Assembly (NCBI GenBank): GCA_015064345.1
Contig: SVSK01000008.1
Location: forward strand, 1 to 52,324
DNA from: Oscillospiraceae bacterium
GTDB lineage: Bacteria; Bacillota; Clostridia; Oscillospirales; CAG-272
Reading direction: 5' to 3'
DNA: 52,324 nt
Shown here one piece after another: positions 1 to 52,324 of the stretch. A program made the translations under genes and the position numbers. The notes beneath the pieces were generated by a model that was not told the origin of the DNA, searched no databases, and saw only the letters and a list, made by a program, of their open reading frames with translations. How positions within the stretch are numbered: the stretch's first letter is position 1; every line of letters starts with the position of its first letter.

Positions 1-362
1 CCCTGCGCCAAGGGGCAAAAGTTCACGTCGTTCACTATTTTCCCCTTTGGAAACCCCTTTTGATTCTGCTTGAGTTGAAACATAGAGCGATTCACATCAA
101 TATTATTAATCCATGATTGCGACAGAAGCGCCCGTCAAGCTTTAACTCATTAGTAAAGTTCGATTGTCACAATTTTATAATTTTTTCGATTGCTTAAAAG
201 TATAAAGTAAAGCTAATACAAAAGAGAGGATTCTTAAGGAGAGGAAACAGCGAGTGCAGAATGACTTGTTCATTCAAATGAGCTCTTTCCTTTCCTTAAG
301 CGGCTGAGATTCCAAAGAGATATCGCCGGTGATATCTCTTTGGTGCCCCACGCATAGTGGAA
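1..362. repeat. Family B structured interspersed repeat, copy B1 (left end cut by window)
   Basis: This copy has the same order of blocks as 38681-39233 and 51479-52010: a 'CCTGCGCCAAGGGG' block, a 'GGAAACCCC' block, 'CATGATTGCGACAGA', 'GGATTCTTAAGG', 'AATGAGCTCT' and a terminal hairpin AAAGAGATATC/GATATCTCTTT at about 315-342, followed by a small CCAC-GCATA-GTGG hairpin at about 349-361. No convincing coding region is seen in 1-477. The remaining bases up to the DegV stop at 478 hold nothing I recognise. Family membership is seen directly; mobility is inferred. Confidence 0.75.
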
Positions 363-477
363 GCGAGTTGAATGAGCGAGTATGGCTGAAGTTTATGTGA
401 TAACCAAAACTTTCACCACACAACCCGCGCGGGGTCTAAGGGATATGCTAATATACTCCCTTTCATCCTCCGCTCGC

Positions 478-1344
478 TTATCTTTCCTTTGCGATATAGA
501 ACAGCGCGAGGGTTCCTGGGCCGGAGTGGGCTCCGATAACAGAGCCGATTTCCGTGATCAAAGAAACATCCACACCGTGTGCTTCCTTCAGCATACCCGC
601 AAGTGTAAGCGCATCGTCAATGCAGTCGCCGTGAGATATGTAAACCACACCTGCGTCGGGTGTTTCTGCGGTTTCGGCGTACTTCTGTGCCATCAACTTG
701 AGAGACGTTCTTCTGCCGCGCACCTTTTCCATTGCGATGAGGTGACCCTCGTTGTCAACGTGGAGCACAGGCTTGATTCCCAGCATGCCGCCAACAAATG
801 CAGCCGCCGCGCTTACACGTCCACCGCGCTTGAGATACACCAGATCGTCTACCGTGAACCAGTGTGCAAGCTTAAGAATGTTTTCTCTTACAACAGCCGC
901 AACCGCATCCATGTCGGCACCGCCTCTCTTTGCCTCAACAGCAAGGTGAACGAGAAGTCCCTGACCTGCGCTTGCCGCGAGTGTGTCGATAACGATGATT
1001 CGTCTCTCGGGGTACTTTTCGCAGAGCTGATTTGCCGCCATAGCCGCAGAGCTGACCGTTGAGCTGAGTCCGCCTGAGAATCCGAGATAGAGAACGTCAG
1101 CTCCGTCTGCCACGATAGGCTCGAAGGCTTCGATGAATCCGTTGATGTTGATGGCAGATGTCTTTGCTACGCCGCCCTCACGCATCTTCTGATAGAATTC
1201 GGGAGCGTCAAGCTCGTAATTGCCCCACTGACGGGGTGAATCGCTGAATGTGTATGTAAGCTCAATGTATTTTACGCCCCAATCCGCGAGAGTTTCCTCT
1301 GTAAGATCGCAGGCAGAATCGGTGAAAATAATGTAGTTGTTCAT
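478..1344 (-). CDS. DegV family fatty-acid-binding protein (FakB-like), copy 1
   Basis: A 288-aa DegV protein. Members of this family bind a fatty acid and, as FakB, present it to the kinase FakA for phosphorylation before use in membrane lipid synthesis. The sequence shows the family opening 'IIFTDSACDL', the 'GFSGGLSSTVSSA' lipid-binding loop in the middle, and the 'LKRGGRVSAAAAFVGGMLG' segment followed by IKPVL. I chose the ATG at 1344 because TAGGAG lies ten bases upstream; an in-frame start further upstream at 1377 has no such site and would add an unrelated tail. It is followed, in the same direction, by nothing nearby, and lies downstream of a second DegV gene separated by a family C repeat. 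No FakA gene is in the window, so its partner is unknown. Family assignment is strong; the bound lipid is not known. Confidence 0.93.
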   Translation of the reverse strand: MNNYIIFTDSACDLTEETLADWGVKYIELTYTFSDSPRQWGNYELDAPEFYQKMREGGVAKTSAININGFIEAFEPIVADGADVLYLGFSGGLSSTVSSAAMAANQLCEKYPERRIIVIDTLAASAGQGLLVHLAVEAKRGGADMDAVAAVVRENILKLAHWFTVDDLVYLKRGGRVSAAAAFVGGMLGIKPVLHVDNEGHLIAMEKVRGRRTSLKLMAQKYAETAETPDAGVVYISHGDCIDDALTLAGMLKEAHGVDVSLITEIGSVIGAHSGPGTLALFYIAKER

Positions 1345-1420
1345 GTATGTTTTACTCCTAACCGAAAAATTAAGCACTCACTGCGTGAGTATGAAGGTAA
1401 CATGGATAAAAGCTGTACTT

Positions 1421-1580
1421 TGTCATTCTGAGCGGAACACAGAGTGTGTAGTCGAAGAATCTAAAAGAGATCCTTCGATTGGGTAGGGTATTATGATATC
1501 AAAATCCATACGTGGATTGACCCTACCCGTGAGAACTTCGTTCTCGTTTTGTAGAGCTAAAAATTTCACTCAGGATGACA
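1421..1580. repeat. Family C interspersed repeat, copy C1
   Basis: Begins TGTCATTCTGAGCGGA and ends CACTCAGGATGACA, so the two ends are inverted. Inside are the stem GGGTAGGGT/ACCCTACCC and the hairpin GAGAAC-TTC-GTTCTC. Nearly the same 160-base unit occurs at 7456-7614 and, inverted, at 37192-37350. It separates the two DegV genes. Confidence 0.85.
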
Positions 1581-1589
1581 GGAGAGTGA

Positions 1590-2468
1590 TTATTTTCCTC
1601 TTACCTCATTGTCGCCTTCGAAGAAGAGAGCGAGGGCGCCGGGGCCAACGTGACTTCCCGTGACAGGCTCAAAGGGAACGATGATAACGTCCTTCGGCGG
1701 GAATCTCTTCACGATGAGTGAACGGAGATATTCTGCGTCCTCGGGACAGTCTGCCTGTGCGATACCCACGATCTGATTTTTCGGGTACTCTGCCAGCTCG
1801 TAATACTTTTCCGCCAGTGCCTCAATGGAACGGCGTCTTCCGCGGACCTTGTCGAGCATGACGATCTTTCCCTGCTCACTTCCCTTGAGAAGCGGCTTTA
1901 TCGCCAACATCGTGCCCACAACAGCGGATGCTCCGGAGAGTCTGCCACCGCGCTTCAGATGCATAAGATCGTCAACGGTTATTACCTGGTACATTCTTCG
2001 TCTGAGGCTGATGATGCGCTCAACTGTGTCGTCGATGCTCATTCTGTGCTTCAGACACTCGATGGCGCGGAGAACTAAAAGTCCCTCGCCGAGAGATGCG
2101 CCATAGGAGTCCACCAGTCTGATCTTTCGCTCGGGGAACTGCTCCTCAAGCTCGCGAAGAGCTATCCTTGCTGATGAAAACGATCCGCTGACACCGGAGG
2201 AAAGGCCAATGAAGATTATGTCCTCACCTCGCTCGAGGGCCGGGGTCATGTAGTCTATATAAGTCTGTGGTGTGATCTGGGATGTTCTGACTTCGGCGCC
2301 GTCACGGATCGCTCCGTAGAACTCGGCTCCGTCAAATTCTGCCGCGTCGGCACAGGTATGAGGTATCCCGTCAACGGTATATGTGAGCGGGATCACGGTT
2401 ATATTGTTTTCTTTTACCTGGTGTGCCGGGATATTGGCGGCTGTGTCGGTGAAAATTGATATCGGCAT
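1590..2468 (-). CDS. DegV family fatty-acid-binding protein (FakB-like), copy 2
   Basis: A 292-aa DegV protein, homologous to the gene downstream at 478-1344 but clearly diverged. It has 'SIFTDTAANI' at the N-terminus, the 'GLSSGVSGSFSSARIA' lipid-binding loop, 'GASLGEGLLV' and the 'LKRGGRLSGASAVVGTMLAIKPLL' region (motif core given). The ATG at 2468 is chosen because a perfect AGGAGG sits seven bases upstream. A good sigma-A promoter lies at 2503-2531, so this is probably the first gene of a two-gene unit, although the family C repeat between the two DegV genes could carry its own signals. Bacteria often carry several FakB paralogues with different chain preferences; whether that holds here is inference. 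Confidence 0.93.
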   Translation of the reverse strand: MPISIFTDTAANIPAHQVKENNITVIPLTYTVDGIPHTCADAAEFDGAEFYGAIRDGAEVRTSQITPQTYIDYMTPALERGEDIIFIGLSSGVSGSFSSARIALRELEEQFPERKIRLVDSYGASLGEGLLVLRAIECLKHRMSIDDTVERIISLRRRMYQVITVDDLMHLKRGGRLSGASAVVGTMLAIKPLLKGSEQGKIVMLDKVRGRRRSIEALAEKYYELAEYPKNQIVGIAQADCPEDAEYLRSLIVKRFPPKDVIIVPFEPVTGSHVGPGALALFFEGDNEVRGK

Positions 2469-2502
2469 ATGTCGCCTCCTTTTTTGGTTTACGCGCAAAT
2501 TT

Positions 2503-2531
2503 ATTATATACTTTTGTCACGTATAACTCAA
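2503..2531 (-). promoter_or_regulatory. Sigma-A promoter for DegV copy 2
   Basis: On the minus strand TTGAGT (2531-2526), 17-base spacer, TATAAT (2508-2503). The transcript would start about 30 bases before the AGGAGG site of the DegV gene. Confidence 0.7.
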
Positions 2532-2731
2532 CCTACTGTAACGAAAAGAAACTATACTCATTGAGGCTTGTGGTGTAGAAAGCCAAAAATCGACTCTACA
2601 GACAGTAGAATTGGGTGTAGAATGGCATGTTGGCAGTAGAATTTACAGTTATTTCATAGATTTTGAGGCAAAAATATGGTAAAATACAATGTAAACCGAA
2701 TTTGGCGGTAAATTTTGCGGAGGAGAAGTGC

Positions 2732-3418
2732 ATGAGCGAGATCAAATCCATAATTGCAAAAAATATTGCCTCTCTGCGCACCTCTGCGGGTCTGACCCAG
2801 CTGGAGCTTGCGGAGAAGCTTAATTATTCCGACAAGGCAGTCTCCAAATGGGAGAGAGGCGAGTCCACTCCCGATGTGGCTGTGCTGACTCATATAGCGG
2901 ATCTTTTCGGCGTGCCACTGGACTACCTTGTAAGAGAGGACCACGAGGGAATGCCCACGCCCGAATTCGAGGTTGACGAAAAGAAAAAGACGGAGCGCAT
3001 CATGAAGACAAAGCTCCTTCGCCGCAGAAACAGGGGATTCATCACGGGCATGTGCCTCATTCTCGTGTGGCTTTTGGCGACTACTGTGTTTATGATACTT
3101 GACGCATCACTTGGCGAAGGTGTGAGAGGGCACTATCTCGTTTTCGCCTACGCCGTACCTGCGACGATGATAGTTTGGCTGGTGTTCAACTCCGTTTGGT
3201 TCAACACGCGCCGCAACTTCCTTATTATATCCCTGCTTATGTGGACAGTTTTACTTTGCATCCACATGACCCTTTACTCCTTTGGCTTCAACCTCTGGAT
3301 GATCTTCATCCTCGGTGTCCCCGGACAGATCATTATCGTTCTCTGGTCCATGATCAAGTACAAGAGCGACACGGACGACGAGGAAGAGGAAGCGGTAATT
3401 CACATCGACGAACAATGA
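2732..3418 (+). CDS. Membrane-anchored XRE-family transcriptional regulator
   Basis: 228 aa. Residues about 5-60 are a Cro/C1 helix-turn-helix ('LRTSAGLTQLELAEKLNYS', 'AVSKWERGESTPDVAVL', then 'IADLFGVPLDYLV'), the usual form of Clostridia XRE regulators. After a charged linker come four hydrophobic segments (around residues 97-121, 131-153, 158-180 and 188-210) and an acidic tail ending EEEEAVIHIDEQ. The DNA-binding domain is therefore tethered to the membrane and probably responds to an envelope signal; this is inference. The ATG at 2732 follows GGAGGAG; the upstream in-frame start at 2663 lacks a site. The region upstream holds a possible promoter (TTGAGG at about 2661 and TACAAT near 2683). 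A strong terminator follows the stop directly, so it is probably a single-gene unit. Confidence 0.85.
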   Translation: MSEIKSIIAKNIASLRTSAGLTQLELAEKLNYSDKAVSKWERGESTPDVAVLTHIADLFGVPLDYLVREDHEGMPTPEFEVDEKKKTERIMKTKLLRRRNRGFITGMCLILVWLLATTVFMILDASLGEGVRGHYLVFAYAVPATMIVWLVFNSVWFNTRRNFLIISLLMWTVLLCIHMTLYSFGFNLWMIFILGVPGQIIIVLWSMIKYKSDTDDEEEEAVIHIDEQ

Positions 3419-3442
3419 AAAGACCCCGAAAGGGGTTTTTTG
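3419..3442 (+). terminator. Rho-independent terminator after the XRE membrane regulator
   Basis: CCCC-GAAA-GGGG stem with flanking A and a run of six T. The same stem and loop occurs after potD at 16787-16812. Confidence 0.9.
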
Positions 3443-3507
3443 AGTTATGAGTTATAAGTTATTGGTTATGGGTTTGAATAAAACTATTTATATTAATTGA
3501 GGTAAAT

Positions 3508-3894
3508 ATGGCTGTATCAAAACGCAGGGCGCGACTCTGCTACTGTATCGCGTCGGCTGCACTGCTTTTGCTTATCGTGTTCATTGCTATGTTTGTGCAT
3601 GACAGATTTGTCAGACCATACGGGGGAGATGTGCTTATCACTATTTTCATCTGCTGTTTTGTTAGAATATTTTTCCAGGGCAAGATAAAGCTCTTACCGA
3701 TATGGGTATTTCTCTTTGCCGTGGCGGTTGAAGTCGGACAGTATTTCGGAATAGTTGACATAATCGGCCTTGGGCATATTCGCTTTTTCAGAATCCTCAT
3801 TGGAACGTCATTCTCATGGGCGGATATTATTTGTTACGCGGTCGGCTGTGGCATTTTTTGCTTCGCAGAGTTATATTGTCGCAAACGACAGTGA
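3508..3894 (+). CDS. DUF2809 family membrane protein
   Basis: 128 aa with four hydrophobic segments. The family hallmarks are visible: 'RPYGGDVL' after the first membrane span, 'VFLFAVAVEVGQYFGIVDIIGLG' (core VEVGQYF) and 'ILIGTSFSWADIICYAVG' (core GTSFSWADI). DUF2809 proteins are small VanZ-like membrane proteins of unknown role. Start ATG 3508 follows GAGGTAAAT. The gene stands alone between two simple-sequence tracts; no operon partner is apparent. Function is not known and I do not propose one. Confidence 0.85.
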   Translation: MAVSKRRARLCYCIASAALLLLIVFIAMFVHDRFVRPYGGDVLITIFICCFVRIFFQGKIKLLPIWVFLFAVAVEVGQYFGIVDIIGLGHIRFFRILIGTSFSWADIICYAVGCGIFCFAELYCRKRQ

Positions 3895-3919
3895 TATTTT
3901 TGCTTCACAAGGCGTGGTA

Positions 3920-3950
3920 ACGTTTCTCATCCCTTCAGGAACCGAAAAGT
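3920..3950. repeat. Family E short inverted repeat
   Basis: Reads TTTCTCATCCCTTCAGGA-ACC-GAAAAGT, an imperfect inverted repeat built on ACTTTTC/GAAAAGT. Other copies are at 15616-15646, 18721-18750, 31993-32023, 34232-34256, 41278-41308 and 43775-43798. Confidence 0.7.
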
Positions 3951-3958
3951 ATTTTTTA

Positions 3959-4030
3959 TTTATTCTCTATTATTTATTTATTCTCTATTATTTATTTATT
4001 CTCTATTATTTATTTATTCTCTATTATTTA
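3959..4030. repeat. 18-bp direct tandem repeat, four identical copies
   Basis: The unit TTTATTCTCTATTATTTA is repeated four times without a mismatch (3959-3976, 3977-3994, 3995-4012, 4013-4030) in the leader of the radical SAM gene. Perfect identity suggests recent slippage expansion. Confidence 0.97.
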
Positions 4031-4088
4031 TAATTTTTTCTTTTAGCGAAGCGCATATTATTTTTTCTTTTCTCCGGGAGGAGCATTT

Positions 4089-5102
4089 ATGGCACAGAAG
4101 GACACTAATCCATATATTTTTTCCGATTCAAATAAGCGGTATATGACATACGACTGGTACATGAAAAAACGATTTGGCGGCAAGGTGGCAAAGGTCACCG
4201 TTGACATCGGATGCACCTGCCCCAACATTGACGGCACTCGCGGTCACGGCGGCTGTATTTACTGCAAATCGGGCAGCAGAAGTGCTATCGGTGAAACGGT
4301 TGCAGAGCAGTACAAAAACGGAGTAGAGATCGCTTGCCGCAAGTGGAAGCCTGTGGGGTTCATTCCCTATCTTCAGGCCAACACCAACACCTACGGGGAT
4401 GTGGAAAAGCTTTCCCGTGCTTACCGCGATGCCGCAGGACTGGATGGAGCTGTAATGCTGGATATCGCCACTCGCGCGGACTGCCTCACCGATGAGATAA
4501 TAGCCGAGCTTGAGACGGTGGCGCGACAGATCCCGCTGACTGTGGAGCTGGGACTTCAGACCTCAAACGATGCTACCGCTGAGCGGATAAACCGCTGTCA
4601 CACCTTTGCGGAGTTTGTGGACGGGTACACCCGACTTCGCGCGGCGGCGGAGAGAGTAAATGCTGAGTTTCCCACAGACGGGGAGCTGCCCATGAAGCGG
4701 TTTCTCATTTGCGTGCATATAATCAACGGTCTTCCGGGTGAGGGTGAGGCTGAAATGATGAAAACAGCAGAGGACATCTCAGCCCTCGCGCCCGATATGA
4801 TAAAAATTCACCTGATGCACGTTCTGCGTGACACAGCACTGGGGGATATGTACCTCCGCGGAGAGTACACCCCGATGAATCGCGACGACTATGTTCGAGT
4901 AACCTGCGATCAGCTTGAAATATTGCCAAGAGAGACGATAATTGCCCGCATCACCGGCGACGGCGTGGCAGACGATCTGCTTGCACCCCAGTGGAGCAGG
5001 CGGAAAACAGAAGTGGCGAATGAGATCGACAAGGAACTCTTCCGAAGAGGAACGTATCAGGGCGCGGGGCTTAAAGAAAAAAGAATAAATAAAAAAGAAT
5101 AA
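4089..5102 (+). CDS. TIGR01212-type radical SAM protein (YtqA/YhcC-like)
   Basis: 337 aa. The [4Fe-4S] cluster motif of this branch is at residues 44-59: C44-x11-C56-x2-C59 within the typical context 'CPNIDGTRGHGGCIYC'; an extra C42 is also present. Further family blocks are 'FIPYLQANTNTYG', 'ELGLQTSNDATAERINR' and 'HIINGLPGE'. Radical SAM enzymes use the cluster to cleave S-adenosylmethionine and start radical chemistry; the substrate of this subfamily is not established to my knowledge. Start ATG 4089 follows GGGAGGAGC. The last six codons (KRINKKE region) run into an AATAAA/GAATAAA simple tract, so the C-terminus may be repeat-derived. Four identical 18-bp repeats lie in the leader. Confidence 0.9.
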   Translation: MAQKDTNPYIFSDSNKRYMTYDWYMKKRFGGKVAKVTVDIGCTCPNIDGTRGHGGCIYCKSGSRSAIGETVAEQYKNGVEIACRKWKPVGFIPYLQANTNTYGDVEKLSRAYRDAAGLDGAVMLDIATRADCLTDEIIAELETVARQIPLTVELGLQTSNDATAERINRCHTFAEFVDGYTRLRAAAERVNAEFPTDGELPMKRFLICVHIINGLPGEGEAEMMKTAEDISALAPDMIKIHLMHVLRDTALGDMYLRGEYTPMNRDDYVRVTCDQLEILPRETIIARITGDGVADDLLAPQWSRRKTEVANEIDKELFRRGTYQGAGLKEKRINKKE

Positions 5103-5140
5103 AGAATAAAGAATAAATAGAAGAAACGCGAAGAGTTTTA

Positions 5141-5672
5141 GTTACACGAAAAGCCAAGAAGGGGATTCTTAAGGGGAAGAATCAGAGAAGTTGCAGTAAA
5201 ATCAATAGATTTGCAATAATTGGCGGGATTCGGTCGCTAGAAAGTATCAACAATAGTAAATATCCCGTCCTCCTTCCCCTTAAGTGGACGGTGATTCACA
5301 AGAGGTGTGGACATGGAACACCTCTTGTGCGCCCCACGCGTAGTGCAAAAAATGAGGTCAAAAAACAAGTTCGGTTGAAGAGTAAAGCGGAATGAATATA
5401 GAATAGTGCAGACTTTGGTCTCCTCTATCCGTTCAGTATTCAACTTCGTTGAAACTGACGAGGTTTCTATAACACGGAGAAACCTCGTCGTATGCCACCT
5501 TCTCCCGCATTTATTATAAATGCAGCGAAGGCTTGGGAAGGCTGAGGAAGGCATGGAAGACATGATGTGAGGCACGAGCATCCTTTGGAACCTGCGTTAG
5601 CAATTAAGCACCCCACGCGTAGTGCAAAAAATGAGGTCAAAAAACAATTTCAGTTGAAGAGTCAAGCGGCAG
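5141..5672. repeat. Composite family A repeat (A1 plus A1')
   Basis: Fills most of the 889-base gap 5103-5990. A1 (5141-5392) reads AAGGGGATTCTTAAGGGGAA, GAGAAGTTGCAG, AATTGGCGGGATTC, ATCCCGTCCTCCTTCCCCTT, then the hairpin CACAAGAGGTGT/ACACCTCTTGTG and CCCCACGCGTAGTGC. A1' (5551-5672) repeats the end: GCATGGAAGACATGATGTG, CCTTTGGAACCTGCGTTAGC, CCCCACGCGTAGTGC. Both end in GGTTGAAGAGTAAAGCGG-like sequence, the inverse of the family B left end. The same composite order recurs at 16872-17352. No gene is seen in 5673-5990 apart from leader sequence. Confidence 0.85.
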
Positions 5673-5990
5673 AATTGTTTATGAGGAAAAAACAAGCCGC
5701 TTTTTTCCATTTTCTCTATCAGCTCGGGCATTTTTACTCATATTTTTGTATAATATTCTTTCTGAAATTTCATTTATGATATTGTATTTTATCTCGAAAT
5801 GTCATATAATAATAGAAAGGCGTTGAAATTCTTGCAAGACGGATACCGCGGTTTTTCATTTATTGGCAACAATCACTTGATTTTACAACGATTTTTGAAT
5901 AAATAACGTTCCCATCATGCAAAAAGTGTCACGGCCGCCGCAAGAGAAAAAATAACATAAAATCTATCATTAATATACAGAGGTGCAATT

Positions 5991-7289
5991 ATGAACAGCG
6001 AGAGAAGACCGTATTCAGAGCTGACTGTAGATGAGCTTCGTGCACAGCTCGCAAAGGAACAGTCCAGACTTGATAATTGGGGAGCGAAAAATCTCACCCT
6101 CGACCTTACACGCGGTAAGCCCAATCAGGCACAGCTTGATCTTTCCTCCGAAATGCTCAGCATCATCGGTGACCGCGGCGACTGCTTCAGCGAAAGCGGA
6201 CTCGACTGCCGTAACTACGGTATTCTTGACGGCCTGCCGGAGACAAAAAAGCTTTTCTCCGAGCTGCTTGGCGTGCCTGCCGAAAACGTGCTCGTTCTCG
6301 GTAACTCATCCCTTAACGTAATGTACGACACTCTCGTTCGCGCAATGCTCTTCGGTGTTGCCGGCGGTTACGAGCCTTGGTCCAGACAGGGTAGAATCAA
6401 ATTCATCTGCCCCAGCCCCGGATATGACCGTCACTTCACAATCTGCCGCACCCTCGGCATTGAAATGATCCCCGTTAAGATGAACGCGGACGGTCCCGAC
6501 ATGGATGAGGTTTACAACATTGCCTGCTCCGACCCCTCAGTTAAGGGTATGTGGTGCGTGCCCAAGTTCTCCAACCCCGAGGGAATCACCTACTCCGATG
6601 AGGTTGTTGAAAAGCTTGCGGCAATGAAGCCTGCTGCTCCCGACTTCCGCTTCTTCTGGGACAACGCTTACGTTGTTCACGAGCTCTACGACGATGAAGT
6701 AAAGCTTGCCAACGTATTCGATTACGCCCTTGAATACGGCACACAGGACAACTTCTTCTACTTCACATCCACTTCCAAGATCACATTCCCCGGCTCCGGT
6801 CTGGCTGTTATGGTGGCAAGTGAGAAGAATCTTGAGCAGATCCGCCCCATTATCGCAACACAGACCATCGGTTACGACAAGATCAACCAGATGCGTCACG
6901 TTAAGTTCTTCAAGAATGCTGACGGCATCAAGAGTCACATGAAGCACCATGCGGCTATTCTTCGTCCCAAGTTCGAGCTTGTTGAGCAGATCTTCCACGA
7001 CAGACTTGACGGATTTGACATCGCTCACTGGACAGAGCCGAGAGGTGGCTACTTCATCAGCCTTTACGTAATGAACGGCTGTGCAAGAAGAGTATATCAG
7101 CTTGCACGCTCTGTCGGTGTAACTCTCACACCTGCAGGTTCAACCTATCCCTACAGCCGCGATCCCCAGGACAGCAACCTCCGAATCGCTCCCTCTTTCC
7201 CCGAGCTTGACGAGATCAAGCAGGCGACAGAGATCCTTTGCACCTGTATCAAGATCGCCGCTCTTGAGAAGCTTATCAAGAATGCGTGA
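5991..7289 (+). CDS. Aspartate aminotransferase, type Ic (PF12897-like)
   Basis: 432 aa, fold-type I PLP enzyme. It should move the amino group between aspartate and 2-oxoglutarate in the cytoplasm, linking amino acid synthesis with the oxaloacetate pool. Visible features are 'LTRGKPN' near residue 40 (substrate carboxylate region), 'YGILDGLPE', 'FICPSPGYDRH', 'PKFSNPEGITYSDE' (the NPxG turn), 'FFWDNAYVVHEL' (D and Y that bind PLP) and 'TSTSKITFPGSG' with K263 as the Schiff-base lysine, then 'PRGGYFISL' for the carboxylate arginine. The length and the 'SKITFPGSG' form fit the type Ic group best known from Corynebacterium AspT rather than classical AspC. Start ATG 5991 follows AGAGGTGC. Single-gene unit with its own terminator. 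Confidence 0.88.
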   Translation: MNSERRPYSELTVDELRAQLAKEQSRLDNWGAKNLTLDLTRGKPNQAQLDLSSEMLSIIGDRGDCFSESGLDCRNYGILDGLPETKKLFSELLGVPAENVLVLGNSSLNVMYDTLVRAMLFGVAGGYEPWSRQGRIKFICPSPGYDRHFTICRTLGIEMIPVKMNADGPDMDEVYNIACSDPSVKGMWCVPKFSNPEGITYSDEVVEKLAAMKPAAPDFRFFWDNAYVVHELYDDEVKLANVFDYALEYGTQDNFFYFTSTSKITFPGSGLAVMVASEKNLEQIRPIIATQTIGYDKINQMRHVKFFKNADGIKSHMKHHAAILRPKFELVEQIFHDRLDGFDIAHWTEPRGGYFISLYVMNGCARRVYQLARSVGVTLTPAGSTYPYSRDPQDSNLRIAPSFPELDEIKQATEILCTCIKIAALEKLIKNA

Positions 7290-7296
7290 ATATTAT

Positions 7297-7326
7297 AAAA
7301 CCGACCTTAAACCGTCGGTTTTTTGT
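7297..7326 (+). terminator. Terminator after aspartate aminotransferase
   Basis: AAAACCGAC-CTTAAACC-GTCGGTTTTTT hairpin with T run. Confidence 0.88.
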
Positions 7327-7359
7327 TTTGTCCGTCACCGCGACACACCACCACCCGCT

Positions 7360-7614
7360 ACACCCGTAGGGGCGTTATCGAACTTGTTCGATGGGTGTTC
7401 GTCCGTCGTTAAAGGTTAGGCTTTTCTTCACCGCTGTCAACTGCACATCGGGTTTTGTCATTCTGACAACACACGGAGTGTGTAATCGAAGAATCTCAAA
7501 TAGATCCTTCGATTGGGTAGGGTATTATGATATCAAAACCCATACGTGGATTGACCCTACCCGTGAGAACTTCGTTCTCGTTTTGTAGAGCTAAAAATTT
7601 CACTCAGGATGACA
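7360..7614. repeat. Family F plus family C composite, copy C2
   Basis: Holds most of the 566-base gap before the antiporter. 7360-7450 carries the F block (GTCGTTAAAGGTTAGGCTT, TCAACTGCAC); 7456-7614 is a C copy nearly identical to 1421-1580, with GGGTAGGGT/ACCCTACCC and the hairpin GAGAAC-TTC-GTTCTC. I see nothing codable between 7327 and 7892. Confidence 0.8.
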
Positions 7615-7807
7615 ATGTAGTGCTGTCCGTCCTAACGATTCGCGATTCTTTCGCGGGATGTCGGGGCGCCATCCTCTACGGATTTTCCCCACACTTAACT
7701 TCTTACCTCTTCACTGTTACTTCTTACCTCTTACCTCAGCTCACTGCCCCTCAGCGAAATCACCAAAGCGGTGGCGATTTTTTGTGCATTATTTTAATTA
7801 ATTACCC

Positions 7808-7836
7808 TTGCAATATATTAATGAGAAGAGTATAAT
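7808..7836 (+). promoter_or_regulatory. Sigma-A promoter for the antiporter
   Basis: TTGCAA (7808-7813), 17-base spacer, TATAAT (7831-7836), about 57 bases before the start codon. Confidence 0.75.
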
Positions 7837-7892
7837 ATTGAATTGTGCGAATAGATTAATACTACTGCAAAAGCAGTGTGGAGGTTATATTT

Positions 7893-9170
7893 ATGGAGAT
7901 ACTTCTCGTCCTGGCGATCGCAATGTTCGCGGGACTTATTATGTCGAGACTTACAAAGCTGTGGAATCTTCCCGCAGTGACGGCTTACCTGGTGGCGGGT
8001 ATCCTCATCGGACCCTATTGCCTCGGTCAGCTCGGTGTGCCAGGTCTCGGATTCACCAGCATGCCCAATGTTGAACAGTTCAAGATCATCTCAGAGGTGG
8101 CGCTGGGCTTCATCGCTTTCTCAATGGGTAACGAGTTCAGAGTTGAAGAGCTGAAGAAGATCGGTAAGCAGGCAACCGTTATCGCAGTTTTCCAGGCAGT
8201 TGTTGCAACTATATGCGTTGACGCTGCACTCATCGGACTGCACTTTGCTTTCCCGAAGCAGCTCCCCATCTCCTGCGCAATCACACTTGGCGCTATCGCT
8301 ACTGCAACCGCACCTGCCGCTACACTGATGGTAGTAAAGCAGTATAAGGCAGAGGGACCACTTACAAAGCTGCTTCTCCCCGTTGTTGCACTTGACGACG
8401 TAGTCGGACTTGTGGTGTTCGCGGTGTCATTCGGTATCGCAAAGGCACTTGAGCTTGGACATGTAGATATCATATCCGTCCTTGTTAACCCCATCGTTGA
8501 GGTTATAGTGTCTCTTGCTCTCGGCGCAATACTGGGTATCTTGTTCCATCTCCTTGAAGAATTCTTCCATTCCCGCAGTAAGCGACTTACTATCTCCGTA
8601 GCATTCGTTTTCGTGGCTGTTGCGATCTCTATGGTCGACTTCCACGTAGGACCTGTGCACGTTGAGTTCTCCTCACTTCTTGTGTGCATGATGCTGGGTA
8701 CAGTGTTCTGCAATATGTGCGATTTCTCAGAGGAGCTCATGGATCGCGTGGATCGTTGGACTGCGCCTGTTATGGTGCTGTTCTTCGTCCTCAGCGGCGC
8801 AGAGCTTGAGTTCTCCGTGTTCAAGGATTGGGTGGTAATACTCATCGGCGTTGTTTACATAATCGCCCGTTCCGCAGGTAAGATCGGCGGTGCAAGCATT
8901 TCCGCAAAGATGACTCAGTGCCAGCCGCAGATCCGGAAATATCTGGGTATCACACTGCTTCCTCAGGCAGGCGTAGCGCTCGGTATGTCAATGACTGCAA
9001 TGGAGCTTGGCTCAACGGGAGTTATCATCCGCAACGTTGCGCTGTTCGCAGTGCTGATCTACGAGCTTGTAGGACCTACTCTCACAAGAATTGCACTTGA
9101 AAAAGCAGGCGAAATCACGGAAAAGCCCGTACCCCCGAGAGCACAGGCAAAGCTGGAAGGCAAGAAATAA
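7893..9170 (+). CDS. CPA2-family cation:proton antiporter
   Basis: 425 aa, almost entirely hydrophobic with about twelve predicted membrane spans, in the sodium/proton exchanger fold (PF00999). Recognisable pieces are 'LWNLPAVTAYLVAGILIGP' near the N-terminus (core TAYLVAGILIGP), 'GFIAFSMGNEF', 'LGAIATATAPAATLMVV', the buried acidic pair in 'LPVVALDDVVGLVVFAV' (DD, ion-binding in the family) and 'LLPQAGVALGMSM'. It lacks the C-terminal TrkA/RCK domain found in KefB/C. It should exchange Na+ or K+ for H+ across the cytoplasmic membrane. I use ATG 7893, eight bases after GGAGG; the in-frame GTG at 7878 overlaps that site. Own promoter and terminator, so monocistronic. Confidence 0.88.
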   Translation: MEILLVLAIAMFAGLIMSRLTKLWNLPAVTAYLVAGILIGPYCLGQLGVPGLGFTSMPNVEQFKIISEVALGFIAFSMGNEFRVEELKKIGKQATVIAVFQAVVATICVDAALIGLHFAFPKQLPISCAITLGAIATATAPAATLMVVKQYKAEGPLTKLLLPVVALDDVVGLVVFAVSFGIAKALELGHVDIISVLVNPIVEVIVSLALGAILGILFHLLEEFFHSRSKRLTISVAFVFVAVAISMVDFHVGPVHVEFSSLLVCMMLGTVFCNMCDFSEELMDRVDRWTAPVMVLFFVLSGAELEFSVFKDWVVILIGVVYIIARSAGKIGGASISAKMTQCQPQIRKYLGITLLPQAGVALGMSMTAMELGSTGVIIRNVALFAVLIYELVGPTLTRIALEKAGEITEKPVPPRAQAKLEGKK

Positions 9171-9176
9171 GAAAGC

Positions 9177-9204
9177 AAAAAAGACTCCTTCGGGAGTCTT
9201 TTTT
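9177..9204 (+). terminator. Terminator after the antiporter
   Basis: AAAAGACTCC-TTCG-GGAGTCTTTTTT. Identical hairpin also ends the Gfo/Idh gene at 18525-18551. Confidence 0.92.
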
Positions 9205-9246
9205 AGTGAATAAAGAATAGAGAATAAATAATAAATAAAAAATATA

Positions 9247-9290
9247 GGTGCAGTGGGAAGATATCGACATCCTCCGACCGCACCTTTTCT
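9247..9290. terminator. Bidirectional hairpin between antiporter and RNase R genes
   Basis: GGTGC-a-GT-g-GGA-a-GAT pairs with ATC-c-TCC-g-AC-c-GCACC, so the stem has single mismatches every two to five pairs. T-rich sequence on the plus strand (TTTTCTTT) and on the minus strand (ATATTTTTTATT) suggests it stops transcription from both sides, chiefly rnr. A related hairpin is at 24915-24952. Confidence 0.65.
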
Positions 9291-11525
9291 TTATTCTTTT
9301 AGCGAAGCGCTCTCAAACGTTATCTTTCCCGTTGAGACGTCGGCGTCTGCGAGAATAACTTCCATTCTTGTGCCGAGGGTGATCTTTTCTCCGCCTGCGT
9401 AGACGGTCATGAGCTCGTCGTTCACCTTCGCTCCGGGGAAGCAGGTCATGGGCACAAATCCCTCAACCAGATTATCAAGACGAACGAAAATACCGCTTCG
9501 GATGACACCACTGACGCTGCCCGAGAACTTTTCCCCGATCTTGTCAGCCATGTAAAGGGTCATGTACATATCCGTAATGTCGCGCTCCGCATTCTGTGCA
9601 CGAACTTCGCACTCGGAAGAGCTGATTCCACGCTCGGGGGCGCATTTTTCAAGCTCGGGAACGGAGTTTTCCACAACTTCCACGGGAGTATTTGTGCTGA
9701 GCTCACTTATACCACGTCGCTCAAGCACCGTTGTTATCACCGTGTGCACGAACAGGTCGGGATATCGGCGGATGGGGGAGGTGAAGTGGCAGTAGGTTTC
9801 CGCACCAAGCCCGAAATGAGGCAGGGAGGTGGACTGATATTTCGCCTTCATCATGGAGCGCAGCAGCACGTTTGATACCACGTCTCCGATACCGCCCTCT
9901 GTTGCGTCCTTCAGTATCTCCCCAAGTCGGCGTGCCAATTCTCGTGAGCTTATTTCCGAATCAAGAATACCGCGGGTGTCAAGCCCAATGTTGTGAGCAA
10001 AGGTTACAAATCCCGTGAGCTTTTCTTCGCTGGGGTCTTCGTGGATTCGGTACAGGCAGGGAAGTCCGAGAGACTTCAGCACCTCTGCCACGCCCATGTT
10101 CGCCTGAAGCATGAACTGCTCGATGAGCTTCTCACCAATACCGCGCTCACGCTTGATGATGTCCACAGGCTTGCCATCCCCGTCAAGGAGAATGGTTGCC
10201 TCGCTGTCCTCAAGCTCCATTACACCGCGACCCTCGGACAGTGCTTTCAGCTGCTCGTAAAGCTTTCGCATTTCCGTGAGCATGGGGTAGACGGCCTTGT
10301 ATTTTTCGTAATAAATACTCGCCTCTCCTGCCTCAAAAATATCGTTGACCTCATCGTATACACCGCGAACGGTACTGCGAATGAGGGATTTGAACACTCG
10401 CGTGCCAACTCTGTTGCCATTTTCGTCAAGGGTTATCTCCGCCGAGAGGGCGTATTTGTCTGTGTCTGCATTAAGCGAGCATGCGCCGTTTGAGAGAGAC
10501 TCGGGAAGCATAGGCACAACCTTGTCGGTGAAATATACGCTCGTTCCGCGAAGCCGTGCCTCTTCCTCGGTGGGGGTGTTCTGCCGAACGTAATGGGAAA
10601 CGTCCGCAATGTGAACTCCGAGAATGCGCTTGCCGTCGTCTGTTACCCGAAGAGAGATGGCGTCGTCGAGATCCTTTGCTCCCGCCCCGTCAATTGTGAA
10701 AATTATCTGACCGCGGAGATCTTCTCTGCCGTTGGTTGTGATCTCTTCCTTTGATGCATTGTCCGCATGGGTGAGAACAGAGTCGGGGAAAGTGGTTCTG
10801 ATGCCCGCAGAATAGAGTATCGCCGCGTAGTTTGCATCTTTTGAGAGGGCACTGCCGAAAACTCGGGTGATTCTGCCTATGGTGTCAAAGTATGGCATAT
10901 TCTTCGGCCCCTTTACGCTGATGGGGCGAGTGCGGGTGAAAAATTCCTCACCTGATGGGCAGACCTCCACCTTGTAGCCGTCGCGGGCGTCAGAGGTGTC
11001 CACATCCTTTCTGGGAACGTAAACGATCACTCCGTCCCGCTTGTTGTCGGGGGTTAGGTATGCATAGGTTCGACCAACGTGGAGCGTGCCGATTATTGAG
11101 TCTCGTGAATATTCAGCGGAGATAACCTCTCCCTCGGTGCTGAGAGTGCCGTCGTATTTCTCAAGCACACGCACGCGGACCCTGTCGCCCGTCATCGCAC
11201 CCATGGTCTTTCGCTGGGGGATGAAGATGTCCTCCATGGCGTACTTTTCGTCAGGTACGCAGAAGCCGAAGCCACGTCCGCTGTAGTTGAAGATACCCTC
11301 AATGACGGTGTCCTCACTTGCGGCGCGGCGGCTGTGCCTTTTGTATGTCTTTATCTGCTCCGACTCCTGTGCGTATCTCGCAAACCGATCCGCATCGTTG
11401 GCGTGGCGGCGGTTTCTTTTGTCATCCCGCCTGCCGTGGCCGCTTTTCGATTTGTATTTTCCCATGGATCGGGCAATTGCCTTTTCACGGCTCTTTTTGC
11501 TCATCTTTTTGTGTTGCTTTGCCAA
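9291..11525 (-). CDS. rnr: Ribonuclease R
   Basis: 744 aa, 3'-5' exoribonuclease of the RNB family that degrades structured RNA. In order: a very basic, K/R-rich N-terminal tail (residues 1-70), a cold-shock OB domain ('GIFNYSGRGFGFCVPDE'), a second OB domain, the RNB catalytic domain with the metal-binding set D279, D285, D287, D288 in 'DGAGAKDLDDA', 'HIADVSHYV', 'YFTDKVVPMLPESLSNGACSL', 'HFTSPIRRYPDL', and a C-terminal S1 domain ('FSGSVSGVIRSGIFVRL'). I chose TTG 11525 because CAGGAGAATTACA precedes it; ATG 11504 has no site. The usual N-terminal HTH is replaced by the basic tail. The last residues (SASLKE) come from a gene-edge repeat shared with PotC. It lies 37 bases after the 83-aa gene and is probably cotranscribed with it. 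Confidence 0.95.
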   Translation of the reverse strand: MAKQHKKMSKKSREKAIARSMGKYKSKSGHGRRDDKRNRRHANDADRFARYAQESEQIKTYKRHSRRAASEDTVIEGIFNYSGRGFGFCVPDEKYAMEDIFIPQRKTMGAMTGDRVRVRVLEKYDGTLSTEGEVISAEYSRDSIIGTLHVGRTYAYLTPDNKRDGVIVYVPRKDVDTSDARDGYKVEVCPSGEEFFTRTRPISVKGPKNMPYFDTIGRITRVFGSALSKDANYAAILYSAGIRTTFPDSVLTHADNASKEEITTNGREDLRGQIIFTIDGAGAKDLDDAISLRVTDDGKRILGVHIADVSHYVRQNTPTEEEARLRGTSVYFTDKVVPMLPESLSNGACSLNADTDKYALSAEITLDENGNRVGTRVFKSLIRSTVRGVYDEVNDIFEAGEASIYYEKYKAVYPMLTEMRKLYEQLKALSEGRGVMELEDSEATILLDGDGKPVDIIKRERGIGEKLIEQFMLQANMGVAEVLKSLGLPCLYRIHEDPSEEKLTGFVTFAHNIGLDTRGILDSEISSRELARRLGEILKDATEGGIGDVVSNVLLRSMMKAKYQSTSLPHFGLGAETYCHFTSPIRRYPDLFVHTVITTVLERRGISELSTNTPVEVVENSVPELEKCAPERGISSSECEVRAQNAERDITDMYMTLYMADKIGEKFSGSVSGVIRSGIFVRLDNLVEGFVPMTCFPGAKVNDELMTVYAGGEKITLGTRMEVILADADVSTGKITFESASLKE

Positions 11526-11562
11526 TGTAATTCTCCTGTTTTTTGATAACGCAAGCATTAGC

Positions 11563-11814
11563 CTACGCCAAAGATTCCGTAATGTATTGCGTTGCGAATT
11601 TTATCCCTTTTTCAAAGGCTTTCTTTTCGTAAAATGAACACAGTTCTGTCTGTAGATTATTATATTCCTCGAGGACATTCCTATTCTCTTCGCCGATCAT
11701 TCCTATAAGTTGTTTCTCTCGCCCTATGATCTTTGCAAGAATTGCCCGCTCCTCATCCGACTTCCCATATCCATTCTCCAGCTCCATGCTCCATATTTTT
11801 TCTATAGTAGTCAT
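11563..11814 (-). CDS. Small helical protein, DUF6809-like
   Basis: 83 aa, charged and predicted to be mostly alpha-helical. The layout 'IEKIWSMEL' at the start, a heptad-like middle ('REKQLIGMIGEENRNVLEEYNNLQTEL') and the closing 'KAFEKGIKFATQYITESL' is that of small Clostridia proteins I associate with DUF6809, often found beside small XRE regulators. Function unknown. ATG 11814 follows GAGGTAAAACG. A consensus promoter lies upstream at 11859-11887, and rnr starts 37 bases after its stop with no terminator between, so the pair appears to be one transcript. Confidence 0.7.
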   Translation of the reverse strand: MTTIEKIWSMELENGYGKSDEERAILAKIIGREKQLIGMIGEENRNVLEEYNNLQTELCSFYEKKAFEKGIKFATQYITESLA

Positions 11815-11840
11815 ACGTTTTACCTCGACATGCTCCTTAT

Positions 11841-11871
11841 AAGGTGCGTTTTTGAAATATTATAGCACCTT
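11841..11871. promoter_or_regulatory. Inverted repeat operator 1 over the leftward promoter
   Basis: AAGGTGC (11841-11847) and GCACCTT (11865-11871) are perfect inverted arms flanking the leftward -10 and start point. A bound regulator would block transcription of the 83-aa gene and rnr. Confidence 0.6.
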
Positions 11872-11887
11872 TTAGGGTTCATGTCAA
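11859..11887 (-). promoter_or_regulatory. Consensus sigma-A promoter for the 83-aa gene and rnr
   Basis: On the minus strand TTGACA (11887-11882), exactly 17 bases, TATAAT (11864-11859): a full match to consensus at both hexamers. Confidence 0.85.
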
Positions 11888-11889
11888 TA

Positions 11890-11905
11890 GCATCTTAAAG
11901 GATGC
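11890..11905. promoter_or_regulatory. Palindromic operator 2
   Basis: GCATCTTAAAGGATGC is a near-perfect palindrome resembling the AAGGTGC/GCACCTT arms 20 bases away. It lies just upstream of the rightward -10 at 11910 and touches the leftward -35, so it could regulate both directions. Confidence 0.6.
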
Positions 11906-11906
11906 G

Positions 11907-11915
11907 TGGTATAAT
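11907..11915 (+). promoter_or_regulatory. Extended -10 promoter for the small XRE gene
   Basis: TGGTATAAT with no clear -35; the region where a -35 would sit is occupied by the palindrome 11890-11905. Confidence 0.65.
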
Positions 11916-11946
11916 ATAATAAAATATTTGAACTATGGAGACGATG

Positions 11947-12165
11947 ATGAATTATTGCAAGAGACTTCGAGACCTCAGAGAAGATCACGATCTCTCTCAG
12001 GAGGATATTGCCCGCCTTCTCGGAACAACGAGACAGCAAGTGGGCAAATGGGAAAACGGAACACAGAAAATGGGGATAGACAAGTACGTCAAGCTGGCGG
12101 AGTACTACAACGTGTCGCTTGACTATCTTGCAGGACTAACGGATACGCCGCGGAAATTGAGATAG
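11947..12165 (+). CDS. Small XRE-family repressor
   Basis: About 72 aa, essentially one Cro/C1 helix-turn-helix: 'LRDLREDHDLSQEDIARLL', 'TTRQQVGKWENGTQKM', 'YVKLAEYYNVSLDYLAGL'. It is the length of phage-type or toxin-antitoxin-type regulators and has no sensor domain. The start could be ATG 11935, 11944 or 11947; GGAG at 11937-11940 favours 11947. It is divergent from the 83-aa gene/rnr unit, and two related palindromes lie in the shared 120-base gap, so autoregulation together with repression of the leftward unit is likely (inference). Confidence 0.85.
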   Translation: MNYCKRLRDLREDHDLSQEDIARLLGTTRQQVGKWENGTQKMGIDKYVKLAEYYNVSLDYLAGLTDTPRKLR

Positions 12166-12178
12166 AACGCCGCATGAC

Positions 12179-12208
12179 AAAATGCACTTCACACCGAAGG
12201 GCATTTTT
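12179..12208 (+). terminator. Terminator after the small XRE gene
   Basis: AAAATGC-a-CTTC-ACACC-GAAG-g-GCATTTTT hairpin followed by T-rich sequence. Confidence 0.75.
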
Positions 12209-12339
12209 CTTTATTATACCACAGAAAAGAGAAAAAAAGTAGAGAATAAATAAAAAAGAATAAAGAAGAAATAAAAAAGAATAAAGAAGAAATAGGAGGA
12301 ATGCGAGATTCTAAAGTTACACGAAAGACAAAGGGGGTA

Positions 12340-12730
12340 TCCAAAGGGGGAAATTGCGTAAGCCTTTCACCCGTCGTACATTTACAGCTGAAGCAGTCGA
12401 GACGAAGTCTCGGGGGTGGAATCGGCTTAATTCATGGGTTTTGTGTGCTAAATATTCCACCCGAGTGATTCTTAAGAGGTGTCAACATTTACACCTCTTA
12501 AGTTCTCCACGAAAGTGGAGATTAGGTTAATCAAGCAAGTATGGTTGAAGAGTGAAGCGGTCAACATGTCATCCTGAGTGGAGCGAAGCGTAATCGAAGG
12601 ATCTATTTGAGATTCTTCGACTTCGTACTGCGTACTACGCTCAGAATGACAGAATTGGGAGTGCAGTTGACAAGGGTGGAGAAAAGCCAACCCTGTTCGA
12701 CGGGAGGATGCTATCCTCCCCTACGGGAAA
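12340..12730. repeat. Composite of families D, B (inverted), C and F
   Basis: Fills the gap between the XRE gene and potA. 12397-12463 is a short D copy (GAGAC-GAA-GTCTC, then a degenerate GGGTGGAAT/ATTCCACCC). 12470-12560 is an inverted B end with CTTAAGAGGTGT/ACACCTCTTAAG and CCAC-GAAA-GTGG. 12567-12651 is a short C copy. 12660-12730 is the F block with GGGAGGAT-GCT-ATCCTCCC. 12209-12300 is AATAAA/GAATAAA simple sequence. Confidence 0.75.
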
Positions 12731-12754
12731 TATAGGGGGAGGAGAAAAATAAAG

Positions 12755-12783
12755 TTGACATCAGTCGCGCTTTATGCTATTAT
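12755..12783 (+). promoter_or_regulatory. Sigma-A promoter of potABCD
   Basis: TTGACA (12755-12760), 17 bases, TATTAT (12778-12783), 48 bases before the potA start codon. Confidence 0.85.
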
Positions 12784-12831
12784 TTAACATGAAGAAATAT
12801 TACTTAACAAAATATAATACAGAGAAGAAAA

Positions 12832-13935
12832 ATGACTGATATAAAAACAGACACAAGAGAAGAGCTGCTCCGCATAGAGGGGCTGAAAAAATCCTTCGGG
12901 GATACAGGGGTCATCCGTGACCTTTCTTTCAGCGTGTCCCGCGGTGAGTTTCTTACAGTTCTCGGCTCGTCCGGTTGCGGCAAGACTACTCTGCTTCGCC
13001 TCATCTGCGGACTTGAGGAAGCCGACTCGGGCAAGATCATCCTTGACGGGACTGACATCACGGAGCTTGAGCCAAATCTGCGCCCTGTGAACACCGTGTT
13101 CCAAAACTACGCCCTGTTCCCCCACATGACTGTATTTGACAACGTGGCATACGCCTTAAAGCTTCAGAGAGTAGAGAAAAGCGAGATAAAAAGCCGCGTT
13201 TCCGATGCCCTCTCCCTTGTGCAGATGTCGGGATTTGAGAAGCGCTATCCCTCGTCTCTCTCAGGCGGTCAGCGTCAGAGAGTTGCCATAGCCAGAGCAA
13301 TAATCTCCCGCCCCACTGTGCTTCTCCTTGACGAGCCACTTGGCGCACTGGATTTGAATCTCCGCCGTGCCATGCAGACAGAGCTGAAAAACCTGCAAAA
13401 GCAGCTTGGAATCACGTTCATTTACATCACTCACGACCAGGAAGAGGCGCTGAACATGTCCGACCGCGTTGCGGTTATGAAGGACGGCAAATTCTTGCAG
13501 ATCGGCACGCCTTCCGACATATACGACAGACCGAATTACGCTTACATCGCCCGCTTTGTTGGTGAGGCGAACATCCTTCCCTCTGTCTATGAAGGCGAGT
13601 GCGACGGCGGTGCGGTGGTACGTTTTGGCGAAAATGAGCTTAAAGTTCGCCTTGGCATAGGAAGTCACAGCGTGGGAGACCACGTTCACGTTGTTCTTCG
13701 CGGTGAGAAGATAAAGATCCGCCACACAGGTGAGGGTAGTACCGCTCTTGTTGGAAAGGTAACAGACTTAAACTTCGCAGGCGGCGTCATGCGTGTCTCC
13801 GTAGAGGTTGGCGGCACTCGTATTACTGCCATGCGCTACGGACTTGACTCTGAAATTGCCGTGGGCGACACTGTTTTCCTTGAAGCGGAAGACTTCTCGG
13901 GCATAATTTGCGAGAATGACGAGGCGGCAAAATGA
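12832..13935 (+). CDS. potA: Spermidine/putrescine ABC transporter ATP-binding protein
   Basis: 367 aa ATPase that drives polyamine uptake with PotB, PotC and PotD. Walker A 'GSSGCGKT' is at residues 45-52, the Q-loop is in 'VFQNYALFPHMTV', the ABC signature LSGGQ at 143-147, Walker B 'VLLLDEPLGALD' with D167-E168, and the switch histidine in 'THDQEEA'. The C-terminal 130 residues form the TOBE region expected of PotA/MalK-type ATPases and may sense substrate or regulate. It opens the potABCD operon and overlaps potB by four bases (ATGA), so translation is coupled. Start ATG 12832 has only a weak upstream AGAAG. Confidence 0.96.
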   Translation: MTDIKTDTREELLRIEGLKKSFGDTGVIRDLSFSVSRGEFLTVLGSSGCGKTTLLRLICGLEEADSGKIILDGTDITELEPNLRPVNTVFQNYALFPHMTVFDNVAYALKLQRVEKSEIKSRVSDALSLVQMSGFEKRYPSSLSGGQRQRVAIARAIISRPTVLLLDEPLGALDLNLRRAMQTELKNLQKQLGITFIYITHDQEEALNMSDRVAVMKDGKFLQIGTPSDIYDRPNYAYIARFVGEANILPSVYEGECDGGAVVRFGENELKVRLGIGSHSVGDHVHVVLRGEKIKIRHTGEGSTALVGKVTDLNFAGGVMRVSVEVGGTRITAMRYGLDSEIAVGDTVFLEAEDFSGIICENDEAAK

Positions 13936-14771
13936 GCAAAAAACGCAAAATAAGCTCATCCCTCGGGCTTCTCCCAATGTATCTCTTCACATTGGTGTTC
14001 GTGCTTGGGCCGCTGATATTTATGATCGCGCTGTCGTTTTTTGAGCAGGACGGATGGTCTTATAGGGCTGTCTTCACTCTTGACAACTACAAAAACGCCC
14101 TCACGGGAACTTATCTCGAGATACTTTTCTCATCTCTGCGTCTGGCGGTGATCTCCACAGCGGCAGTCATCATTCTCGGCTATCCTTTCGGACTTTGCAC
14201 CGCCTTTCTCCCAAAGAGAATGCAGAAATTCATCATGACAACGCAGATGATCCCTTACTGGGTCAACTCGCTTCTTAGGCTCTACGGCTGGATCATCATT
14301 TTCCGTGCAAATGGGCTTCTTGACAAGCTGCTCATGTGGCTGGGGATCACCGAGGAGCCGCTGAGACTCCTTTACACCTACCCCGCGGTGGTGGTCGGCA
14401 TGATATACGTGCTCATTCCGTTCATGTTTGCCTCCGTTTATCAGGTGGCAGAGCGGCTTGACACCTCTCTCATCGAGGCGGCACGGGATCTTGGTGCGTC
14501 TCCTATTCGTGCGTTTCTTTCCGTTACGCTTCCCCTGACTCTCCCCGGGCTGAAAACGGGTATCATCCACACTTTCATTCCCTCAATGGGGCTGTTCTTC
14601 ATTGCGGACATCCTCGGCGGCAACAAGATCGTGCTGACAGGCAGTCTGATAAACGATCTATTAAACAAGGCCCACGATCAGCCTCAGGCCGCGGCTCTTG
14701 CCTCAGTTATGATGGTGCTGACCGCCGCTATTTGTATTCTTCTTTTGAGGAGGGCCAAGTATGAAAGATAA
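13932..14771 (+). CDS. potB: Spermidine/putrescine ABC transporter permease
   Basis: 279 aa with six predicted membrane spans. The EAA loop that docks to the ATPase reads 'SLIEAARDLGASPIRAFLSVTLPLTLPG' (core EAARDLGAS). 'WVNSLLRLYGWIIIF' is a typical PotB segment. It forms the heterodimeric channel with PotC. Its start codon overlaps the potA stop and its end overlaps potC by eleven bases, a compact coupled arrangement; the GAGGAGG preceding potC lies inside this gene. Confidence 0.95.
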   Translation: MSKKRKISSSLGLLPMYLFTLVFVLGPLIFMIALSFFEQDGWSYRAVFTLDNYKNALTGTYLEILFSSLRLAVISTAAVIILGYPFGLCTAFLPKRMQKFIMTTQMIPYWVNSLLRLYGWIIIFRANGLLDKLLMWLGITEEPLRLLYTYPAVVVGMIYVLIPFMFASVYQVAERLDTSLIEAARDLGASPIRAFLSVTLPLTLPGLKTGIIHTFIPSMGLFFIADILGGNKIVLTGSLINDLLNKAHDQPQAAALASVMMVLTAAICILLLRRAKYER

Positions 14772-15579
14772 AATGACCCCGAAAAGCAGAAGAAAAGCGC
14801 GACCCCTTGCTATCTACCCCCTTATAATGACCCTTGTGACCTACCTGCCCATCTTTGTGGTGGCGGTTTACTCCTTTAACGAGAGCAAGCTATCCTCCAT
14901 TTGGGGCGGATTTTCCCTGAAATGGTACGAGGAGCTATTCTATGATGATGCGATCTTCGAGGCGCTGCTCAATTCGGTATTTCTCGCCTCTGCTTCGTCC
15001 ATTATTGCGGCGATAATTGCCACATCTGCGGCGCTGTCTATTGAAAAGGCACGACTCCCGCTCAAAGGAGCTGTGGAAAAGCTATCCCTTATGCCGCTGA
15101 TCATTCCCGAAATTATCCTCGGCATGGTGCTGCTCGCATTTTTCACCCTGCTGGGCTTGCCATTCGGTATGCTGACTCTGCTTATCGCGCATACTACCTT
15201 CTGCGTGCCGTATATTTACAATCAGGTAAAGGCGCGACTTTCCGTTATGGACAAGTTTGCCATTGAAGCGGCGCGGGACCTTGGTGCTTCCCGTATGCAG
15301 GCGTTCTTTACGGTGACTCTCCCCATGCTTGCCCCTGCCATTGTGTCGGGTATGTTCCTCTCATTCGCCATGAGCTTTGACGACGTTATCATTTCCGTGT
15401 TCGTTACGGGAGTCAGAGTGAACACCCTGCCCATCATCGTTTACACCTCACTCAAAACAGGCGTCACCCCCAAGATCAACGCTCTGTGCACCCTTATGCT
15501 TGCCGTGACGGTGCTGTGCTACATCATTGCCGGAGCGATAAAGGGAAAAAAGAATACGAGCGCTGCGCTAAAAGAATAA
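14761..15579 (+). CDS. potC: Spermidine/putrescine ABC transporter permease
   Basis: 272 aa, six membrane spans, partner of PotB. The EAA loop is 'FAIEAARDLGASRMQAFFTVTLPML' (core EAARDLGAS), and 'SFDDVIISVFVTG' is characteristic of PotC. The start ATG 14761 follows TGAGGAGGGCCAAGT. The final residues 'SAALKE' with the TAA stop are encoded by a gene-edge repeat (AGCGCTGCGCTAAAAGAATAA) that also provides the end of RNase R in this window, so the native C-terminus has probably been replaced or extended. Confidence 0.95.
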   Translation: MKDKMTPKSRRKARPLAIYPLIMTLVTYLPIFVVAVYSFNESKLSSIWGGFSLKWYEELFYDDAIFEALLNSVFLASASSIIAAIIATSAALSIEKARLPLKGAVEKLSLMPLIIPEIILGMVLLAFFTLLGLPFGMLTLLIAHTTFCVPYIYNQVKARLSVMDKFAIEAARDLGASRMQAFFTVTLPMLAPAIVSGMFLSFAMSFDDVIISVFVTGVRVNTLPIIVYTSLKTGVTPKINALCTLMLAVTVLCYIIAGAIKGKKNTSAALKE

Positions 15580-15615
15580 AGAATAAAGAATAAAGAATAA
15601 AGAAAAAAGAAAAAT

Positions 15616-15646
15616 ACTTTTCGATTCCTGCAAGGATGAGAAAAGT
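15616..15646. repeat. Family E short inverted repeat
   Basis: ACTTTTC-g-ATTCCTG-CAAGGAT-g-AGAAAAGT between potC and potD, flanked by AATAAA/GAATAAA tracts. It may act as a processing or attenuation hairpin between permease and binding-protein genes (inference). Confidence 0.7.
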
Positions 15647-15718
15647 CACCATATTTATTATTTATTCTCTTTTATCTATTATTTATTATTTAATTTTAAC
15701 ATACATCGGAGGAAAATT

Positions 15719-16783
15719 ATGAAAAATCAACTTAAGAGAATCGTTTGCTTGCTTCTCTGCCTTGTAATGGCAACGTCTGCGCTTATGCTTAGCGGCTGCA
15801 AAAAGAAGAACGGCGAGGTGCTCAACCTCTACACTTGGGCGGGAATGTTCCCTGACGAAGTGATCCGCGAATTCGAGAAAGAAACGGGAATTACCGTTAA
15901 TTACGTGAACTTTGACTCTGACGAGACCATGCTCCAGAAGCTTCAGGCGGCAGGCGGCGGCGAATACGACCTTATTATCGCTGACGACTACATCATTGAG
16001 GTAGCAATCGCTGAAGGCCTTGTTCAGAAGCTTGACAAGTCGAAGATCCCCTCTCTCGGCAATGTGAACCCCATTTATCAGGGCCAGTTCTTCGATCCCA
16101 CCGACGAGTACACAGTACCCTACGGTGCAGGCGTGCAGACCATCGTTTATAACCCCGCAAAGGTGGATATTGAGATCAATGGCTATGAGGATCTGTGGAA
16201 CTATGATCTCGAAGACAGACTTGGTATAATTGACAACTACCGCGTAATGATGGGTATGTCTCTCAAGACTTTCGGATTCAGCTACAACACCACCGATGCA
16301 GAAGAACTGATGGAAGCCGGCGCTCATCTGATGGAGCTTGCACCTATGATCCGCCTTATCAAGAATGACAATCTTCAGGACGATCTTCTCTCCGGCGAGA
16401 TCGATGCGGCTATTATGTACACATCTCAGGTAACAATGGCAAAAATGGCCGATCCTTCCCTTGAAGTAGTATTCCCAGAGGAGGGCATTGGCTTTGGTAT
16501 CATGGCGATGTTTGTTCCCTCCGAGGCTCCGAACAGCGAAGCGGCACACAAGTTTATCGAGTTCATTCTCCAGCCTGAGAGAAGTGCAAAGTGCTTTGAA
16601 TATCTCGGTTACTACTGCACAAACTCCGCTGCAGAGCAGTATATCTCCGAAGAGTACCGCTCATTCCTCACTCTCCCTGCAGAGCTGAAGAGAGAGGACA
16701 TGGAGATGATCCAGAACGTGGATTCCGTAACCGATGAATCGCATCTCAAATACTGGACTGCATTCAAGAATTTCTGTGACTAA
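15719..16783 (+). CDS. potD: Spermidine/putrescine-binding lipoprotein
   Basis: 354 aa. A lipoprotein signal peptide ends in LSGC with C27 as the lipid-modified residue. The mature protein is a type 2 periplasmic-binding fold: 'LNLYTWAGMFPDEVIREFEKETGI' (core YTWAGMFP), 'YDLIIADDYIIEVA', 'YTVPYGAGVQTIVYN', 'AIMYTSQVTMA' and 'FIEFILQPE' all match PotD. It would capture polyamine outside the membrane and pass it to PotBC. ATG 15719 follows GGAGGAAAATT. It is separated from potC by 139 bases of simple repeats and a family E hairpin, so its mRNA level may differ from potABC. Confidence 0.94.
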   Translation: MKNQLKRIVCLLLCLVMATSALMLSGCKKKNGEVLNLYTWAGMFPDEVIREFEKETGITVNYVNFDSDETMLQKLQAAGGGEYDLIIADDYIIEVAIAEGLVQKLDKSKIPSLGNVNPIYQGQFFDPTDEYTVPYGAGVQTIVYNPAKVDIEINGYEDLWNYDLEDRLGIIDNYRVMMGMSLKTFGFSYNTTDAEELMEAGAHLMELAPMIRLIKNDNLQDDLLSGEIDAAIMYTSQVTMAKMADPSLEVVFPEEGIGFGIMAMFVPSEAPNSEAAHKFIEFILQPERSAKCFEYLGYYCTNSAAEQYISEEYRSFLTLPAELKREDMEMIQNVDSVTDESHLKYWTAFKNFCD

Positions 16784-16786
16784 AAC

Positions 16787-16812
16787 AAAAAGACCCCGAA
16801 AGGGGTTTTTTT
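16787..16812 (+). terminator. Terminator of potABCD
   Basis: AAAAGA-CCCC-GAAA-GGGG-TTTTTTT. Confidence 0.92.
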
Positions 16813-16871
16813 AGTTTAGAGAATAAATAATAAAGAATAAATAAAAAAGAATAAATAGGAGTAATGCTTAA

Positions 16872-17352
16872 ATCTAAAATTGCACGAAAAAACAAGAAGG
16901 GGATCCTTAAGGGGAAGAATCAGAGAAGTTGCAGTTGAGTTTTTTTGTCAATAACAATTGGCGGGATTCAGTCGCTTGAGAGTATAAGCAATATTATATA
17001 TCCCGTCCTCCTTCCCCTTAAGTGGACGGTGATTCACAAGAGGTGTGGACATGGAACACCTCTTGTGCGCCCCACGCGTAGTGCAAAAAATAGGATAAGC
17101 GGAAAAGTTAGGATGAAGAGTAAATCGATATGAATAATGTGCAGGTTTTGGTCTCCTCCTCCACTGCACTTACAAGTAAGTGCGGCGGTCCCCCTCCCCC
17201 CACAGGGGAAGGCTTATGAAGGCTGAAGAAGGCATGGAAGACATGATGTGCGGCACGAGCATCCTTTGGAACCTGCGTTAGCAATTAAGCGCCCCACGCG
17301 TAGTGCAGAAAATAGGTTAAACAAGCAAGTTTGATTGAAGAGTAGAGCGGAA
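16872..17352. repeat. Composite family A repeat (A2 plus A2')
   Basis: Second copy of the composite at 5141-5672. A2 contains AATTGGCGGGATTC, ATCCCGTCCTCCTTCCCCTT and CACAAGAGGTGT/ACACCTCTTGTG followed by CCCCACGCGTAGTGC. A2' (17231-17352) repeats GCATGGAAGACATGATGTG, CCTTTGGAACCTGCGTTAGC and CCCCACGCGTAGTGC. It accounts for the 640-base gap before the Gfo/Idh gene. Confidence 0.85.
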
Positions 17353-17385
17353 TGATCACAAAAAACAATATATTTTCATCCCCTG

Positions 17386-17414
17386 TTGACTTTTGCGATT
17401 CATTATGATAAAAT
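17386..17414 (+). promoter_or_regulatory. Sigma-A promoter of the Gfo/Idh/MocA gene
   Basis: TTGACT (17386-17391), 17 bases, TAAAAT (17409-17414). Confidence 0.7.
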
Positions 17415-17452
17415 CCATCATATAAGTTAATAAAAATTCATGGAGGACAAAC

Positions 17453-18517
17453 ATGGAAAAACTCAGAATAGGCGTTATTGGTACAGGTAATATCAGTAAC
17501 TGCCACATGGAAGGCTATACAGCTATTCCCGATCTCGTTGAAGTGGTTGCTTGCTGCGACCTCGATCAGAAGAAAATGGACGCGTGGGCAGATCGTTGGG
17601 GCGTTAAGAACAAGTACACTGACTACAACGAAATGCTTGAGAAGGAAAATCTCCACGCAGTTTCCGTTTGCACATGGAACGCAGCTCACAAGGCTCCCAC
17701 AGTTGCGGCTCTCAAGGCAGGCTGCAATGTAATCTGCGAAAAGCCCATGGCAATGAATGCGTCCGAAGCTGAAGAAATGCTCGCTGCAGCAAAACAGTCC
17801 GGAAAGATTCTCCAGATCGGCTTTGTTCGTCGCTTCGGTGCTGACGCTGACCACATTAAGGAACTGACAGCAAGCGGCGTAATGGGCGACATCTACTACG
17901 CAAAGGCTACATATCTCCGCAAGAACGGCTGCCCCGGCGGTTGGTTCGCTGACAAGAGATATTCCGGCGGCGGTCCCCTTATCGACCTGGGCGTACACGT
18001 TATCGACCTCTCCCGCTACCTTGCAGGAAGTCCCAAGCCCGTTTCCGTATTCGGCGTAACATACAACAACCTGGGTCCCGACCGTGCAAAGGGATTCAAG
18101 CCCGCTTGGGTAGTTGAATATAAGGACAACCAGTTCGAAGTTACAACAGAAGACATGGCATCCGCTATGGTTCGCTTCGACAACGGCTTCACTCTCTACG
18201 TAGAGGCAAGCTTCAACCTCAACATCAAGGAAGACTGCGGCAGAGTTGAGCTCTTCGGTACAAAGGCAGGCGCAAAGCTTGAAGGTCCTCTTGAGATCTA
18301 CACAGACCTTGGCGGATTCTTCTCCAACTGCCAGATCCAGGGCAAGACATACTTCGATATGGACGCATTCAAGGACGAGATCGCAGGATTCGTTAATGCT
18401 ACTATCGGCAAGTGCGAATGCCGTGCAACAGGAGAAGACGGTCTCGCTCTCATGAAGATCCTTGACGCTATCTACGAGTCTGCCGAAACAGGCAAGTCTG
18501 TAGACATCAACTGGTGA
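17453..18517 (+). CDS. Gfo/Idh/MocA family NAD(P)-dependent oxidoreductase
   Basis: 354 aa. The N-terminal Rossmann domain opens 'LRIGVIGTGNISNCHMEGY' (GxGxxx nucleotide loop), continues with 'VVACCDLD' and has the EKP motif at residues 96-98 ('VICEKPMAMN') that places the nicotinamide. The C-terminal domain has 'GGGPLIDLGVHVIDLSRYL', carrying the conserved D and H thought to act in catalysis. Family members oxidise or reduce sugars, inositols and their derivatives. Substrate cannot be read from the sequence. Start ATG 17453 follows GGAGG. It has its own promoter and terminator, so it is a single-gene unit; its codon use looks strongly biased, suggesting good expression (impression only). Confidence 0.92.
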   Translation: MEKLRIGVIGTGNISNCHMEGYTAIPDLVEVVACCDLDQKKMDAWADRWGVKNKYTDYNEMLEKENLHAVSVCTWNAAHKAPTVAALKAGCNVICEKPMAMNASEAEEMLAAAKQSGKILQIGFVRRFGADADHIKELTASGVMGDIYYAKATYLRKNGCPGGWFADKRYSGGGPLIDLGVHVIDLSRYLAGSPKPVSVFGVTYNNLGPDRAKGFKPAWVVEYKDNQFEVTTEDMASAMVRFDNGFTLYVEASFNLNIKEDCGRVELFGTKAGAKLEGPLEIYTDLGGFFSNCQIQGKTYFDMDAFKDEIAGFVNATIGKCECRATGEDGLALMKILDAIYESAETGKSVDINW

Positions 18518-18524
18518 TAAAACA

Positions 18525-18551
18525 AAAAGACTCCTTCGGGAGTCTTTTTTT
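18525..18551 (+). terminator. Terminator after Gfo/Idh/MocA gene
   Basis: AAAAAGACTCC-TTCG-GGAGTCTTTTTTT. Confidence 0.92.
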
Positions 18552-18600
18552 GTTTAGGCAAGAAGTAATAGTGAAGAGGTAATAAGTTAAGCTGAAAAAA

Positions 18601-18720
18601 CCGAGACGAAGTCTCGTGGGTGGAATAGACCGAGTTCCCTCCTTGTCATAGGGAACTCGTCGAGTTGCTACGCAACCTCGGGCTAATTCCATGTTATCGT
18701 ACCGCAAATATTCCACCCGG
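18601..18720. repeat. Family D cloverleaf-like interspersed repeat, copy D1
   Basis: Leading hairpin GAGAC-GAA-GTCTC (18603-18615), outer stem GGGTGGAAT (18618-18626) with ATTCCACCC (18710-18718), and inside it two further hairpins: CGAGTTCCCT/AGGGAACTCG (18631-18659) and CGAG-TTGC-TAC-GCAA-CCTCG (18661-18680). It is almost identical to 34308-34427. Confidence 0.9.
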
Positions 18721-18750
18721 TTTTTCTCATTCTTGCAGGAATCGAAAAGT
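18721..18750. repeat. Family E short inverted repeat
   Basis: CTTTTT-type arms in TTTTTCTCATTCTTGCAGGA and ATCGAAAAGT; lies just downstream of the D1 repeat and just before the convergent stop at 18764. Confidence 0.65.
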
Positions 18751-18763
18751 GAGTTTTGCTTAA

Positions 18764-19552
18764 TTATTTCAATGAGAAACGCGCGTATCCGTTTTCATAC
18801 TTGACATAGATGATGTTGGGGGTGGTTTCCGATGAATAAATCTCCTGACCGACATCTACTCTTGATCCGCAGAAATCAGATGTGGGGCCGATAATGTTAT
18901 CAACATCAGTTACGTTTCCTGCAAACTCATAGCCGTCGGGCAATGGTTCGTTAAATCCCGTTGCGAAATAGTAATATATCTCACCACTGTACATTATCTG
19001 CGATTGCTGAATTTCGCCTGCCGGGAAACCGGTCTCATTTGGTTGCGACTTGCCATTATCTGCACTGCGCTCCATAAAATAGTCCAAAATATTACTTGCA
19101 TCTTTGAGCGTTGCGTTGCCTGTTAAGATAGCACCCACTTGATCTCCGTTCAAATTTATCGAGCCGTCTTCTTTTGACGTGACTATAACGATATTTTTCA
19201 TTCCTAAATCTGCTTTAATATATCCAAAGGACATACTCTGAAGCTCCGCGCCCAAGTAGCTGCGATAGATAAGGTGTGAAGGTTTTGAAGCAGATAATTT
19301 TATATCAACATTCTTTTCTGTAGTTTCGGGAAATGAAGAAATTTCGATTTTTCCCACAAAACGGTCTTCTCTGAACAGATAAAAGGTATATTCGCCATCG
19401 ATTTTTATTTCTGCTTCTGTGAATGTGGTGGCTGAGATGTCATATGTAATTTGAGCCGACAGAGTGGTGGAAATATTGCGACGAAACGGCATAAATCCAA
19501 GGACAACTATCACGAGAATTACGATTAATGCGGAAATTATTATCTTTTTCAT
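18764..19552 (-). CDS. Membrane-anchored protein of unknown function
   Basis: 262 aa. Residues about 4-23 are one strongly hydrophobic segment (IIISALIVILVIVVLGFM) followed by RR, giving either an uncleaved signal anchor or a signal peptide without a clear cleavage site; the remaining 235 residues should be outside the membrane. The exterior part is rich in beta-type alternation and contains two Cys-poor segments with 'MYSGEIYYYFATGF' and 'IIYVKYENGYARFSL'. I recognise no domain. ATG 19552 follows GGAGGC at seven bases; an upstream in-frame ATG at 19567 lies inside that site. A promoter is at 19598-19627. Gene is convergent with the Gfo/Idh gene and divergent from the phosphoesterase. Confidence 0.75.
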   Translation of the reverse strand: MKKIIISALIVILVIVVLGFMPFRRNISTTLSAQITYDISATTFTEAEIKIDGEYTFYLFREDRFVGKIEISSFPETTEKNVDIKLSASKPSHLIYRSYLGAELQSMSFGYIKADLGMKNIVIVTSKEDGSINLNGDQVGAILTGNATLKDASNILDYFMERSADNGKSQPNETGFPAGEIQQSQIMYSGEIYYYFATGFNEPLPDGYEFAGNVTDVDNIIGPTSDFCGSRVDVGQEIYSSETTPNIIYVKYENGYARFSLK

Positions 19553-19597
19553 AAAGTCAGCCTCCATTGTTTATTTGGGAAATCTCTCCCTATGCTT

Positions 19598-19627
19598 ATT
19601 ATACAATAAACGTATTACGTTTTTCAA
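19598..19627 (-). promoter_or_regulatory. Sigma-A promoter for the membrane-anchored unknown
   Basis: On the minus strand TTGAAA (19627-19622), 18 bases, TATAAT (19603-19598). Confidence 0.65.
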
Positions 19628-19639
19628 TAATATTTCAAT

Positions 19640-19785
19640 AATAAATATCGGTGCAGCAGAAGACTTTTGCCATCCTCCCGGTGCACATTTTCTTTATTCT
19701 TTTTTTATTTATTATCTATTCTTTTTCACACATTTGTGGTATAATCTAAAAAAACGCACCTGTGAGGTACAAAATGAAGAAAAAC
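19640..19785. repeat. Duplicated upstream region, copy 1
   Basis: From AATAAATATC through the promoter, ribosome binding site and first codons ATGAAGAAAAA of the phosphoesterase gene. It matches 21801-21952 almost base for base apart from a small indel in the T-rich part. Confidence 0.92.
19737..19745 (+). promoter_or_regulatory. Extended -10 promoter of the phosphoesterase gene
   Basis: TGGTATAAT; the leader to the start codon is only about 22 bases and holds GAGGT. Confidence 0.7.
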
Positions 19786-21741
19786 ATTCGCTTTATTCTT
19801 TTTTGTGTTGCCGTGGTTGCTGTGCTGATCTGTTCTGCGATAAGCATCAGCGCCGAGGGAATTACAAAAGAAGTTACGTTCATCGGTACAGATGATGAAA
19901 ACTACTTTACCGCGCCTCCCGGAGTTTATGAGATGGGCGACGGCTACGCTGTTATCTGGGCAACCTCATTTGACGGTATCGGTTATATAACCTATACGTA
20001 TGAGGGCGTGGAATACACAGTTTACGACGAAGTTGACGGTGTTCTGAAAACAGGCGAGAGCATCCATGTGGTGAAGGTGCCCTACGAGCATCTCTCGGAC
20101 AACGAATACACCGTGCACTCAAAGGCGGTGCTATCTCATGTAGGAGACAATATCGAATACGGTGTCACCGTTTCTGCAGGACCCATCAAGCTCCGCGGTT
20201 ATGACGGCGAGGACAGCATTGACATCATCGCGCTGACTGACATACACACCTATCTCGACAGAGTAGTGGAGACGCTGTCTCATGTTTCCGTTGAGCCCGA
20301 TCTCTTCGTGATCCTCGGCGACACTATTGAGTTTTCTTCACAGATGTCCCACATTGAAGAACTGTTCAACATTATAGGAACTATCTCCGGTGGACAGTAC
20401 CCCGTGGTATACTGCCGTGGCAATCATGAGGCCATGGGAGAGGCTGCTCCCCGTTTGAGAGATTATTTCCCTACAGAGACTGACGGAATGTATTATGACT
20501 TCAGATTCGGTCCTCTCTACGGAGTTGTTGTGGACACGGGTGCCGATCACGATGATGATACGGATCACTACAGCGACACAGTTTGCTTCCGCGATCACAG
20601 CGAGCAGGAAGAGAATTGGCTCCGCTCCCTTGAAGCTGACACCGATGCAAAGTATGCACTTGCAATAAACCATATCCCCACGATACATGAACTGCCAAAC
20701 GGTATTGATATGACAGATTCCATGGCGCATCTGGGCCTCCAGCTTGGTATATCGGGTCACGAGCACATTGTTGAGTACATTCCCGAGGGAACATATGATG
20801 GGCTGGGTTACCCTGCGTATATTTGCGGCGGTAAGAGTGGAACAGACGGATATGTAGCTATGCTTCTGACCTTTGACGGGGATGAGGTAAGACTTAAGGC
20901 AGTTGACATGAGCGGAAACACCGTTCACGAAAATACTGTTGCGCTGGAGAGAAATTACGGCCGGCAGCTTGAGGCAGAGGAGCATGAAAAGGGTCTCAAC
21001 GGTCAGGTCAAACTGAGAAGCAGTACGTTTGTTAACATTACCGCAGGTCCTGTTGTTATTGAGACGGGAGACGACTGCTACACTGTGGTTTGGATGACTG
21101 ACAAGGTTACATCCGGCGCAGTTGAGTACACCTACAACGGCAAAACCTACCAAGTGTTCGAGGATCAGATAGGCGGCAGAATATTTGACACCGTACACTC
21201 CGTAAAGGTTCCGAAGGAGCATCTGAACGGCAACAGCTACTCTGTGATTAGCTATAACATGGAAAAATTCTACCCCTACGGACCTGTTCGCGGAAAGGGC
21301 GTAAGAAGCGACGTTATCGAGTTTGCCGATATGAAGTCTCTTGGCGAGATCAAGGCGGCGTACGTTACCGAGGCCAAGCCCGAATCGGATGAGTCAGAAT
21401 ACAAGGCTTACATCATCGACGAGAAGATCGTTGGCAGCTTTGACACAGAGGAGGATATAGCGGCGCTTATCACCGCGGCTTCCGAAATCTCTGCAGGAAA
21501 GCTCCCTGTTGTCATTTCCCGCGATGAGGACGGATACAGCGGTGCTTACGCTACAGAACTCATCGGATACGTGGGAAGCGGCGGCACTGTTCATACAGAG
21601 GATGGTAAAGCGACCGTAACGTTTGTCGATGGAGAAAAGGCTGTCTATGCCATTGATGATGAAGAAGACATCGCGGCTGACAGACTGCTGATCGCAAGAC
21701 GGATGTTCTATATTGCAAGCCGAATCTTGAAGAAATACTGA
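19774..21741 (+). CDS. Secreted calcineurin-like metallophosphoesterase with two FN3-like domains
   Basis: 655 aa. A signal peptide (KKN, hydrophobic core to about residue 24, then ISISAEG) directs export. Residues about 30-130 form a beta-sandwich of the type preceding purple acid phosphatases ('GDGYAVIWATSFDGIGYITY', core AVIWATS). The catalytic domain has the dinuclear metal motifs 'ALTDIHTY' (D-x-H), 'VILGDTIEF' (GD), 'YCRGNHEAMG' (GNHE), 'AINHIPTIHE' and 'GISGHEHI' (GHxH). A second sandwich follows ('YTVVWMTDKVTSGAVEYTY'), then a C-terminal segment of unknown role. It may hydrolyse phosphate esters outside the cell. Start ATG 19774 follows GAGGT. Its upstream region is duplicated before the next gene. 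Confidence 0.88.
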   Translation: MKKNIRFILFCVAVVAVLICSAISISAEGITKEVTFIGTDDENYFTAPPGVYEMGDGYAVIWATSFDGIGYITYTYEGVEYTVYDEVDGVLKTGESIHVVKVPYEHLSDNEYTVHSKAVLSHVGDNIEYGVTVSAGPIKLRGYDGEDSIDIIALTDIHTYLDRVVETLSHVSVEPDLFVILGDTIEFSSQMSHIEELFNIIGTISGGQYPVVYCRGNHEAMGEAAPRLRDYFPTETDGMYYDFRFGPLYGVVVDTGADHDDDTDHYSDTVCFRDHSEQEENWLRSLEADTDAKYALAINHIPTIHELPNGIDMTDSMAHLGLQLGISGHEHIVEYIPEGTYDGLGYPAYICGGKSGTDGYVAMLLTFDGDEVRLKAVDMSGNTVHENTVALERNYGRQLEAEEHEKGLNGQVKLRSSTFVNITAGPVVIETGDDCYTVVWMTDKVTSGAVEYTYNGKTYQVFEDQIGGRIFDTVHSVKVPKEHLNGNSYSVISYNMEKFYPYGPVRGKGVRSDVIEFADMKSLGEIKAAYVTEAKPESDESEYKAYIIDEKIVGSFDTEEDIAALITAASEISAGKLPVVISRDEDGYSGAYATELIGYVGSGGTVHTEDGKATVTFVDGEKAVYAIDDEEDIAADRLLIARRMFYIASRILKKY

Positions 21742-21745
21742 TAAT

Positions 21746-21778
21746 AAGAGACCGTACTTTAGCAGTGCGGTCTTTTTG
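21746..21778 (+). terminator. Terminator after phosphoesterase gene
   Basis: AAGAGACCG-TACTTTAGCAGTG-CGGTCTTTTT. Confidence 0.8.
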
Positions 21779-21800
21779 ATTTGGAGAATAGAGAAGAAAT

Positions 21801-21952
21801 AATAAATATCAGTGCAGTAGAAGACTTTTGCCATCCTCCCGGTGCACATTTTCTTTATTATTTATTCTTTTTTATTTATTATCTATTCTTTTTCACACAT
21901 TTGTGGTATAATCTAAAAAAACGCACCTGTGAGGTACAAAATGAAGAAAATT
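21801..21952. repeat. Duplicated upstream region, copy 2
   Basis: Second copy of 19640-19785, including the GACTTTTGCCATCCTCCCGG block, TTTTTCACACATTTGTGG, TATAAT and CGCACCTGTGAGGTACAAA, placed directly before the GH106-like gene. Confidence 0.92.
21904..21912 (+). promoter_or_regulatory. Extended -10 promoter of the GH106-like gene
   Basis: TGGTATAAT in the duplicated upstream region; same distance to the start codon as in copy 1. Confidence 0.7.
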
Positions 21953-24874
21953 ATTGACGAGATCAGAGAAATATCTCCCGAGTACGCCAGTATTCCATTC
22001 TGGAGCTGGAACGACAAGCTTGAAGAAGAGGAGCTTCGCCGACAGATACGCGATATGAAGTCTCTCGGCATGAAGGGCTTTTTCATGCACGCCCGCGGAG
22101 GTCTTCTCACAGAATATATGTCTGACGAGTGGTTCGACTGCATTGACGCCTGCATAGACGAGGCTGAAAAGCTCGGCATGGAGGCTTGGGCGTACGACGA
22201 AAACGGTTGGCCCAGCGGATTTGCAGGGGGTGTGCTGCTCAAGGACAAGAAAAACCACGCAGTTGCAATCGAATACCGCTTCGGAGCATTCCCCGAAATG
22301 GACGAGGACATTATCTCCGTTTACATAAAGAACGAGGACGAATCATTTACTCGCGTTACCGAGGACATAGGTGCAAAGGAATACCTCATTCTCTACAAGA
22401 GATACGACGAGAGCTACGTTGACACCCTGAATCCCGATATCGCGGATCAGTTTATTGCGGCAACTCACGAGGAATACAAGAAGAGGATCCCTGCTGACAA
22501 GTTTGGTGAGGGTAAGCCCATGCCCGGATTCTTCACCGACGAGCCTCAGTACTACCGTTGGGGCAGCACTTACTCAAACACTCTTCCTGCGAAGTTTGAG
22601 GAGACATACGGCTACTCCATTTTTGATAAGCTTCCCGCTATTTTCTTCAATTTCGACGGTGCTGACAAGTTCCGTTTCGACTACTACTACCTCATCCACA
22701 AGCTGTTTATAGACGGTTTTATTAAGAAGCTCTACGAGTGGTGCGTGGAAAACAAGGTGGAATTGACCGGCCACGCAGTTGAGGAGACAACGCTCGACTA
22801 TCAGCTCATGTGTACCGGCAGCGTTATGCCCTTCTACGAATACGAGACCATCCCCGGTGTTGACTATCTCGGCAGACAGATTGAAGACGACCTTTCATTC
22901 AAGCAGCTTGGCTCTGTCTGCGCACAGCTTGGCAAGAAGAAGGCTATCTCCGAAATGTTCGCCTGCTGCGGTTGGGCGGTATCTCCCACAGAACTGAAAA
23001 AAGTAGCTGAAGTTCAGTACGCATCCGGCGTCAACATGATGTGCCAGCACCTGTACCCCTACTCCGAGAGAGGCCAGAGAAAGACTGACTATCCCCTCCA
23101 CTACTCCGAGCACAACCCCTGGTCCGCGAATATGCGTGAGTTCAACGATTATTACACAAACCTTGGTGCTATCCTCTCCCGCGGAGTTGAATACGCTCCC
23201 GTGCTTGTAATTCACCCTGCCCACGGCGCCTTCTGTAAGTACCGCAAGAGCACATACTCCCTTAAGGAGATTGAAGACAAGCTCTTTGAAATGTCACGTC
23301 TGTTGGGCGACAATCAGGTTCCCTACCACTATGGAGACGAGTGGATGATGGAGCGCATGGCTGAGGTTAAGGGCGGCAAGATTAAGGTTGGTCTTTGCGA
23401 GTATGAGGCGATCATTGTGCCCTTTACTTACTCACTTGACACAAATACAGTAAAGCTTCTGCGCGAGTTTATGGATCAGGGCGGCAAGATATGGCTCTAC
23501 GACGGCGTACCTCCTTACGTTGACGGTGAAGCTGCGGGGGACAAGCTGGATTTCCTCCATTCAACCGCTACACGGGAAGAGATCTTCGCCTACCGCGATG
23601 CTGTAGTAACTGAAAACGGCAAAAATATCCCCGGATTTCGCAAAATGACCCGTCTCACCGATGATGGCAGAATAGTTTACCTCACAAGCACAGGCGAGGC
23701 GGCACACTGCCCCGTAAAGGTAAGCCTCCCCGCAGGCAGTTGGGCGGAGCTTGACGTGGCAACCCTTGAAGTGAAGCCTGTGGCACAGCGCGCTACCGAA
23801 AATGGCGTGGACGTGTACCTCTCCTTTGAGGATGGCGAGTCTCACGTGCTTATAGAGCGTGATATTGCAACATACGAGCACTTGCCAATTCCTGCGTTCC
23901 CCACAGAATTTATCCCCGTTCCCGAAAAGGTTCGTCTTGCTGAAAAGCCCGAGAACATCATGACTCTCGACATGCCTGCGTACTCCTTCGACGGCGAAAA
24001 TTACGAAGAGCCACTCTACATCATGGGTGTCCGTGATATGCTCCTTCGTATGCGCCACGAGGGCAAGGTGTATCTGAAGTTCAACTTCAAGGCTGAAACA
24101 GCACCGAAAACACTCAAGCTGGTGGCAGAGCCCATGTATGAGCGCATCACAGTCAACGGCACTCCCGTAACACCGAACGGGGATTGGTGGTTTGACCGCT
24201 CATTCACCGTAATGGACGTAGCAGAGCAGATCAAGGCTGGCGAGAACGAGATAATCGTGGAAGTTAACCACTACCAGAGCGACTACGTTTACTATGTCCT
24301 CTACGGCGGGGTTTCCGAGGCACTTCGCAACTGTATCGTGTTTGACACAGAGATCGAGTCCATGTATCTGGTTGGCGACTTCGGTCTGCGACTTGACGGA
24401 GAGGTAACAGAGGGAGAACGTGAGTCCACTCTGTTTGACGGCGAGTTTACAATGACTGCGCTTTCCGATACGGTTTCCTCTACCGATGCGGTTACCGACG
24501 GATATCCTTTCTTCGGCGGATCTATGGAGCTCGAGTTCGACTACGACTACAAGGACGGTGACGCGACTGTTCTGAAGCTTGACGGCAGATACGCAACAGC
24601 TGAGGTGACCGTTGGCAACGTAACGAAGAAGATCATGTGGAAGAACACGATCGATCTTTCCGACGTTCTGAATGTGGGCAAGAATACCATCCGAGTAAAG
24701 CTTACCTGCGCTATGCGTAACACAATGGGCCCACACCACTATATAGAAGACGAGCTTCTCATCGTGGGTCGCCAGATGTGGACCTTTGAGAACGAGTGGG
24801 ACGGACGTGAATGCCCCGTTTACAAGAAGAGATACTCATTCGTGAAGTTCGGAATGAAGAAGCATGAAAAGTAA
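21941..24874 (+). CDS. GH106-like glycoside hydrolase (alpha-L-rhamnosidase-related)
   Basis: 977 aa without a signal peptide, so likely cytoplasmic. The N-terminal TIM-barrel region shows the strongly conserved start of this group: 'IPFWSWND', 'DMKSLGMKGFFMHARGGL', 'WFDCIDACIDEAEKLGMEAWAYDENGWPSGFAGG' (core AWAYDENGWPSG). Later come 'GFFTDEPQY', 'LTGHAVEE' and 'KKAISEMFACCGWAVSP', candidate active-site acids in the family. The C-terminal third has beta-sandwich features ('VMDVAEQIKAGENEIIVEVNHY', core AGENEIIVEV) like galactose-binding domains. The family includes alpha-L-rhamnosidases acting on plant pectin; substrate here is inference. Start ATG 21941 follows GAGGT. It shares its promoter and leader with the phosphoesterase gene, implying co-regulation. 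Confidence 0.8.
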   Translation: MKKIIDEIREISPEYASIPFWSWNDKLEEEELRRQIRDMKSLGMKGFFMHARGGLLTEYMSDEWFDCIDACIDEAEKLGMEAWAYDENGWPSGFAGGVLLKDKKNHAVAIEYRFGAFPEMDEDIISVYIKNEDESFTRVTEDIGAKEYLILYKRYDESYVDTLNPDIADQFIAATHEEYKKRIPADKFGEGKPMPGFFTDEPQYYRWGSTYSNTLPAKFEETYGYSIFDKLPAIFFNFDGADKFRFDYYYLIHKLFIDGFIKKLYEWCVENKVELTGHAVEETTLDYQLMCTGSVMPFYEYETIPGVDYLGRQIEDDLSFKQLGSVCAQLGKKKAISEMFACCGWAVSPTELKKVAEVQYASGVNMMCQHLYPYSERGQRKTDYPLHYSEHNPWSANMREFNDYYTNLGAILSRGVEYAPVLVIHPAHGAFCKYRKSTYSLKEIEDKLFEMSRLLGDNQVPYHYGDEWMMERMAEVKGGKIKVGLCEYEAIIVPFTYSLDTNTVKLLREFMDQGGKIWLYDGVPPYVDGEAAGDKLDFLHSTATREEIFAYRDAVVTENGKNIPGFRKMTRLTDDGRIVYLTSTGEAAHCPVKVSLPAGSWAELDVATLEVKPVAQRATENGVDVYLSFEDGESHVLIERDIATYEHLPIPAFPTEFIPVPEKVRLAEKPENIMTLDMPAYSFDGENYEEPLYIMGVRDMLLRMRHEGKVYLKFNFKAETAPKTLKLVAEPMYERITVNGTPVTPNGDWWFDRSFTVMDVAEQIKAGENEIIVEVNHYQSDYVYYVLYGGVSEALRNCIVFDTEIESMYLVGDFGLRLDGEVTEGERESTLFDGEFTMTALSDTVSSTDAVTDGYPFFGGSMELEFDYDYKDGDATVLKLDGRYATAEVTVGNVTKKIMWKNTIDLSDVLNVGKNTIRVKLTCAMRNTMGPHHYIEDELLIVGRQMWTFENEWDGRECPVYKKRYSFVKFGMKKHEK

Positions 24875-24914
24875 AGAATAAAGAAAAAAGAATAAAGAAA
24901 AAAGAATAAATATA

Positions 24915-24952
24915 GGTGCGGTCGGAGAATCTCGTTAATTTCCAACTGCACC
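24915..24952. terminator. Mismatched hairpin after the GH106-like gene
   Basis: GGTGC-g-GT-c-GGA pairs with TTCC-a-AC-t-GCACC, followed by AATATTTTTT. The same mismatch spacing as in the hairpin at 9247-9284, with different base pairs. Confidence 0.6.
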
Positions 24953-25058
24953 AATATTTTTTATTTAATATTTCTCCGATATTATTTTAGCAAAGTGCTA
25001 CTGATGCTTCCCGCTGTAGAAATTCAAACCTGAACGAACGGACGAACCAACTATCCTT

Positions 25059-25215
25059 GTCATCCTGAGTGAAGCGGAGCGTAATCGAAGGATCTCAAAT
25101 ATAGATTCTTCGACAGGGTAGGGTATGAGGCTAACAAAAAACATAAATTCAGCGACCCTACCCATGAGAACTTCGTTCTCTTTATGTTTTGCTGTTATTT
25201 TAACGCAGAATGACA
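25059..25215. repeat. Family C interspersed repeat, copy C4
   Basis: Starts TGTCATCCTGAGTGAAGC and ends CGCAGAATGACAGA; inside are CAGGGTAGGGT/ACCCTACCC and GAGAAC-TTC-GTTCTC. It sits in the 565-base gap 24875-25439; the rest of that gap is a short duplicated CAAACCTGAACGAACGGAC segment (25024-25043 and 25253-25272), AATAAA tracts and the AGCGGA/TCCGCT hairpin near 25338-25362. Confidence 0.8.
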
Positions 25216-25409
25216 GACTTTGGAGGGTTGCCGTTCTGAGGTGGAGTAATTCAAACCTGAACGAACGGACAGTCGAGCAACGATACAAAGTATCGTAACC
25301 CGTCCCTACGACAAAGAGATGTTGTATCTTTCCCGTCAGCGGATGAAATGGCGGTTTCCGCTGCACCAATATTTTTTATTTATTATTTCTTCTCTATTCT
25401 TTATTCACT

Positions 25410-25436
25410 AAAAAAAGACCCCGTAGGGTCTTTTTT
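25410..25436 (-). terminator. Terminator of the marR-acyl-CoA ligase unit
   Basis: AAAAGACCC-CGTA-GGGTCTTTT with T runs on both strands; lies immediately past the ligase stop. Confidence 0.88.
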
Positions 25437-25439
25437 GCT

Positions 25440-27158
25440 TTATTTCACAAGATGTCTCTTGATCTTTCTGGAGGATGTTTTCTCAAACTCAGTCTTTCTG
25501 AAGTCGATCTTGTGGATCTGCTTGAAGGAGGGGAGACGCTTATTCAGTGCAGTGATCGCCTTCTGAATGTTGCCGCGAAGGTCACATTCCTCGATCTCGG
25601 GGAACTTTTCGTATGCGGGAAGAACCACTGCAACAAGCTTTACGCCGTTTTCTTCTTCTCTGCCCACAACAACGCATTCAGCGATCTCTTCGATCTTTTC
25701 AAGATACTCTTCGATCTCCTCGGGGAACACGTTCTTACCGTTGTCAAGCACGATAACTGACTTTGCACGGCCTGTCAGATAGATGTAACCGTCTTTGTCC
25801 ATGTAGCCAACGTCACCTGTGCGGAACCAGCCGTCCTCGGTGAATGCCGCAGCGTTAGCCTCATCGTTGTCCATGTAGCCCATCATTACGTTGTCACCCT
25901 TTACCTGGATCTCACCGCTGATGAAGCCGTATTCATTGGTTTCGAGACCGTCGATGCGAACTTCGTTACAGGGTACAGCAGGACCAACGGAGCCGGGCTT
26001 GCGCTTGAAGTAGGGAGTTACCGCAACAAGAGGAGAGCATTCTGTAATGCCGTAGCCCTCGTAGATGGAGATGCCGAAGCTTTCAAAAACAGATGTCAGC
26101 TCGGGAGAAAGCGCCGCGCCGCCGCAGATGATCTTCTTCAGTCTGCCGCCGAATGCTGCGCGAACGTCCTTGAACACCTTTTCGGAAAGGTCGATACCCG
26201 CGAACTTCAGAGTGTGTGCCACCTTTGTTGCAACGCCGAGGATCTTATCCTTACCGGAGTTCTTTGCCTCGCTCATAATGCGCTTGTACATTGTTGTAAC
26301 GAACAGCGGAACGAGAGTAAGACCGGTGGGACGGTACTCCTTGAAGTCCTTCATAACGTGACGGAGGGATGTGCATGCGCAGAACTTCATACCGTAGCAG
26401 CTGCCTGCGATGGTGCACATAAGCTCGTATGTATGGTGGAGAGGGAGAACTGAAACGAGAACGTCGTCAGCCTCAAAGTCAACTGTTGCACAAGCTGCCA
26501 TTACGTTTGAGAAGATGTTCTTCTGGCAAAGCATAACGCACTTGGATGTGCCTGTGGTACCGGATGTAAAGAGCAGCTCACAGCAGCGGTCTACGTTTGT
26601 GTCAGCGAAGAATTCAGCTTCACTTGCAGCCCCCATTTCGGTAAGCGCACTCAGCGTGATAACGTTTGCGTTTTCCGTGGACTCAAGACCCTCGCCGTTT
26701 ATAGGAATAAGGCAGTTTACTGTAGGATGCTTATTGTCAAGCACCATATCCTTGAATACGGTATTGAACGCCTTTGCGTGAACAATTGCAGAAACGTCCG
26801 CATATTCAAAGAACTTGGAGATCTCAACAGGGTCAAGCTCCTTATCCATGGGAACTACCACGTTGCCGGAGGAGATGATCGCAAGGTGAGACGCGATCCA
26901 GTAGGGGGATGTTTCGCCGATAACAGCGATCCTCTTGCCGCCCTCACCGTAAAGCTCAACAAGGCCCTTTGCAATATTCTTTACAAGTGCGGCAAAGTCA
27001 CCGTAGCTGATCTCTTTAACCTCTCCGCCTTCCTTCCACGCGTAGAAAATTCTCTCGCCGTGTACTTCGTAAGCCGCAAGGAGCTCTGCTACGTTGTTTG
27101 CCTCAAGGAAAATGCGGTCTGTTTTCTTTTTGTTTACTACTCTGATACGCTTATTCAT
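25440..27158 (-). CDS. AMP-dependent long-chain acyl-CoA/acyl-acid ligase
   Basis: 572 aa member of the adenylate-forming (ANL) superfamily: it activates a carboxylic acid with ATP to an acyl-AMP and transfers it to CoA or a carrier thiol. The P-loop 'LLFTSGTTGTSKCVML' (core TSGTTGTSK), the 'GYGITECSP' A5 motif, 'WFRTGDVGYMDKDGYIYLTGRAKSVIV' (core GDVGYMD and TGRAK) and the C-terminal catalytic lysine in 'SSRKIKRH' are all present. The short-to-medium linker and 'GKNVFPEEIEEYL' resemble FadD15-type fatty acid ligases. It lies 54 bases after a marR gene in the same direction; a link with fatty acid recycling is plausible given DegV proteins elsewhere in the window. Confidence 0.9.
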   Translation of the reverse strand: MNKRIRVVNKKKTDRIFLEANNVAELLAAYEVHGERIFYAWKEGGEVKEISYGDFAALVKNIAKGLVELYGEGGKRIAVIGETSPYWIASHLAIISSGNVVVPMDKELDPVEISKFFEYADVSAIVHAKAFNTVFKDMVLDNKHPTVNCLIPINGEGLESTENANVITLSALTEMGAASEAEFFADTNVDRCCELLFTSGTTGTSKCVMLCQKNIFSNVMAACATVDFEADDVLVSVLPLHHTYELMCTIAGSCYGMKFCACTSLRHVMKDFKEYRPTGLTLVPLFVTTMYKRIMSEAKNSGKDKILGVATKVAHTLKFAGIDLSEKVFKDVRAAFGGRLKKIICGGAALSPELTSVFESFGISIYEGYGITECSPLVAVTPYFKRKPGSVGPAVPCNEVRIDGLETNEYGFISGEIQVKGDNVMMGYMDNDEANAAAFTEDGWFRTGDVGYMDKDGYIYLTGRAKSVIVLDNGKNVFPEEIEEYLEKIEEIAECVVVGREEENGVKLVAVVLPAYEKFPEIEECDLRGNIQKAITALNKRLPSFKQIHKIDFRKTEFEKTSSRKIKRHLVK

Positions 27159-27212
27159 TTTTACTCCAATTCCAAATCAAAACGGCGTGTTGCCGTGTAA
27201 TTTCGTATAATT

Positions 27213-27662
27213 TTATTCGGCTATACTGCTTAAGTTGCCGTCCAGCTTCTCCATGACGTTGTAGAAAATTTCAAACTGCTCAGGCGAAATGCCCTCGGTT
27301 GCACGATCCACCGTTTCCTCAACGACGCGGCTGATCTTTTCCATTACCTCGATTCCTTCGGGAGTGAGGACCATGCGCTTTTTGTAAAGCTTACCTTCGC
27401 CGTGAGTGAACGCTACGTATCCTTTTCTTCTCAGATCCCCTGCGGTACGGGAGATAAACGCCTTGTCCACTCCGCAGGATTTTGCAAGCTCACCCGCAGT
27501 CATTCCGTTCTCTGATCTGTAAAGGGAACAGAGGAACATAACGTGCATGCTGTGAAGTCCGTAGGAGGACACGCGAGAATTTTTGAATTTCTGCAATTTT
27601 TTGGTTATCGCTTCCATTGCGATGGAGAAACGGAAAAATCTTTCTTCTGCTGTTGTGTTCAT
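27213..27662 (-). CDS. MarR-family transcriptional regulator
   Basis: 149 aa winged-helix dimer. 'SLYRSENGMTAGELAKSCGVDKAFISRTAGDLRRKGYVAF' (core GMTAGELAKSCGVDKAFISR) is the recognition helix region and 'GKLYKKRMVLTPEGIEVM' the wing. MarR proteins typically repress and are released by small acidic or phenolic ligands, here possibly acyl-CoA or a fatty acid. ATG 27662 follows GGAGAGGTC; the upstream in-frame start at 27692 falls inside the operator. A perfect inverted repeat at 27686-27704 lies at the transcription start, so autorepression of marR and the downstream ligase is expected. Confidence 0.9.
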   Translation of the reverse strand: MNTTAEERFFRFSIAMEAITKKLQKFKNSRVSSYGLHSMHVMFLCSLYRSENGMTAGELAKSCGVDKAFISRTAGDLRRKGYVAFTHGEGKLYKKRMVLTPEGIEVMEKISRVVEETVDRATEGISPEQFEIFYNVMEKLDGNLSSIAE

Positions 27663-27685
27663 CTTGACCTCTCCGCACAAAAAAT

Positions 27686-27704
27686 ACGTCAAAATTGTTG
27701 ACGT
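27686..27704. promoter_or_regulatory. Probable MarR operator
   Basis: ACGTCAA-AATTG-TTGACGT: perfect 7-base arms around 5 bases, directly downstream of the -10 at 27711-27716 on the minus strand. Confidence 0.75.
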
Positions 27705-27710
27705 GTCATC

Positions 27711-27739
27711 ATTATATCATATGAGCTATGGTTTGTCAA
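27711..27739 (-). promoter_or_regulatory. Consensus sigma-A promoter of marR
   Basis: On the minus strand TTGACA (27739-27734), 17 bases, TATAAT (27716-27711). Confidence 0.88.
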
Positions 27740-27811
27740 GGGGAAATAAGTGACAGATAACTTATATCCTATTAGTTACAACTTATCACTTATAACCCAT
27801 CACTCATAACT

Positions 27812-28126
27812 TTAATACTGTTTCGCTGTGAGCTCGATGATCTTGTCCATGTCATCATCCTTTGCAGCCTTGTTTCTGCGAATGGCGCCGCATTTTCTGC
27901 ATTTGTGGTAGATGATGAACCCCTTTTTCGGGTCGGGCTCGGCGGAGATGGGGTCCATTATTCCCTCACAACCTGCCGCGCGGTCTCCCGGGTTGATGTC
28001 GAGATGCAGGGAGGAAAGGCACTTCGGGCAGTGATTGCGGGAGGTGTATCCAAGGGGCGGAACTTCATTACCGCAAGCGGCACAAATGAAGCTGTCGTCG
28101 TTTTTTGTGAATCGTTTTGTTTCCAT
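27812..28126 (-). CDS. RNHCP domain zinc-ribbon protein
   Basis: 104 aa. The signature 'SRNHCPKCLSSLH' gives the domain its name; with 'FICAACGNEVPP' at the start, 'GCEGIMDPI' and 'YHKCRKCGAIRRNKAA' there are three CxxC pairs, which should bind zinc. RNHCP proteins are common in Firmicutes and their role is not established to my knowledge. ATG 28126 has a moderate site (AAGGAG upstream, read on the minus strand). It is divergent from the secreted protein gene at 28228 and not obviously part of the marR unit, from which it is separated by about 70 bases after its own stop. Confidence 0.9.
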   Translation of the reverse strand: METKRFTKNDDSFICAACGNEVPPLGYTSRNHCPKCLSSLHLDINPGDRAAGCEGIMDPISAEPDPKKGFIIYHKCRKCGAIRRNKAAKDDDMDKIIELTAKQY

Positions 28127-28227
28127 AATACCGTCCGATTGTTTATCTCCTTTGAGAAGAGTGAATATTTTTCATTTTTCGGTTAAAAATATCCACAGAG
28201 TAAAACTACTCAAAGGGAGGAATTTAT

Positions 28228-28620
28228 ATGAAAAAGAAATTATTTGCTTTGCTTATGGTAATTATCATGCTCGCGCTTTCCGTAAGTGCATTTGCCACGG
28301 GAATATACGCTGTCGGTATGGGCGGCAACGTGGGCTCAGGTGTCGGCGGAAGTGTCAGCGGGGGTATCGGTGTGGGAAACTCTGCCAGAGACGGTATTTC
28401 CGATTCTCAGTCAGGTGAGCCCGGGGACACGGTCGATCCCGACAACAGCACTCACGGAGATATGACTACTGAAAACAACAGTCTCAACGATGACATGGGG
28501 TATGACACGGGTGAGGGAGAGGGTACTCGTCGGGGAAACGCGGGAATTGTCATAATGGCACTTCTTCTTGCCGCAGGTGTCGCCGCCGTTGTCATCGCTC
28601 TTGTGAGAAGGAGAAGATGA
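28228..28620 (+). CDS. Small secreted protein with C-terminal membrane anchor
   Basis: 130 aa. A signal peptide (KKK, hydrophobic core, SAFA cleavage site near residue 23) is followed by a glycine/serine-rich stretch (GGNVGSGVGGSVSGGIGVG), a D/N/S/T-rich low-complexity linker, then a 20-residue hydrophobic span and RRRR at the end. The layout resembles sortase-type anchors but there is no LPxTG-like motif, so it is better read as a protein tethered by its C-terminal span. ATG 28228 follows GGGAGG. Function unknown. Confidence 0.75.
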   Translation: MKKKLFALLMVIIMLALSVSAFATGIYAVGMGGNVGSGVGGSVSGGIGVGNSARDGISDSQSGEPGDTVDPDNSTHGDMTTENNSLNDDMGYDTGEGEGTRRGNAGIVIMALLLAAGVAAVVIALVRRRR

Positions 28621-28636
28621 GAAAAGTTACCGCAAC

Positions 28637-28712
28637 TTTTGCGTTAGCAAAAATATCACTGCGCCAGCAATATCACTTTCGCGTGGCGAAATATCACTTG
28701 CCGAAGGCTATA
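28637..28712. repeat. Mini-hairpin array with ATATCAC linkers
   Basis: TTTTGC-GTTA-GCAAAA, a degenerate GCGCCAGCAA unit, TTTCGC-GTG-GCGAAA and TTGCC-GAA-GGCTA, separated by ATATCAC. The last unit overlaps the stop codon of the lipid kinase gene (28708-28710). Related to the array at 47111-47206, where the linker reads GTGATG. Confidence 0.85.
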
Positions 28713-29682
28713 TCGCCGCGTACCAGAGAGCACCGGGGATGACTTCAAGCTCAACAGTCTTGTCGTCCCCTGTGTCGTAGATCTCGCCGTCAAGGCAGAA
28801 GCGGTCAACACCGGTGAGGGTCATCTTGCGGCAACGGTGGTAGGAGAGAATATCCAAAAATTTCTTGCCAAGCTTGCCATCTTCACTTATGAAGTCGCCC
28901 TTGCGGTAGTTTCCCACAACGGAGATGAACTTGAGTCTCGACACGTCGTTTACGATGAGCACATCCATGAGTCCGTCGCTGATGGACGCAAGAGGAGCAG
29001 CCTTGAAACCGCCGCCGTAGAACTTTGAGTTGGCGCAAGCGGAGAGAAGCACTCGCTTTTCAACAGAAAAATCGTCAACAGGCTCGCCTGTGGCAATATC
29101 AACAGATCCCTCGAGAGTAATCTTTGCAGGGATCGTTTTCTTTACAGCCAGCACCTTTGCAACGCCTGCTATGTAAGACATCTTGCCGCGGAAAAGTGGC
29201 TTTTTCTTCAGAGTGTAAGTCTCCCACACAACGTCGCAGTCAAATCCCACGTTTGCCATGTTGGCACAGTAGCGCACAACTCCGTCGCAGGTGGTCTTGA
29301 TAAGGTCTATGCGGGAAAGATCGGTTTTTGGCAGGTCTCCCGAGTCGTTGACGTAAGCGGAGAAATCATTACCGCTTCCCATGGGATAGACGGAGAATGA
29401 TGCCGTATCCACAGCACCTGAAAGCATGATTCCGTTAACCGCTTCGTTTACGCTTCCGTCGCCGCCGTATATCACAGCGTGAGCAAAGGGATCTGACTTG
29501 AACAGCTCGCACACCAGCTCGGTAATTGAGCCGCAGTGCTGGCTGATCTGCATTTCGCCTCCCTCTTTCTCAACGGCACGGCGTGCGGCATCGAAGTATC
29601 CGGGCTTGCCTGAGGCAGGATTGAGAATATGTACAACACGTCGGCTGCCGATCTTTGGGGTGGCTGATAAGGTTGGATTCAT
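28708..29682 (-). CDS. Diacylglycerol kinase family lipid kinase (YegS/BmrU-like)
   Basis: 324 aa. DAGK catalytic-domain motifs are clear: 'HILNPASGK' (phosphate loop), 'VIYGGDGSVNEAVNGI' (the GGDGT-type nucleotide site, here GGDGS) and 'YPMGSGNDFSAYV' (GSGNDFxR-type site). The C-terminal half is the expected beta-sandwich with 'SDGLMDVLIVND' and 'LDGEIYDTGD'. The enzyme would phosphorylate a membrane lipid such as diacylglycerol using ATP. ATG 29682 starts 17 bases after the DUF6472-like gene, so the two are cotranscribed. The stop codon lies in a mini-hairpin array, so the final residues (AAI) may be repeat-derived. Confidence 0.92.
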   Translation of the reverse strand: MNPTLSATPKIGSRRVVHILNPASGKPGYFDAARRAVEKEGGEMQISQHCGSITELVCELFKSDPFAHAVIYGGDGSVNEAVNGIMLSGAVDTASFSVYPMGSGNDFSAYVNDSGDLPKTDLSRIDLIKTTCDGVVRYCANMANVGFDCDVVWETYTLKKKPLFRGKMSYIAGVAKVLAVKKTIPAKITLEGSVDIATGEPVDDFSVEKRVLLSACANSKFYGGGFKAAPLASISDGLMDVLIVNDVSRLKFISVVGNYRKGDFISEDGKLGKKFLDILSYHRCRKMTLTGVDRFCLDGEIYDTGDDKTVELEVIPGALWYAAI

Positions 29683-29699
29683 TATATATTTCTCCCGAA

Positions 29700-29894
29700 T
29701 TAGTTTTGTTTTTGTACGGTTTTGTATTCGTCGTAGAATTTATAGAACGGGCATCCGCGGCGAGAGCCTTCCTTTTCGCGGTAGCAGTCGTCCTCGTCGA
29801 TGTCAACGGTGCAGCCCATTGTTCCGTCGTCGTAAATGACGTCATAGTACGCGCAGGTCTCGCAGGGAGTGGAAAGGTTTTGTTTCTTTGGCAT
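29700..29894 (-). CDS. Small cysteine-rich protein, DUF6472-like
   Basis: 64 aa with five cysteines: 'CETCAYYD' near the start, a single C before 'VDIDEDDCYRE', and 'GCPFYKFYDEYKTVQKQN' at the end. This CxxC-YY ... DEDD ... CPFY ... DEY layout is the one I associate with DUF6472, found widely in Clostridia, probably a small metal-binding protein. Function unknown. ATG 29894 follows AGGAGC. It is tightly linked to the lipid kinase gene downstream. Confidence 0.8.
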   Translation of the reverse strand: MPKKQNLSTPCETCAYYDVIYDDGTMGCTVDIDEDDCYREKEGSRRGCPFYKFYDEYKTVQKQN

Positions 29895-29908
29895 ATATGC
29901 TCCTCTAG

Positions 29909-29993
29909 AGTTATGAGTTATGAACTATGAGTTATGAGTTTTTGGTTGCAGGGTGGAACTAATAACTTATAACCCATAACTTATAACTTTTTC
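29909..29993. repeat. GTTATGAGTTAT-type inverted simple repeat
   Basis: GAGTTATGAGTTATG on the left and AACTTATAACCCATAAC on the right can pair into a long imperfect hairpin. The right arm is also the 3' end of the cca coding sequence. Confidence 0.7.
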
Positions 29994-31187
29994 TTTCAGT
30001 GCTTCTCTCTCGTTCTCCACGTCTCCCATGATGACCGCGTCGAGAAGCTTGTCCAGTGTCTGACCTATCGCTCTGCCTGTTAGTCCGAGACTCATGAGGT
30101 CAGTTCCGTTTATCTTAAGATCCGACACCCGGCGGGGCTTGTTTTCGGAGATTATCCGCTCTGAAATGCGTGAAATTTCAGCGGACGCATCCTCTGTGAT
30201 CCTGCCCGTGACGTGCTCGTATCTTCCGAGGAGGGAGGGGAAAGAGTCGGTTGTCTTGCCCATCAGTCGAATGATCGACAGCTCGTCGAAATCTGCCCAT
30301 CCACGATGCTTCAAAAATCTGCCGAGGGCGCGGGACTCTTCTCTGGACGGCTTGAGGGAGGCGAAAACTCGGTTTCCATCCTCTTCCGTAAGGTTTTCCA
30401 GCAGCGCGGCATATCTCATTTCGGAAATAGGCTCCCCGCCTGTTTTTTCGTCGTTTTTGATGATCTCAGCTCCATGCGAGACACATTCGCCATCAATTCC
30501 AAGGGAGTGAGCGACAACGTCTGCATATTCACCGAGGATCCGCGAAGCACCGCCGCCGCAAATCAGCTTTGTCAGCTCAACGTAGATCCTCTCGCGGGAG
30601 ATCTTGTCGAGCAGATGCTTCAGTTCATGCACCGCCGCGGCACATTCGTCATCGGGAGTGAACTCGAGAACTGACGAAAATCTCAGCGCGCGAAGAATAC
30701 GCAGTCCGTCCTCGGAGAAGCGTTCAACTGCTCTGCCTACGCAACGGATAGTCTGCTTTTTTATGTCCTCGCAACCGCCGAACAGATCCACCAGTCCTCG
30801 TTCGGGGGAGTATGCCATGGCGTTTATGGTGAAATCCCGTCGGCAAAGGTCATCGGAGAGCTTGTCCGTGAACGTGACCGAGTCGGGATGCCGTCCATCC
30901 TCGTACGTTCCGTCGATTCGGTAGGTGGTGACTTCTATATTCATGCCGTCAAGTACAACGGTGAGAGTGCCGTGCTTCAGTCCTGTTTCCACCACACGGC
31001 AGTCGGAAAAGACCTCTACCATTTCGTTGGGCTTTGCAGAGGTCGTGACGTCGTAATCTTTTGGTGTGACGCCCATTATTGAATCCCGCACGCATCCGCC
31101 GACAGCATAGGCATGGTAGCCGTTCTCCTCAAGTCTGTGAAGGACAAATGACACGGGCGCGGGAAGGGGCATGGTGAAGTTTGGCAT
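29967..31187 (-). CDS. cca: CCA-adding tRNA nucleotidyltransferase
   Basis: 406 aa class II nucleotidyltransferase that adds or repairs the 3' CCA end of tRNAs. 'AVGGCVRD' at residues 28-35, the catalytic D44-x-D46 in 'TPKDYDVTTS', 'RRDFTINAMAY', and the nucleotide-selecting 'RFSEDGLRILRALRF' are all present; the C-terminal half is the helical tRNA-binding body. I use ATG 31187, eight bases after TTGGAG; a TTG at 31199 overlaps that site. The final eight residues EKVISYGL are encoded by a GTTATAAGTTAT-type repeat and are nearly the same as the end of Nth next door. A 14-bp tandem repeat separates cca from nth. Confidence 0.93.
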   Translation of the reverse strand: MPNFTMPLPAPVSFVLHRLEENGYHAYAVGGCVRDSIMGVTPKDYDVTTSAKPNEMVEVFSDCRVVETGLKHGTLTVVLDGMNIEVTTYRIDGTYEDGRHPDSVTFTDKLSDDLCRRDFTINAMAYSPERGLVDLFGGCEDIKKQTIRCVGRAVERFSEDGLRILRALRFSSVLEFTPDDECAAAVHELKHLLDKISRERIYVELTKLICGGGASRILGEYADVVAHSLGIDGECVSHGAEIIKNDEKTGGEPISEMRYAALLENLTEEDGNRVFASLKPSREESRALGRFLKHRGWADFDELSIIRLMGKTTDSFPSLLGRYEHVTGRITEDASAEISRISERIISENKPRRVSDLKINGTDLMSLGLTGRAIGQTLDKLLDAVIMGDVENEREALKEKVISYGL

Positions 31188-31204
31188 AATGGACTCCAAG
31201 GGGT

Positions 31205-31258
31205 GAGTTATGGGTTATGAGTTATGGGTTATGAGTTATGGGTTATGAGTTATGGGTT
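31205..31258. repeat. 14-bp direct tandem repeat
   Basis: GAGTTATGGGTTAT repeated almost four times (three complete units 31205-31246 and twelve bases of a fourth) followed by inverse AACTTATAAC sequence that runs into the nth coding region. Confidence 0.95.
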
Positions 31259-31274
31259 GGGGGCAACTTATAAC

Positions 31275-31913
31275 TTATAGTTTATAACTTATAACTTTTT
31301 CGCATTCATGCGCCAGAGGGCATTCATCGCATCTCGGGCTTCTTGCCATGCAGTATTCCCTGCCGAACAGCACCATTCTGTGGCAATAGTCCGACTGCTC
31401 CTCAGGCGGCACGATGGATGAGAGTATTTTCTCGCATTTTGCGGGATCTTTCAGCTCTTCGGGATAGAAGCCGAATCTGCCGTTTATTCTGATGCAGTGA
31501 GTGTCCGCAACAATACCGGGCTTGCCGAAAATGTCGCCGAGGATCAGGTTGGCGATCTTTCTGCCCACACCCGGTAGCGAGAGCAGCTCGTCCATGGTGT
31601 CGGGCACTTCTCCGTCGAAATCGGTGATGATCTGCTGTGACATCTCAATACAGCTTCTTGCTTTTGTTCTGTAAAGACCGCAGGAGCGAATGAGTTCTTC
31701 AACCTCGGTCTGAGATGCAGCCGCCATGGACCATACGTCGGGGAAGCGACGGAAAAGCGGTCCGCAGACGATATTCACCCGCTCATCGGTACACTGTGCC
31801 GATAGTCGAGCCGCGATCAGCAGCTTCCACGGGTCCCCGCCGTACTCCAGCGAGCAGATTGCCTCGGGATATATTTCTTTCAAAATTTCGATTATCTTAT
31901 GTATGTTAGGCAT
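31275..31913 (-). CDS. nth: Endonuclease III (DNA glycosylase/AP lyase)
   Basis: 212 aa. It removes oxidised pyrimidines from DNA and cuts the abasic strand. 'LPGVGRKIANL' is the helix-hairpin-helix with catalytic K119, and D137 in 'VADTHC' is the second catalytic residue. The iron-sulfur loop is C188-x6-C195-x2-C198-x5-C204, the exact family spacing. Directly after C204 the sequence runs into EKVISYKL, encoded by a GTTATAAGTTAT-type repeat, and is nearly identical to the end of Cca. ATG 31913 has no good ribosome binding site; the upstream DNA is itself a GTTATGAGTTATGAG repeat, so insertion of the repeat may have altered the start region. Confidence 0.93.
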   Translation of the reverse strand: MPNIHKIIEILKEIYPEAICSLEYGGDPWKLLIAARLSAQCTDERVNIVCGPLFRRFPDVWSMAAASQTEVEELIRSCGLYRTKARSCIEMSQQIITDFDGEVPDTMDELLSLPGVGRKIANLILGDIFGKPGIVADTHCIRINGRFGFYPEELKDPAKCEKILSSIVPPEEQSDYCHRMVLFGREYCMARSPRCDECPLAHECEKVISYKL

Positions 31914-31992
31914 ATGATTTAAGTTATGAGTTATGAGTGATGGGTTGTGAGTTTAGGTAATAGGTAATAGGAAAGAAGTAAGAGGTGTGGAA

Positions 31993-32023
31993 ACTTTTCT
32001 CATCCTTTCAGGAATCGAAAAGT
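31993..32023. repeat. Family E short inverted repeat
   Basis: ACTTTTC-TCA-TCCT-TTC-AGGA-ATC-GAAAAGT, the clearest copy of the family, past the 3' end of the PBP2 gene. Confidence 0.8.
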
Positions 32024-32039
32024 ATTTTTTATTTATTAT

Positions 32040-34169
32040 CTATTCTTTATTCTTTTCTTCTGCCATTTCCGCAAGTTCATCTGCGAAGTAGTAGTCGAAG
32101 ACGTCGCGGACTGCGTAGCCTGCCTGTGTTCCGCCGTAGCCTTGCTCGATGATACAGGTCACAACGATCTCAGGCTCTTCAAAGGGAGCAAATGCTGTGA
32201 TGATACCGTTGTCTGACTTGTTTGCGTATACCTGTGCTGTACCCGTTTTACCGCCGACGGAGATATCGTAATTTCTGAATACAGATGCCGCCGAGCCGTT
32301 GTCCATAACCCCGCGCATTCCTTCCTTGACTGTGTTGAGGATCTCGTCGGAGATAGCGATTCCGTCAACCTCGACAGGAGTACGGTTGTAGATTATTTCG
32401 CCTGTTGCGTAATCTCTGACCTGATACAGCATGCTTGCGTTGTATCTTGTGCCGCCGTTGAGGACAGTTGCAAGGTAAACGCTGATCTGCAGAGGCGTGA
32501 ACTGGTTATCCGACTGACCGATGGCCGCCTGGATGGTGTCACCGGGGGACCACTGACCGAGACCGTTTTCCGCACGGTAATCGGGACCTGCAAGAATACC
32601 AACCCTCTCCGGCAGCTCGATACCTGTAGGCTGACCGAGGCCGAGATGACGGCAGTATTCATTCATTTTGGATATAGTAAGCAGTCTGCCTACCTCGTAG
32701 AAGAAGCAGTTGCAGGATTCCTGGATCGCCTCCACAACATTTATCTCGCCATGGACCGACTGCCCCTCGCTCATAAGGTACAGCCAGCAACGGGGAGTAA
32801 AGTTTGCGGACTCGTAGTATGTATAGATACCCTTTGTTTCGATGACTGTTTCCTTGGTGATTATTTCCTCGGAGAGTGCCGCCACGGCTACACCGATCTT
32901 GAATGTGGAACCGGGGGCATATTCGCCGTTGAGAGCGCGATTGAACATGGGTGAGAGGGGGTCGTTGTTGAGATTTGCAAAGTCCTCGTTGAAGGTTGCA
33001 AGGTTGTACGTCGGATATGAACAGATGGCCAGCACCTCGTAAGTATCCACGTCAAGCACGGTCAGCGCGCCTTTTTCCGCATCCTCACCTGTGAGCGGCT
33101 TGTCGGGGTCTGCCTCATTGCGTATTTTGAAGATATTCTCAGCCAGCGCACGCTCCGCAACCATTTGCATCTCGATGTCAATGGTCAGGCAAACGTCGTT
33201 GCCGGGTACGGGCTCCTTTATCATTTCGGTGCTGACAATATTACCGTATGCGTCCTCGGTGATCTTCATCGTACCGTCCACGCCGCGGAGATAGCTTTCA
33301 AAAGCCGCCTCTGCTCCTGAAATTCCCACTATTGCATCAAGGGGGTAGCCCAGTTCTGTGTAATATTCTTCCTGTCCGGAGGGAATCTTGCCGATTCGAC
33401 CGAGTATGTGGGAAGCGTAGCCGGGGTAGAGATATTTTCTTGCGTAGTCGGTAGTCACGGTGAATCCGCGGCTGTGCTTTTCCGTAAGTGAGGTTATGAG
33501 AGTAAGGGAAGCGTCCTCTGCAATAACGTAAGGCTGTACTGCAGAGAATCCGGAGAGCTCCATGTCAAGTCGAATGAGGAAGAGCTCTTTCGCCAAGGGG
33601 TAAGTGTAGTTGTAATAGGTCTCGTATTTGCCTGTGTCCTCGTTCTTTTCCTTTGTCATGATGCCGAAGTACACCATCAGTGCCTTTGCCTCATCGTTCA
33701 CGCTTGCACCGTCGGCCACGTTAAGCTGTGAGATCAGCTTGGAGTATCTTCTGCCGCGGACAGTGTCGAGAAATCCGTCGGGGTAGGTGAAATCAAGGCC
33801 GCCCGAGAGTACCTCGACATTGAGGGAAGACTTTGCCGTGACCAGCTTGTCTCCCGTTTTTGTTGCGGCGTTGATAATATCTACGATAAGATCGTTCAGC
33901 TCCTTGCCCGCCTTCGGCTTTGTCTGGTAGTCGAGGGAGATGTCGTATGTATAGTCATTCACTACGAGGGGTTTGCCGTTTCTGTCGAAAATTTCGCCTC
34001 GCTGTGCCTGTACAGTGACGTTTCTTGTGTAATAAACGGTGGGAGTGGACATACTGTAATAGTCCTGACCCGACACCTGAAGATAAAGGAGTCTGCCTAT
34101 GTAAGCGATCGCCACCAGCGTGAAGAAAACGCCCAGCGCCACAATACGCCAGAGATTGTTGTTTTTCAT
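32040..34169 (-). CDS. mrdA: Penicillin-binding protein 2 (class B transpeptidase)
   Basis: 709 aa. A single membrane span near the N-terminus (residues about 8-28) is followed by the class B dimerisation region ('RGEIFDRNGKPLVVNDYTY', core RGEIFDRNGKPL) and the transpeptidase domain with the S421-T-F-K acyl site in 'YAPGSTFKIG', the SCN motif in 'QESCNCFFYE' and K641-TG in 'VGGKTGTAQ'. It cross-links peptidoglycan, most likely in lateral wall growth with a RodA-type polymerase, which is not in the window. ATG 34169 lies seven bases after GGGGAGG; ATG 34175 is too close to that site. The C-terminus ends EEKNKE inside an AATAAA/GAATAAA tract. Confidence 0.92.
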   Translation of the reverse strand: MKNNNLWRIVALGVFFTLVAIAYIGRLLYLQVSGQDYYSMSTPTVYYTRNVTVQAQRGEIFDRNGKPLVVNDYTYDISLDYQTKPKAGKELNDLIVDIINAATKTGDKLVTAKSSLNVEVLSGGLDFTYPDGFLDTVRGRRYSKLISQLNVADGASVNDEAKALMVYFGIMTKEKNEDTGKYETYYNYTYPLAKELFLIRLDMELSGFSAVQPYVIAEDASLTLITSLTEKHSRGFTVTTDYARKYLYPGYASHILGRIGKIPSGQEEYYTELGYPLDAIVGISGAEAAFESYLRGVDGTMKITEDAYGNIVSTEMIKEPVPGNDVCLTIDIEMQMVAERALAENIFKIRNEADPDKPLTGEDAEKGALTVLDVDTYEVLAICSYPTYNLATFNEDFANLNNDPLSPMFNRALNGEYAPGSTFKIGVAVAALSEEIITKETVIETKGIYTYYESANFTPRCWLYLMSEGQSVHGEINVVEAIQESCNCFFYEVGRLLTISKMNEYCRHLGLGQPTGIELPERVGILAGPDYRAENGLGQWSPGDTIQAAIGQSDNQFTPLQISVYLATVLNGGTRYNASMLYQVRDYATGEIIYNRTPVEVDGIAISDEILNTVKEGMRGVMDNGSAASVFRNYDISVGGKTGTAQVYANKSDNGIITAFAPFEEPEIVVTCIIEQGYGGTQAGYAVRDVFDYYFADELAEMAEEKNKE

Positions 34170-34231
34170 AAGCATACCTCCCCATAAAAATTAAAGAATA
34201 GAGAATAAAGAATAAATAAAAAATAATAAAT

Positions 34232-34482
34232 ACTTTTCGAACCTTGTGAGAAAAGTTTCCACATCTTTTGCTCAAGCAAAAATATACATCTGTTTAAGTT
34301 ACACGAACCGAGACGAAGTCTCGTGGGTGGAATAGACCGAGTTCCCTCCTTGTCATAGGGAACTCGTCGAGTTGCTACGCAACCTCGGGCTAACGCTATG
34401 TTATCGAACACTAAATATTCCACCCGGACGAGGTCGAATATCACTTTCATGAAATGAAAATATCACTTTCACGAAGTGAAGC
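34232..34482. repeat. Cluster of family E, D (copy D2) and mini-hairpin repeats
   Basis: Fills the gap between PBP2 and the 97-aa gene. 34232-34256 is an E copy; 34269-34284 is a TTTTGC-TCAA-GCAAAA hairpin; 34308-34427 is D2, nearly identical to 18601-18720; 34437-34482 holds TTTCAT-GAA-ATGAAA and TTTCAC-GAA-GTGAA with ATATCAC linkers. 34488-34509 is a further hairpin AGCGAC/ATCGCT. Confidence 0.85.
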
Positions 34483-34512
34483 TTATGTAGCGACCCCGTA
34501 GGATCGCTTTTG

Positions 34513-34806
34513 TCAGATTCCTTTGCGCGAGTGCTTCATCATCCGTCTTGTCGCGCACCTGTGTGCTGTCTTTCTGATAAAGCAGCACAGCATAACAAGG
34601 ATGCACACCGCCAATGCCACGATGACGTATTGCTCTGTGTCAAAGGCAAGCTCGAGGCGGAAGACTTCTCTCTCAGGCTCATTTTTGCGGAAGTAGACTT
34701 CCTTAAGCGCCATTTTCTTTCGCACAAGAAGAGGATTTGATTTCTTGTATTTTTTTACCGCAGTTGTCGCCGCCCGTGTCGTGTCGATCATGACTGATTT
34801 ACTCAC
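34513..34806 (-). CDS. Small membrane protein of unknown function
   Basis: 97 aa. A basic N-terminal half (KKYKKSNPLLVRKKMALKEVYF) is followed by 'EQYVIVALAVCILVMLCCFI', one membrane span, and a basic tail ending RRMMKHSRKG. This positive-in arrangement at both ends does not fix the topology. I do not recognise the family. The start is GTG 34806, about eleven bases after AAAGGA; ATG 34791 has no site. It lies upstream of PBP2 in the same direction but 343 bases of repeats intervene. Confidence 0.6.
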   Translation of the reverse strand: MSKSVMIDTTRAATTAVKKYKKSNPLLVRKKMALKEVYFRKNEPEREVFRLELAFDTEQYVIVALAVCILVMLCCFIRKTAHRCATRRMMKHSRKGI

Positions 34807-34967
34807 GTTTTGGCAATTCCTTTCGATAGTGTTTCCTGCGCAGCTTTTTATGGCTACACACAGTTATTATATCAAATTTTTTCGGCATTATCAATGGTAA
34901 TGTATGAAAAAATGGCGGTGGGAGGTTATTTTTTCATTTGTGGATAATATATTTTCTCCGCTTTACT

Positions 34968-35200
34968 CTTCAGCTGAACTTGCTCTTTCATCCTAATCTC
35001 CACTTTCGTGGAGAACTTAAGAGGTGTAAATGTTGACACCTCTTAAGGATCACCCAACACCACAGGGGGAAAGCGTTCGCCACTTGATTGACAAGTCAAT
35101 CTGCGTTTTCCTCACATTTCCCCCTTTTGGATTACCCCCTTTGCTTTTCGTGCAACTTAAGCTGCACCCGAGCCTCCCTTGTGTAAAGGGGGGTGGCACC
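34968..35200. repeat. Family B interspersed repeat, partial copy B4
   Basis: CCGCTTTACTCTTCAGCTGA at the left end, the CCAC-TTTC-GTGG hairpin, CTTAAGAGGTGT/ACACCTCTTAAG, then ATTTCCCCCTTTTGGATTA and ACCCCCTTT blocks. It lacks the right half seen in B2 and B3. No gene is seen in 34807-35360. Confidence 0.8.
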
Positions 35201-35303
35201 GTAGGTGTCGGGGGGATTGTTATTTCTCCCATTTATTCTCTATTCTTTTACTTTCTCTCCTTTTCTTCCTATTGCAATTTTTTGCGAAGAGATATATAAT
35301 ATA

Positions 35304-35312
35304 TGGTATAAT
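35304..35312 (+). promoter_or_regulatory. Extended -10 promoter of the amidase gene
   Basis: TGGTATAAT; a TTGCGA at 35282-35287 is a possible but wide-spaced (19) -35. The predicted transcript starts near 35319, which rules out the far upstream in-frame starts. Confidence 0.7.
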
Positions 35313-35360
35313 GTTGATAGAATGCGAATTTTTGCGAATTCAGGTTATAGGAGACGAAAA

Positions 35361-37130
35361 TTGCGATATTTACGACTGATAATCATCCTGCTGGCGGTGC
35401 TGATTCTTGCCCTACCTGTAGCGGCTGACTTAGAAAAGGACGGAAAAATCATCGTTGCCATCGACCCCGGTCACGGCGGAATTGACGGTGGCTCAGACAA
35501 GGGCACGTATCCGGAAAAATACTACAACATGAAGCTTTCCGAATATCTGCGCGACGCCCTTGAAGCGGACGGCAGATTTACTGTGGTACTTACCCGCGAA
35601 ACGGATATTTATCTCAAATATCTTCCCCGCGTAAAGGTGGCAAAGGATGCACACGCGGACGTTATCATCTCCATGCACTGCAATACTATCGAATATTCCT
35701 ACATAGACGGCTCCTCTGCCTACATTTCCCTTATTGAGCGTTTTCGCGCTGACAAGCTGGCAGGTATGCTCCTTGACGCCATCTCTGAGGCAAGCACCAT
35801 ACGTCGCGGTCAGGTATACACAAGACAGGACACGGGAGACAAGTACGGTGTTTACTACTGGGATTACGAAAAACAGTGGGATATGCCCGGTGCCCGGTGG
35901 CTTGGCAAGGTGAGCGACTATTATTCCATTAACACATGGGGTTCAAAGTTCGGAATTCCGTCAATAATAATAGAGCACGGATATCTTACCAACGCTGCAG
36001 ACTTGGCGGTGCTTAATTCCGATGCAAATCTCCGTGCGATCGCGCAGGCAGAAGCGGATGCAATCATTGAATACTACACGAACCACGAGCACGTATTCGG
36101 GGAATACACCGTTGATTGCCCGTCAAACTGCACTTTCACGGGTACGGAATCGAGAAAATGCACGATCTGCGGTGCGAAAAGCGGTGTGCGTGATCTTCCC
36201 GCTGCTCCCGACAACCATTTCTGGCGACAGACTGCCTCTGCGGCGATGACTTGCGAGTCTGACGGGTTTATTTCGTACGTTTGCCAGATCTCATTCAATG
36301 TAAATGACAAGGGTTACCCATGCACGGTACATGAGTACACCAAAACAGACACGGCTCCGGGCCACGATTATTTGGTGATCGAGGACTCCGAGCCCACCCA
36401 TGACACCGACGGTAAGTATCACGCCAAATGCAACACCTGTGGCAAGGAAATAGTTGAGATCCGAAGCGGCGAGGGGCACAACTGGGATGTAACGTCGGAA
36501 ACACTCCCCACCTGCGTTTCTGACGGCGAGAGACATTCCCTCTGCTCCGTTTGCGGTTTGACGAAGGATGAAATACTCCCTGCGCTGGGTCACTCCTACG
36601 AGGTCACGGAGGACAGGGAAGCTACCCACATCGAAGACGGAATCTTCCGTCAGGTTTGCTCCACTTGCGGTAAGGAGATCACTGAGCCTAGACCTGCCGA
36701 GGGACACATCTTTGAGGTGACTCAAGAGATTCTGCCGTCCTGCACCATCGCGGGCAAGCGGGTTATGAAGTGCTCGGTTTGCGGGGAGCGGTGTGAAGAG
36801 GAGATACCTGCCATCGGCCACGTTTCGGCGGTCAGCGAGGACGGAGATACCACGGTGTGCTCACTCTGCGGTGCGATACTTGAGGAGAAGCAGGAGTCGA
36901 GTACGGCCGTTATCATTATTGCCGCGGCTTGCATTTGCCTCATCGCGGGAGCGGGAATATTCGTGATCGTTACCCGCACAAAGAAGCCGAGGTCGGCTTT
37001 TGACATCACTCTGACACCTAAAGCACAGGTTGCTGACGAGGATCAAGACGAGGACGAAGAAGACGATGAAGCTGAATCCGAACCCGAGCCCATACGCGTT
37101 GAGTACGACGAAGCGACGAATGATTTATAA
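35361..37130 (+). CDS. N-acetylmuramoyl-L-alanine amidase with Cys-pair repeats and C-terminal anchor
   Basis: 589 aa. A signal sequence (LIIILLAVLILALPVAA) leads into an Amidase_3 domain: zinc ligand H38 in 'AIDPGHGGIDGGS', E52 in 'TYPEKYYN', the later H in 'IISMHCN', and the catalytic E in 'PSIIIEHGYLTN'. It would cleave the stem peptide from muramic acid. Residues about 240-500 are roughly 35-residue repeats of the form C-x2-CG ... GH ... PTC/SC...DG, with six CxxCG-type pairs (CTICG, CNTCG, CSVCG, CSTCG, CSVCG, CSLCG). A membrane span (VIIIAAACICLIAGAGIFVIV) and an acidic tail close the protein. I choose TTG 35361 because TAGGAG lies seven bases upstream and it gives a proper signal peptide; ATG 35322 would be nearly leaderless. 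Confidence 0.87.
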   Translation: MRYLRLIIILLAVLILALPVAADLEKDGKIIVAIDPGHGGIDGGSDKGTYPEKYYNMKLSEYLRDALEADGRFTVVLTRETDIYLKYLPRVKVAKDAHADVIISMHCNTIEYSYIDGSSAYISLIERFRADKLAGMLLDAISEASTIRRGQVYTRQDTGDKYGVYYWDYEKQWDMPGARWLGKVSDYYSINTWGSKFGIPSIIIEHGYLTNAADLAVLNSDANLRAIAQAEADAIIEYYTNHEHVFGEYTVDCPSNCTFTGTESRKCTICGAKSGVRDLPAAPDNHFWRQTASAAMTCESDGFISYVCQISFNVNDKGYPCTVHEYTKTDTAPGHDYLVIEDSEPTHDTDGKYHAKCNTCGKEIVEIRSGEGHNWDVTSETLPTCVSDGERHSLCSVCGLTKDEILPALGHSYEVTEDREATHIEDGIFRQVCSTCGKEITEPRPAEGHIFEVTQEILPSCTIAGKRVMKCSVCGERCEEEIPAIGHVSAVSEDGDTTVCSLCGAILEEKQESSTAVIIIAAACICLIAGAGIFVIVTRTKKPRSAFDITLTPKAQVADEDQDEDEEDDEAESEPEPIRVEYDEATNDL

Positions 37131-37191
37131 GTTATGAGTTCACTATTTTTCCTTGGCCAGAAAGTAGTATCAGATCCAAAAGCCATGCTTT

Positions 37192-37440
37192 GCCATCCTG
37201 AGTGAAATTTTTAGCTCTACAAAACGAGAACGAAGTTCTCACGGGTAGGGTCAATCCACGTATGGGTTTTGATATCATAATACCCTACCCAATCGAAGGA
37301 TCTCAAATAGATTCTTCGACTCCGTACTACGTACTGCGCTCAGAATGACAGGCTTTGGGGTTTGGCTGTCATCCTGAGCCTGCCGAAGGATCTCTGTTAG
37401 ATTCTTCGACTCCGTACTTCGTACTGCGCTCAGAATGACA
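37192..37440. repeat. Family C interspersed repeats, inverted copy C3 plus a short copy
   Basis: 37192-37350 is C inverted relative to C1 (GAGAAC-GAA-GTTCTC, GGGTAGGGT/ACCCTACCC, end CAGAATGACA). 37368-37440 is a short C lacking the inner stem (GTCATCCTGAGCC ... CTCAGAATGACAG). Together they fill the 397-base gap between the amidase and the AEC transporter. Confidence 0.85.
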
Positions 37441-37527
37441 GAATAGTCATAACGTTACTTTTTTGCACAAATATTACGCATAAACCACCAAAATATATTA
37501 TTTCAGATCTATTATTTATTATTTGTT

Positions 37528-38466
37528 ATGAATTTTACAACCTTACTCACAACGATTGCGACCCTTGCGATGCTCCTCTTGACCGGTTATATTGGCGGCA
37601 AGACGAAGATCATCGACGAGGTGTCTACGGAAAAGCTGTCTGCTCTGATTCTGAAGGTCGGCCAGCCATTCCTTATTATCGGCTCGTTCTTCGGGCTGGA
37701 TTACTCCCGTGAAAATCTCAAGACGGGATTTCTCATCCTGCTGCTGGGCCTCTGCATGAATGCAGGCATGGCGGCACTGGCGTATCTTTTCGCAAAGCCT
37801 GTCCGCGATATGGACGAGCGCAAGCTTTCGGAGTTCACCATGGTGTTCTCCAACTGCGGATTCATCGGATTCCCCATTCTCTATTCGCTGATGGGGGATA
37901 TCGGTCTCTTCTACGGTGCGTTCTATCTTGTAAGCTACAACCTGTTCGTGTGGACGTGGGGAGTTGTTATCCTCGCAAGAAAAAGAGACGACATCAAGAT
38001 CACACCGAAAAAGATTCTCCTCAATTTCGGCACGCTTCCCTGCGTTATCGGAATCTTGCTCTTTTCGCTGAACGTGCCTGTTCCCGAATTTCTCAAAGAT
38101 CTTTCGAGCTATCTCGGTGGGCTGTGTACTCCTGTTTCCATGCTGATTGCAGGTGCGAATATTGCTCGCCGCAGTATTAAGAAAATGCTCACCTCCGGCA
38201 AGGTTTACTGGGTCTGTGCGGTTAAGCTGATCATCATGCCCATTGCCGTTACTTTTGTTACAAAGGTGCTCGGACTTCCCGATTACATGATCATTTTCGG
38301 TTGTGTTATGGCGGCAATGCCCGGACCCACCGCTGTTACCATGTTCGGTGAGCTGTACCATATCTCCCCCGGTTACGCCGCGGAGCTTGTGGGTTCGTCC
38401 ACCATACTCTCGATAGCGACCATACCGCCCGTTGTTATGTTTGCGGAGTGGATAGCGAGCATGTGA
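37528..38466 (+). CDS. AEC (auxin efflux carrier) family transporter
   Basis: 312 aa with ten predicted membrane spans. Typical signatures are 'GYIGGKTKIIDEVSTEKLSALILKVGQPFLI' (core EKLSALILKVGQPFLI), 'FSNCGFIGFPILYSLMGD' (core FSNCGFIGFPI) and 'ALIAGANIAR'-like 'MLIAGANIARR'. AEC proteins are secondary carriers for organic acids such as malate in bacteria; the substrate here is unknown. ATG 37528 has no obvious Shine-Dalgarno; the upstream DNA is a TTATTTATTATTTG tract. The gene stands alone. Confidence 0.88.
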   Translation: MNFTTLLTTIATLAMLLLTGYIGGKTKIIDEVSTEKLSALILKVGQPFLIIGSFFGLDYSRENLKTGFLILLLGLCMNAGMAALAYLFAKPVRDMDERKLSEFTMVFSNCGFIGFPILYSLMGDIGLFYGAFYLVSYNLFVWTWGVVILARKRDDIKITPKKILLNFGTLPCVIGILLFSLNVPVPEFLKDLSSYLGGLCTPVSMLIAGANIARRSIKKMLTSGKVYWVCAVKLIIMPIAVTFVTKVLGLPDYMIIFGCVMAAMPGPTAVTMFGELYHISPGYAAELVGSSTILSIATIPPVVMFAEWIASM

Positions 38467-38619
38467 GTGGTTAAGGGGAGTGTCCCCTTATGAAAATCCC
38501 CGGATGCCTGACGCTGAGATATTCGCATCCACTACTGTAGGGACGATCATCGATCGTCCTCTCGTATAGGTTGGGCTTTACGCAATTCATGCCACTTTGT
38601 TTCACCCACCCTCTTTCTC

Positions 38620-39233
38620 GGTAGGGGAGGATATTATCCTCCCGTCGTTAAAGGTTAGGCTTCACTCTATCTCGTGCCGCTTTACTCTTCAACCAAACTT
38701 GCTTGTTCAACCCATGTCACCGCTATCGCGAAGATGATAAGAGGCGTAGGTGTCGACGCCTCTTATCGATCACCCGACACCAAGGGGAGAAAGTTCATTC
38801 GATTGACTCGTCAATCTTCATTTCACTGTTCTCCCCTTTGGAAACCCCTCTTGACTTTGCCGCAGTCAAAACATGGAGCAATTCACATCAATATTATTCA
38901 TCCGTAACTGCGACAGAAACACCCATAAAGTTTGAACTTGCTCTTAAAGTTCGATTGACATGGTTAATAAATCGGCACGATTGCTTACAGATATAAACTG
39001 CAGTTAAAACAAAGGGATGGATTCTTAAGGAAGGGAAATAGCGAGTGCAGAATGACAAGTCATTCAAATGAGCTCTTGCCCTTCCTTGAATGGGGGAGAT
39101 GTCCACCGAGATTCGACGAAGTCGAACTCGTCGAGTTGCTATGCAACCTCGGGGAGAGGTATCCCCAGTGATACCTCTTTGGTGCCCAGCGCATAGCGTC
39201 TATACCTCTTAAGAGCCCTACGCACAGTGGAAC
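38620..39233. repeat. Families F and B composite, copy B2
   Basis: 38620-38670 is F with GGGAGGAT-ATT-ATCCTCCC and GTCGTTAAAGGTTAGGCTTC. 38681-39233 is a full-length B: CCGCTTTACTCTTCAACC, GATAAGAGGCGT/ACGCCTCTTATC, CCTTTGGAAACCCC, GGATTCTTAAGGAAGGGAAA, AATGAGCTCTTGCCCTTCCT, an inserted D-like CGAG...CTCG hairpin pair (39097-39152), and GAGAGGTATCCCCAGTGATACCTCTTTGG. It fills most of the 860-base gap before mnmG. Confidence 0.85.
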
Positions 39234-39326
39234 ATTAAAACAAACGAAAATCATAGTTAAATTAACAATATAACACCAAACGAAAAACAAAACCACAACA
39301 AAAAACTCTCTCCGAAGGAGAAAATG

Positions 39327-41213
39327 ATGAAAAACAACTTCGACATAGCAGTCATCGGCGCAGGTCACGCAGGAGTTGAGGCGGCTCTCGCTTCAGCCCG
39401 CATCGGTTTCAGAACTGCGCTCTTCACCCTGTCTCTCGATCAGATTGCAAACATGCCCTGCAACCCCTCAATCGGCGGTACGGGCAAGGGTCACCTCGTG
39501 TTCGAAATCGACGCAATGGGTGGCGAGATGGGACGTGCCGCTGACCGTGTGACAATGCAGTCACGAATGCTGAACGAAAGCAAAGGCGCGGCTGTCCGCT
39601 CCAAAAGAGTACAGGCTGACCGCAGTCTCTATTCTAACATAATGAAGCAAACTATCGAAGCAACGGAAAACCTGTGCGTTATCCAGGCGGAGGTGACAGA
39701 CATCCTCACGGAAACGTGCGAGGACGGACTTCCCCGTGTGATCGGTGTGCGAACAGAGCCCTCCGGGGACTTTTCCTGCCGCTCCGCCATTATCTGCACC
39801 GGTACATATCTCGGCGGAACTACTCATGTTGGAGACGTGAGCCGACAGTCGGGTCCTGACAACTCTCTTCCCGCGCTGGGACTCACCGAGGGACTTCGCA
39901 AGATGGGTGTGTCTCTGATGCGCTTCAAAACGGGTACTCCCCCGCGAATCCACCGCCGCTCCATTGACTTCTCTCGCCTTGAAGTACAGCTCGGTGAGAG
40001 CCATATCACGCCTTTTTCACGTGACACCGACGAAGAAACGCTGAATCGGGTAGAGCAAGTGCCCTGCCACGTTGTATATACAAACGCAAAGACTCACGAA
40101 ATTATCAAAAACAACATCCACCGCTCGCCCCTCTATTCGGGAAAGATCCACGGAACAGGTCCCCGCTACTGCCCCTCTATTGAGGACAAGGTAATGCGCT
40201 TTGCCGATAAGGAACGTCACCAGCTTTTTGTTGAGCCCATGGGCTACGGCACGGATGAGATATATCTTCAGGGATTTTCTTCTTCGCTTCCCGCGGACGT
40301 GCAGCTGGAAATGCTCCACTCCCTCGAGGGATTTGAGAATGCGGAGATCATGCGTTACGCTTACGCCATTGAGTACGACTGCATTGACCCCCTTGAACTG
40401 CGGGGAACCTTGGAATTTAAGAAGATACGCGGTCTTTACGGTGCAGGTCAGTTCAACGGCACCTCCGGTTACGAAGAAGCGGCGGCACAGGGACTTCTTG
40501 CAGGTATGAACGCTACACTTTACCTTCGCGGAATGGAACAGATCATTCTGCCCCGCCATTCATCATATCTTGGAACGCTGATCGACGACCTTGTTACCAA
40601 GGGAACGAATGAGCCCTACCGCATTATGACAGGTCGAAGCGAGTACCGCATACTTATAAGACAGGACAACGCCGAGGAGAGACTCTCGAAATACGGTCAC
40701 TACGCAGGTCTGCTGTCCGATGAGCGTTATGAGGCGGCTGTGGCAAGAACAAAGGCTGTACGTGACGAAATCGAGCGACTTTCACATGTGAACATCGGTC
40801 CGTCTTCGGGAATTAACGAACTTCTTGAGTCTCGCGGCACCGCACCCCTGCAGAGTGGTACAACGCTGTGCGAGCTGATAAAGCGTCCTCAGCTTGATTA
40901 CGATATGACTGCTCCATATGACCAAAACCGCCCCGAGCTGCCACGGGATATCCGCGAGCGTGTGTGGACGGAGATCAAATACGAGGGCTATATCAAGCAC
41001 CAGCTTGAAGAGGTTGCCCGTCAGCAGAAGTCGGAGACAACACGTTTGCCTGCCGATATTGACTACGGTGAGATCCGCGGACTCCGTCTTGAAGCGGCGC
41101 AGAAGCTCTCAAAGGTGCGTCCCGAGACCATTGGTCAGGCATCCCGTATCTCAGGCGTCAACCCTGCGGACATTACGGTGCTGCTCATTTGGCTGCAGAC
41201 GAGAGGGAACTGA
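39327..41213 (+). CDS. mnmG: tRNA uridine-5-carboxymethylaminomethyl modification enzyme MnmG
   Basis: 628 aa, full length. With MnmE it makes cmnm5U34 at the wobble position of several tRNAs using FAD and methylene-THF. The FAD-binding '[21 protein letters not shown]' (core [10 protein letters not shown]), '[21 protein letters not shown]' (core [11 protein letters not shown]), '[16 protein letters not shown]', 'YCPSIEDKV' and '[17 protein letters not shown]' (core [13 protein letters not shown]) are diagnostic. ATG 39327 is six bases after AAGGAG; ATG 39324 is also possible. mnmE, usually nearby in many genomes, is absent here. Confidence 0.96.
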
Positions 41214-41227
41214 GTTATAAGTTATGA

Positions 41228-41308
41228 TTGCCTACGGCAAGTTATGAGTGATGAGTTCACTTCGTGAACGTTGCGGAAACTTTTCTTATCCTTTCAGGAA
41301 TCGAAAAG
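41228..41308. repeat. Mini-hairpins and family E repeat after mnmG
   Basis: TTGCC-TAC-GGCAA (41228-41240), GTTCAC-TTC-GTGAAC (41255-41269), then an E copy ACTTTTCTTATCCTTTCAGG to GAAAAG (41278-41308). Confidence 0.8.
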
Positions 41309-41334
41309 AAGAATTGGATTGAAAAGCCATACTT

Positions 41335-41577
41335 TGTCATCCTGAGTGAAAATTATGGGAGAACATAACGAGACGAAGTCTCGAGGGTAGGGCATATGTA
41401 ACGTATAGTTTTTGATGACAAAAAACCCTACCCAATCGAAGGATCTGTTTGGGATTCTTCGATTACACACCCCGTGTGTTGTCAGAATGACAAGATTGGG
41501 AGTGCAGCCGATAGAGGAGAAGTGAAGCCTAACCTTGTTCGACGGCGGTAGTGGCGGAGCGTACGCCACCCCACCAT
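41335..41577. repeat. Family C plus F composite, copy C5
   Basis: C part: TGTCATCCTGAGTGAA, GAGAC-GAA-GTCTC (shorter arms than in C1-C4), AGGGTAGGG/CCCTACCC, ending TCAGAATGACA. F part from about 41495: AGTGAAGCCTAACCTTGTTC and the hairpin GTGGCG-GAGCGTA-CGCCAC, which replaces GGGAGGAT/ATCCTCCC of other F copies. Confidence 0.85.
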
Positions 41578-41578
41578 C

Positions 41579-41670
41579 AATGTTACTTTTTTACACCAAA
41601 TCGGCGCAGATACGTTGAATTTTCCTCTTTTTTATCTATTATTTATTATTTATTCTCTATTCTTTATTAA
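41579..41670. repeat. Duplicated upstream module G, copy 1
   Basis: TGTTACTTTTTTACACCAAA, CGGCGCAGATACGTTGAATT and TTCCTCTTTTTTATCTATTA in front of ktrB; the same module precedes the methionine gamma-lyase-family gene at 43925-44021. TTGAAT and TATTAT 16 bases apart could be a promoter. Confidence 0.8.
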
Positions 41671-41690
41671 ATTCTTTATGGGTGCTTGTT

Positions 41691-42989
41691 ATGACAAAAC
41701 AGAAAAGACTATCTCCCGGCAAGCTTATCGCCGTCGGATTTTTGACGGTCATTCTTGTGGGGTCCATCCTTCTCTACCTGCCCGCGGCACATTCGGGTGA
41801 GGTGGTCGTTACCTATCTTGACGCCCTTTTCACCTCGGTCAGCGCGGTCTGCGTAACAGGACTTGTGACGCTTGAGACCGGTATCGCTTACTCCGCATTC
41901 GGACAGGTGGTAATAATTCTGCTTATCCAGATAGGAGGTCTTGGCATTACCACTCTCGGCGCGGGACTGATTGCGCTGCTGGGCGGACGGCTGAATCAGA
42001 GGGAGAACACTCTTGTTAAAGAGGCGCTGAACTATCCCACCTGGAACGGTATAAAGCCTCTTATCCGCGCGGTGCTCATTCTTGATATCTCTATTGAGCT
42101 GCTGGGCGCGGTGCTGTATTTCATATCCTTTATCCGTGAATATCCCCTCGGACGTGCGGTGTGGATGTCGGTGTTCCACTCAATATCCGCATTCAACAAC
42201 GCGGGATTCGATATCCTCGGCCGCGGCAACAGTATAGGTGACTATACCTACGATGTTTACTTTAATCTTGTCACCTGCCTGATGATAATTCTCGGCGGAC
42301 TTGGATTCTTTGTTATCCGAGAGCTTTTGCTTCACCGCCGCGGCGAGCGTTTTTCTCTCCACACAAAGATCGTGCTTGCAATGACCTCCACGCTGCTTGT
42401 GGGCGGAACACTTATTCTGAAGCTTATCGAGGGCAGCTCAATTACATGGCTCGGCGCATTCTTCTCAAGTGTTACCGCAAGAACTGCCGGATTTGCCACA
42501 TTCCCGTATTCCGGATTCTCGAATGCGGGTATCATTGTGATGTGCGTGCTCATGTTCATCGGCGCGTCTCCCGGATCTACCGGCGGCGGTATGAAGACTA
42601 CCACCTTATTCGCGCTGATAAAGTCGCTTATCTCTCATTCCACGGGACGTGAGTCAAGAGCCTTTGGTCGCCGTGTTCCCGCTGATATCATGCAGAGAGC
42701 TTTTGTGATAATTTCTCTCGGATTCTCCTGGACCTTGATAGTGACCTGTGCGATATCTGCCTTTGAACCGACGCTGCCTCTCAGGGATGTGATGTTTGAG
42801 TGCTTCTCAGCCATTGGTACGGTCGGACTTACAACGGGCATCACGCCTCTTCTCACAGTTCCGTCGAGGATAGTCATAATGCTGACCATGTATATCGGAA
42901 GACTCGGTCCCCTTACCGTTGCGACGCTTTGGGCAAGATCCAAGGCAAGCGGGGTTTCAGTACCGGAAGAACAGTTCCCAATAGGTTGA
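41691..42989 (+). CDS. ktrB: Potassium uptake channel subunit (KtrB/TrkH family)
   Basis: 432 aa with the fourfold M1-P-M2 arrangement of K+ translocation subunits. The four selectivity-filter loops read 'SAVCVTGLVTL', 'SAFNNAGFDIL', 'TARTAGFATF' and 'SAIGTVGLTTG', each with the conserved glycine, and 'GASPGSTGGGMKTTT' precedes the third-to-fourth repeat gate loop. With KtrA it forms a K+ uptake system coupled to Na+ or H+. ATG 41691 has only a weak GGGTG upstream. ktrA follows 27 bases later, so the two form an operon. Confidence 0.92.
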   Translation: MTKQKRLSPGKLIAVGFLTVILVGSILLYLPAAHSGEVVVTYLDALFTSVSAVCVTGLVTLETGIAYSAFGQVVIILLIQIGGLGITTLGAGLIALLGGRLNQRENTLVKEALNYPTWNGIKPLIRAVLILDISIELLGAVLYFISFIREYPLGRAVWMSVFHSISAFNNAGFDILGRGNSIGDYTYDVYFNLVTCLMIILGGLGFFVIRELLLHRRGERFSLHTKIVLAMTSTLLVGGTLILKLIEGSSITWLGAFFSSVTARTAGFATFPYSGFSNAGIIVMCVLMFIGASPGSTGGGMKTTTLFALIKSLISHSTGRESRAFGRRVPADIMQRAFVIISLGFSWTLIVTCAISAFEPTLPLRDVMFECFSAIGTVGLTTGITPLLTVPSRIVIMLTMYIGRLGPLTVATLWARSKASGVSVPEEQFPIG

Positions 42990-43016
42990 TTTTTAAGTGA
43001 AGAAAGGACAGAATGT

Positions 43017-43697
43017 ATGAAAAAGAACGGCAAGAAAAGTAAGAAGTCACAGCTTTACGCGGTTATCGGACTTGGACGCTTCGGCTTTGCTCTGGCGCAG
43101 TCTCTTGCAAAAAACGGACTTGATGTTATTGTGCTTGACCGCGACCGTGCGAAGATAAATGCGGCGGCTGAATTCACTCAAAGCGCATTTGTGGTTGACG
43201 GGCTTACCGTTGACAACCTTCGCGAATCGGGAGTTGGTGACGCGGACGTTGCGGTGGTGTGCATCGGCAGTCAGCTTGAGACCAGTGTGCTTACAACGAT
43301 GAATGTTATAAAGCTGGGTGTGAAGCGAGTCATTTCCAAGGCTACGAGCACAGAGCAGGGGGAGATACTCAGCCTTCTCGGTGCAGAGGTGGTATATCCC
43401 GAGCATGACATGGCTATCAGACTTGCTACCCGCCTTGCATCTCCCAATGTGCTTGAATATATCAGCCTCAGCGACCAGATAGACATTGCTGAGATCCAGC
43501 TTTCTTCCAAGGTGGAGGGAAAGACTGTGCTTGAGCTTAACGTGCGCCGCAATTTCGGGCTGAATATTATTGCCATATCCGACGGCGGCCAGATGACTAC
43601 CGATATTCTTCCCGGTACTGTACTGAAGGCGGAAAATACCGTTACGGTCATCGGCAAGACTGTGAATGTAAAGCGATTTGAGGATTACCTTGCGTGA
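43017..43697 (+). CDS. ktrA: Potassium uptake regulatory subunit KtrA (TrkA-N/TrkA-C)
   Basis: 226 aa cytoplasmic RCK protein. 'AVIGLGRFGFALAQSLAKNGLDVIVLDRD' (core GLGRFG ... DRD) is the Rossmann nucleotide site that binds ATP/ADP or NAD(H); the C-terminal 80 residues are the TrkA-C domain ('EIQLSSKVEGKTVLEL', 'ILPGTVLKAENTVTVIG'), which in many Firmicutes binds cyclic di-AMP. It gates KtrB. ATG 43017 follows AAAGGACAGA. Confidence 0.93.
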   Translation: MKKNGKKSKKSQLYAVIGLGRFGFALAQSLAKNGLDVIVLDRDRAKINAAAEFTQSAFVVDGLTVDNLRESGVGDADVAVVCIGSQLETSVLTTMNVIKLGVKRVISKATSTEQGEILSLLGAEVVYPEHDMAIRLATRLASPNVLEYISLSDQIDIAEIQLSSKVEGKTVLELNVRRNFGLNIIAISDGGQMTTDILPGTVLKAENTVTVIGKTVNVKRFEDYLA

Positions 43698-43714
43698 AGG
43701 TGAAATCACCTGCG

Positions 43715-43798
43715 GTGGTTATTCCACCCCCGAGAACTTCATTCTCGTATCGTTTGGTGGAAAATATTATGGTAACTTTTCTCACAGAGTTTGAAAAG
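43715..43798. repeat. Partial family D and family E repeats
   Basis: GGTGGTTATTCCACCCCCGA with GAGAA-CTTCA-TTCTC is a reduced D copy in inverse order; 43775-43798 is an E copy (ACTTTTC/GAAAAG). The remaining 43799-43924 of this 337-base gap has GTGCGGAAG-type inverse blocks I could not place in a family. Confidence 0.65.
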
Positions 43799-43924
43799 CA
43801 GAATTATTATCTCATCTCACGCCCTCTCCGGCATTTCATGCTGCGGTGCAGCCCAAGGCTCTCCCGGCAATGAAATTGCGGTTTGGGAGAACTTCCGCAC
43901 AAGTGGGAGAGAGAACGCTCCATT

Positions 43925-44021
43925 AATGTTACTTTTTTACACCAAAGCGGCGCAAATACGTTAAATTTTCCTCTTTTTTATCTATTATCTATTATCTATT
44001 ATTTATTCTCTATTCTTTATT
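43925..44021. repeat. Duplicated upstream module G, copy 2
   Basis: TGTTACTTTTTTACACCAAA, CGGCGCAAATACGTTAAATT and TTCCTCTTTTTTATCTATTA, then extra TCTATTA units; compare 41579-41670. Confidence 0.8.
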
Positions 44022-44034
44022 TACGGAGTAAAAC

Positions 44035-45333
44035 ATGAAGATTTCCAGGCACATCCGCGACCTTTGCCGTCAGGCTGAGCGTGACATGGCGGATATTTAC
44101 AGCGACATTGACAGAATTTCCGAGGAGAACACAGAGCATGTGCTGGACTGCTTCCGCGAATGTGAAGTGTCCGAGGCTCTCTTTGCCCCCTCGACAGGCT
44201 ACGGCTACGGTGACAGAGGCCGTGACATGATCGACACCCTTGCCGCAAAAGTGTTCCGCGCACCTGCAGGATTTATGCGCCCTGCATTCATGTCAGGCAC
44301 ACACACTATTGCCGTTGCACTTTTCGGCATCCTTCGCCCGGGAGATATCCTCCTTTCCATTACCGGCACGCCTTACGATACGCTTCTTGACGTTATCGGT
44401 ATCGGCACAGCTCCTGCGGGAGAGGGTTCACTGAAGGACTTCGGTGTAAGATTCGAGAAGGTGGAGATGACAGATGGCGAGTACCCAATGGACATGGACG
44501 GACTCCGCGCGGCACTGGAAAAGTTTGGTGACGCCGTAAAGGTGGTTTACGTTCAGCGTTCCAAGGGATATGCGGGCAGACCTACCCTCACATCCTCCGA
44601 GATTCGCCGCGCCGCATACTTTACCGAGAAATTCGCCCGCGAGCTTGGTATAAAGAAGCCTGTTTTCATGGTTGACAACTGCTACGGTGAATTTACTGAG
44701 ACGACCGAGCCCTGCTACCTGCCCCCCATGGCTGAAAACGAAGCGGCGGCAGACATCATCATCGGCTCGCTCATCAAGAATCCCGGCGGCGGTATGGCTG
44801 ACATCGGCGGATACATCGTAGGTGAGGAAGAGGCAGTTCGTCTTTGCGGAAATCGTCTCTCCTGCCCCGGAGTGGGACTTGACGTAGGCGCATCCCTCGG
44901 TCAGAATCGCAACCTTATCAAGGGCCTGTTCTACGCGCCTCACACAGTTGCACAGGCAATGAAGACTGCTCACCTTGCGGCGTATATGTTTGAATACATG
45001 GGCTACACCGTTTCTCCCAGATGGTTTGAGCGCCGTGCTGATATCGTTCAGTGTGTTGAGTGCGCTTCTCCTGCGGGACTTTCCGCGTTCTGTCTCGGTA
45101 TTCAGTCCGCTTCCCCCATTGATGCCCACGTTGTTCCCGAGGCTTGGGAGATGCCCGGCTACGCTGACCCCGTTATCATGGCGGCAGGTGCGTTTACAGG
45201 CGGCTCGTCCATTGAGCTTTCCGCTGACGGACCTATGCGCCCACCGTACACCGCGTTCATGCAGGGCGGCCTTACATACGAAAGTGCCCGACTTGCGATA
45301 ATGGCAGCAGCGGAACGGATGAAGGAGTTATGA
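44035..45333 (+). CDS. Methionine gamma-lyase family protein (PF06838, 'aluminium resistance')
   Basis: 432 aa PLP enzyme. 'STGYGYGDRGRD' and 'RPAFMSGTHTIAVALFGILRPGD' (core MSGTHTIAVALFGIL) are typical; K248 in 'IGSLIKNPGGG' should carry PLP, and 'VFMVDNCYGEFTE' supplies the Asp that contacts the pyridine nitrogen. The family is close to cystathionine/methionine lyases but its true substrate is not well established, and the 'aluminium resistance' name is historical. ATG 44035 follows CGGAG. It stops at a GTTATGAGTTGT tract. Confidence 0.9.
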   Translation: MKISRHIRDLCRQAERDMADIYSDIDRISEENTEHVLDCFRECEVSEALFAPSTGYGYGDRGRDMIDTLAAKVFRAPAGFMRPAFMSGTHTIAVALFGILRPGDILLSITGTPYDTLLDVIGIGTAPAGEGSLKDFGVRFEKVEMTDGEYPMDMDGLRAALEKFGDAVKVVYVQRSKGYAGRPTLTSSEIRRAAYFTEKFARELGIKKPVFMVDNCYGEFTETTEPCYLPPMAENEAAADIIIGSLIKNPGGGMADIGGYIVGEEEAVRLCGNRLSCPGVGLDVGASLGQNRNLIKGLFYAPHTVAQAMKTAHLAAYMFEYMGYTVSPRWFERRADIVQCVECASPAGLSAFCLGIQSASPIDAHVVPEAWEMPGYADPVIMAAGAFTGGSSIELSADGPMRPPYTAFMQGGLTYESARLAIMAAAERMKEL

Positions 45334-45434
45334 GTTGTAAGTTGTAAAGCAGCTTGCAGTTTAATATTTCACACAAAACATGCGTGAAAATGTTAAATTT
45401 TTGTCCTTATTATCTGTTTCACCAAGAAAAAACA

Positions 45435-45468
45435 AAAACCACGGATTCACTCGGATGTCCGTGGTTTT
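45435..45468. terminator. Bidirectional terminator between convergent genes
   Basis: AAAACCACGGA-TTCACTCGGATG-TCCGTGGTTTT; eleven-base perfect stem with A/T flanks usable from both sides. Confidence 0.9.
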
Positions 45469-45495
45469 GCTTTATTTAGGAGGGAAAGATTATCT

Positions 45496-46920
45496 TTATT
45501 CTTTTGCAGTCTTGTATATCTCAATAAGCTCAATGTCACTCATGCTGGTGGTGCGACCGTCCTCGTAGAACTTGTCAATGATCTGCTTCATTTTGAGCAC
45601 GATAGGTGAGTGCTTGTCAATGTCGGCAGACTGCTCATCGGGACAACGGTGCTTCAGCCAGTGTGCGATTCCTGCAAGACCGCTGTGTGCATCAATCGTA
45701 ACCTGCGCGGGACGGTTTAGCAGCTTTTCTGTGTTGAAGATGTTGTATATCTCCTCATCCTTCATAAGTCCGTCTGCGTGGATACCTGCCTTTGTTACGT
45801 TGAAGTCGCGTCCAACAAAGGGAGTGCGCGGCGGAATGTCGTAGCCCATCTCATTCTTGAAATATTCGCCGATCTCCGTGATAACGGTGGTGTCCATACC
45901 GTCAGTTGTGCCGCGGAGGGAGGCGTATTCCATGATCATTGCCTCAAGAGGTGTGTTGCCGCAGCGTTCACCGATACCGAGCAGTGCGCAGTTGACGGAG
46001 GAGCATCCGTACAGCCACGCAGTTGAGCTGTTGGAAACCGCCTTGTAGAAGTCGTTGTGACCGTGCCACTCAAGAAGCTCCGAGGGGAATCCGGCGTAGT
46101 GGTTAAGACCGTAAGCAATACCGGGAACGGAACGGGGAAGCGCCGCACCGGGATAAGATACACCGTAACCCATTGTGTCGCAGGCGCGGATCTTGATCGG
46201 GATCTTGTATTCGGCTGACAGAGCGGACAGCGCCTCAGCAAAGGGAACTACAAAGCCGTAGAAGTCGGCGCGGGTGATGTCCTCGAAGTGACAACGGGGG
46301 GAGATGCCCATGTCAAGGACTTCCTTGATAACGCCGAGGTACTTGTCAAGAGCAGAACGGCGTGTCAGATTCATCTTGTTGTAGATGTGATAGTCGGAGC
46401 AGCTTACAAGGACGCCTGTCTCGCGGATTCCGAGGGATTTTACAAGCTCGAAATCACTTTTTGTTGCGCGGATCCAAGTTGTGATCTCGGGGAACTCGTA
46501 TCCAAGGTCCTTGCAGGCAAGAAGCGCCTCTCTGTCCTTTTCAGAGTAAACGAAGAACTCGGACTGACGGATGAGACCCTTGGGACCGCCCAGACGATGC
46601 ATCATCTTGTAAAGATCCACGATCTGCTTTACGGTGAAGGGCTGTGCCGCCTGCTGACCGTCGCGGAAGGTGGTGTCGGTGATCCAGATGTTCTCGGGCA
46701 TATTTACGGGAACGAATCGGTGGTTGAAGGATACCTTCGGCACAGATTCGTAGTCGTAAAGCTCGCGGTAGAGGTTAGGGTTGGGTCTCTCCTGGAGTGA
46801 GTAGCGGTAGGAGGACTGCTCGATCAGGTGAGTTACGTTTGAATATTCGAATTTTGTATCGTGTTCACGGATTATCGGTTCGCGGTTCTGTGTATTATTT
46901 TTCATTTCTTCATTTTGCAT
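45496..46920 (-). CDS. HMGL-like synthase (2-isopropylmalate/homocitrate/Re-citrate synthase superfamily)
   Basis: 474 aa. The TIM barrel carries the metal and acyl-transfer signature 'DTTFRDGQQAAQPFT' (R86, D87), 'CHFEDITRADFYGFV', 'IRACDTMGYG', 'EWHGHNDFYKAV' (HGHND) and 'NVTKAGIHADGL' (the metal-binding HxH-type site at the barrel end, here HAD). It would condense an acyl-CoA, probably acetyl-CoA, with a 2-oxoacid. An 80-residue N-terminal extension precedes the barrel, and the protein is longer than HMG-CoA lyase but lacks the LeuA regulatory domain. Re-citrate synthase is one candidate since no classical citrate synthase is present here, but this is a guess. ATG 46920 follows GAGGTG. C-terminus AKE* is at an AATAA tract. 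Confidence 0.75.
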   Translation of the reverse strand: MQNEEMKNNTQNREPIIREHDTKFEYSNVTHLIEQSSYRYSLQERPNPNLYRELYDYESVPKVSFNHRFVPVNMPENIWITDTTFRDGQQAAQPFTVKQIVDLYKMMHRLGGPKGLIRQSEFFVYSEKDREALLACKDLGYEFPEITTWIRATKSDFELVKSLGIRETGVLVSCSDYHIYNKMNLTRRSALDKYLGVIKEVLDMGISPRCHFEDITRADFYGFVVPFAEALSALSAEYKIPIKIRACDTMGYGVSYPGAALPRSVPGIAYGLNHYAGFPSELLEWHGHNDFYKAVSNSSTAWLYGCSSVNCALLGIGERCGNTPLEAMIMEYASLRGTTDGMDTTVITEIGEYFKNEMGYDIPPRTPFVGRDFNVTKAGIHADGLMKDEEIYNIFNTEKLLNRPAQVTIDAHSGLAGIAHWLKHRCPDEQSADIDKHSPIVLKMKQIIDKFYEDGRTTSMSDIELIEIYKTAKE

Positions 46921-47110
46921 GAAAATCACCTCAATCCTTCAAAAAATACTGTGTTTACAGGTAATTATACCACGGTTTGTGCATGATGTCAACAGTTGTT
47001 ATGCAAATTTCACTTGTCAATAATAGAGAAAATATGCACACGATCGGCGAGCTTATGTATATATTTTCATGAAACGTGAATACGGTTTGAGTTATGGGTT
47101 ATGAGTTATG

Positions 47111-47206
47111 ATTGCCTAACGGCAAGTGATGTATTCGCTACGCGAAAGTGATGTTGCTACGCAATGATGTTTGCCTTCGGCAAGTGATGTTTTTGCTTCG
47201 CAAAAG
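47111..47206. repeat. Mini-hairpin array of five units with GTGATG linkers
   Basis: TTGCC-TAAC-GGCAA (47112-47125), TTCGC-TAC-GCGAA (47134-47146), TTGC-TAC-GCAA (47154-47164), TTGCC-TTC-GGCAA (47171-47183), TTTTGC-TTC-GCAAAA (47191-47205). Every stem is perfectly paired, the stems differ, and the linkers are GTGATG or AGTGATG. Confidence 0.95.
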
Positions 47207-47284
47207 TTGTGGAAACTTTTTTCGTCATGAATGACTCAAAAAGTAGATTTTATTAAATGGGTGAGGGTGAATTAATGTAAAAGC

Positions 47285-47593
47285 TGCACGGGGAACAAGA
47301 TGGGGATTCTTAAGGGGAAGAATCAGAGAAGTTGCAGTTGAATTTTCAGATTAATAACAATTGGCGGGATTCGTGCGTGTGGAAGTATAAGCAATAATAA
47401 ATATCCCGTCCTCCTTCCCCTTAAGTGGACGGTGATTCACAAGAGGTGTGTGTAGATATCTAATCGAGAACGAAGTTCTCGTGGGCAGGGTTTGCTAAAG
47501 GTGGGTTTATGTTATCTTAATACCCTGCCCGGGTGCGCACCCACGCGTAGTGCAAAAATGAGATGAACAAATAAGTTCAGTTAAATATAAAAG
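47285..47593. repeat. Family A repeat, copy A3, with a C/D-type stem inserted
   Basis: AAGGGGAAGAATCAGAGAAG, AATTGGCGGGATTC, ATCCCGTCCTCCTTCCCCTT and CACAAGAGGTGT as in A1/A2. In place of the usual right hairpin arm there is GAGAAC-GAA-GTTCTC plus GGGCAGGGT ... ACCCTGCCC (47464-47530), then CCCACGCGTAGTGC. It occupies most of the 816-base gap before the PH-domain gene. Confidence 0.85.
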
Positions 47594-47735
47594 AGACAAA
47601 GTGCAGTTTGATCCTGTTCGAAACGGTGGGAGATAAACCCCTGCCCTACGGTTGGTTGGGAAATGAAGTACAGCGTCAATGGCAAAATACAGTTGAGGTT
47701 GATCGAAAGTTATGTATATATTTTCATATAAAGAA

Positions 47736-47767
47736 TGAAAAAGCCTGCACGCTTTTGCGTACAGACT
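47736..47767 (-). terminator. Terminator of the PH-domain gene
   Basis: On the minus strand AGTCTGTACGC-AAAA-GCGTGCAGGCTTTTT, with G:U/A:C-type imperfections. Confidence 0.8.
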
Positions 47768-47774
47768 TGTGTTA

Positions 47775-48167
47775 TCAGTGAATTCCGTCTCCGTCGTACT
47801 CGTCACTCTCGTCTCCCATGAATTCGCGGATGCCTACGTATCTCTCGCTGCGCTCCTTTTCTATCATGTCGGAGAGCATTGTGCGAATGCTTGCAGGTTT
47901 TTTGATGTGGAGGATGTCGATCTCCGGTGTGGATTTGTCAGCGGTGCAGAGATGCAGTGTTCCAAGGCCGAAAAGACGCTCCCAAAAGGATCTTTTCATG
48001 GTGATATCAAGTATGCGATACAGGCGTATTTCTTCTTCGGAGACGTTGAACACGCCGCTTTTTATATACAGGCAGGTTTCGTTAAGCTTATACTTCGTAA
48101 ATGTCCACGGCAGGCCGAAGATTATTCTTTTTCTGTCAGTCCAAACGTAATTCAGGTTTTCGCGCAT
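47775..48167 (-). CDS. Bacterial PH domain (YdbS/bPH2-like) protein
   Basis: 130 aa, no membrane span. 'YVWTDRKRIIFGLPWTFTKYKLNETCLYIKSGVFNVSEEEIRLYRILDITMKRSFWERLFGLGTLHL' carries the family features (KYKLNE, GVFNVSEEEIRLYRILDI, FWERLFGLGTLHL) of the bPH2 fold, followed by a short acidic tail. Such proteins often bind lipids or other membrane proteins; no partner is evident. ATG 48167 follows GGGAGGAG at five bases. The promoter at 48206-48234 is back to back with that of the solute-binding protein genes. Confidence 0.85.
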   Translation of the reverse strand: MRENLNYVWTDRKRIIFGLPWTFTKYKLNETCLYIKSGVFNVSEEEIRLYRILDITMKRSFWERLFGLGTLHLCTADKSTPEIDILHIKKPASIRTMLSDMIEKERSERYVGIREFMGDESDEYDGDGIH

Positions 48168-48205
48168 AATAACTCCTCCCGATATTTAATACTTTTTCAT
48201 ATACA

Positions 48206-48234
48206 ATTATAGCATTATCTGTATTTTTTTGCAA
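48206..48234 (-). promoter_or_regulatory. Sigma-A promoter of the PH-domain gene
   Basis: On the minus strand TTGCAA (48234-48229), 17 bases, TATAAT (48211-48206). Confidence 0.8.
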
Positions 48235-48242
48235 TACCCTAC

Positions 48243-48271
48243 TTGTAATTAAATAATAGTAATGGTATAAT
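48243..48271 (+). promoter_or_regulatory. Promoter of the tandem solute-binding protein genes
   Basis: TTGTAA (48243-48248), 17 bases, TATAAT (48266-48271) with an extended TGG just before the -10. Leader of about 80 bases to the first start codon. Confidence 0.8.
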
Positions 48272-48354
48272 TACAGTTGACGTATTACGGCAAGGAGAAT
48301 ATAACATCGGTTGTATGCTCTCTTGCATTTTAGTAACACAAAAGGAGTCATACA

Positions 48355-49926
48355 ATGACAAAGTTTACTCGCATTATGGCACTTTGCCTTGCGCTGGTTA
48401 TGCTTTTCCCCCTCGTTGGATGTGCGAACGGCAATGACAAGTCAAAGGGCAACATAGACAGCGGTGAGGATGTGGCACTTGCCGATCTGGATTTTGACGG
48501 CGAGACATTCACCATCCACACCTCCATCAACGTTGCCGCTCACGAAGGTCCCTTCCGTTCTTCCAACTACCTTATCCAGGGTGAAGAAGAGGTAACCGGT
48601 GACAAGGCCTCCGACTCTGCGCTTCAGAGAAACAAGAAGGTTGAAGAGGATCTCAACATCCGATTCTCCTATATCGAATCCGACTTTGAATACACCGTTG
48701 TCGGCCAGGAGGTAAGAAGCGTTGTTCTTGCAGGTGCTGAGGGTATCAACCTTATCATCAACGACAACACCTGTGCGCGTCTTACTGCTGAGGGACTTTT
48801 CCACGATGCCAACTACGGTAAGTACTTCGATTTCGACCAGACCTACTGGTACGACGGATTCATGGAAAGCTCCTCACTTGATGCAAATACCCGCTTCATG
48901 CTGGCAGGTGACTACTTCATCGACGTTATCCGTCAGAGCCACTGCCTTATCATGAACAAGGACTATTACACAGAGCTTGGCGGAGATCCCGAGCTCATCT
49001 ACGATCTCGTCAGAAACGGCGACTGGACAATGGATGCAATGATCTCCATTATCAACGGCGGTGCTGAAGAGTACAACTACCTCACAGGTGAGACAGGTTA
49101 CTCTTACGATTCTACTTACATTGACACACAGGGTAACCGCAAGCGCGACACAAGAGACCGCTACGGTATCATCATGTGGCAGTGGTGGGGACCCATGATT
49201 CCGTTTATCACCAGTACAGACCCCGGATTCATTTCAAGAGACGAGGACGGCTATCCCGTAATCACGGTTAACAACGAGAGAACGGTTCAGATGGCTGAAA
49301 AGCTTACAAAGCTCTTCCACACAGACTCTGCAGCAATGGCGGTTCACTCATCCATCGAGAAGACCATGAATAGCTTCGTTGAGGGCAACACTCTCTTCCT
49401 TACCTGTATGACGCTTGGCTACCTTGAGTCATCAGTATTCGCCAACTCCGAGGTGAACATGGCGATCCTGCCTTACCCGAAGCTTGACGATCTTCAGGAC
49501 GGCTACGTTACAACTGCAAACGGCGGTGAGGTTGGCTTCATTCCCGCGACACTTTCCTTCGACGAGCTTGATTTTGCAAGTGCGGTTGTTGAATATCTTT
49601 GCCAGATGTCCGCACAGACCGTTATTCCCAAGTATTACGAATCTACTCTTAAGGTTCGTTACGCGAGAGAGTCTGCGAATGCTGATATGATCCAGCTTAT
49701 CCACGACTCTGCCGGAAACATCTTCCCCTACATCTGGGACCTTGCTAAGGAAAACAACATCTTCACAATGGGCGTGTACCTCTCCGTTAAGGACAACAGC
49801 AGCCAGTTCGCTTCTCATTACCGTTCATTTGAATCCACGGCACAGAGCGAGCTTGAGAGTTACATCGAGCAGTACGAAGATGTGAAGAGCGATATCGAAT
49901 CACAGTATGCACAAAAGGACAACTGA
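48355..49926 (+). CDS. Extracellular solute-binding lipoprotein, copy 1
   Basis: 523 aa. Lipoprotein signal peptide with lipobox LVGC (C23). The mature part looks like a large type 1 sugar-binding ABC receptor: 'YDLVRNGDWTMDAMISI', 'DRYGIIMWQWWGPMIPF', 'FVEGNTLFLTCMTLGYL' and 'MAILPYPKLDDLQDGYVT' are typical of Clostridia oligosaccharide-binding proteins. ATG 48355 follows AAAGGAGTC. It is immediately followed, after one base, by a paralogue. No permease or ATPase is in the window, so the cognate transporter must be elsewhere or these bind without transport. Confidence 0.85.
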   Translation: MTKFTRIMALCLALVMLFPLVGCANGNDKSKGNIDSGEDVALADLDFDGETFTIHTSINVAAHEGPFRSSNYLIQGEEEVTGDKASDSALQRNKKVEEDLNIRFSYIESDFEYTVVGQEVRSVVLAGAEGINLIINDNTCARLTAEGLFHDANYGKYFDFDQTYWYDGFMESSSLDANTRFMLAGDYFIDVIRQSHCLIMNKDYYTELGGDPELIYDLVRNGDWTMDAMISIINGGAEEYNYLTGETGYSYDSTYIDTQGNRKRDTRDRYGIIMWQWWGPMIPFITSTDPGFISRDEDGYPVITVNNERTVQMAEKLTKLFHTDSAAMAVHSSIEKTMNSFVEGNTLFLTCMTLGYLESSVFANSEVNMAILPYPKLDDLQDGYVTTANGGEVGFIPATLSFDELDFASAVVEYLCQMSAQTVIPKYYESTLKVRYARESANADMIQLIHDSAGNIFPYIWDLAKENNIFTMGVYLSVKDNSSQFASHYRSFESTAQSELESYIEQYEDVKSDIESQYAQKDN

Positions 49927-49927
49927 T

Positions 49928-51412
49928 ATGAAAAATCTCGGCAGACGGATACTGTTGCTTATTGCGGCGGCACTCGTCTGCTGTCCGCTTTTAGGGTGTG
50001 AAATGCTGGGGCTTACTCCGCCGAAGAAGAACCCCGTCAGCGACAGAATAGAATTTGATCAGGAGTACTATGACTCCCTTGAGGGAATTGAGAAGATACA
50101 GTACGAGCGTTCTCTTATAAATGACTCCGTACATCCGGATCTTTTCTACAATGGGCAGACATTTGGTATCCTCTATTCTCCCGAGAACGATATAAATGAC
50201 TGGCAGCCTGAAGACCTCACCGGAGACCGACTTAACGATGCCATCCACGAGATGAATCAGTACGTTCAGGACAGGCTGAACATCAAGCTGATATATCTCG
50301 ACAAGGCAGACAAGGCGGATGACCTTATCGCAATAGACGACAAGACATACTCTGTTGTAGCGGACGACTACAAAACCGTAGGCTGGCTTGCTGCTGACGG
50401 ACTTCTCCGCGACTGGGAATCAATGCCGAACATGGACCTTGACGCGCCTTGGTGGAATCAGAGTGCAAGAGAGGCTGTGCAGGTGGCGGGGAAGAGCTAT
50501 CTGATGGTAGGCGCGGCAAACGTGCAGGAGGTGAGAGTCACTTACTGCGTGTATTTCAACAAGACGCTGGTGGAAAAATACAGAAGCGTTATTCCGAATC
50601 TTTACGAGTTGGTTGACAATGGCGAGTGGACTCTTGACAAGTTCATTGAGCTATCCCGCATCGGTTACATTGACTTAAACGGCAATCAGGAAGAGGATTT
50701 CTACGATCAGTACGGGCTTGCGGCACAGACGACCAGCTATGCGGTGCCGTTCCTTTACTCCTGCGGGGAGACTACCACGGCGAGAGACGAAAACGGACTG
50801 CCGTATATTAAAATGAATAATGAAAAGATGGTGTCGCTTGCCGAGAAGGTGTATGATCTCATCTACGGCCACCCTGCGTCCTATCCCACCCGAGACTGGA
50901 GCACCCACAGCGATATCTTCAGCCAGGGTCGTGCGATGTTCATGTACGGTACGTTCGGCCATGCGCTGCTCGGATATTTCTCGGAAATGCAGGACACTTA
51001 CGGATTCTTGCCCTACCCCAAATGGGACGAAACGCAAGAGAACTACTACACCATAACAGACCCGTCGGGAAGCGCCTTCGGAATAATGCTCAACGTATCT
51101 GACACGGAGATGACAGGTGCAGTGCTTGAGGTTATGAACGCTCGCGCATGGAAGCACGTTCAGCCTGCGCTGTATGAGTCTGCGCTCAAAGGCAGAAAGG
51201 CTGACACAGCGGATGACGCGAGAATGATCGACCTTATCAACAAGGGCGTGGTATACGATTTCGGTTACGTTTTCGGTGGGCCGGGCGAGCTTCTCTCAAA
51301 GATGATGACACACAAGACCAAGGACTATTTCTCGCAGTACCACTCGAGAATCCGAAATTGGGAGCACAATCTTGAAGAAGTAGTTGATATGATACTTGAA
51401 TCAGAGGGATGA
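49928..51412 (+). CDS. Extracellular solute-binding lipoprotein, copy 2
   Basis: 494 aa, start only one base after the previous stop and therefore translationally coupled. Lipobox LLGC (C24). It shares the layout of copy 1: 'NLYELVDNGEWTLDKFIEL', 'DLNGNQEEDFYDQYGLA', 'FSQGRAMFMYGTFGHALL' and 'YGFLPYPKWDETQENYYT', but is much diverged. An in-frame upstream start at 49907 lies within copy 1; ATG 49928 has AAAGGAC nine bases before it. The pair probably arose by duplication and could sense or bind related glycans. A second Gfo/Idh/MocA gene follows, hinting at sugar or inositol breakdown. Confidence 0.83.
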   Translation: MKNLGRRILLLIAAALVCCPLLGCEMLGLTPPKKNPVSDRIEFDQEYYDSLEGIEKIQYERSLINDSVHPDLFYNGQTFGILYSPENDINDWQPEDLTGDRLNDAIHEMNQYVQDRLNIKLIYLDKADKADDLIAIDDKTYSVVADDYKTVGWLAADGLLRDWESMPNMDLDAPWWNQSAREAVQVAGKSYLMVGAANVQEVRVTYCVYFNKTLVEKYRSVIPNLYELVDNGEWTLDKFIELSRIGYIDLNGNQEEDFYDQYGLAAQTTSYAVPFLYSCGETTTARDENGLPYIKMNNEKMVSLAEKVYDLIYGHPASYPTRDWSTHSDIFSQGRAMFMYGTFGHALLGYFSEMQDTYGFLPYPKWDETQENYYTITDPSGSAFGIMLNVSDTEMTGAVLEVMNARAWKHVQPALYESALKGRKADTADDARMIDLINKGVVYDFGYVFGGPGELLSKMMTHKTKDYFSQYHSRIRNWEHNLEEVVDMILESEG

Positions 51413-51413
51413 C

Positions 51414-51450
51414 AGGGGAGAAACTCACTCCCCTAAAACCCCTCTTTTTT
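51414..51450 (+). terminator. Terminator after the solute-binding protein genes
   Basis: AGGGGAG-AAACTCA-CTCCCCT then AAAACCCCTCTTTTTT. Confidence 0.75.
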
Positions 51451-51478
51451 GGTGTGTGGTTTAGTGTGTTTGAATTCA

Positions 51479-52010
51479 TGCCGCTCTACTTTTCAACCGA
51501 ACTTGCTTGTCAAACATAATCTCCACTTTCGTGGAGAACTTAAGAGGTGTAGACGCAGACACCTCTTAAGGATCACCCTGCGCCAAGGGGGAAAGGCTAA
51601 CGCAATTTCCCCCTTTTGGATTACCCCCTTTATCTCTGCTACAGCCAAAACATGGAGCGACTCACGCTAATTTAATTTATCCGTGATTGCGACAGACACG
51701 CCCGACAAGTTTGAACTTGTTTGTGAAGTTCGATTGACATGGTTTTTATCACAAAGTTTAACTTTTCCCCATAAAGAAGTTTGACGGGTTAAAGTTTCGG
51801 GCTAACGTCATGGGGAACGATTGCTACAAGTGGTATGAGTGCCTGAAAGTATTAACTAAAGTTTGTGCAAAGGGATGGATTCTTAAGGAAGGGAAACAGT
51901 GAATGAGATTGACTTGTTCAATCGAAATGAGCTCTTGCCCTTCCTTAAGCGGCTGAGAGTCCAGAGAGATATCGCCGGTGATATCTCTTTGGTGCCTAGC
52001 GCATAGCGTA
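51479..52010. repeat. Family B interspersed repeat, copy B3
   Basis: CCGCTCTACTTTTCAACCGA, CCAC-TTTC-GTGG, CTTAAGAGGTGT/ACACCTCTTAAG, CCCTGCGCCAAGGGGG, ATGGAGCGACTCACG, GTGATTGCGACAGACACGCC, GGATTCTTAAGGAAGGGAAA, AATGAGCTCTTGCCCTTCCT and AGAGATATCGCCGGTGATATCTCT. A 60-base segment near 51745-51815 (with GGGCTAACGTCATGGGGAA) is not in B1 or B2. It fills most of the gap up to the last gene. Confidence 0.85.
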
Positions 52011-52079
52011 AGAGTAAAACAGCGCAAACACCACCACAGCAGCACTCTCAAAAAAACACATAAAAAATTAAAAATGTAC

Positions 52080-52108
52080 TTGTAATCGCAACTCGTTTGT
52101 GATACAAT
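52080..52108 (+). promoter_or_regulatory. Sigma-A promoter of the last gene
   Basis: TTGTAA (52080-52085), 17 bases, TACAAT (52103-52108). Confidence 0.75.
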
Positions 52109-52149
52109 GTTTTTAACCAAAAAAATCTTTAATAAAGAGGGTTTTAATT

Positions 52150-52324
52150 ATGCTTAAAAGAAAAGTAAAAGTCGGCGTAATCGGCTGCGGCGGTATCTGC
52201 CGTGGTACATACATGGAAAACATGATGTACAGATTCAGCGTAATCGATGTGGTTGCTTGTGCAGACCTTATCGACTCCCGTGCACAGTACATGGTTGACA
52301 AGTACGGTGTAAAGAAGATGACTG
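52150..52324 (+). CDS. Gfo/Idh/MocA family oxidoreductase, 5' part (cut by window end)
   Basis: 58 codons are visible. The translation MLKRKVKVGVIGCGGICRG is a Rossmann N-terminus with GCGGIxxG, followed by '...IDVVACADLIDSRAQYMVDKYGVKK', the second strand with the acidic residue (D) that binds the NAD(P) ribose. It resembles the start of the gene at 17453 but is a different family member. ATG 52150 follows AGAGGG. Open at the window end, so length and C-terminal domain are not seen. Own promoter, downstream of the solute-binding protein pair. Confidence 0.88.
   Translation, partial: MLKRKVKVGVIGCGGICRGTYMENMMYRFSVIDVVACADLIDSRAQYMVDKYGVKKMT

Follow-up and report, generated by a model that had tools for sequence, protein, structure and literature searches.

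The CCA-adding enzyme (Cca) and endonuclease III (Nth) of an Oscillospiraceae bacterium end in nearly the same eight residues, and this shared tail is likely to be a by-product of 7-nt tandem arrays, here called heptad arrays, which lie across both stop codons and are anchored at gene edges. The shared tail itself is real, and it is probably neutral. An earlier note on this DNA had taken the tail as the outcome of repeats invading, or being converted into, the 3' ends of two unrelated genes, and this interpretation is partly supported by the analysis given below.

Genes and tails in the source assembly

The source assembly (G000; Oscillospiraceae bacterium, GCA_015064345.1) has a size of 2.02 Mb (2,017 kb) in 84 contigs and is about 79% complete. 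The window, i.e. the whole stretch of 52,324 nucleotides that was analysed, belongs to contig C17 in the numbering used here. Both cca and nth are found on the minus strand, with nth upstream and a spacer of 75 nt between the two genes (Table 1).

At the 3' end, cca reads GAA GCA CTG AAA and nth reads GCG CAT GAA TGC. Both genes continue with GAA AAA GTT ATA AGT TAT, followed by GGG TTA in cca and AAA CTA in nth, and both close with the stop codon TAA. The endings EKVISYGL and EKVISYKL, as reported in the earlier note, are read directly in these codons. Among 210 distinct C-termini from the G000 stretches, giving 21,945 pairs, Cca and Nth form the sole pair with seven of the eight final residues identical. 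The runners-up are four pairs with five identical residues, and no pair has six or eight.

The tail is placed outside the folded domains of both proteins. PF13735, the last Pfam domain of Cca, ends at residue 404 of 410 and so reaches into the first two of the tail's eight residues. The iron-sulfur domain of Nth (PF10576) ends at residue 204 of 212, and the tail starts directly after C204, as had been described before.

It was also correctly described that tail and TAA are read from repeat DNA of the intergenic type, as arrays span both stops. As a description of this DNA, a tandem array of 7-nt units in several spellings is preferable to a single fixed repeat. Positions 29951-29993 and 31259-31301 form a direct repeat with 84% identity over 43 nt, and GTTATRAGTTAT occurs 12 times in the window where 0.00 occurrences are expected from shuffles. 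The exact 17-mer AAAAAGTTATAAGTTAT has two places only in the 2.02-Mb assembly, namely the ends of cca and nth; when up to two mismatches are allowed, 4 places match compared with 3 for the reversed pattern used as control, which leaves the exact count alone informative.

Further endings of the EKVISYxL type had been expected elsewhere in the genome. For the full tail DNA this did not hold, as it is unique to cca and nth in the assembly. An excess at gene ends was found for heptad arrays in general: in the window, an array with lag 7 is present at 8 of the 33 called gene ends, scanned over a region reaching from 21 nt upstream to 60 nt downstream of the end of the stop codon, while lags 5, 6, 8 and 9 give 0/33 each. 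A second family of tails in the window (RINKKE, EKNKE, KE) matches the prediction from a second spelling, GAATAAA.

Table 1. Genes and heptad arrays in the window, with positions counted from its first nucleotide.
Feature	Position	Strand	Basis
cca, CCA-adding enzyme / poly(A) polymerase family, 410 aa, tail EKVISYGL	29967..31199	-	Pfam PF01743, PF12627, PF13735
nth, endonuclease III, 212 aa, tail EKVISYKL after Fe-S C204	31275..31913	-	Pfam PF00730, PF10576 (188-204)
Heptad array over cca stop (GTTATAA/GTTATGG units), encodes KVISYGL and TAA	29957..29989	-	sequence, codons
Heptad array over nth stop (GTTATAA-type units), encodes VISYKL and TAA	31263..31296	-	sequence, codons
Inverted heptad array in spacer after cca; faces cca-stop array, 81% complementary over 32 nt	29909..29940	+	
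Outward heptad array adjoining cca start; faces nth-stop array	31198..31263	+	
Outward heptad array, begins 2 nt upstream of nth ATG	31916..31957	+	
GAATAAA array (second spelling) over stop of neighbouring penicillin-binding protein gene, tail EKNKE	32029..32056	-	
GAATAAA array over stop of gene 4143-5102, tail RINKKE	5087..5114	+	
GAATAAA array over stop of gene 14761-15579, tail ends KE	15571..15598	+	
GAATAAA/GAAAAAA array, starts at stop of gene 21929-24874	24872..24899	+	
GTTATGA/GTTGTAA array over stop of Met_gamma_lyase-family gene, tail ends EL	45327..45347	+	
Short GTTATRA array over stop of Amidase_3 gene, tail ends L	37124..37137	+	
GTTATAA/GTTATGA array with mini-hairpin, begins directly after mnmG stop	41214..41254	+	
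Heptad array, starts at stop of RNHCP-domain gene	27753..27812	-	
Heptad array directly 3' of T-tract of terminator-like hairpin, 18 nt past stop of gene ending 3418	3437..3478	+	

A further intergenic repeat is seen by eye at 28640-28720 of the window, where AATATCACT is interspersed with mini-hairpins whose loops measure about 3-4 nt. ATATCAC is present on array-bearing and other contigs of G000 alike. By eye, no evident Shine-Dalgarno sequence precedes the assumed ATG of nth in G000 (31914-31957); the corresponding gene of G006, the sister species described below, has GGAAGGAG before its ATG.

Translation of heptad spellings

As 7 = 1 mod 3, three units make up 21 nt or seven codons, and an array therefore runs through all frames. 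Fifteen heptad spellings were translated, and each yields one circular peptide which is identical over its three forward frames. GTTATAA gives VISYKL and a stop in all three frames, GTTATGA gives VMSYEL and a stop, GTGATGA gives VMSDE and two stops, GAATAAA gives RIKNKE and a stop, and GTAAGAG gives EVRGKR and a stop. Stops are found in all three forward frames of GTTATGA, GTTATAA, GTAAGAR and GAATAAA. The exception is GTTATGG, which is without a forward stop and is the source of the G in the SYGL of Cca.

Because peptide and stop are the same in every frame, a gene that ends in a GTTATAA array gets a piece of the VISYKL tail. The identity of the Cca and Nth tails therefore needs no selection at the protein level. 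Neither does it in itself require that one sequence was copied onto the other, since a 7-nt array spells one peptide in all three frames, and the earlier interpretation is to be corrected on this point. The GAAA which precedes the array at both cca and nth, encoding E and part of K, is common to the two genes and is left unexplained by heptad arithmetic. Whichever frame a gene is in when it enters an array, it is closed within six residues of the circular peptide. This means that repeat DNA makes unrelated proteins end alike by a simple rule, at a cost of no more than these six residues for each captured gene end, and shared C-terminal peptides should not be taken for signals.

Tails in related genomes

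The nearest genome compared is that of a sister species (G006), in which Nth is 84% and Cca 72% identical to the G000 proteins. Both proteins of G006 carry one tail, different from that of G000, as Nth ends in GRVMSDE and Cca in KRVMSDE, each read from GAGTKATGAGYGATGAGTGA. The arrays of G006 cover the nth and cca stops in the same codon phase as in G000, which suggests that arrays were present at both genes in the common ancestor of the two species. The termini, previously regarded as new, are thus probably not new to the species.

Tails differ again in other congeners: Nth ends in RSKR in G001 and G013, read from GTAAGAR units, and in ELRGEK in G014. A VISYxL ending was found in none of 29 other Nth proteins (ends were read for 29 of the 55 orthologues found), in none of 40 named Nth proteins (40 of 80 named loci, a set that may overlap the 29) and in none of 28 other Cca proteins (29 loci, 28 of them readable at the end), and the tails are in this respect lineage-specific, as had been proposed. 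The named relatives are metagenome-assembled genomes (MAGs) of Clostridia from animal guts, mostly ruminant. EVRGKR, the kind of tail predicted by GTAAGAG, closes one protein in G014 (L192) and one in G001 (L200), and the residues preceding it differ.

In G006, heptads alternate with mini-hairpins having three-base loops, e.g. GGCGAAGCC and TACGCGAAGCGTA, at 2900-3040, 3680-3760 and 5560-5675 of L095 (C41). A penicillin-binding protein (PBP) gene, nth and cca are three successive genes ending in related copies in this genome. The interval between nth and cca (L095 3700-4340) is about 660 nt longer than in G000 and contains a 159-codon reading frame of unassigned kind.

Spelling and abundance of arrays

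A GTTATRR pattern of three units with at most one mismatch gives 55 matches in G000, 5 in G006, 1 in G016 and 0 in the other 22 congeners searched. A broader heptad pattern gives 42 matches in G000, 42 in G013, 16 in G014 and 13 in G001, with 0 in the reversed control of each, as also in that of G006. For G024 there are 90 matches, but 33 in the reversed control, and the control is likewise high in G027, G048 and G003, so that counts with the broader pattern are unclean for these four genomes. The chief spellings are GTAAGAR in G001, G013 and G014, and GTKAGGA in G024. Period 7 dominates the arrays called by TRF in the heptad stretches of G000 (150.7 kb), with 70 cases; period 14 with 18 and period 9 with 17 come next.

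Additionally, gene edges were scanned at orthologous loci (those of nth, cca and a further ten genes), which had not been sampled for arrays, in five congeners chosen for their heptads (G001, G006, G013, G014, G024). An array with lag 7 is found at 21 of 83 gene 3' ends, compared with a single one for lag 11 and none for lags 4-6 and 8-10; at the 5' edges of the same loci it is found in 3 of 48 cases. G exceeds C on the outward strand in all 21 arrays (148 G, 17 C). Lag 7 is found at 1/76 gene 3' ends in other congeners, which is not above other lags, at 3/136 on G000 contigs outside the array contigs and at 2/235 in named Clostridia.

Arrays were found at 8 of 31 orthologues of G000 array genes versus 13 of 51 other genes in the same five genomes. 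As the first fraction is not above the second, an array at the same gene in two species is expected by number alone. Co-occurrence at orthologues was therefore rejected as a sign that arrays are retained; the exception is G006, in which the codon phase matches at nth and cca.

All 55 GTTATRR matches of G000 are located on 10 of the 84 contigs (C17, which holds the window, C32, C41, C46, C50, C51, C64, C72, C77 and C82), covering about 271 of 2,017 kb, and the tested heptad-pair pattern is absent from 21 stretches of other G000 contigs (206 kb). Orthologues of genes on C17 and C82 sit on one G006 contig, C55, and the array-bearing contigs may therefore represent one chromosomal domain. A chimeric bin is not supported as an explanation for this clustering: of 10 protein segments taken from array stretches, 9 had their best match in G006 (five genomes compared), as had 12 of 12 from other contigs (seven genomes compared), and the tetranucleotide profiles of array and other stretches overlap.

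Two further observations concern individual loci. The genes at L103 (3743-5157) and L106 (7957-8422) have the identical C-terminus GWFENDVFIGEKK; a terminator-like hairpin and a near-identical array come after each of them, and this gene pair is an apparent duplication. In L277, from a MAG labelled Anaerolineae, a run of heptads resembling TAACTGA lies upstream of a gene.

Position and polarity at gene edges

The ends of arrays were compared with gene edges using 2000 random placements within the same spacers, on stretches fetched around arrays. The left end is defined as the 5' end on the G-bearing strand. Arrays with both neighbours available number 20 of 23 in G000, 23 of 26 in G013, 8 of 8 in G014, 4 of 4 in G001 and 9 of 9 in G024.

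In four of the five genomes tested (G000, G013, G014 and G001), arrays begin at the edges of genes and are directed outward. The left end lies on a same-strand stop for 2/20 arrays in G000 (0.13 expected), 12/23 in G013 (0.38), 6/8 in G014 (0.15), 3/4 in G001 (0.05) and 0/9 in G024 (0.10). A gene running into an array ends there by construction, so that overlap is favoured. The G000 count, which refers to strictly seeded arrays, was reached by 13 of the 2000 simulations. A left end within 20 nt of an opposite-strand gene start is found for 5/20 arrays in G000 (0.43 expected), 6/23 in G013 (0.96), 1/8 in G014 (0.32), 0/4 in G001 (0.13) and 0/9 in G024 (0.33). Right ends fall on a same-strand stop, or within 20 nt of an opposite-strand start, for none of the 64 arrays of the five genomes.

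By the strict distance test none of the 9 arrays of G024 is flush with a stop or start; 8 of the 9 are nearer to the left gene, and by eye another heptad spelling precedes them. Several arrays of G000 start, again judged by eye, directly after the T-tract of a terminator-like hairpin.

Proposed origin of the shared tail

Arrays are anchored at gene edges, chiefly at stop codons, from where they run outward with the G-bearing strand leading. The arrays and their arithmetic, the polarity at gene edges and the spelling by species, with tails that differ jointly on both proteins, are direct observations. An array at a protein end would be cheap, as the residues past C204 of Nth and past the last helix of Cca can presumably vary freely, and gene ends should generally tolerate arrays when the last residues are free and any frame is closed quickly. 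The arrays appear to grow and to be rewritten faster than genes diverge, and for this reason spelling and tail would change together within a species, with VISYxL in G000 and VMSDE in G006. Slipped or template-switched replication together with exchange between copies is the most likely manner of writing, and the tails would be without function of their own. All genomes used are drafts, and no array-writing process was observed.

A stronger proposal, which we regard as doubtful, is that several Clostridia of one genus have an active, directional writing of 7-nt units, going outward from stops, terminators or leader ends, with the G-bearing strand first and in a spelling that is set by lineage and periodically replaced. 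If this were true, many protein C-termini would be rewritten together, and the fixed step of seven at any spelling would reflect the footprint of an enzyme.

Alternative explanations

It is quite possible, if not the reading that we favour, that in each species separately the 3' ends of the two genes were made alike by local conversion or by a recent copying event in place; heptad arithmetic would then merely keep the tails open and short. In both G000 and G006 each 3' end most resembles that of the other gene and not its orthologue, with identities over tail and downstream sequence of 45/53 (G000) and 47/56 (G006) within a genome against 34/47 and 35/46 between orthologues. The likeness of the nth and cca 3' regions in G006 is 85% over 87 nt and includes non-heptad sequence, a 23-mer common to these two ends has no other place in G006 or G000 at up to three mismatches, and the exact 17-mer of G000 is confined to the same two genes. 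However, two independent arrays with the same spelling look alike anyway, a third and weaker copy (80% over 40 nt) 3' of the neighbouring PBP gene of G006 means that the likeness is not purely pairwise, and uniqueness in genomes that are both about 79% complete is a lower bound. It is unlikely that the arrays form the terminal inverted repeats of a small MITE- or REP-like mobile element which inserts at gene edges. Many spacers have an outward array at each end and thereby facing inverted repeats, and mini-hairpins are found in the G006 copies, but there is no conserved core, as the sequence between facing arrays varies (by eye) across 26 G013 sites. Furthermore, the REP-associated transposase PF01797 is absent from G000 (79% complete) and from the draft genomes G001 and G024, and the 6 of 15 genomes having it include the heptad-poor G007, G008 and G017. 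The presence of this Y1 transposase thus does not track the heptads, and a REP/RAYT mobile origin was rejected.

The arrays could also be kept for an RNA function at gene ends, such as a stem-loop across the stop acting in termination, decay or ribosome release, and this we consider decidedly unlikely. On the gene strand, folding of the two G000 spacers at the tails is stronger than that of shuffles (z -5.0 and -3.75), the tail codons and stop being located in the 5' arm of the folds, while z is -1.6 and -1.2 for the spacers of G006. Between array-bearing and array-free spacers no difference in folding is seen in G000 (9 vs 21 spacers, p 0.82) or G014 (5 vs 16, p 0.18) and a weak one in G013 (17 vs 22, p 0.013), and on these results an RNA hairpin was rejected as the general reason for the arrays. 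It is highly improbable that the tail is a selected signal of Nth and Cca, i.e. a degron, localisation or interaction peptide. Seven of eight residues are identical on two proteins of nucleic-acid maintenance, yet the DNA level accounts for this identity, the residues follow the last domain, other congeners have different tails again and most have no such tail; the protein-signal reading was rejected on the change of tail in G006. The by-product reading, with arrays across both stops, is the one that we retain.

Comparison with known heptamer and small-repeat systems

Heptameric repeats, GGGAATC and GGGGA(C/T)T, have been described in Xanthomonas and Nostoc by Rehm et al. (2015; PMC4692102). 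According to the available part of that paper, these 7-nt units are intergenic, run outward from the gene, in some cases extend over stop codons and lie between the same genes in related species. They contain G-tracts and form G-quadruplexes as oligonucleotides, four units being preferred, and a proposal is cited there that the period of seven reflects polymerase slippage. Judged from this part, the arrays described here are alike in the tandem 7-nt unit, the intergenic place and the outward polarity, which is seen in G000, G013, G014 and G001 and not, by strict distance, in G024. Their spellings (GTAAGAR, GTTATAA, GTTATGA, GATAATA, GAATTAA) are without G-tracts and change wholesale between congeners, unlike the units of Rehm et al. 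The gene strand of the cca and nth arrays has at most one GGG. GGG-bearing runs of GTTATGG occur elsewhere in G000.

MacGregor (2015; PMC4679880) reports TAACTGA direct repeats in Beggiatoaceae, cyanobacteria and some Bacteroidetes. As given in the accessible sections, these repeats have stops in all three frames, 13 sets overlap the stop of the upstream gene, and among the one-base variants in Table 3 of that paper are some that translate as VMSYEL and VISYKL. Stops in all forward frames and overlap with gene ends are likewise found for the arrays here. On the basis of the same sections, TAACTGA is one fixed unit placed mostly just upstream of starts, whereas the arrays here have varied spellings and prevail at gene 3' ends; their units are GTTATRR, GAATAAA, GTAAGAR, GTKAGGA and others, and neither TAACTGA nor its complement. 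Those sections contain no mention of shared tails on unrelated proteins or of a change of tails between species.

In the passages considered, Delihas (2008; PMC2229807) describes how MITEs and further small dispersed repeats supply protein ends by being fused to reading frames; some of these repeats have a stop in every frame. According to those passages, such elements are longer, with conserved bodies and no 7-nt tandem structure, unlike the arrays here. Liang, Rudd and Deutscher are said to have found in 2015 that the palindromic REP elements of E. coli lie within about 15 nt of stop codons. REP elements of E. coli differ in sequence from the arrays here and are RAYT-linked; the likeness is in repeats close to stop codons, and the difference is that G000 has no PF01797 match.

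In the open-licence literature we found neither a description of AT-rich heptads in Clostridia with such polarity nor one of unrelated proteins having a common tail that varies from species to species. That heptamer arrays lie across stop codons, and that they have this polarity at gene edges, is already published (PMC4679880, PMC4692102). The edge polarity of quadruplex-forming heptamers thus recurs with units unable to form quadruplexes, and since the spellings listed above are without G-tracts, quadruplex formation cannot explain the polarity in general. Why bacterial repeats should favour period seven and gene edges is an old question, which therefore becomes testable in a group with many spellings.
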